Shown piece by piece: positions 1-33,632 of a stretch of 33,632 bases of DNA (positions are counted from its first letter, which is position 1; each line of letters opens with the position of its first letter). Under the pieces are notes generated by a model. The model was not told where the DNA came from. It saw only the letters and a list, made by a program, of their open reading frames with translations, and did no database searches. Both the position numbers and the translations under genes were made by a program. Source of the stretch: Burkholderiales bacterium (GTDB taxonomy: Bacteria; Pseudomonadota; Gammaproteobacteria; Burkholderiales; Thiobacteraceae); contig JAUXTZ010000080.1 in assembly GCA_030681095.1 (NCBI GenBank), forward strand, positions 1 through 33,632, in the 5' to 3' direction.

Positions 1-763
1 GCGGTACGCGCCGCTCGGCGATATCCAGCTCGGACATGACTTTGACGCGCGACACCACTTGCTCGGCGAATTCCATGCGCTGTACCGAGCCGATCTGGCT
101 CAGCACGCCGTCGATGCGATACTTGATGACGAGGCCGTTGCTCACGGTTTCCAGATGCACGTCGCTGGCGCCGACTTTCAGCGCGTCGTACAGAGTCGAA
201 TGCACCAGACGCACCACCGGGCTGGTGTCTTCGCTGATACTCTTCAGCGTGAGGTCTTCCAAATGCGCAGCCGTGACCTCACCTTGCTCCAAGGTAAGCA
301 CGTTGTCCATGCTGCGGATCGATTCCTCGAAGCGCGCCAGGAATGCCGCCACGTCGGCATGGTGCGCCAAACACCAGGTGAAGGGGCCGGGCATGCGATC
401 CTCGGCCCAGTTGGTCAAACCGTGTGCGAACGGATCGCCCGCCACCACCAGCACGGCCCCCTTTTCGTCGCGAAACACTACACACGCTTTTTGCGCTGCT
501 TGCGCGAACGGCAGTAAGTCGAAGGCGGGCGCTAAGCGCTGCAACTGATCCATCGACAGCACCGGATAGTGCAGGGTGAACCCCAGGCTGGCGGTAAACG
601 CCGGGGGCGGCAGGCCGAGTTTTTCCTCCAGCACCTCCACCATGCGCCGCCGCGTGCGCACCGCCTCGGCGCGTGCCGACTGCAGGATGTCGTTGGGAAT
701 CTTGCGCGCGTCCGCCATCTCCGTGACGGCGTGATGCGCGCTGGTGTTGGGTAGCTTGCTCAC
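1..763 (-). CDS. gspE: Type II secretion / PulE-GspE family ATPase, N-terminal part (3' end beyond window)
   Basis: Read from the reverse strand, not in the ORF track. GTG start at 761-763 gives VSKLPNTSAHHAVTEMADARKIPNDILQSARAEAVRTRRRMVEVLEEKLGLP...SISEDTSPVVRLVHSTLYDALKVGASDVHLETVSNGLVIKYRIDGVLSQIGSVQRMEFAEQVVSRVKVMSELDIAERRVPR, typical GspE/PilB N-terminal sequence (SDVHLE...RIDG, KVMSELDIAERRVPQ-like). Its start overlaps the gspF stop by 3 bp (761-762 shared inside a GTGA). Confidence 0.88.
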   Translation of the reverse strand, partial: MSKLPNTSAHHAVTEMADARKIPNDILQSARAEAVRTRRRMVEVLEEKLGLPPPAFTASLGFTLHYPVLSMDQLQRLAPAFDLLPFAQAAQKACVVFRDEKGAVLVVAGDPFAHGLTNWAEDRMPGPFTWCLAHHADVAAFLARFEESIRSMDNVLTLEQGEVTAAHLEDLTLKSISEDTSPVVRLVHSTLYDALKVGASDVHLETVSNGLVIKYRIDGVLSQIGSVQRMEFAEQVVSRVKVMSELDIAERRVP

Positions 764-1947
764 TGAATGCTCCCCGCGAGTTCAAAGATCGGCATATACA
801 TCAGTACCACGATGCCGCCGATGATCACGCCAATCAGCGCCATCAAGATCGGCTCGAACAGGCGCGTGAACCAATCGACCCAGCGCGCCATCTCCTCATC
901 GTAAAAACCGGCGATGCGCTCCATCATCTCGCCCATGCGTCCGGTGCGCTCCCCCACGCGCAGCATGCGCAGGCTCACCGGCGTGGTGAGGCGATGGTTT
1001 TCCATCGCCTGCGAAATCGGCTTGCCCTCACGGATCTCGCCCGCCGCGCGATGCAACAAACCGCGTAGCGTCGGATGCAATAAACCTTCTACCATCTCCA
1101 GCGCGGTCACCACGGGAATGCCGCCGTTCAACAGCATGCCTACCGTGCGGTAAAAGCGCGCCAGTTGATATACCCGCATGCGTTCGCCGATGGCGGGGAT
1201 GCCCCACAGGGTGCGCCCGACCCAGCGCCGGGTCTCGGGCAAGCGCGCCAAATAAACAGCGAGCCCTACCATCACCAGCGCACCGATGCCCATTTGTGCC
1301 GCGTGCGCTTCAATTAATACGCCCCACTGAATCAGCAGTTTCGACAACAGCGGAATATCGCCCCCGATGCCTTCGAAAATCCGGCTGAACTTGGGCACCA
1401 CATAACCCAGCAGGAACAGCGTCACCAAGCCGCCCACACTCAAGAGCAATATCGGGTAGATCGATGCCGACAGCAGCTTCTTTTTTACCGAATCGAGTTG
1501 GGTTTGATACGCGATATAGCGCGTGAGCGCTTCCGACAAATCGCCGGTGCGCTCCGCCGCGCGCACGGTAGATACATACAGCGCGGGAAACGTGGCGGGG
1601 AATTGCTCCAGCGCTTGCGACAAGGTCTTGCCCTCGAAAAGTTGACTGATCACTTGCTCGATCATCCGCTTCACTTCTGGGCGATGCTCTTTTTCCGCCA
1701 GCGTCTCGACCGCTTCCACCAGCGGCAAGCCCGCATTCAGCAACGCGAGCAGCTCATGACTGAAAAGCACCAAGGGAAAGTGCGAATTGCCGCGAGAAAA
1801 CCACGCCAAACCCTTGCGTGTCGAAACTGCGAGCACGGTATAACCCTGCGCCTCGACTTGGCGCGCCGCGTCGATCTCGTTCGCCGCGTCTAGCGCCAGG
1901 GCGGTGAGCCCTTCTCCGACGCGCATGGCTTTGACGTTGAAGCGCAT
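760..1947 (-). CDS. gspF: Type II secretion system inner-membrane protein GspF
   Basis: MRFNVKAMRVGEGLTALALDAANEIDAARQVEAQGYTVL...LLNAGLPLVEAVETLAEKE...AERTGDLSEALTRYIAYQ...YMPIFELAGSIQ: GspF/PilC family. Start moved from 2004 to 1947 (MRFNVKAM). Confidence 0.92.
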   Translation of the reverse strand: MRFNVKAMRVGEGLTALALDAANEIDAARQVEAQGYTVLAVSTRKGLAWFSRGNSHFPLVLFSHELLALLNAGLPLVEAVETLAEKEHRPEVKRMIEQVISQLFEGKTLSQALEQFPATFPALYVSTVRAAERTGDLSEALTRYIAYQTQLDSVKKKLLSASIYPILLLSVGGLVTLFLLGYVVPKFSRIFEGIGGDIPLLSKLLIQWGVLIEAHAAQMGIGALVMVGLAVYLARLPETRRWVGRTLWGIPAIGERMRVYQLARFYRTVGMLLNGGIPVVTALEMVEGLLHPTLRGLLHRAAGEIREGKPISQAMENHRLTTPVSLRMLRVGERTGRMGEMMERIAGFYDEEMARWVDWFTRLFEPILMALIGVIIGGIVVLMYMPIFELAGSIQ

Positions 1948-1966
1948 GGTTAAAGAACCTTTTGCC

Positions 1967-2395
1967 TTACCAACTCGTGATGTCCACGTTATCGCCCGTG
2001 CCACCCGCCGCGCCGTCTTTGCCTAAGGAAAGCAAATCATAGTCGCCGTGCTCGCCTGGGTTCTTGTATTGGTAGGGCCGATCCCAGGGATCTTTGGGAA
2101 CGGCTTTTTCAAGATAGGGGCCTTCCCACTTCGATTCACTGGCGGGTTTCGCCACCAGCGCGCTCAAGCCTTGCTCGGTGCTGGGATAGTGGCCGAGATC
2201 CAAACGATATTGATCTAGCGCTTTAGAGAATGCGCTGATTTGCGCGCGCGCGACTTTCACTTCCGATTTGCCGAGTTGCGCAAAATACTTCGGCCCCACA
2301 TAGCCGATCAGCAGGCCGAGAATCACCAGGACCACCAACAACTCAATCAGCGTGAAGCCGCGTTGAATAAAACTTTTGCCTTGCATTCGCGACAC
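1967..2395 (-). CDS. gspG: Type II secretion major pseudopilin GspG
   Basis: RGFTLIELLVVLVILGLL prepilin signature, LGHYPSTEQGLSALV, PKDPWDRPYQYKNPGEHGDYDLLSLGKDG. Confidence 0.94.
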   Translation of the reverse strand: MSRMQGKSFIQRGFTLIELLVVLVILGLLIGYVGPKYFAQLGKSEVKVARAQISAFSKALDQYRLDLGHYPSTEQGLSALVAKPASESKWEGPYLEKAVPKDPWDRPYQYKNPGEHGDYDLLSLGKDGAAGGTGDNVDITSW

Positions 2396-2648
2396 GGGTT
2401 ATCTCCTTTTAATTTCTCGCCGACTGCAAAAAGCTGGCTATCTTGACCACCTATCATGACACGGCGACGACACCCCGAGCCGTCAGCAAAATGACGAAAG
2501 CATAGACATGACGTGGGAGAGAAATTATATCGCGGATTCAGGGACTAACAAGCTAATTTTCAGGCAATGCCTGATGTTTGGGGTGGAAGTCCAGGGTAGC
2601 TTTGGAGTTTGGGATATTCAGAATACCTTTTCAACCACAGATAAAACA

Positions 2649-2667
2649 GTTAAAACCGTGTTTTAAC
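2649..2667. repeat. Perfect 8-bp inverted repeat GTTAAAAC-CGT-GTTTTAAC
   Basis: Direct reading, in the gap between gspG and tRNA-Arg. Confidence 0.8.
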
Positions 2668-2688
2668 AAATGATGACACAGGGCAAAA

Positions 2689-2719
2689 AGCAAAAGGGCC
2701 TGCATTTCTGCAAGCCCTT
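2689..2719 (-). terminator. Rho-independent terminator downstream of tRNA-Arg
   Basis: Minus strand AAGGGCTTGCA-GAAA-TGCAGGCCCTT (11-bp stem, one G-U) followed by TTGCTTTTTG. Confidence 0.8.
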
Positions 2720-2727
2720 GTTCTGTC

Positions 2728-2804
2728 TGGTGCGCCCGAAGGGATTCGAACCCCTGACCCCTTGGTTCGTAGCCAAGTACTCTATCCAGCTGAGCTACGG
2801 GCGC
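2728..2804 (-). tRNA. tRNA-Arg (anticodon ACG), CCA encoded
   Basis: Minus strand GCGCCCGTAGCTCAGCTGGATAGAGTACTTGGCTACGAACCAAGGGGTCAGGGGTTCGAATCCCTTCGGGCGCACCA folds as a canonical cloverleaf. Confidence 0.97.
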
Positions 2805-2872
2805 ATTTGAAAAGAGGCGTGATTCTACTTTGGATTGCTTTTAATTTCTAGTCTTTGGCGATGCGGGGGGCT

Positions 2873-2946
2873 AAAAACCCCTCTCTTTCCGCCAAATACA
2901 AACGGGAGCCACAGGGCTCCCGTTTGTATTTGGCGGAAAGAGAGGG
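2873..2946 (-). terminator. 32-bp perfect inverted repeat forming a terminator-like hairpin whose 5' arm is the 3' end of tRNA-Ser
   Basis: Arms 2879-2910 and 2915-2946 are exact reverse complements with loop ACAG (2911-2914). On the minus strand the stem is followed by GTTTTTAG. 2931-2946 lies inside the tRNA-Ser gene (with CCA). Confidence 0.85.
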
Positions 2947-3024
2947 ATTCGAACCCTCGATGCAGGTTTAAGCCCGCATACTCCCTTAGCAGGGGAGCGC
3001 CTTCGACCACTCGGCCATCTCTCC
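2931..3024 (-). tRNA. tRNA-Ser (anticodon GCT), CCA encoded
   Basis: Minus strand GGAGAGATGGCCGAGTGGTCGAAGGCGCTCCCCTGCTAAGGGAGTATGCGGGCTTAAACCTGCATCGAGGGTTCGAATCCCTCTCTTTCCGCCA, a type II tRNA with a long variable arm. Confidence 0.97.
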
Positions 3025-3081
3025 GAAAGGGCGCAAGGATACTAGCGAATCCTTGCCCCGGTCAAACTCAATTGGCTTATT

Positions 3082-4308
3082 TTACGCCGCTTGCTCTAAG
3101 TTGAATGCCTTGTGCAGTACGCGCACGGCGAGTTCCAAGTATTTTTCGTCGATCACCACCGAGATTTTGATTTCGGAGGTGGAGATCATTTGGATGTTGA
3201 TACCTTCGGCGGCGAGGGTTTTGAACATATTGGAGGCAATGCCGGAGTGAGAGCGCATGCCCACGCCAACGAGGGAGACTTTCGCCGTCTTGTCGTCACC
3301 TTTGACTTCGCGTGCGCCGATCGTGCTTTGTACATCTTTCAGTATCCCCATCGCCCGAGTAAATTCGTTGCGATGCACGGTGAAAGTAAAGTCGGTGGTG
3401 GTGCCATCGGCACCGACATTTTGGATGATCATGTCCACGTCGATATTGGCGTCTGCCACGGGGCCCAGGATTGCGTAGGCGATGCCGGGGCGATCGGGCA
3501 CGCCGAGCACGGTGACCTTGGCTTCGTCGCGGTTGAAGGCGATACCGGAGATGATGGGTTGTTCCATGGTGTCTTCCTCGAATGTGATGAGCGTGCCTTC
3601 GCCTTCTTCCTCGAAGCTAGAGAGCACGCGCAGCTTAACTTTATATTTGCCGGCGAATTCCACCGCGCGGATTTGCAGTACTTTGGAGCCCAGGCTCGCC
3701 ATCTCCAGCATTTCTTCGAAGGTGATGGTTTTGAGCTTGCGTGCCTCGGGCACGATACGCGGGTCAGTGGTGTAGACGCCGTCTACGTCGGTGTAGATCT
3801 GGCATTCGTCGGCCTTGAGCGCGGCGGCGAGCGCCACACCGGTGGTATCCGAACCGCCGCGGCCGAGCGTGGTGATATTGCCCTTTTCATCCACGCCTTG
3901 GAAACCGGCCACCACGACTACATGCCCGCCATCCAGATCGCGCCGCAGGTTTTCTTCGTCGATGGATAAAATGCGCGCCTTGGTATGGGCGGCATCCGTG
4001 AGAATGCGCACCTGCGCGCCGGTGTAGCTCTTGGCCTTGAGCCCCATTTCCATCAGCGCCATGGAGAGTAGGGCGATGGTAACTTGCTCGCCGGTGGAGA
4101 CTAATACATCCATCTCGCGCGGGTCGGGATGCGACTGGATTTCCTTCGCCAAGCCGATCAGGCGATTGGTCTCGCCCGTCATGGCGGAGACCACCACGAC
4201 TACTTGATGGCCTTGCGCCTTGAAGCGGGCAACCCGCTGGGCGACATTTTTAATGCGCTCGATGGAGCCTACCGAAGTGCCGCCGTATTTCTGTACGATC
4301 AGAGCCAT
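3082..4308 (-). CDS. lysC: Aspartate kinase (aspartokinase, LysC, ACT domains)
   Basis: [26 protein letters not shown]...[29 protein letters not shown]...[16 protein letters not shown]-terminal ACT repeats. Confidence 0.96.
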
Positions 4309-4410
4309 GCACGTCCCAAAAAGCTGAAATTATACCGAATTTAGCCCATTCCAGATATGTACGGGCATAGGGGAATTCTAGGAGAGTAGGGAGGGACGGA
4401 GTCCGGTAGC

Positions 4411-5757
4411 TTATTTAGCGATCATACCCGCCCATTCAATGGCGGCTATGTGGGCGCGACTGGCCGCAGTCAGATCAATTTCCAGTGCTGCGCATAGGCG
4501 CTCGGCGAGTGCCAAGTTGTTGGATTCGAAGGCCAAGGCGAGTTCGAAATAGGGGGCATATTTGCCTTCGCGCTGGCTGATGGCTTGGCCGATTTCCTTG
4601 GGTAAATTCAGGCGCGATAGGGCTTGCTCGATCGGGACGCCCATGAGCGCGTCGAGCAGGGAAAATATGCCGACTACGAATAGGGAATTTGCTTCTTTCT
4701 CTGGTAGTTTCATTTGCCCTAATAATTCAGTCAGGCGGCCGCGGATGATAGCTGTGTTGAGCAGCACGCGCTGCGCGGCGGAGAGGTCGATGCCAGCGTA
4801 GATCAACAGCGACAGCCAGCGCCACAAGAATTCGTAACCAAGCAGCATGACCGCGTTTTTGATCGAAGATACTTTGTATTGCAAGCCGATGCCGACCGAG
4901 TTGATGTAACACAGCAGGCTATAGCAGAGCGCGACATCATGCTTAAAGGCGTCTTCGATCTGGGCCACGTCGGCCTTGTTCATTACCAGGTTAAAAATAT
5001 CCACCACCCGTAAGCGCCCCGGATCAACGCGATTGTTGGCGAGTGTCTCGGGTTTGGCGAAGAAATTTCCTTGATATAAATCGAAGCAAAAGGCTTTGCA
5101 GGCATCGAAATCGCTGCGGGTGTTGACGTTGCGCACCAGCCGTTGCAGACCATGCGGTTTGACCGCTCGATCGAGTTTGGCAATATCTTGAAGATTTTGC
5201 TGCGCGAGGTCATACACGACATAATTTGCAACGTTGGCCACGTTGCTGAGTTCATTCCCCGCACTTTGGCAGGTATAGGCCAAGTTAAATCCTTGTTTCA
5301 ATAGCTGCGCACAGCGCGCTTCTTCCTTGGCAGAAACAAGATACGCAGCCGGGTACCCCAGAATAAATTTAGCCTTTGGTAGTAATTCGACAATATCGCT
5401 GTCGAGCGATTGCTCGGGCAGCGTCACCCAAGCTAAGCGATCGCCCATGGCTTCGGCCGCGCCAAAAGTATTTAAGGTATTGACGATCAAGCGCGCGGCG
5501 GACTCGGCCGACTCGGGCGCGGCTTCGGGCGTTAAACCGGTTTTGCGCACCAGTAATTGAAATGCGCGCACTTTCTCCGTGGCGTCGAATATGGCTTGGC
5601 GCGCGAGGAACAGGGTGCTCTGACGCGCCTCGGTGATAGCGGAATCGTTTGCGGTACAAGCTGCATGCGGTGTGGGTGTGGCCTCGACATTGGTCGAAGA
5701 GGGCGCATCGGCTTCGCGGCGAAAAGGTCGAGGGATAAAATTCCAGCTCATGATCAT
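4411..5757 (-). CDS. HDOD domain protein with degenerate EAL domain (YuxH/CdgJ-like architecture)
   Basis: STLFLARQAIFDATEKVRAFQLLVR (degenerate EAL start), VDIFNLVMNKADVAQIEDAFKHDVALCYSLLCYINSVGIGLQYKVSSIKNAVMLLGYEFLWRWLSLLIYAG (HDOD). The start could be 2 codons in (MSWNFIPR). Confidence 0.85.
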   Translation of the reverse strand: MIMSWNFIPRPFRREADAPSSTNVEATPTPHAACTANDSAITEARQSTLFLARQAIFDATEKVRAFQLLVRKTGLTPEAAPESAESAARLIVNTLNTFGAAEAMGDRLAWVTLPEQSLDSDIVELLPKAKFILGYPAAYLVSAKEEARCAQLLKQGFNLAYTCQSAGNELSNVANVANYVVYDLAQQNLQDIAKLDRAVKPHGLQRLVRNVNTRSDFDACKAFCFDLYQGNFFAKPETLANNRVDPGRLRVVDIFNLVMNKADVAQIEDAFKHDVALCYSLLCYINSVGIGLQYKVSSIKNAVMLLGYEFLWRWLSLLIYAGIDLSAAQRVLLNTAIIRGRLTELLGQMKLPEKEANSLFVVGIFSLLDALMGVPIEQALSRLNLPKEIGQAISQREGKYAPYFELALAFESNNLALAERLCAALEIDLTAASRAHIAAIEWAGMIAK

Positions 5758-5850
5758 GCTTTAAATGGAGTTGAATTTATGCGTGAGTCATCGTTATCGC
5801 CGCTTCTAATCGATACTTTAATTAAATAAAATACATACTTTTGTCATAAG

Positions 5851-5895
5851 GCCCGAATTTGGTGCAAAAAGTATTCATGCGCACCAACTTTGTGC
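5851..5895 (+). promoter_or_regulatory. Putative tandem NtrC-binding sites upstream of amt
   Basis: 5881-5895 GCACCAACTTTGTGC (GCAC-N7-GTGC) and 5851-5865 GCCCGAATTTGGTGC (one mismatch in GCAC); centres 30 bp apart. Confidence 0.65.
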
Positions 5896-5958
5896 TCAGT
5901 AATTGAATGAAGACTTGTGAAAAATAATAAAAAGCATATAAAACAACATGATAATAAT

Positions 5959-5976
5959 TTGGAATATAAATTGCTT
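5959..5976 (+). promoter_or_regulatory. Putative sigma-54 promoter of amt
   Basis: TTGGAATATAAATTGCTT: GG (5961-5962) -N10- GC (5973-5974), matching the -24/-12 layout, 34 bp upstream of the ATG at 6010. Confidence 0.65.
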
Positions 5977-6009
5977 TATATTAATGATTTTATTCAGATG
6001 AGGTGAGCA

Positions 6010-7209
6010 ATGGAAACGCTAAAAGTCGGAACAGATTCCTTATTTATCTTGCTGGGGGCGATCATGGTGTTGGCCATGCATTCCGGCTTCGCATTTCTGG
6101 AGTTGGGTACGGTGCGCCAGAAAAATCAAGTCAATGCCCTGGTTAAAATATTGGTCGATTTCTGTGTTTCGACGGTGGCGTATTTCTTTATCGGCTACGG
6201 CATCGCTTACGGCATGCATTTCATGACCGGCGCCGAAACCTTGGCGCAGAAAAATGGTTACGATCTGGTGAAATTTTTCTTCCTGCTCACTTTCGCAGCG
6301 GCGATTCCCGCCATCGTCTCCGGCGGTATCGCAGAACGCGCCAAATTCTATCCGCAGTTAATAGCGACCTTTATGTTGGTGGCCTTGGTGTATCCCTTTT
6401 TTGAAGGCATTGCCTGGAATAAAAACTTTGGCGTGCAGGCCTGGCTCAGTGGGCAATTCGGCGCCGAGTTCCACGATTTCGCCGGTTCGGTGGTGGTGCA
6501 TGCGGTGGGTGGTTGGGTAGGTCTGGCTGCGGTGCTATTGCTCGGCGCGCGCCACGGTCGGTATCGTAAAGATGGCGCGATGGCCGCGCATCCGCCGTCG
6601 AGCATTCCTTTCCTGGCGCTCGGCGCATGGGTGCTGACGGTCGGCTGGTTCGGCTTCAACGTCATGTCGGCGCAATCGATCGACAAAATTAGCGGCCTGG
6701 TCGCCATCAACTCGCTGATGGCGATGGTGGGCGGCACGCTGGTTGCGCTGGTGGTGGGCAAGAACGATCCGGGCTTCGTGCACAACGGCCCGCTTGCGGG
6801 TCTGGTCGCGGTGTGCGCCGGTTCGGACATCATGCATCCGGTCGGCGCGCTGGTCACCGGCGGCGTCGCGGGTGGCCTGTTCGTCTACATGTTCACGCTC
6901 ACGCAAAACAAATGGAAAATCGACGATGTGCTCGGCGTATGGCCGCTGCATGGCTTATGTGGCGCATGGGGTGGCATCGCCGCCGGCATCTTTGGCGCGA
7001 AGGCGCTGGGCGGCTTGGGTGGGGTGAGTTTGAGTGCGCAAGTGATCGGCACGCTGCTCGGGATTGGCATCGCGCTGGTCGGTGGCTTTGTGATTTATGG
7101 CGCGCTCAAAGCTATGATCGGCATTCGCCTGGATCAGGAAGAAGAGTTCATGGGCGCCGATTTGGCCATCCATAAAATCTCGGCGACACCGGAAAGAGAA
7201 TCAGCTTAG
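6010..7209 (+). CDS. amt: Ammonium transporter (Amt/AmtB family)
   Basis: DSLFILLGAIMVLAMHSGFAFLELGTVRQKNQVNALVKILVDF...GGIAERAKFYPQ...FAGSVVVHAVGGWVGLAAVLLLGARHGRY...ALGAWVLTVGWFGFN...HGLCGAWGGIAAGIFG. Confidence 0.96.
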   Translation: METLKVGTDSLFILLGAIMVLAMHSGFAFLELGTVRQKNQVNALVKILVDFCVSTVAYFFIGYGIAYGMHFMTGAETLAQKNGYDLVKFFFLLTFAAAIPAIVSGGIAERAKFYPQLIATFMLVALVYPFFEGIAWNKNFGVQAWLSGQFGAEFHDFAGSVVVHAVGGWVGLAAVLLLGARHGRYRKDGAMAAHPPSSIPFLALGAWVLTVGWFGFNVMSAQSIDKISGLVAINSLMAMVGGTLVALVVGKNDPGFVHNGPLAGLVAVCAGSDIMHPVGALVTGGVAGGLFVYMFTLTQNKWKIDDVLGVWPLHGLCGAWGGIAAGIFGAKALGGLGGVSLSAQVIGTLLGIGIALVGGFVIYGALKAMIGIRLDQEEEFMGADLAIHKISATPERESA

Positions 7210-7236
7210 TAGTGCAGGATTCAAGATCCCTGAATT

Positions 7237-7785
7237 CTAACTTCTCGGTTGCCACAGCACATCCGGTACTCCTAATTCCTTACTGATCGCGCGGCACATC
7301 ACGAACAGCAGGTCGGATAGGCGGTTGAGGTATTTCATCGCGGCGGGGGAGACCGGTTCTTGCAGATTCAACGCTACCAAGCGCCGTTCCGCGCGGCGGC
7401 ATACTGCACGCGCCACATGACACAGCGCCGTTGGGCGCGAACCGCCCGGCAGGATGAATTCTTTTAACGGCAACAACGCGTCATTCATCGCATCCAACTC
7501 CTGCTCCAATTGCGCCACCATCGCATCGCTTATCCGTACATAGTTGGGAATCGACAGTTCGCCACCGAGCTCAAAAAGCTCGTGCTGGATGCGTGTCAGG
7601 GTGATATGCATGGAATCCGGCAAGGATTTTTCCGTCAGCAGCAGGCCAAGCTGACTATTCAACTCATCAATGTCGCCGATGGCTTCGATGCGCGCGCTGT
7701 TTTTTGCCACGCGCATGCCATCGCCCAAGCCGGTGCTGCCGTCATCGCCGGTCTTGGTGTAGATCTTGGAAAGGCGGTTACCCAT
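7237..7785 (-). CDS. Cob(I)yrinic acid a,c-diamide adenosyltransferase (PduO/MMAB type)
   Basis: MGNRLSKIYTKTGDDGSTGLGDGMRVAKNSARIEAIGDIDELNSQLGLL...FILPGGSRPTALCHVARAVCRRAERRLVAL...YLNRLSDLLFVMCR. Start moved to 7785. Confidence 0.94.
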   Translation of the reverse strand: MGNRLSKIYTKTGDDGSTGLGDGMRVAKNSARIEAIGDIDELNSQLGLLLTEKSLPDSMHITLTRIQHELFELGGELSIPNYVRISDAMVAQLEQELDAMNDALLPLKEFILPGGSRPTALCHVARAVCRRAERRLVALNLQEPVSPAAMKYLNRLSDLLFVMCRAISKELGVPDVLWQPRS

Positions 7786-7871
7786 GATTCGCTCGATGTG
7801 GAAAAATTCCAACGAGGATAGCATTTTCCCATCGGGCAAGTTGGCCTGCGTGGCAAAGCGTTAAAGCAGCG

Positions 7872-8207
7872 TTATTTATCTTTTCCGGCAGGAGCGGCTG
7901 GAATGGCGCACGGCAAGGCGCGTTCATCCGTGCGGCGATCGGGAAGGATGCGCAGCTTGTTGCTGCGGGCGAATTCCATTACGAATTCGTAGGCGGCTGG
8001 GTTGCTCTCTTCCAGGCAGCGCGCCACCACGAGGCACTTCTCGCCATCGATCAAGCAAGGTTGCACGCTCACTGAATAGTGCAAGCGGTGGTTCTCATCA
8101 AAACACGCCAGGGTGGAGGAAATGCGCTCGACCCAGTCGGTCGGGCGTAGTTTTTTCCCGTCTTCCTGCACGCCTGAAATGATGAAGAAATCTGTCGGGG
8201 AAGTCAT
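7872..8207 (-). CDS. DUF3579 family protein
   Basis: DFFIISGVQEDGKKLRPTDWVERISSTLACFDENHRLHYSVSVQPCLIDGEKCLVVARCLEESNPAAYEFVMEFARSNKL resembles DUF3579 from memory. Confidence 0.8.
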   Translation of the reverse strand: MTSPTDFFIISGVQEDGKKLRPTDWVERISSTLACFDENHRLHYSVSVQPCLIDGEKCLVVARCLEESNPAAYEFVMEFARSNKLRILPDRRTDERALPCAIPAAPAGKDK

Positions 8208-8336
8208 ATGCGGCTCCTTTCGCGAGAAAATTGGTCCGCAGGAGGTATTTCGGCAAGCTTAGGCTATTTCTTTAGGCGGGATAGATGAAACTTATGGAAA
8301 TCAAGCTCATCCCTATTGCGAAAGGGGTGCGCCGGC

Positions 8337-8849
8337 TTATTTACCGCCGCTGATCGCGGCCAGGATGCCTTGCATGATGGCGATGGGGGTGGGTGGGCAA
8401 CCGGGGACCGCGACATCCACCGGGATGACATTCGACACGCGGCCGCAGCTCGCATAGCTTTCGCCGAAAATGCCGCCGGTGCAGCCGCAATCGCCGATGG
8501 CGACCACGAATTTAGGTTCGGGCGTGGCATCGTAAGTGCGTTTGAGCGCGACTTCCATGTGCTTGGCCACCGGGCCGGTTACCAGCAGCATGTCGGCATG
8601 GCGCGGGCTGGCGGTGAATTTGATGCCCAGCCCTTCGATGTTGTAGTAAGGATTGTTCAGCGCGTGGATTTCCAATTCGCAGCCGTTGCACGAACCGGCA
8701 TCCACATGGCGGATGGAGATGGCTTGGCCGAACACGCGCAAGATGTCCGCTTGCAGGCCTTGTACTTCGGTTCTGAGCGTGTCGTCGGCGACGGGATGCG
8801 GCTCGGTCTTGATGCCGGTTTTGAGAATTTGTTTCAGGATTTGATACAT
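8337..8849 (-). CDS. NuoB/HyfI-like small FeS subunit of Ehr/hydrogenase-4-like complex
   Basis: VDAGSCNGCELEIHALNNPYYNIEGLGIKFTASPRHADMLLVTGPVAKHM...VVAIGDCGCTGGIFG...VPGCPPTPIAIMQGILAAI; cluster cysteines retained. Confidence 0.92.
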   Translation of the reverse strand: MYQILKQILKTGIKTEPHPVADDTLRTEVQGLQADILRVFGQAISIRHVDAGSCNGCELEIHALNNPYYNIEGLGIKFTASPRHADMLLVTGPVAKHMEVALKRTYDATPEPKFVVAIGDCGCTGGIFGESYASCGRVSNVIPVDVAVPGCPPTPIAIMQGILAAISGGK

Positions 8850-8851
8850 GG

Positions 8852-10399
8852 CTACAAGTCCTGTCCGGTATAGCTCAAGTTGAACGATTTATTGATCAGC
8901 GGGAAATCGGGCACGATATTGCCGATCACCGCGTGCTCCAACACGGGCCAGTTTTGCCACGAGGGGTCGTGCGGATGCATGCGGTCGATGCGATTGTCGG
9001 CGCCGGCCTGCAAGCCGATTAACACCTCTCCGCGCCAGCCTTCCACCATGCCGATGCCGAAAGCACCAGCCGGTGTGGACGGCACAGGCGCGATGATCGG
9101 GCCTTCGGGCAGCTTGTCCAGAATCAGCCGCGTCAGGCGCAGCGATTCCAATATTTCTTCGATGCGCACGATGGCGCGCGCTGCCACGTCGCCGTTGCGA
9201 TGGGTGGCCATGCGCACATCCAGTTCGTTGTAAGGCGCGCACGGATATTGCGCGCGCAGATCCCAAGCTTGGCCGCTGGCACGGCCGGGTAGGCCGGTCA
9301 GCCCCAGCTTGGCGGCGCGATCGGGCGAGACGCGGCCAGTGGTCAAGAAGCGGTCTTGCACCCCGGCGTGCTCTTCGTAGATGGCGCGCAGCGTGCCGAT
9401 TTCCTGCTCCAACTGTTCCGCTTCCACCAGCAAGCGCGGCTTGCCCGGCGAGGGCAGATCGCAGGCCACGCCGCCAGGCACGATGCGATCCATCAAGTAG
9501 CGGTGGCCGAACAATTCGCCGTTGGCGCGCAGCACATCTTCTTTCAAAATCCAGAATTGCGCGAAGCCGAAGGACAGCGCCACATCGTTGCCGAGATAGC
9601 CCAAGTCGCCCAAGTGATTGTGTATACGCTCGCGCTCCAGCAACAAGGCGCGTAGCCACAAGGCGCGCGGTGGCGGCGTGACGCCGGTCATGCTCTCCAG
9701 CGCCATGGCATAGGCCCAGGCATAAGCGCAGGTGGAGTCGCCTGAGACGCGGCTCGCGAGCTTCGCACCCTGCAAGACATCCATGGTCTCGGCCAGTTTT
9801 TCAATGCCCTTGTGTTTGTAGCCGAGGCGCTGCTCCAAGCGCAGCACGCGCTCGCCCACGATCGAAAAGCGGAAGTGGCCGGGTTCAATGGTGCCCGCAT
9901 GTACCGGGCCAACGGGGATTTCATGCACGCCATCGCCGACGACGGGGATGAAGGGATAAGCGTCGAGCCCAGCCGTCATTTTCTGCGTGAAGTCGAATTC
10001 CTTGCGCAGCGGAAACTGGCCCTCAGGCCAGCAACCATGACGCATCCATTTGCGCTGATCCACCGCGCCTTGTGCGAATAGGCCGAGCATGTCATAGGCG
10101 GCGCGCTGCATGCGCTCGGCTTGGGGAAAGATCGCGCTGATGTCTGGGTAGACGGGCTGGTTCGCGTCGAGCGCCAAATTCAACACCAACAAGCCAGGAT
10201 GCGTAGTGAGCGCGACGTGCAAGGTGAAACCTTGGCCACTCGCGCGCTCGTCGCTGCCCCACAGGGCGAGCAAGCGTCCGCCACTCTCGCGCACTTGTGC
10301 GCACACTGGCTGCAAACGGTCGGCGCCGATCTGCGCGCGCCAAGCGGGGATCGCGCCGGGCAGCGTCTGATAATCAATGTTCAAGTCTTCGAGTCGCAT
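8852..10399 (-). CDS. HyfG-like large subunit (NuoC-NuoD fusion) lacking NiFe ligands
   Basis: IPVGPVHAGTIEPGHFRFSIVGERVLRLEQRLGYKHKGIEKLAE... The L1 position reads RVSGDSTCAYAWAYAMALE (no CxxC) and the C-terminus has DPSWQNW in place of DPCxxC. Confidence 0.92.
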   Translation of the reverse strand: MRLEDLNIDYQTLPGAIPAWRAQIGADRLQPVCAQVRESGGRLLALWGSDERASGQGFTLHVALTTHPGLLVLNLALDANQPVYPDISAIFPQAERMQRAAYDMLGLFAQGAVDQRKWMRHGCWPEGQFPLRKEFDFTQKMTAGLDAYPFIPVVGDGVHEIPVGPVHAGTIEPGHFRFSIVGERVLRLEQRLGYKHKGIEKLAETMDVLQGAKLASRVSGDSTCAYAWAYAMALESMTGVTPPPRALWLRALLLERERIHNHLGDLGYLGNDVALSFGFAQFWILKEDVLRANGELFGHRYLMDRIVPGGVACDLPSPGKPRLLVEAEQLEQEIGTLRAIYEEHAGVQDRFLTTGRVSPDRAAKLGLTGLPGRASGQAWDLRAQYPCAPYNELDVRMATHRNGDVAARAIVRIEEILESLRLTRLILDKLPEGPIIAPVPSTPAGAFGIGMVEGWRGEVLIGLQAGADNRIDRMHPHDPSWQNWPVLEHAVIGNIVPDFPLINKSFNLSYTGQDL

Positions 10400-10408
10400 G
10401 ATTCAGTC

Positions 10409-11860
10409 TTATTTACCAAGCAGCGCCGCAGCCTGCTGATACCAGCCGGCAAGGTAGGGCGGAATGAACAGCCCCAGCAACAACACCAAGGCCAGGTGCA
10501 CAAACACCGGCACCAGTGCGGGCGAATGGGGCAGATGCGGCGCATCCGTTTCGCCGAACACCATTGGCTGCACTTTGGCGAAAATCGATGCGAAGGCCAC
10601 GCCCAGCGCCAATAATAAAATCGGTGTTGCCCACGGATGGCTGTGCATGGCGGTGGTTAGAATCAAAAATTCGCTGGCGAACACGCCGAATGGTGGCATG
10701 CCCAGAATTGCCAGCGTGCCCAGCATCAGTCCCCAACCAATGGTGGGGCTTTGCTGCATCACGCCGCGAATATTTTCCATGAGCTGGGTGCCGGTGGTTT
10801 GCGTGGCATGACCGACGGCGAAAAAGATCGCGGATTTGGTCAGCGAGTGCACCGTCATGTGCAGCAAGCCGGCGAAGGTGGCCACCGCCCCGCCCATGCC
10901 GAAGGCGAAGGTGACCAGACCCATGTGTTCGATCGAGGAATAGGCGAACATGCGCTTCACGTCTTTTTGCCGCGACAAGAAAAAAGCCGCCACCACCACC
11001 GACAGCAGGCCGAAGCCCATCATCAAATTGCCGGCGAAATCCGTACCGAGCGCACCATCAGCCAACACCTTGCTGCGCACCACGGCGTACAGCGCCACGT
11101 TCAACAGCAGGCCGGAGAGCACCGCCGAGACGGGCGTCGGGCCTTCGGCATGCGCATCCGGTAGCCAGTTGTGCAGCGGCGCCAAGCCCACCTTGGTGCC
11201 GTAGCCCACCAGCAAAAACACGAAAGCCAGCGACAGCACGGTCGGCTCCAATTGCGTCTTCACGGCATTCAAGTGCGTCCACAAGAGCGAGTTGCCGCCC
11301 GGCCCCAGTACGCGCTCCGCCGCGAAGTAGAGCAGGATGGTGCCGAACAGCGCCTGTGCGATGCCCACGCCGCACAGGATGAAATATTTCCATGCCGCTT
11401 CCAGGCTGGCTGGGGTGCGATACAAGCTCACCAGCAGCACGGTGGTCAGCGTCGCCGCTTCCATCGCCACCCACATGATGCCCATATTGTTGGTGGTGAG
11501 CGCGAGCAGCATGGTGAAGGTGAACAACTGATACATGCTGTGATACAGACGCAGCATATTGATGGTGAGCCGGCCGTGATGTTGCTCGATGCGCATGTAA
11601 GGACGCGAAAAGAGCGAGGTGGTGAAGGCGACGAAGGCGGTCAGTGCCACCAGGAACACATTGAACGAATCGATAAAGAACTGTTCGTTGAAGGCCGTGA
11701 TCGGGCCGTCATTGATAATGCGCGTGGTCAACACCGCTGCAGCGATGAAAGTGGAGAAGCTGAACACCGCATTCACCTCGGGCGCAAAGCGGCGGCAGCC
11801 CACTGTCGCCAGAAAAATCCCGCCAAACAAAGGCGCGCCTAAGAGCCAGAGAATTTCCAC
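10409..11860 (-). CDS. HyfF/NuoN-like antiporter-type membrane subunit
   Basis: Polytopic; YGTKVGLAPLHNWLPDAHAEGPTPVSAVLSGLLLNVALYAVVRSK...KRMFAYSSIEHMGLVTFAFGMGG...MPPFGVFASEFLIL. Confidence 0.92.
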   Translation of the reverse strand: MEILWLLGAPLFGGIFLATVGCRRFAPEVNAVFSFSTFIAAAVLTTRIINDGPITAFNEQFFIDSFNVFLVALTAFVAFTTSLFSRPYMRIEQHHGRLTINMLRLYHSMYQLFTFTMLLALTTNNMGIMWVAMEAATLTTVLLVSLYRTPASLEAAWKYFILCGVGIAQALFGTILLYFAAERVLGPGGNSLLWTHLNAVKTQLEPTVLSLAFVFLLVGYGTKVGLAPLHNWLPDAHAEGPTPVSAVLSGLLLNVALYAVVRSKVLADGALGTDFAGNLMMGFGLLSVVVAAFFLSRQKDVKRMFAYSSIEHMGLVTFAFGMGGAVATFAGLLHMTVHSLTKSAIFFAVGHATQTTGTQLMENIRGVMQQSPTIGWGLMLGTLAILGMPPFGVFASEFLILTTAMHSHPWATPILLLALGVAFASIFAKVQPMVFGETDAPHLPHSPALVPVFVHLALVLLLGLFIPPYLAGWYQQAAALLGK

Positions 11861-11861
11861 T

Positions 11862-12524
11862 TCATTCGTCCTTGAGTTTTTCCATGTGCTTCAGATCGAG
11901 ACTGTCGAAGGCTTCGCGAATCTGGAAGAAGAAGATGCCGAGAATAAACATCCCCACCAGCACATCCAGCGCAATACCGAGTTCCACCACCAGCGGCATG
12001 CCGTAGGTGGCACTGGTCGCGGCGAAGAACAGGCCGTTTTCCATGGCCAAAAAGCCGATCACTTGCGGGATCGCCTTGCGCCGCGTCAACATCATCAGGA
12101 ACGACAACAGCACGATGGCGATGGCGATGCCCAGCGTGCTGCGCGTGATGGTGCCAGCAAGTTGCGTAATCGGCAGCGCCAGATTGAAGGCGAAGATCAC
12201 CAGCATGATGCCGACCAGCATGGTGGCGGGAATGTTGATGAGCGTTTCCACATCCCACTTCACATTCAACTTGCGGATCAGGCGATGCAGAATCCACGGC
12301 AGGATAATGACCTTCAATACCAAAGTTAGCGCGGCCGAGTAATACAGATGCTGCTGCTGCGTGGTCATGGCGACGACCAGGGTGCTGATCGACAGCACCA
12401 AACCCTGCCAGGCAAACAAATTAATCAGGGACAGCACGCGCCGCTGCGACAGCATGGCGAACGAGATCAACAGCAGTAGCGCCGCCAGCAGGTTGATCAA
12501 TTGTCCGCTTAGGGTTGCCGACAT
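11862..12524 (-). CDS. HyfE-like (NuoK-related) membrane subunit
   Basis: Hydrophobic 220-aa protein, LINLLAALLLLISFAMLSQRRVLSLINLFAWQGLVL...VIGFLAMENGLFFAATSATYGMPLVVELGIALDVLVGMFILGIFFFQI, in Hyf gene order. Confidence 0.88.
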   Translation of the reverse strand: MSATLSGQLINLLAALLLLISFAMLSQRRVLSLINLFAWQGLVLSISTLVVAMTTQQQHLYYSAALTLVLKVIILPWILHRLIRKLNVKWDVETLINIPATMLVGIMLVIFAFNLALPITQLAGTITRSTLGIAIAIVLLSFLMMLTRRKAIPQVIGFLAMENGLFFAATSATYGMPLVVELGIALDVLVGMFILGIFFFQIREAFDSLDLKHMEKLKDE

Positions 12525-12525
12525 C

Positions 12526-13479
12526 TCAGGCTCCCAGCAGAAAATGGATGAGCATGCCCAATACCGCGAGCAGGAAAGCGGTGCCCAGGAATTCTGGCGC
12601 GCGGAAGATGCGCATCTTGGCCGAAATCGTTTCCAGCAGCGCGAGACCGGCGCCGGCCGCTACCAGCTTTATGCCGAGTGCGGCCAAAGCCAGCGGCAAG
12701 GCGGCCCAATTGCCCGCCTCGGCAATGCCATAGGGCACAAACAACGCGAAACCGATGGTGGTATAGGCCAGCAGTTTAATGCTGCTCGCCCACTCGATCA
12801 GCGCCAGGTGGCGCGCGGAGTATTCGAGGATCATCGCCTCGTGGATCATGGTGAGCTCGAGATGGGTGCTCGGATTATCCACCGGGATGCGTGCGTTTTC
12901 CGCGAGCAGAATCATCACGAATGCGATCGCGGCGAACGCCATGCTGGGATAGAGCGCGAATTGCGTATGCGCTAAGGCTTCGACGATGGTCGGCAATTGG
13001 GTGGAGTGGCTGATCAGCGAAGCGGTGAAAAACACCATCAACAGCGCGGGTTCGGCCAAAAACGCGACCAACATTTCGCGCCGTGCGCCCATGGTGCCGA
13101 AGGAAGTGCCGATGTCCATCGCCGCGAGCGCGATGAACACCCGCGCCAGGGCGAAAATACCGACCAGCGCGATCACGTCGGCCGCCGGTGAAAAAGGCAA
13201 ATCAGTCGCCAACATCGGCACCACGCCGGCTGCCAGCCACATGCAAGAAAATAGAATATACGGCGTCACCCGGAACAAAGGCGAAGCGTTGTACGCGATC
13301 ACCGCATCCTTATGAAACAGCTTGCGCAGGGTGCGATACGGTTGCAGCACACCCGCGCCGGTGCGGTTTTGCAGCCAGGCGCGGCACTGATTGACCCAGC
13401 CGAGCAGGAGCGGCGCGATCACCACCACCAGCAGCGACTGGAATAATTGGAACAGAATGCCGGATAGTTGCGCGCTCAT
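12526..13479 (-). CDS. HyfC/NuoH-like membrane subunit
   Basis: MSAQLSGILFQLFQSLLVVVIAPLLLGWVNQCRAWLQNRTGAGVLQPYRTLRKLFHKD...ARIPVDNPSTHLELTMIHEAMILEYSARHLALIEWASSIK. Start moved to 13479; ATGA overlap with the upstream gene stop (13476-13479). Confidence 0.92.
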   Translation of the reverse strand: MSAQLSGILFQLFQSLLVVVIAPLLLGWVNQCRAWLQNRTGAGVLQPYRTLRKLFHKDAVIAYNASPLFRVTPYILFSCMWLAAGVVPMLATDLPFSPAADVIALVGIFALARVFIALAAMDIGTSFGTMGARREMLVAFLAEPALLMVFFTASLISHSTQLPTIVEALAHTQFALYPSMAFAAIAFVMILLAENARIPVDNPSTHLELTMIHEAMILEYSARHLALIEWASSIKLLAYTTIGFALFVPYGIAEAGNWAALPLALAALGIKLVAAGAGLALLETISAKMRIFRAPEFLGTAFLLAVLGMLIHFLLGA

Positions 13480-15503
13480 GACCATCTCACCAATACCAAC
13501 ATCAAGAGCAGCGTGACGAAGCTGTACATGAGGTACAAATGAATTCGCCCATGCTGCAGGATGCCAATGAGGTTGGAGAGTTTGTCCGCTGCTTTTGCGA
13601 TCGGCAGATAGAGTCCGTACCACAGCTTGTCCTCGCTACGACCGTGGTAACGCGGTTCGCGGTCGAAGGGGCTGGGCACTTCGCGCTCGATTAAAAAGAA
13701 CGGTTCAAAAATTTGCCGGATCGGCTGACCAAAACCTTCCGCCGAATCTTGCATGCGCGGTGTTTGTTCCGGGAAGCCACAGTCCCAAGCGGGGCCGCGA
13801 CGCAGGCGACCATGATAGAACCGGCGCACCGCGAGGAAGGTGATTGCGAGCACCACCAGAATCGCCAGCAGGAAGAATAGCGGGCTATAGCTCGCGCGTT
13901 CCGGCGCGATCGGGGTCAGGAATAACCAGCCGGTTTTGGCGGCGGTCATGCCGAGCGAGTCGCCGATCAGCGCTTGCGTTACATGATCCAATTGCAGGAT
14001 GACTTGCACCGGGAATAGACCCAGCAAGATACAACCGAGTGCTAACCAAGCGAGCCCCAGACGCTCCCACCAACCGGCGTCGTGTGCGTGCCGGAGCTTT
14101 TCATCGCGCGGCTGGCCCAGGAACACGATGCCGTAGAATTTCACCATCACATACGCGGCCAATGCGGCGGCGAGCGCGATGGCTGCGGTCGCCACCGGGA
14201 TCAACATATTCAGATACGGCTGCGGCAAATCGGGCGTGAGCAGGAAGGCTTGCAGCAACAGCCATTCAGAAACGAAACCATTCAGTGGCGGCAGGCCAGC
14301 AATGGCCAGGGTGCCCACCAATACCAGGGTCGCGACCCACGGCATGCGTCGAATCAATCCACCGAGACGGCCCAAATTGCGTTCGCCCGTCGCATGCAGC
14401 ACCGACCCGGTGCCCAGAAACAACAGGCTCTTGAAGAAGGCGTGATTGATGGCGTGATACAGCGTGGCGGTCAAGGCCAAGGCGGCGAGCGATTCTTTGC
14501 CATTGGCGTGGAACAGGATGCCAAGCCCGATGCCGACCAGCAGAATGCCGATATTTTCGATCGAGGAATACGCCAGCAGGCGCTTCATATCGGTCTGCAC
14601 GGCGGCGAACATCACGCCGAACAAAGCGGTCATCAGCCCCAGCGTGAGGGCTAACACGCCCCACCACCAAATTTCTCCACCCAGAAAATCGAAGGTGATG
14701 CGCAACAGACCATAGATCGCGGTCTTCAGCATAATGCCGCTCATCATCGCCGACACCGGGGAGGGCGCGGCCGGGTGCGCTTCCGGTAGCCACACATGCA
14801 CCGGCAGCAGACCGGCCTTGGCGCCGAAACCGAATAACGCGAGCGAGAATGTGATCGAAGCCCAGAACGGCGTCAGATGCGCGGCGCGCATGGCGTCGAA
14901 GGTGTACGCCGCAATGCCGTGGCCGCCTTGCATCACACCAAAGGCCAAGAGGATGCTGATGGCGCCCACATGCGCGATGAGCAGATAGAGATAACCCGCT
15001 TTGCGAATTTCCGGCACCTTGTGATCGGTGGTGACCAGGAAATAGGACGAGAGCGCCATCGACTCCCACGCCACCATAAATAAATACGCGTCGTTGGCCA
15101 GCAACACCAGCGCCATGCTCGCCAGAAAGAGATGATATTGCAGTGCCAACAGCGCCAGCGCGCGGGCTTCCATGTGTCGGAAATAACCCGCGCTATAGAG
15201 GGAAATAGCGAAACCGGCAGCGCCCAGCAGCATCAAGAAAAATGCCGACAGCGCATCCACGCGCAAGTGGAAAGGCAAACCGGGCAGGCCGAGCGGGAGT
15301 ACCGCGACACTCGGCGCTTGGCCGAGCGCGACCAAGCCGGTACCCGCCAGCACCAGCGCGCCGAGCGCGCCCGCCGGGAAAATGAGCTGCGTGATGTGCT
15401 TAGGGGAGCCGATCAGCAGCAGGGAAAGCATGCCCAGCAGCAGCCAGTACACGACAACTCCGCCCGCGATATCGATAGGAAGCAAGGTCAACAGGATTTC
15501 CAC
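13476..15503 (-). CDS. HyfB/NuoL-like antiporter-type membrane subunit
   Basis: 675 aa polytopic; AKAGLLPVHVWLPEAHPAAPSPVSAMMSGIMLKTAIYGLLRI...DMKRLLAYSSIENIGILLVGIGLG...LPPLNGFVSEWLLLQAF. Confidence 0.93.
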   Translation of the reverse strand: MEILLTLLPIDIAGGVVVYWLLLGMLSLLLIGSPKHITQLIFPAGALGALVLAGTGLVALGQAPSVAVLPLGLPGLPFHLRVDALSAFFLMLLGAAGFAISLYSAGYFRHMEARALALLALQYHLFLASMALVLLANDAYLFMVAWESMALSSYFLVTTDHKVPEIRKAGYLYLLIAHVGAISILLAFGVMQGGHGIAAYTFDAMRAAHLTPFWASITFSLALFGFGAKAGLLPVHVWLPEAHPAAPSPVSAMMSGIMLKTAIYGLLRITFDFLGGEIWWWGVLALTLGLMTALFGVMFAAVQTDMKRLLAYSSIENIGILLVGIGLGILFHANGKESLAALALTATLYHAINHAFFKSLLFLGTGSVLHATGERNLGRLGGLIRRMPWVATLVLVGTLAIAGLPPLNGFVSEWLLLQAFLLTPDLPQPYLNMLIPVATAAIALAAALAAYVMVKFYGIVFLGQPRDEKLRHAHDAGWWERLGLAWLALGCILLGLFPVQVILQLDHVTQALIGDSLGMTAAKTGWLFLTPIAPERASYSPLFFLLAILVVLAITFLAVRRFYHGRLRRGPAWDCGFPEQTPRMQDSAEGFGQPIRQIFEPFFLIEREVPSPFDREPRYHGRSEDKLWYGLYLPIAKAADKLSNLIGILQHGRIHLYLMYSFVTLLLMLVLVRWS

Positions 15504-15536
15504 GGTTTGTTTTTATACTTTCAAGCTGTGCTGCAT

Positions 15537-17663
15537 TCAGGTCGCGCCACTCGCCGGGCGCAGCAGGCAAAACTCGGTATTAGCATCGATTTCGCACACT
15601 TGGCGATAAATCACTTCAAGCGCCATATCTTCTGTGGCGAAGATGTTTTCCTCGCCGATCAACTGGCGCAGGCCGGTATGTTCCATGACATCCAGCACTT
15701 GTTTTTTTAAGCCGCTAAACAGCAGCGTTACACCGGTGTCCCGCAGCCGTTCCACCAAGTGATGAATGACTTCCTCGCCCGAAGCGTCGAGCTGGTTGAT
15801 GCCGTCGCCCACCACCAGAATGTGCTTGGCCTTGGGGTGATCCGCCGCCGCTTCCAGAATCGCGTCTTCGAAGTAGGCGACGTTGGCGAAGTAGAGCGAA
15901 CCGTCGAAGCGGATCGCCACCACATACTCGCTGGTGGGCAGATTATGCACTTTGACATCGCGCAGCGTGCCATCGGCGTGGCGGCCGAGAATCGCGACGC
16001 GCGGCGTCATGGTGCGCAGCAGATAGAGAATGATCGCGAGTCCAGCGCCAACCAGGATGCCGTTGTCCAAATGCGGGGCGAATGCCAGCGTGGCAACGAA
16101 GGTGACGACGGCTGCGATGCCGTCATGCTTGTGCGCGTGCCAGGCATGTTTGATTGCCTTGAAGTTGATCAGACCCACTACCGCCATCATGATCACCGCC
16201 GCCAACACCGCTTGCGGTAGGTGATACAGGAGCGGTGTCAGGAAGAGTAAGGTCACCAGCACAATCAGGCCGGTATAGACGGAGGACATGCCAGTCTTGG
16301 CGCCGGCGTTCAAGTTCACCGCCGAGCGCGAGAACGAGCCGGATACCGGGAAAGATTGCGACAGGCTACCCACTATATTGGCGATGCCCTGACCAAGCAA
16401 TTCTTGATTCGGGTCGATGCGCTGCTTGGTTTTGGCGGCCATGGCCTTGGCGATGGAGATCGCTTCCATGAAGCCGACCAGCGAAATTACCAGCGCGCTG
16501 GAGAGCAGGGTGCCGATCAACTCCCAACTGATTTTGGGCAGGGCAAGGCTAGGCAAGCCGGAGGGGATGCTGCCCACCACTTCGCCGCCGCCGACGAGCT
16601 TGATTTCGCCTTGGCCGATTTTTTTGATGCGCCAGCGATGGCCATCGGATTTCAGCTCGCGCGGCGCCTGGCCGTGGAGATATAAGCGATCGGATTCACC
16701 CGCGCCGCCTGGCACGCGCTCGAGAATAAATTTGCGCAGCGCCCGGTTGCGCTTGCGGTTTTCCGCTTCCAGATCCGTCAAACTCAGGCGCAGCAACTCG
16801 ACCTCATAATGCAGGGCGGCAAGGTGCTGGTTGCTTTCCTTCTCAGCTTTTTCCTGGGTTTTAATCGCAGCCGATTTGGTGCTGATTAGCTGATTGAGCT
16901 CGCCGATTTTTTGTTCAGTGATCGAGAAGTCGCCGGCGAGTGAGCGGACTTCGCTGTCCATGATCTGCTCGACTCGGCCCACGCTGTTGCGCTCGAAGCC
17001 GATGGAAAAACTCACGACCGTGGTCAGCGTCACTGCGATCAATACCCCGGGCAATTTCGGCGCGTATTTCTTCAGCCCCCACATGATGGCGAAGGCGGAT
17101 ACGCCCATGAGCAGGGTCGGCAGATGGGTTTCACCAATTTGCAGCAGCACGCCCCATATGTCATTGATGAAATGCTCGCTGCGCCCCATGGAGACGCCAA
17201 AAATTTTGTTGAGCTGCGACAGGCCGATGATGATGGCGGCGGCATTGGTAAAGCCGACAATTACCGGGTGCGACAGGAAATTCACCACCACGCCGAGCTT
17301 GAATACACCCAGTGTCAATTGCACGATGCCGACCATCAGCGCCAACAGAATAGCGAGCGCGACGAATGCCTCGGAGCCGGTCGCGGCGAGCGGCGCCAGC
17401 GCGGAGGCGGTCAAGAGCGAGGCGACCGCCACCGGTCCGGTGGCCAACTGAGCCGACGAACCCCATAGTGCGGCGATGATGCCCGGCAAGAATGCTGCAT
17501 AAAGACCGTAATAAGCGGGCAGGCCTGCCAATTGCGCGTAGGCCATAGATTGCGGGATCAGCACCAGGGCGACGGTGATGCCGGCGATCAAGTCGGCGCG
17601 AACCATCTCGCCGCGCATCGGGAACCAGTTCAGGAAGGGCAGAAATCGGACAACGAAGCTCAT
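15537..17663 (-). CDS. SulP family anion permease with STAS domain and a large internal hydrophilic/coiled-coil insertion
   Basis: VRADLIAGITVALVLIPQSMAYAQLAGLPAYYGLYAAFLPGIIAALWGSSAQLATGPVAVASLL...SFPVSGSFSRSAVNLNAGAKTGMSSVYTG; C-terminal STAS with INQLDASGEEVIHHLVERL. Start moved to 17663 (MSFVVRFLPFLNW). Confidence 0.93.
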   Translation of the reverse strand: MSFVVRFLPFLNWFPMRGEMVRADLIAGITVALVLIPQSMAYAQLAGLPAYYGLYAAFLPGIIAALWGSSAQLATGPVAVASLLTASALAPLAATGSEAFVALAILLALMVGIVQLTLGVFKLGVVVNFLSHPVIVGFTNAAAIIIGLSQLNKIFGVSMGRSEHFINDIWGVLLQIGETHLPTLLMGVSAFAIMWGLKKYAPKLPGVLIAVTLTTVVSFSIGFERNSVGRVEQIMDSEVRSLAGDFSITEQKIGELNQLISTKSAAIKTQEKAEKESNQHLAALHYEVELLRLSLTDLEAENRKRNRALRKFILERVPGGAGESDRLYLHGQAPRELKSDGHRWRIKKIGQGEIKLVGGGEVVGSIPSGLPSLALPKISWELIGTLLSSALVISLVGFMEAISIAKAMAAKTKQRIDPNQELLGQGIANIVGSLSQSFPVSGSFSRSAVNLNAGAKTGMSSVYTGLIVLVTLLFLTPLLYHLPQAVLAAVIMMAVVGLINFKAIKHAWHAHKHDGIAAVVTFVATLAFAPHLDNGILVGAGLAIILYLLRTMTPRVAILGRHADGTLRDVKVHNLPTSEYVVAIRFDGSLYFANVAYFEDAILEAAADHPKAKHILVVGDGINQLDASGEEVIHHLVERLRDTGVTLLFSGLKKQVLDVMEHTGLRQLIGEENIFATEDMALEVIYRQVCEIDANTEFCLLRPASGAT

Positions 17664-17785
17664 CTTTGGACGCTCAGTAAAGGGGTTTCTGCTTGGACGG
17701 CGAATAACGCAGGCCATTGACAAAAAACCGCGATTTTATCAGACGCCACCCCTTAGAGGAAAGTGACGCGCAGAATCCAACAGCG

Positions 17786-19582
17786 CTATGCGCGGGGCGA
17801 GCCGTCAGGCAGGGCGGTCTGACACTCTTTGAAGATGCGGGCTCGGCAATTGCGGCAAATAGCCACATCAAGCCTCGTATAAATCGTCTCAATGGGACGT
17901 GATTTCGTTGGGAAGATGTTTTCATCCCCCACATCGCGGATGTAAGGCCCTTTGCGCAGCGTGCCGCAGACCGATTCCTTGATCCGGTAGAAATACAGGC
18001 CACCGCCTATTTTCTCGCGTCGCCGCGCTTCTTGCGCCAGCATTTCAGCACCGGCGATGTCGATGAAGTTAACCCCGGACGCGACGATCAATACATGCTT
18101 TTGCTGCGGATCATGCTCGCCGATTTCGTGCAGCGACTGTTGGACATGATCGACCGCGCCGAAAAAGATGGAACCGTTGATACGCACCATTTTCAACTGA
18201 GGACATTCTGGGTGGCCTGCGGCATCGATGTAGTGATAGCTGTCTGGTTCGGGGTCCGGCACAACGGCCTGCACTTGCGGGCGCGAAGTGCGATAAAGAT
18301 AGAACATGAGCGAAAGCAGGATGCCGAAGAAAATTCCTTTTTCCAGATTGATCAGCGTACCGATCAGCGTCACCCACAAGATCACGCTTTCTGCGCGGCT
18401 GGCTTTGGCAATTGCGATGATGTGGTGAAAATCGATCAAGCCCCAAGCCACCAGGAACAACAGCCCGGCCATGGCGGCATTGGGCAAATAAGCGGCGAGC
18501 GGCGCAACCAGCAGCAAAACTACCAATAGAAAAATCGAGGCGAACACGGCAGCCAGCGGGGTCTTGGCGCCGGAAGCGTAATTCACGCCGCTGCGATTGA
18601 AAGAGCCGCTGGAGGCATAGCCGGAGAAAAAGCTACCGATGAAGTTGGACAGGCCTTGGCCGATGAATTCCTGATTGCCATCGATGCGTTGTTCCGATTT
18701 CACCGCGACCGAGCGCGCGATGGATACCGCTTCGGTCAAGGCGAGCATGGTCACCACCAGCGCCGGGAAAATCATATGGCGAATCGCGTCGAGAGAGAAA
18801 TCGGGGTGCGAGAAGGGCGGCAGATGTGCGGGCAGCGCGCCGATGGTTTTAATGCCGGTCTGTGCGAGCCCACCGAAGAAATCATTTAACAATAGTGCAG
18901 CCAGACTACCGATGATCATCGCCACGATCATATAGGGAAGCTTGGGGATGAATTTTTTGACCAGGATGCCCGAGAGCAATGTCAGTGCCGCCACACTAGC
19001 GACATAGGGATTGATGTTGTCGATGTGTAGCGCGAATAGCTTAAGCGTGTCAAAAAAAGGCGTACCGCGCGGAATATCAACTCCGAAGAAATTGCGTATC
19101 TGGCTTCCCGCAATCAACATTGCCGCACCGGCGGTGAAGCCGATCACCACGGTGTGCGAGATGAAGTTCACCAACGCCCCCATGCGTGCCAAGCCCAAAA
19201 TCAATTGGAACACGCCGGTGAAAAAGGTCAGCGTCAACACCATGCCGATGAAATGCTGGCTGCCTGGTTCCGCGAACGGGCTGACTGAGGCAAACACCGC
19301 AATCGAAATCGCGGTGGTGGGGCCGGAAACTAAGTGCCAACTCGAACCGAACAGCGCGGCAATCACGGCCGGCACCATCGCCGCATACAGACCATATTCT
19401 GGCGGCAGCCCCGCGATGGTGGCGAACGCCACGCCTTGCGGTAGCACGATCAACGCGCCCGTCAGGCCCGCTGTCAGATCGGCACGGGTCGTCGTGCGGT
19501 CCACCATCGGCCACCAGCGCAAGAAGGGGAGCAGCTTATACAGCCACAGGGGGCAAGCCGGTAATGCGTTTAACTTTGACAA
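17786..19582 (-). CDS. SulP family anion permease with STAS domain and C-terminal Cys cluster
   Basis: TTRADLTAGLTGALIVLPQGVAFATIAGLPPEYGLYAAMVPAVIAALFGSSWHLVSGPTTAISI...YASSGSFNRSGVNYASGAKTPLAAVFA; STAS domain; tail CRNCRARIFKEC. TTG start (rc of caa at 19580-19582). Confidence 0.93.
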   Translation of the reverse strand: MSKLNALPACPLWLYKLLPFLRWWPMVDRTTTRADLTAGLTGALIVLPQGVAFATIAGLPPEYGLYAAMVPAVIAALFGSSWHLVSGPTTAISIAVFASVSPFAEPGSQHFIGMVLTLTFFTGVFQLILGLARMGALVNFISHTVVIGFTAGAAMLIAGSQIRNFFGVDIPRGTPFFDTLKLFALHIDNINPYVASVAALTLLSGILVKKFIPKLPYMIVAMIIGSLAALLLNDFFGGLAQTGIKTIGALPAHLPPFSHPDFSLDAIRHMIFPALVVTMLALTEAVSIARSVAVKSEQRIDGNQEFIGQGLSNFIGSFFSGYASSGSFNRSGVNYASGAKTPLAAVFASIFLLVVLLLVAPLAAYLPNAAMAGLLFLVAWGLIDFHHIIAIAKASRAESVILWVTLIGTLINLEKGIFFGILLSLMFYLYRTSRPQVQAVVPDPEPDSYHYIDAAGHPECPQLKMVRINGSIFFGAVDHVQQSLHEIGEHDPQQKHVLIVASGVNFIDIAGAEMLAQEARRREKIGGGLYFYRIKESVCGTLRKGPYIRDVGDENIFPTKSRPIETIYTRLDVAICRNCRARIFKECQTALPDGSPRA

Positions 19583-19644
19583 GTAAGGAACCCTGGAAAA
19601 ACTTGGTCAGCAAAAAGGAAGTGATTTAACTACAGAACTTCATA

Positions 19645-19673
19645 ATTATCTAATATTGCGAGGTTTTTTTCAA
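19645..19673 (-). promoter_or_regulatory. Putative sigma-70 promoter of the SulP-Ehr operon
   Basis: Minus strand TTGAAA - 17 nt - GATAAT (5/6 and 5/6 consensus matches), about 60 bp upstream of the sulP start. Confidence 0.6.
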
Positions 19674-19725
19674 ATTGCTGTCATGTTTTTGCGGCTTGAC
19701 TCATGCTATCGTCTTAAAATAGCTT

Positions 19726-19737
19726 GTACTCGAGTAC
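19726..19737. repeat. Perfect 12-bp palindrome GTACTCGAGTAC in the divergent intergenic region
   Basis: Direct reading; self reverse-complementary. Confidence 0.7.
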
Positions 19738-19880
19738 GGCTGACTATAATGAAAACCGGTAGACGGGGCGATGTTCCCAGCCGACACCTGTTTCCCTCAT
19801 TGATTTGCTCATGATGTGCTGTGCCGGGTTATCCCTTTACAGCAGGCATCATCCCATGATGTAGCGAATGCGGACGAGAG

Positions 19881-22589
19881 ATGATCACAGAAACAAACAC
19901 AGTCAACGTCGCGTCCACCCCTTTCTCCCAGGTTTTTGCGGCTGAGCTGGCAGCGATCGCACCAGCCGATGGCGTCGCCTCGGGTGGTCAGCGCCCCTTA
20001 TGTGGCTTGGCTTTTTCGGGGGGTGGCATCCGCAGCGCGACGTTTAATCTGGGCATCATTCAGGCGCTATCCGAATTAAAGCTACTGCGACATTTTGACT
20101 ATCTTTCTACTGTCTCCGGCGGTGGTTATATCGGCGGATGGCTGTCCGCCTATATCCATCGTTGCGCCAATGGCGATGTAAAAGAAACCGAAGCTCGACT
20201 CCACACCGGCGGTCAAGAATCCGCCATGGTGCGTTTCCTGCGCAGTTACAGCAACTATCTGACGCCGCGCATCGGTTTGCTTTCAGCGGACGCATTGACG
20301 GGGGCGGCAACCTATATCCGTAATCTTTATCTCAATCTTTCGCTGCTTTTGTTGTACTTGTCCGCGCTGTTGATTGCGCCGCGCATCCTGGTGTGGGGCG
20401 GGCGCTGGTTGGCGGGATGGGAGGGCGAGGCTGCGGTGATAGCGGGGCGCACCGATCCTTTATTCATTCTTTCGGGTGTTTGTATCAGCGTGGCCATGCT
20501 GTTTGTTGGCCTCAATCTGGGCGGCGGTACCAGGCGCCATGTGCGGCCCCCGTTCTACACGCGCCAAGGCTGGATCTTGGCGCTGGTGGTCGCACCGATT
20601 TTGTTTTCCGCTTGGTTTTTAGCCTATGGCCTGTATGTAGGATCGAGCCGCTTAGCCACGATATCGAACCTGGAATGGATCGCGTGGGGGACGGCCGCGT
20701 ATCTTTTTCCCTGGAGTCTCGGCTGGATTGCGGGACGCTGGTGTAATCGCAACGATCCGGATCAATTGCATTTCGGCGCCGGCCGCATGCTGTGGATGAT
20801 CCTGTACGCGCTGGCTGCCGCCGCCCTCGGCGGCTTGCTGCTGTCGGTATTTGCGGATTGGGCAGATTGGTTGCACCAGTATGGCTACAGCGGGTCCTGG
20901 ATTGTCTCTGCCCTCGGTACCGCCCTCATGCTGAAGTTTTTTTCGTTGACGGTGATGGTGCATATTGGCCTCATGGGGCGCGATTTTTCCCATGAGTCGC
21001 GCGAATGGTGGTCGCGGCTGGGCGGCTGGATTCTTTTCTTCGCTTTTGCCTGGGGCCTGGTGTTCACCATCGTGTTCATCGCGCCTGCTTTTTTCAAATG
21101 GGCACAAGTGTGGCTGCTCAGCACCGGCGCCGCTACCTGGGTAGGCGCGACCGCAACTGGTATCGTGTTGGGGCGTAATCCGCGCACGGGTTTGCTGCAC
21201 AATAAAAGCTGGCGCGATCGCGTGGCCACCGTTACCCCTTACATTTTTATTATCGGTCTTTTAGGTTTAATGTCGTGGGGGCTGCAAGAACTGCTGCTGC
21301 GTTTTTTCTGCAGCAGTTGCGCGCTCATGCAATATGAGCCGGATGCGAATTTTTTAAGTATCTTGCTCAAGGAAGCGAGCTATTTTAAAGCGGTGCCGAT
21401 TGAGACGCTGGCTTCTCTTGTCGCCGCTTGTTTGCTCGTCGCGAGCTTATTGGCACTGCGCGTGGACGTCAATTTATTTTCGATTTATTACTTTTATCGG
21501 CAGCGTTTAACGCGTTGCTTTCTGGGGGCCTCGCGTTGCGAGATGCGTGAACCGCATCCCTTTACCGGTTTCGACCCCGACGACGATTTATCTTTGGCGG
21601 CATTGTGCCGGACCGTCAATGGCAAGACCGTGTGCCAGCGGCCCTATCCGATTCTCAATGCGGCGATGAATATGGTGCATGGCAAACAGTTGGCATGGCA
21701 GGAGCGGCGTGCAGCCGCGTTTGCGTTCACGCCGCTGTTTTGCGGTTACGACTTCCTGCTGCCGGACGAGAAAGGCCAGCTGGTCAGCCACTATCGTCCC
21801 AGCACCCACTACCTGGAAGGGGTCAAGCTGGGGTCGGCGATGGCCATCTCCGGCGCCGCCGCCTCGCCCAATATGGGTTATCACAGTTCGCCCGCGCTGA
21901 CTTTTTTGATGACGGTGTTCAATGTGCGGCTTGGCCATTGGAGCGGCAACCCAGCGCATCCCGAGATGTGGCCCTGCCAGAGCCCGCGTTCCGGCAGTAA
22001 ATATTTGTTCAAGGAGTTGTTGGGGCTGACGGATTACGATTCGCCGTTCATTTATCTTTCCGATGGCGGGCACTTTGAAAATTTAGCCATTTACGAGTTG
22101 GTGCGGCGCCGCTGCCAAAATATTCTGGTGGTGGATGCCGGCGCCGATCCGAACAACACTTTCGATGATTTGGGCAACGCGATCCGAAAATGCTATGCCG
22201 ATTTTGGCGTCGTCATCGATATCCAAGTAGAGCCCTTGAAACAAGATAAGTCGGGCCAAGTGGCCGGCTATTGCGCGGTGGGCGAGATTCGTTATGCCGA
22301 CGCCCCACCCGGCACGTTGATTTATATCAAACCGGGTCTGATCGGCACGGAGTCCGCCGATTTATTGAACTATGCACGCACCCATGCCGGCTTTCCGCAT
22401 CAACCCACCACCGATCAGTGGTATGACGAATCGCAATTCGAAAGCTACCGGAAATTAGGACATAGCATCGGCAAACACGTATTAGAGGCAGCCTTGATCG
22501 ATACCCATAATCGTCGCAAGCAAAGCGGCGACAGCACGCCGCTCATGCCTTATTTGTTCGACGTGATGCGCGAACGCAGCCGGGCTTGA
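19881..22589 (+). CDS. Polytopic membrane protein with patatin-like phospholipase domain
   Basis: LCGLAFSGGGIRSATFNLGIIQALSELKLLRHFDYLSTVSGGGYIGGWLSAYI (oxyanion GGGIRS and nucleophile motif) and FIYLSDGGHFENLAIYELVRRRC (Asp-Gly-Gly); about 9 hydrophobic segments in between. Confidence 0.87.
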   Translation: MITETNTVNVASTPFSQVFAAELAAIAPADGVASGGQRPLCGLAFSGGGIRSATFNLGIIQALSELKLLRHFDYLSTVSGGGYIGGWLSAYIHRCANGDVKETEARLHTGGQESAMVRFLRSYSNYLTPRIGLLSADALTGAATYIRNLYLNLSLLLLYLSALLIAPRILVWGGRWLAGWEGEAAVIAGRTDPLFILSGVCISVAMLFVGLNLGGGTRRHVRPPFYTRQGWILALVVAPILFSAWFLAYGLYVGSSRLATISNLEWIAWGTAAYLFPWSLGWIAGRWCNRNDPDQLHFGAGRMLWMILYALAAAALGGLLLSVFADWADWLHQYGYSGSWIVSALGTALMLKFFSLTVMVHIGLMGRDFSHESREWWSRLGGWILFFAFAWGLVFTIVFIAPAFFKWAQVWLLSTGAATWVGATATGIVLGRNPRTGLLHNKSWRDRVATVTPYIFIIGLLGLMSWGLQELLLRFFCSSCALMQYEPDANFLSILLKEASYFKAVPIETLASLVAACLLVASLLALRVDVNLFSIYYFYRQRLTRCFLGASRCEMREPHPFTGFDPDDDLSLAALCRTVNGKTVCQRPYPILNAAMNMVHGKQLAWQERRAAAFAFTPLFCGYDFLLPDEKGQLVSHYRPSTHYLEGVKLGSAMAISGAAASPNMGYHSSPALTFLMTVFNVRLGHWSGNPAHPEMWPCQSPRSGSKYLFKELLGLTDYDSPFIYLSDGGHFENLAIYELVRRRCQNILVVDAGADPNNTFDDLGNAIRKCYADFGVVIDIQVEPLKQDKSGQVAGYCAVGEIRYADAPPGTLIYIKPGLIGTESADLLNYARTHAGFPHQPTTDQWYDESQFESYRKLGHSIGKHVLEAALIDTHNRRKQSGDSTPLMPYLFDVMRERSRA

Positions 22590-22674
22590 AAAAGATGCGC
22601 GGCTTGCATTGTGAATAATGTCTTCTAAGGTTTGAATAGACAGGTTCTAAGGCAATCACGACAGGAGGTGGGGG

Positions 22675-25269
22675 ATGAAAATGAAATCGCCTATTTTGTG
22701 GGCAGCGATCGCGGCCACGGTGCTCATTGCCGTGAGTGTGGCCACCAAAAAACCGGTAGGATTGGCCGTCGCTGCCATTGCACCGCCCGCCACCGCCACG
22801 CCTGTTGCCGTGCCACCGGTAGCGAATCCCCCTGCCGCATCCGAGTCTGCAACGACGCCCTATACCGAAACCGGGTTCTACGAAGGCGAAGCGGGGCTCA
22901 CGCCGTCGCAGCGCGCAGGCCGCGAAATCTGGTATAAGGCCACGGCAGGGAACGACCGCTTCCACACCTACACGTTTCAGCAGCGCATCGGTGTATTGAT
23001 CGATTGGTATCGCGTGTTGCGTGCCGACGCGCGCGACCAGCGCTTCAAGACTTGGGGCTTGATCAACGATCCCAGTTGCTGCACACCCGGCAGTGCCAAC
23101 TGCCCGGCCAAGAGTCGCGATGAAACCTACGGTTTCGATTGGTGCCCGGGGGACGAAACACTGTTGAAATTTGTGGGTAAAGAAGGTTACCGCGACCCCG
23201 CCTGCGATTTTAAAGACGCGCCGCCGGAAGCGAGCGACCCACAGGGCCACCGCAATGGCCGGGAAAGCGCATGTTATTTGGCCTTCGGCACCTCGACCGG
23301 CGCCATGGGGCTGCGCAAATTTCCCAATCCGCGCTTCGACCCGGTTGCCTGGAAGAAATTGAACGGCAGCCTGGGAAGTTGGGAAGGCTACAACAGTAAA
23401 TTGAGTAGCGACGCGAACCGGGCCGACGCCAAAGTGAGCCGCTTAGGGGACGGCTCGATCGAGCCACCGTTTAGAATCGGCATGGCTTGCGGCACTTGTC
23501 ATATCGCCTTCAATCCCGCGAAACCGCCCGCAGACCCGGAGCATCCGCAGTGGGAAAATTTGCGCGGCTTAGTCGGCAATCAATATTTGCGTATGTCCGA
23601 GGTGATGGTTTCGGGCATGCATCCTCAAAGCCTGGAATGGCAAGTGTTCGCCCATGCCCGTCCCGGTACCTCCGATACCTCGGCCGTGCCGACCGATCAG
23701 GTGAACAACGCCGGCACCATGAACGCGCTCATTAATACCGCGCAGCGGCCTACCTTCCCCAATACCCAAGTGATCGCTTGGCGTAAAGCGGATGCCTGCT
23801 CCGCCGGTGCAAAGGATGGCGAGTGTTGGTGCGAACCGGGTAAGCCGGGCAAGTGCTGGCAACGCGGCTTAAAAGCCGAAACCGTGCATCACATTCTGAA
23901 AGACGGCAGCGATTCGACCGGCGCCCTGGGCGCGATTCAGCGCGTCTATTTCAACATCGGCTCCTGCGCCGAAGCCTGCTGGCTGAATCATCTGACCGAT
24001 TTGCGCCAGCTCGATCCCAATGCGCGCAACTTCGGCCAGACGCCGTTCAATCTCGGGCAGTGCCGGCGCGATTGCCCCAACTTCCGCGCCATGGAAGACC
24101 GCTTGCAAAACGTTTTGGATTTTTTCCTTTCGCCCGAGGGCAACGCCACCGATTTGCAGGTCGCGCGGGAAAATGGCCTCAAGCAAACTCAAGCCACGGC
24201 ACGTTATGAGCTGGACGATCTGATTGCCGATCTCGAAAAGCAATTCGGCCAAGACGCGGTGAGCCGCGGCCGTACGGTGTTTGTCGATAACTGCGCGCGC
24301 TGCCACTCCAGCAATAAAGAACCGTTCCAAGCGGTCGATTTCCGCGCCCTCGATCCCAAGAGTGGGCTGCGCGCCGACTGGCTGGGTAACGATGTGCCCG
24401 CACCGGTGTCCGAGATCGGCACCGATCGTTGCCGCGCGCTGCATTCCAATCATATGCAAGGCCATGTGTGGGAACAGTTTGCGTCAGAAACCTATCGCGC
24501 CAGGCCAGCCGACCCCAATATTCCTGAGCCGAATGGCGGCGGGCGTGGCTATTACCGCAATCTATCTTTGTTGAATCTGTGGGCGCATGCGCCTTTCATG
24601 CATAACAATGCCATTGGTCCGGAGCTGTGCGGCTGGGGCGAGCCCGGTCCCTATGAGCTCTACCGTTCCAGCTATGTCGATGCCAGCCAACCGGGCAAAC
24701 CGCCGCTGGCCAAAGACCGGCAGCCCGCTTGCTGGAAGTACGATCCGTCGGTGGAAGGACGCTTTAAATTGTACGTGGCGTCGATGCAAGATCTGCTGAA
24801 TCCCAGTCAGCGCATCCCCAAGGCGCTGAAATTGGATCAGGACATCGTGCTCGATATCGGTCCTCGCATCTGGGACGGTCAGGATGAAAAGCGGCTGGTG
24901 GGCTTTACCGTGCGCGTGCCAGCGGGCGCATCCGCGGGCAACGTCGGTAATTTCCAGCATAAGCCTTTCATCGGCGATCTGTTGGCGGCGAAACTGAAGC
25001 CGCAAGAACTGGAAAAGCGTCTGAGCGCGCGCGTAGGGTCGGCAAAAGCCAAGCAATTGGTGTTGGAATTACAAACCATCGGCAAAAGCATTGCTACCGA
25101 TCCCAGCCAGTTGGTAACGGCGGTAAAAGCCGCACGTGAGCGCATGCCGATTTTGTGGGAGGTTTATTCCTCTTGCACGGCCGAACTGGAAAACGAGGGC
25201 CATCGCTTCGGCGAAGATTTATCGCCGGCCGATAAAAATGCGCTGATCGCCTTCCTGGCAACCCTGTGA
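22675..25269 (+). CDS. Large diheme c-type cytochrome, RoxA/MauG-like (putative peroxidase/dioxygenase)
   Basis: N-terminal signal/anchor; CGTCH and CARCH; IEPPFRIGMACGTCHIAFNPAKPPADPEHPQWENLRGLVGNQY and GYYRNLSLLNLWAHAPFMHNNAIGPE resemble RoxA-type proteins from memory; preceded by RBS aggaggtggggg. Confidence 0.78.
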   Translation: MKMKSPILWAAIAATVLIAVSVATKKPVGLAVAAIAPPATATPVAVPPVANPPAASESATTPYTETGFYEGEAGLTPSQRAGREIWYKATAGNDRFHTYTFQQRIGVLIDWYRVLRADARDQRFKTWGLINDPSCCTPGSANCPAKSRDETYGFDWCPGDETLLKFVGKEGYRDPACDFKDAPPEASDPQGHRNGRESACYLAFGTSTGAMGLRKFPNPRFDPVAWKKLNGSLGSWEGYNSKLSSDANRADAKVSRLGDGSIEPPFRIGMACGTCHIAFNPAKPPADPEHPQWENLRGLVGNQYLRMSEVMVSGMHPQSLEWQVFAHARPGTSDTSAVPTDQVNNAGTMNALINTAQRPTFPNTQVIAWRKADACSAGAKDGECWCEPGKPGKCWQRGLKAETVHHILKDGSDSTGALGAIQRVYFNIGSCAEACWLNHLTDLRQLDPNARNFGQTPFNLGQCRRDCPNFRAMEDRLQNVLDFFLSPEGNATDLQVARENGLKQTQATARYELDDLIADLEKQFGQDAVSRGRTVFVDNCARCHSSNKEPFQAVDFRALDPKSGLRADWLGNDVPAPVSEIGTDRCRALHSNHMQGHVWEQFASETYRARPADPNIPEPNGGGRGYYRNLSLLNLWAHAPFMHNNAIGPELCGWGEPGPYELYRSSYVDASQPGKPPLAKDRQPACWKYDPSVEGRFKLYVASMQDLLNPSQRIPKALKLDQDIVLDIGPRIWDGQDEKRLVGFTVRVPAGASAGNVGNFQHKPFIGDLLAAKLKPQELEKRLSARVGSAKAKQLVLELQTIGKSIATDPSQLVTAVKAARERMPILWEVYSSCTAELENEGHRFGEDLSPADKNALIAFLATL

Positions 25270-25281
25270 GGAGACCTAATT

Positions 25282-26166
25282 ATGCGCATCCATAAAATCA
25301 GTGTCCTGCTCCTCCTGGCACCGTTGCTGCTTACGCTCACGGCTTGCGACAAAGTAAAAAGCCTATTCGCGGCTAAACCGCAGATCAGCTATGCCGCTGC
25401 CGGCGAGGCTTATGCGGAGAAACCGGATTTAGCGCAGGTGGAGTATCAGTACCCGATTGCCTTAACTGAACTGACCAAGGTGACACCGGCTTATTTAGCC
25501 TCGCTTAACCAAGAGCAGTTGGATCAACTTTATGCACGGCTGAGCGCGGGCCCGATTCCGAACGGGCCATTCGAGGGCGCGGTGGTATTTTATAAGGGCA
25601 GTTCCGGCCGCTTACGCGTGGCCGAAATCGTGGGCGGCTTAAAGGGTTTGGCCCTAGAGTTTAAGGCCAAGAAGGCCGAAATCATGGCCGAGACCTTGTG
25701 GAAGGGCAAAGTGTTTTACCGCGACCAGCGCGTGTTGCGCAACCGCATCGAAGATTTAGCCGTGCTGCGGCCGATCATCGGCACCGGCGCCATCGCCAAG
25801 ATCGATGTGGATGGCAAAGATGCGTGGTTGTTGTTCCCGGCGAAGCTGTATTGCGGTCAGAGCCTGTTGGATTCACGCCGTGAATCCGTCATCATCGATT
25901 ACGCCTATTCCGATGAGTTGCCCGGATACCGCGAGGTGCCTGATTTTCTGGCGGGCCGCAATGGCCTGAAAATACGTGACGAAATCCGCATGGTGCGCCC
26001 CGGCTTATATTTAGGCCGAGCCTATATGGATCACGTCTTCCTCCTGAACTTCGTTCTCTACAACAAATCGCTGGCAGCGCTGGGCGAGGCCGATTTCCTC
26101 GCCGGAAAAGTGAAAGAAGACTGTTGGCCCGGCACGCAGCCGCGCATCACCACTGCGGCGAAGTAG
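25282..26166 (+). CDS. Predicted lipoprotein of unknown function
   Basis: MRIHKISVLLLLAPLLLTLTAC signal with lipobox LTAC; begins 12 bp after the upstream stop; no family recognised. Confidence 0.75.
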   Translation: MRIHKISVLLLLAPLLLTLTACDKVKSLFAAKPQISYAAAGEAYAEKPDLAQVEYQYPIALTELTKVTPAYLASLNQEQLDQLYARLSAGPIPNGPFEGAVVFYKGSSGRLRVAEIVGGLKGLALEFKAKKAEIMAETLWKGKVFYRDQRVLRNRIEDLAVLRPIIGTGAIAKIDVDGKDAWLLFPAKLYCGQSLLDSRRESVIIDYAYSDELPGYREVPDFLAGRNGLKIRDEIRMVRPGLYLGRAYMDHVFLLNFVLYNKSLAALGEADFLAGKVKEDCWPGTQPRITTAAK

Positions 26167-28274
26167 TGCGCAGCTGGCAGCGCGCTCAATTCACGGCTCG
26201 CGGATTGACCACACGATGCGTCGAGAAAATCGCCCTATCGCTTACCGCCGCGCTCCGGCGCTTGCTGCCGCGCCTGGCGGCACTGTTGTTCGCAAGCTGC
26301 GCGATGTTGACGGCGATGCCTAGCCACGCTGAAGCGGATGTGCCGCCGCTGGGGCGTTCGCAGTTCGACTATCTCATCGGTCAAGCGCCAGTGCCGTTTC
26401 CTTTTGCGCATCTATTGCAGCTTATCAACGCGCAGTTGGCGCCCGAGCTGGGATTGCCGCCGGTAAAAGTGACATTGATTCCCTTGGGCCGATCATTGCA
26501 ACGGGGCGCGGGCGCGCCAGATTTTTTTCGTTATCCGCGCGTGGTGCTGGCGGTGGATGGCGAAGCCAAAGCGGGACAGGTGGCGCTCAAAGACCGCTTG
26601 TTTCTTGGCTATCATGAAAAAGCCGGGGTGTTGGAAGTGATTAGCTACAACGAAGCGGCCGGCCGCTTTGAGTTTCAAGTGGTGCAGGATTATCGCGCTG
26701 GCGCGCGCCCGAAAATTTATTATGCGCGGCGAGAGATTTGTCTTTCCTGCCATCAAAATCAAGCACCGATGTTCGCTCGTCCGCTGTGGGATGAAACCTC
26801 CGCTAATCCCGCTATCGCGGCACGTTTGAAAGCAGCCGGAGGCGATTTCTACGGTCTGAAATTAACCGGCACCGACGTCGCGTATTTAATCGACGCGGCG
26901 ACCAAGCGCGCCAACTTGATCCCCGTCTGGCAGCGTATCTGGCTCGAAGGATGCGGGGAAGGTGAAGCGGGCGATGCCTGCCGCAGTGCTTTGTTCAGTG
27001 CGGCGCTGCGCTATGGATTCTCCGGTGTGTTGCCTGATGCGACAATGTTAAAGCAGCTTGCGCCCGGCTTGGATCAACGCTTTGCACAGCGTTGGCCAAG
27101 GGGTTTCGCGATTCCCAATCCCGATCTTCCCAATCGCGATCCGCTCGCGTTGCTTGCGGGAAACGAAATTGACCTTGCGCGCGAAGGCTTGCCCTCTGAG
27201 CTGGCGACACTCGCGCATATCCCGGCGCGGGTCGAGCCGCTGAATGTGCGGCCGCCGCTTGAAGTGTGGGCCGGGCCTGAGAAAGCGCGCTTGATCGTGG
27301 GTCTGGCCAGCCTTCTGGATCGCAGCGATCTGCAGGCGCTCGACCAGGGCTTGGCTGCCAACGCGAGCGGCCAGCCGCAGCAAAGCGTGGCGCTCAGTTG
27401 CCGCATCCGCTACAAAGACGCGGCGCGACGCGCCAGCTTGCGCTGTGCGGGCCAAGGTGCGCGCTTAGCGGCCGCACTCTATTTTCAAGGGCGTAAAGCA
27501 CAGGGGAGGGTCAGCGAGATGATTGTGTCCGGCGCGCTTGCACCGACTGCGCTCACCCTATCGGGAGACACACCGCGCGTTGGACGTGCTGCCCATCTTA
27601 CTTTCCGCCGCGACGGATTGCGCGCGCGCCTGGCGGATGGCCGAGTCTTGGAGCAATTGGTTCTGTTACCGCGTACGACGGAGGAAGGGCCGGCGACACT
27701 CTTTATTCGCGACGATTTTGCCCGCGTCAACGCAGCCCTACAGAAAATGACACCTGGCCCCGGCGGGCCATTTCAGGCGCGGCTGTGGATGGCGCAACTC
27801 GCCGAGGCGCTGGGCTTGCCTTATCCGCAGCATGCAGCGCGCGCCATGCCCCCGATCCAAGTGCAGCCCAGCGTTGCCGCCCTAGTCGGCGGCTCGGGTA
27901 TGCAGGACAGTTTCCGTCGTTACTGCGGGCAGTGCCACGACACGGGCGAGCCTTTCCCCCCTAACTTTTTACAGGGCGAGGCGGCCCAGCTCACGGCCAA
28001 AATAGATCATTGCGCCGAGCGGATCTTCTACCGCTTGAGTATGTGGGCTGTCCCGGAGAATAAGCGCGGCAAGACGCCGATGCCGCCCACTTCCGCATTG
28101 CGGCAGCATGGCTTCGATGCCGAGCGTTGGGCGCGGGCGCCCGAGTTGGCCGGCTTGCGTGCTTATGTGACGCAAAGGCTCGCGGCCGAGGGCGATCCGC
28201 AACGCTTGTTGCGCCAGCCATTTGAAAGTTTGCGCCGCTGTATACCGCCGGCGGCTGCGCATGCCTATCCGTGA
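26124..28274 (+). CDS. Predicted secreted diheme c-type cytochrome protein of unknown function
   Basis: Signal-like LPRLAALLFASCAMLTAMPSHAEA; CXXCH motifs in REICLSCHQNQAPMFARPLWDE and RRYCGQCHDTGEPFPPNF. Start uncertain: TTG at 26124 or GTG at 26166. Confidence 0.75.
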   Translation: MARHAAAHHHCGEVVRSWQRAQFTARGLTTRCVEKIALSLTAALRRLLPRLAALLFASCAMLTAMPSHAEADVPPLGRSQFDYLIGQAPVPFPFAHLLQLINAQLAPELGLPPVKVTLIPLGRSLQRGAGAPDFFRYPRVVLAVDGEAKAGQVALKDRLFLGYHEKAGVLEVISYNEAAGRFEFQVVQDYRAGARPKIYYARREICLSCHQNQAPMFARPLWDETSANPAIAARLKAAGGDFYGLKLTGTDVAYLIDAATKRANLIPVWQRIWLEGCGEGEAGDACRSALFSAALRYGFSGVLPDATMLKQLAPGLDQRFAQRWPRGFAIPNPDLPNRDPLALLAGNEIDLAREGLPSELATLAHIPARVEPLNVRPPLEVWAGPEKARLIVGLASLLDRSDLQALDQGLAANASGQPQQSVALSCRIRYKDAARRASLRCAGQGARLAAALYFQGRKAQGRVSEMIVSGALAPTALTLSGDTPRVGRAAHLTFRRDGLRARLADGRVLEQLVLLPRTTEEGPATLFIRDDFARVNAALQKMTPGPGGPFQARLWMAQLAEALGLPYPQHAARAMPPIQVQPSVAALVGGSGMQDSFRRYCGQCHDTGEPFPPNFLQGEAAQLTAKIDHCAERIFYRLSMWAVPENKRGKTPMPPTSALRQHGFDAERWARAPELAGLRAYVTQRLAAEGDPQRLLRQPFESLRRCIPPAAAHAYP

Positions 28275-28298
28275 TTTTCTCGCTGACTGAGGCCCGTT

Positions 28299-29792
28299 AT
28301 GGAACCATCGACTAATCCTCCCCCGCCTGGCTGTGTACGGTGCAAGACCATTTTGATGTTGCTGCTGGTGATCTTGATACTGACTGGCTTTTATTTCTAT
28401 ATGCGTTTCGGTGGCGATCGCGCGCTGCAATTCGACGATCCGGTCATGCATTTCAAATATGGCTCGACCGGCGGCGATCGCAATATGGGCTTCCCGTATT
28501 GGGTATGGAAAGCCTTGCCGCAAGTGTGCAGCGAATTTCTACCCGGCAAAGGCTATGCATCGCTCGGCATGCTGTTCGAAGCGGGACAGGATTTGCCGGT
28601 CGGCATGTCGCTCCGCCATCACTTGGGCATGGACCGGGTATTTCTGAATTGTGCGGCGTGCCACAGCGCCACGGTGCGCGTTAAAGCCGACGCCCCGCCG
28701 ATGCTGATTGCCGGCATGCCCTCGCATCAATTGGATTTGATGGCGTTTCAGAAATTTTTCCAACGCTGTGCCAGCAGCGCTAAGTTCACCCCGGACCGTA
28801 TCATTCCCGAGGCGCAACACCTGGGGGCGAAGCTGGATCTGCTGGATCGCTATGTGGTTTACCCAATCGCAATCCATATGATGCGCGATCGCGTCATTGC
28901 CTTGATGGACAGGCTGCGCTTTATCAACACTGAACCGGATTGGGGACCGGGCCGGGTCGATACCTTCAACTCGGCGAAGGCGATTTTTAATTTCCCGATC
29001 GAACGCTTACCTAAAGAAGAGCTGTTCGGCGCATCGGACTTTCCCGCGATTTGGAATCAAGCCAAAAAACGCGGCATGCAATTGCATTGGGACGGCAACA
29101 ACGACCGGGTCGAAGAGCGCAATCTCTCGGCCTCATTCGGCACCGGCGCTACGCCGCCGATCATTGATCATGCCGCCATCGAACGTATCGAAGCGTGGTC
29201 CGCGACCGCCGCGCCGCCGGCTTTTGCGCAATATTATCCGGTGGATGCGACGCTTTCCGCCAAGGGCGCTGTGCTTTATCAACGCTATTGCGCCGACTGT
29301 CATGGCGCGAGCGGCAGCGATTTTAGCGGCAAGCTGGTTGGGCAAGTCACGCCGCTAACCTCCATCGGTACCGATCCCTATCGCGTGTATTCCTACAGCC
29401 CGGCATTGATGGTGAATCAGGGCACGCTGTATGCCGGCTATCCGCAATATCAATTCACCCATTTCCGCAAAACCTTCGGCTACGCCAATATGCCGCTGGA
29501 TGGATTGTGGTTGCGCGCACCCTATCTGCACAATGGCTCGGTGCCGACGCTGTGGGCGTTGCTACAACCGTCCCAGCAACGCCCCAAACACTTCTACCGC
29601 GGTAACGATGTGTACGATCCCCGGCAAGTCGGTTTTGTCAGCAGCGTTGCCGAACAGGGTGCGCAGCGCTACTTCAAGTACGACACCACTGTGCCGGGTA
29701 ACGGCAACCAAGGTCATGACGGGCCGGCGTATGGCACTGCTTTGTCCACTGCCGACAAATGGGCGCTGATCGAATATTTAAAAACTTTCTAG
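28299..29792 (+). CDS. Membrane-anchored diheme c-type cytochrome (MauG/RoxA-like C-terminal motif)
   Basis: N-terminal TM; CAACH and CADCH; MPLDGLWLRAPYLHNGSVPTLWALLQPSQQRPKHFYRGNDVYDPRQVGFVS. Confidence 0.85.
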   Translation: MEPSTNPPPPGCVRCKTILMLLLVILILTGFYFYMRFGGDRALQFDDPVMHFKYGSTGGDRNMGFPYWVWKALPQVCSEFLPGKGYASLGMLFEAGQDLPVGMSLRHHLGMDRVFLNCAACHSATVRVKADAPPMLIAGMPSHQLDLMAFQKFFQRCASSAKFTPDRIIPEAQHLGAKLDLLDRYVVYPIAIHMMRDRVIALMDRLRFINTEPDWGPGRVDTFNSAKAIFNFPIERLPKEELFGASDFPAIWNQAKKRGMQLHWDGNNDRVEERNLSASFGTGATPPIIDHAAIERIEAWSATAAPPAFAQYYPVDATLSAKGAVLYQRYCADCHGASGSDFSGKLVGQVTPLTSIGTDPYRVYSYSPALMVNQGTLYAGYPQYQFTHFRKTFGYANMPLDGLWLRAPYLHNGSVPTLWALLQPSQQRPKHFYRGNDVYDPRQVGFVSSVAEQGAQRYFKYDTTVPGNGNQGHDGPAYGTALSTADKWALIEYLKTF

Positions 29793-29802
29793 AGGAGCGA
29801 TC

Positions 29803-31236
29803 ATGTCAATCTGCAAATGCCCACGTTGGCTAAAAATTACGCTCGTCGTATTGCTGGTACTAGGCGCGGTAGGGGGCTTTACTGCTTGGTATAAATTTTT
29901 TCGCGAGGTGCCGCAGCCGGCCTTCGCCAACGCCGAAGAGCGCTTCAAATACGGCTCTATCGGCGGAGAAAACGAAGCCGGCCTGCCTTACTGGCTCTAT
30001 CTGGTACTGCCACGGCTGTTTCCGGAACATCTGCCCGGGCCGGGCGGCTACGCGAGCTTAGGACTGCCGTGGGAGCCGGGCCATGACACGCCGATCGGAT
30101 TTACCAAAAAAACGGTGGGCTTTCCGCGCGTGTCGCAAACTTGCGCGGTGTGTCATACCACGAGCTATCGCGTGAGCCATGATTCCAACCCCGTCTTTAT
30201 CCCAGCTGGGCCGGGACATACCACCGATATCCAAGGCTTCTTCCGCTTTCTCAAGAAAGCGGTGAACGATCCGCGCTTCAATGCCGACAACATCATGAGC
30301 GAGATCGCGATGGTGACTAAGCTGTCTTGGTTGGATCGGCAGATATATCGCTTTCTGTTGATTCCCATTACCCAACAACGCCTAAAAGAACAAAACTTTG
30401 ACTGGATGGAGCGGCCGCATATGCCGGGCTGGGGCCCCGGCCGCGACGACCCGATGAATCTCACCAAATATTTTATGCTGAATATGCCGGAAGACGGTAC
30501 CTACGGTCCGGCCGATATGCCATCGATTTGGAATCTGGATAAATACAAACCGGGCATGGCGCTGAATTGGGATGGCGCCACGTCGGTGCCGCGTTCGGTG
30601 ATTATCGACTCTGCGCTCGGGATTATGGTCAAACCGCAACGCGATTTTAAAGAGCAGATGCATTGGATGGAGAATTACCTGCGCAAACTGCCGGCACCAA
30701 AATATCCTTTTGCCCTCGATACCGCGCGTGCCGCGGTGGGCAAACAAGTATTCGATCGGCACTGCGCAAGTTGCCATGCATCGGAACGCACCGGACACTC
30801 GGTGCCGCTGGCGGAGATCAGCACGGATGATGAGCGCTTAAATTCGTGGAACAAAGAAGCGGCGATTAAAGCGAATCAAGTGGTGCGCGATAAAGGCGTG
30901 ATTCGCGATGGCATGGTGGAGCAGACCTTGACCGGCTATGTGGCCCAATTCTTAGACGGCATCTGGGCGCGCGCGCCTTATTTGCATAATGGTGCGGTGC
31001 CGACACTGCGCGATTTACTCACCCCACCGGCGCAGCGGCCCGCGGTTTTTTGGCGCGGCTATGATGTTTACGATCCGGTGCAGGTAGGTTTTATCACCCA
31101 GGGCCCGCAGGCCGAGCGCAATGGCTACCGCCACGATACGAACGCGCGCGCCAATAGCAATCGAGGCCACGATTTTGGTACGCGGTTACCTGAAACTGAA
31201 AAAAGTGCGCTGATCGAATATTTGAAAACCTTATAA
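29803..31236 (+). CDS. Membrane-anchored diheme c-type cytochrome, paralogue of preceding gene
   Basis: N-terminal TM; CAVCH and CASCH; LDGIWARAPYLHNGAVPTLRDLLTPPAQRPAVFWRGYDVYDPVQVGF. Confidence 0.85.
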   Translation: MSICKCPRWLKITLVVLLVLGAVGGFTAWYKFFREVPQPAFANAEERFKYGSIGGENEAGLPYWLYLVLPRLFPEHLPGPGGYASLGLPWEPGHDTPIGFTKKTVGFPRVSQTCAVCHTTSYRVSHDSNPVFIPAGPGHTTDIQGFFRFLKKAVNDPRFNADNIMSEIAMVTKLSWLDRQIYRFLLIPITQQRLKEQNFDWMERPHMPGWGPGRDDPMNLTKYFMLNMPEDGTYGPADMPSIWNLDKYKPGMALNWDGATSVPRSVIIDSALGIMVKPQRDFKEQMHWMENYLRKLPAPKYPFALDTARAAVGKQVFDRHCASCHASERTGHSVPLAEISTDDERLNSWNKEAAIKANQVVRDKGVIRDGMVEQTLTGYVAQFLDGIWARAPYLHNGAVPTLRDLLTPPAQRPAVFWRGYDVYDPVQVGFITQGPQAERNGYRHDTNARANSNRGHDFGTRLPETEKSALIEYLKTL

Positions 31237-31237
31237 G

Positions 31238-31338
31238 CTGCCTGACCTCCCATACCTAGCGCAGCACCACTGCGTGGCCGCTGCTTGCGGCATCGGGGTA
31301 GGCCGTCTAAAATACCCCGCAACGCCGCGTTCAGGCAG
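31238..31338 (+). other. Multi-hairpin intergenic element (candidate structured RNA/UTR)
   Basis: Closing pair CTGCCTGA (31238-31245) / TCAGGCAG (31331-31338) enclosing CGCAG-CACCA-CTGCG (31260-31274), GCCGC-TGCTT-GCGGC (31277-31291) and CGGGGTA-N12-TACCCCG (31294-31319). Confidence 0.4.
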
Positions 31339-31396
31339 TGCAAACAACAAAAGAAGCGCGTGCGATCCCGGTTTTTAAACCATCAATGAATAAAGA

Positions 31397-31723
31397 GTGA
31401 GGAAAATGAAGAAATACGCTATAGCCAGTCTGGTTCTCCTGGCTGCTGCGAGCGGCGCCGCGTTTGGCGCGGGCGATGCGGCGGCAGGCAAGAGCAAAAG
31501 TTCCATGTGCGCCGGTTGCCACAGCATTCCCGGCTACCGCACGGTTTATCCCGATACCTACCAAGTACCCAAGATCGGCGGCCAACACGCGAGCTATATC
31601 GTGAGCGCGCTCAAAGGCTACAAAGCCGGCGACCGCAAGCACGCCACCATGCGCGCCATTGCCGGCAGTTTGACCGAGCAAGATATGAACGATCTCGCGG
31701 CCTACTACGCCGAAGCCAAATAA
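31397..31723 (+). CDS. Small class I c-type cytochrome (periplasmic, monoheme)
   Basis: Signal peptide ending [79 protein letters not shown]. Confidence 0.92.
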
Positions 31724-31736
31724 CAGGACGAATAAG

Positions 31737-32063
31737 ATGAAAATACAAACGCTACTCGCAGCAACCTTATTCAGCGTGGCGATCAGCAGCCCAGCCTGGG
31801 CCGCCGGTGACGCCGCTGCCGGCAAGGAAAAATCCGCAGCCTGTGCCGCGTGCCACGGCCCGGACGGCAACAGCACCGTACCTGATTTCCCTAAACTCGC
31901 CGGCCAGAATGGGGATTATCTGAGCCACACCCTCAAAGCCTATAAAACCAAAGCGCGCACCAACGTGATCATGAACGGCCAAGCAGCGACCTTGACCGAT
32001 CAAGACATCGCCAATCTGGCGGCGTACTACGCCGGCCAAAAGGGGCTGTCGATTAAGCGCTAA
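31737..32063 (+). CDS. Small class I c-type cytochrome, tandem paralogue
   Basis: Signal peptide ending [75 protein letters not shown]. Confidence 0.93.
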
Positions 32064-32080
32064 GCAGGGTGTAGTTATTT

Positions 32081-32113
32081 AAAAAGCCCGAGGTGTTTGC
32101 TTCGGGCTTTTTT
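32081..32113 (+). terminator. Rho-independent terminator ending the cytochrome cluster
   Basis: AAAAAGCCCGA-GGTGTTTGCT-TCGGGCTTTTTT, 11-bp perfect stem with T-tract. Confidence 0.92.
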
Positions 32114-32183
32114 GTTTTCCGAATATGTTATCTTCGACAAAATTCGGAACCATTGTTTTGGGGCTAAGGGTAAGTGCTATCCA

Positions 32184-33632
32184 ATGAATGAAAACATTCT
32201 GATTGTCGAAGATGATGCGTTCATGGCGGAGCAGCTTTCTCTGCTGCTTCGTAAGCTGGGCTATCGCGTCGCCGGCATCGCGGCCTCGGGGGAATCGGCG
32301 CTGGCGCAAGCGGCCCAGGTGCGGCCTGACCTGATCATCATGGATAGCCTGCTTGAGGGCGGTGTGGATGGTATCGAGGCCGCGCAGCGCATCAACGAGA
32401 CGCATCCTACCCCGGTTCTATTCTTGACCGCCCATGACGACGAAGCGTTCTTTCAGCGCGCCAAAAATAACCAGCCCTATGCGTTTCTGCTCAAGCCGCC
32501 GAGCGAGCGCGAGCTGGCACTCGCGATTGAGTTGGCGCTCTACCGCCATCAGGTCGAACAGCAACAGGCGCAGGATGCCCTGTTGCGCTATCGCGCCGCC
32601 CTCGACAACTCCGCCGATGCGATTTATTTGATCGATCGGGAGTCGATGCGGTTTGTCGACATGAATGAAACGGCGTGCGATACGCTAGGCTATACACGGG
32701 AAGAAATGCTTGGCATGGGCCCGCAGCATATCAAGCCCTTTTTTAACCGCGACATGCTGGCGGCGCGCTTCGACGAGATCATTGCCAGCGGGCTAGATGG
32801 CGTGGTTCAGACCGAACACCAGCGTAAGGACGGTTCGCGCTTTCCGGTGGAAGTGAAACTGCGCGCGAACGAAGCGGGCGGTCGGCGCCTGATGGTGGCC
32901 ATTGCGCGCGATATTAGCGATCGTGTCGAGGCCGAGCGAACTCTTCGGGAAAGCGAACAGCGGTTCCGGCAACTGGCGGACAACATCAACGAGGCATTCT
33001 GGATTCGCGATGTCGCGTCCGGGAACATTCTTTATGCCAGCCCGGCCTATGAAAAAATCTTCGAGCGCAGCCTGGAAAGTCTATATGCCCATCCGCGCTC
33101 TTTCGTCGGCATGGTGCATGCGGATGATCGCTCGCGCGTTTCGGCGTTTGTGGAGCGCCTGTATGTCAACCCGGGCGTGGATGCGTTGGAATACCGGATT
33201 GTCGGCAAGGATGGACGGGTACGCTGGATCTTGACGCATGCGTTTCCGGTGACGGACGAGAACGGAAAAATATATCGCATTGCTGGCGTGTCGGAGGAGG
33301 TGACCCAGCGGCGTGAATCCGAAGAGCAGTATCGCACTATCGTGCAAGGCTCCATGGATGGATTCTGGACAGTCGACGTTGAGGGGCGATGCCTCGATGT
33401 CAATGAGGCATATTGCCAATTGATCGGTTACACCCGTGAAGTATTGCTGACCATGACCATCAGTGACATCGAAGCGGCCGAGACCCCGGAGCAGACCGAG
33501 GCGCACATGCGGCGCATTATCGAAATCGGCTATGACCGGTTCGAAACCCGGCACCGCCATCGCAACGGCCATCTCATCGACGTGGAGGTGAGCGCCAATT
33601 TCGTCGAGACCACGGAGGGCGGGCGTTTTTAC
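32184..33632 (+). CDS. Response-regulator receiver domain with multiple PAS domains (signalling protein; C-terminal output beyond window)
   Basis: Read directly (absent from ORF track because there is no stop in the window): MNENILIVEDDAFMAEQLSLLLRKLGYRVAGIAASGESALAQAAQVRPDLIIMDSLLEGGVDGIEAAQRI...FLTAHDDEAFFQRAKNNQPYAFLLKPPSERELALAIELALYRHQ, then PAS repeats with PAC-like ends (ARDISDRVEAERTLRESEQRF; GVSEEVTQRRESEEQYRTI). Confidence 0.92.
   Translation, partial: MNENILIVEDDAFMAEQLSLLLRKLGYRVAGIAASGESALAQAAQVRPDLIIMDSLLEGGVDGIEAAQRINETHPTPVLFLTAHDDEAFFQRAKNNQPYAFLLKPPSERELALAIELALYRHQVEQQQAQDALLRYRAALDNSADAIYLIDRESMRFVDMNETACDTLGYTREEMLGMGPQHIKPFFNRDMLAARFDEIIASGLDGVVQTEHQRKDGSRFPVEVKLRANEAGGRRLMVAIARDISDRVEAERTLRESEQRFRQLADNINEAFWIRDVASGNILYASPAYEKIFERSLESLYAHPRSFVGMVHADDRSRVSAFVERLYVNPGVDALEYRIVGKDGRVRWILTHAFPVTDENGKIYRIAGVSEEVTQRRESEEQYRTIVQGSMDGFWTVDVEGRCLDVNEAYCQLIGYTREVLLTMTISDIEAAETPEQTEAHMRRIIEIGYDRFETRHRHRNGHLIDVEVSANFVETTEGGRFY

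Follow-up and report, generated by a model that had tools for sequence, protein, structure and literature searches.

A seemingly undescribed five-gene module with RoxA-related diheme proteins in proteobacteria and Nitrospira

Eight genes on one strand of a 33,632-nt contig of a Burkholderiales bacterium (JAUXTZ010000080.1; the whole stretch is called the window below) raise the question of whether a membrane patatin-like lipase, four diheme proteins, a lipoprotein and two small cytochromes form a single redox system, and what such a system might act on. A first-pass annotation had read them in this way. The positions, strand and lengths of the eight ORFs (Table 1) agreed with that annotation, except for the doubtful start of D716. 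The ten CXXCH motifs it had counted were all found, two each in D864, D716, D497 and D477 and one each in cA108 and cB108; this number is far above chance, as shuffled proteins of equal composition averaged 0.04 and never exceeded 1. The ORF of D716 is present, but the protein is probably shorter than 716 aa, because the TTG start at 26124 overlaps the lip294 gene and later in-frame starts exist (GTG at 26166, TTG at 26205 and TTG at 26262). The expected terminator is also present as a hairpin, but it stands after the cytochrome pair and not after the module described below. Upstream, at 10409-19582, two SulP transporter genes follow a minus-strand block of long hydrophobic ORFs, whose products by eye resemble proton-pumping dehydrogenase subunits.

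Table 1. Features of the window, and loci of the related architectures (locus coordinates)
Feature	Position	Strand	Remark
pat902, membrane patatin-like acyl hydrolase	19881-22589	+	frequent, non-obligate module partner
D864, large diheme protein, predicted periplasmic, module hallmark	22675-25269	+	putative distant RoxA-superfamily member
lip294, lipoprotein, no Pfam family	25282-26166	+	lipobox LTAC; calycin-like barrel in AlphaFold2 model
D716, diheme protein, no known family	26124-28274	+	real start probably downstream of 26124
D497, membrane-anchored RoxA-like diheme protein	28299-29792	+	NF040606, PF21419
D477, membrane-anchored D497 paralogue	29803-31236	+	Leu at RoxA Phe317 position
conserved leader of the cA-cB pair	31283-31396	+	right edge of module-free site
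cA108, small class I cytochrome c	31397-31723	+	outside module
cB108, small class I cytochrome c	31737-32063	+	outside module
terminator-like hairpin and T tail, 3' of cB108	32081-32112	+	14 pairs
rhizobial operon, L110	3804-16156		
rhizobial operon, L111	3780-15688		
rhizobial operon, L112	3806-13253		no patatin
second D864 family with GMC, L069	15421-20183		
second D864 family with GMC, L119	8774-13513		
second D864 family with GMC, L120	6577-11073		
second D864 family with GMC, L122	7297-11389		

A set of 100 related genomes was scanned for D864 relatives, whose neighbourhoods were searched with the window proteins by tblastn; a further search of this kind covered 80 named loci taken from a one-genome-per-species collection. 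The results showed that the true unit comprises five genes, D864, lip294, D716, D497 and D477 (22675-31236), whose order on one strand is unchanged over about 80 loci wherever the contig was long enough and the genes were present. A failure of synteny had been named beforehand as refuting the cluster; five of the eight genes proved to be syntenic across genomes. The view of all eight as one system has to be given up, since only the block from D864 to D477 is conserved and the cytochrome pair is unlinked and almost universal. The hosts are beta- and gamma-proteobacteria and Nitrospira, many of them bacteria of soil, water and sludge, and include Thiobacillus, Sulfuriferula, Thauera, Azoarcus, Aromatoleum, Zoogloea, Accumulibacter, Nitrosospira, Pseudomonas fluorescens, Azotobacter, Steroidobacter and Nitrospira.

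Of 99 relatives, the source genome being excluded, 8 have D864; 7 of these also have lip294, which is missing from all 91 relatives without D864 (p = 5e-10), and D716 gave a similar picture. By clustering of the neighbourhoods, 88 loci have D864-like genes, 78 have D716 and 62 have D497/D477; the patatin (14 loci) was the sole additional gene family in at least 10 neighbourhoods. Pairwise protein distances of the five genes are correlated over 38 complete loci, partly owing to the common descent of the hosts, and for no pair did any of 300 permutations reach as high a value. D497 and D477 are absent from two Nitrosospira loci (L069 and L076) and from several Nitrospira loci (L088, L090 and L103); in the latter three their place is taken by a gene without Pfam match, accompanied in L088 and L103 by a Dyp-peroxidase-like gene.

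In some lineages, other genes are inserted into the module (L021 5329-7616, L022 11433-13791 and L035 13486-15330). Where they follow D864, the inserts of this set encode a YncE-like beta-propeller lipoprotein and a FecR-domain protein; between lip294 and D716, the insert encodes a protein of the alpha-amylase family. Two recurring families of about 433 and 413 aa, neither with a Pfam match, adjoin the module or D864-like genes in L103 (15233-19292), L119 (13520-17529) and L039 (19976-22545); the Dyp-peroxidase-like protein of L103 is among these recurrent neighbours, and by eye the pattern in L119 is alike.

The edges of the unit are best seen in G003, a genome of the same genus. There, the order is SulP (89% identical), patatin (70%), cA (98%) and cB (91%), and exactly the five module genes are absent, about 88 bases replacing window positions 22522-31283. 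The cA leader, which begins at about 31283, is about 90% identical in G003 and thus present without the module. From this site and the leader we concluded that the five-gene block was gained or lost here as one piece, with the small cytochromes outside it; the module is gained and lost as one unit. All 21 genomes that were checked for the cA108-cB108 pair have it, and most of them lack the module; in G006, 22 kb separate the pair from the module. The small cytochromes were on these grounds ruled out as electron acceptors of the module, and the "complete chain" to soluble carriers proposed earlier dissolves, the two being an independent housekeeping pair.

The same finding bears on another suggestion of the first-pass annotation, a route for electrons across the envelope. 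In detail, such a route would lead to an extracellular acceptor or from an extracellular donor, with D477 and D497 anchored in the inner membrane and D864 and D716 as the outer parts. The anchored paralogues would suit it, as would the several multiheme proteins of hosts like Thiobacillus and Nitrospira. However, the small soluble carriers are outside the unit, two hemes per protein are too few to span the envelope and RoxA-type hemes are catalytic. Neither a porin-like or decaheme partner nor another multiheme conduit gene recurs in the module neighbourhoods, in which no conduit of the MtrCAB/PCC type (porin plus multiheme partner) was found. We consider this explanation very improbable.

The claim that D497 and D477 are paralogous anchored diheme proteins was confirmed: cross-matches gave about 37% identity, and both are membrane-anchored and carry two CXXCH motifs. 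Pfam detected PF21419 (RoxA-like) in both, and both exceed the 150-bit cut-off of NF040606, "di-heme-cytochrome C peroxidase" (199.1 bits for D497 and 195.1 for D477). By sequence, they are thus assigned to the RoxA superfamily. This superfamily includes rubber oxygenases, which cleave polyisoprene, and the RoxC proteins, which lack both Trp302 and Phe317, show no rubber activity and have been suggested to oxidize fatty acids (PMC10837239); PA2077/PA2078 of Pseudomonas aeruginosa (10S-DOX and 7,10-DS) are fatty-acid oxygenases of the superfamily (PMC4496055). Phe317 of RoxA is given as essential in a passage of PMC4496055 that cites the original work.

The RoxA residues were mapped by aligning the D477 profile to the RoxA structure 4b2n. 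In this weak local alignment, the equivalent of Trp302 (W264) is Trp in 58 of 58 D497 proteins and that of Phe317 (F280) is Phe in 56 of 58; in the 55 D477 proteins the former site is Phe, Trp, Tyr or Leu and the latter always Leu. The MauG-type motif PYxHNGSVP is invariant in D497, its His being present in 58/58; in D477 this His is likewise invariant and is followed by NGSVP or close variants. The position of Phe301 is occupied by His in D497, so its pocket differs from that of RoxA.

With the rubber oxygenases RoxA and RoxB (4b2n; NF050033 and NF050034), the RoxA-type module proteins share two c-type hemes, the PYxHNGSVP motif and a GHDF-like heme ligand region at the C-terminus; by the weak alignment, D497 would also have the equivalents of Trp302 and Phe317. 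Differences are the N-terminal membrane anchor, the His at Phe301, the place in a multi-protein module and the scores, the best of which were 62.7 against the NCBIfam cut-off of 1000 for RoxA and 69.4 against 900 for RoxB. RoxC (NF051462) belongs to the same superfamily and is also envelope-associated; D497 and D477 score 75-78 against its cut-off of 900, and D497 appears to keep the residue pair that the tested RoxC proteins lack. FadCcp PA2077/PA2078, compared by description only, is likewise a RoxA-superfamily diheme pair encoded in tandem, but no lipoprotein, D864, D716 or patatin is described with it. PF03150 (CCP_MauG) gave no match at E 0.1 with D864, D716, D497 or D477. RoxA kinship holds for D497, D477 and, distantly, for D864, the protein that had earlier been labelled "RoxA/MauG-like"; membership of the MauG/CCP family is not supported for any of the four large proteins.

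These family matches also bear on the main rival to the reading that we prefer, a chain of peroxidases that would reduce H2O2 or lipid hydroperoxides with electrons from the quinone pool or cytochrome c, without any oxygenase step. D497 and D477 (not D864, with 29.9 bits, nor D716) pass the NF040606 cut-off, L088 and L103 of Nitrospira have a Dyp-type-peroxidase-like gene 3' of the module, and in L119 a gene of similar appearance lies 3' of a D864-like gene. Yet NF040606 is named from annotation rather than from assays, PF03150 is matched by none of the four large proteins, the putative Trp302/Phe317 pair of D497 would be an oxygenase feature (PMC10837239), and H2O2 removal needs neither a patatin nor a barrel lipoprotein. 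We judge the removal of hydroperoxides unlikely to be the function.

D864 has CXXCH motifs at residues 272 and 540, the motif WAHAPFMHNN and a C-terminal GHxFGxxL, and its MauG-type motif is altered. Its profile matched that of D497 with 94% probability and RoxA in four weak co-linear pieces, covering the heme regions and the MauG-type motif. In the weak local alignment to RoxA, Phe458 is kept in 18 of 22 proteins and no Trp stands at the Trp302 equivalent. Judged from these profiles, D864 is a putative distant member of the RoxA superfamily. A single-sequence search of the PDB for its identity gave only chance matches and was rejected.

D716 carries its two CXXCH motifs without a MauG motif, matched no known Pfam or NCBIfam family, and gave no match with E <= 0.001 in a fold search. 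It varies fast (mean identity 41%), and at about residues 381-491 of the aligned D716 an eight-stranded barrel is inserted, which is absent in Thiobacillaceae and Nitrospira relatives and whose fold weakly matched the barrels of dirigent proteins and Diels-Alderases. Two candidate identities were rejected: a Cti-type isomerase (PF06934), as there was no Pfam match and one Cti protein gave 0.6% probability against the D716 profile, and a relative of D497 or D864, to which D716 has no similarity. In lip294, the Cys22 of the lipobox is invariant. Its AlphaFold2 model (mean pLDDT 82) matched 4mve best (E 2e-4), and the next matches, weak ones with E of 0.02-0.2, were mostly retinoid(retinoic-acid)/fatty-acid-binding proteins and lipocalins; the model is suggestive of a barrel like those of lipid binders.

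It is also conceivable that D497 and D477 act as MauG does, turning conserved cysteines or aromatic residues of D864 or D716 into a protein-derived cofactor by long-range oxidation. The MauG-type motif of D497 and D477, altered in D864, the 22 cysteines of D864, many of them invariant, and the nearly constant encoding of these enzymes together would agree with this. Against it, D716 is fast-varying and missing from the rhizobial operon described below, the cysteines may be plain disulfides, and no precursor protein is evident. Such maturation appears quite unlikely to us.

The patatin-like protein pat902 scored 30.1 bits with PF01734 (cut-off 27.7). It resembles the bacterial patatin-like phospholipases of this family in GGGxR, the nucleophile Ser and the Asp of the dyad (DGG), and its GGGIRS, Ser79 and Asp728 are invariant in six homologues; it differs in that the domain is split into two halves by about eight hydrophobic, putatively membrane-spanning segments in the hydropathy profile. 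The description as a polytopic patatin-like lipase was thus upheld. By hydropathy, both catalytic halves should face the same compartment, which may be the cytoplasm.

Counting patatins of this kind at tblastn E <= 1e-20, we found one in 7 of the 8 module-bearing genomes and in 7 of the 91 that lack the module (Fisher p = 1.7e-6), or, counted by family, in 7/7 against 5/43 (p = 8e-6). Its position varies: directly upstream of the module in the window, G006 and Thiobacillaceae, directly downstream and overlapping the D477 stop in G037, downstream on the opposite strand in G032, about 8 kb downstream in G023, and on another contig than the module in G019, G025 and G081. Outside Thiobacillaceae, most loci have no patatin inside the fetched flanks. 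The proposed link to a membrane acyl hydrolase accordingly holds as a non-random co-occurrence, but the patatin is optional and may stand at either end or elsewhere. The co-occurrence, varied position and conserved residues support a functional but non-obligate partnership. That the patatin is a mere neighbour of unrelated function, and the module substrate not a lipid, is somewhat doubtful: module-free relatives have the patatin too, G003 at the very same site, and it is missing from the flanks just mentioned, but the co-occurrence is significant over 7 families, it persists through different placements, and a different patatin occurs in the rhizobial operon.

The patatins of the window and G003 (L123 7035-9803) are less alike than their neighbours (70% against 89-98%), hence the patatin is either fast-evolving or replaced. 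A patatin tree gave no placing of the module-free G003 patatin outside or among the module-linked ones.

A second architecture was found on rhizobial plasmids, which encode distant D864 relatives (about 27% identity over 90%). Its order is OYE, a D497 homologue (48%, to L081), a small membrane protein, a D477 homologue (41%), D864-like, GMC oxidoreductase and patatin; it is complete in pRL11 of Rhizobium johnstonii and in Sinorhizobium fredii, and a third Sinorhizobium lacks the patatin. D716 is absent, and a plasmid search with lip294 gave no match. No BLAST match was seen between the rhizobial patatin and pat902, so that independent recruitment is suggested. The function of this operon seems to be undescribed as well. 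D864-like genes were also found in four more of 299 genomes in the phylum: in L119, where the neighbours are GMC, a short lip-like protein and three other genes, one of which has a Dyp-like sequence pattern; in L120 with GMC; in L122 with GMC and a nearby patatin; and in L121 with D716. The second D864 family stands beside a GMC oxidoreductase in every locus seen, and in Nitrosospira it is a paralogue a few kb from the module.

Taken together, we infer, with a probability of roughly 0.4, that the module carries out redox chemistry on a hydrophobic substrate in the cell envelope, and that this substrate is most likely a lipid of the unsaturated acyl or isoprenoid type; this reading is the best one because enzymes of the superfamily are known to cleave polyisoprene and to oxygenate fatty acids. 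In such a system, the barrel of lip294 would hold the substrate or present it. D497, which appears to keep the residues of the RoxA oxygen heme, would most likely be an oxygenase or peroxidase, and D864 either the large partner of D497 or another diheme enzyme that has diverged, while D477 and D716 would shuttle electrons to or from the hemes of D497 and D864. The patatin, where present, would supply the module with fatty acyl chains that it releases from membrane lipid. The different patatin that ends the rhizobial operon supports a lipid. Against this reading stand the weak match of lip294 to known lipid binders, the weak alignment behind the RoxA residue mapping, the possibly cytoplasmic halves of the patatin, while the diheme proteins must be periplasmic, the seven genomes with a patatin and no module, the module loci without D497/D477, the His at Phe301 in D497, and the lack of rubber activity in RoxC of the same superfamily (PMC10837239). 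A wider version of the lipid reading, which we hold to be doubtful, is a widespread, undescribed bacterial oxidation of lipids resembling oxylipin formation, in which patatin would release, the barrel lipoprotein carry and the diheme proteins, from the RoxA superfamily and from a new family, oxygenate acyl chains in the periplasm, with a GMC/OYE version on rhizobial plasmids and a Dyp-like version in Nitrospira and others.

A literature search by component names, with subscription journals outside its scope, found no description of the module, so that the earlier impression of an undescribed system is maintained for this conserved, RoxA-related multi-diheme module. Its RoxA-type members belong to a known superfamily, and D864, D716 and lip294 are families of unknown function inside it. 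Biological roles in the superfamily are known for the rubber oxygenases and two Pseudomonas fatty-acid enzymes but not for RoxC and NF040606 proteins, and the module supplies partner proteins by which further substrates may be found. It occurs in cultured hosts, namely Thiobacillus denitrificans, Thauera aminoaromatica, Nitrosospira multiformis, Pseudomonas fluorescens and Azotobacter chroococcum, with a distant version in Rhizobium johnstonii 3841, and its function is therefore directly testable by gene removal.

TIR-domain proteins are encoded in or beside the module in L024 (4723-5892) and L025 (235-1851) and, by sequence clustering only, in L090 (10727-11437), and a caspase-family protein is encoded downstream in L096 (19812-20603). 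Near a module that can have a patatin, this mix is reminiscent of conflict or signalling systems.
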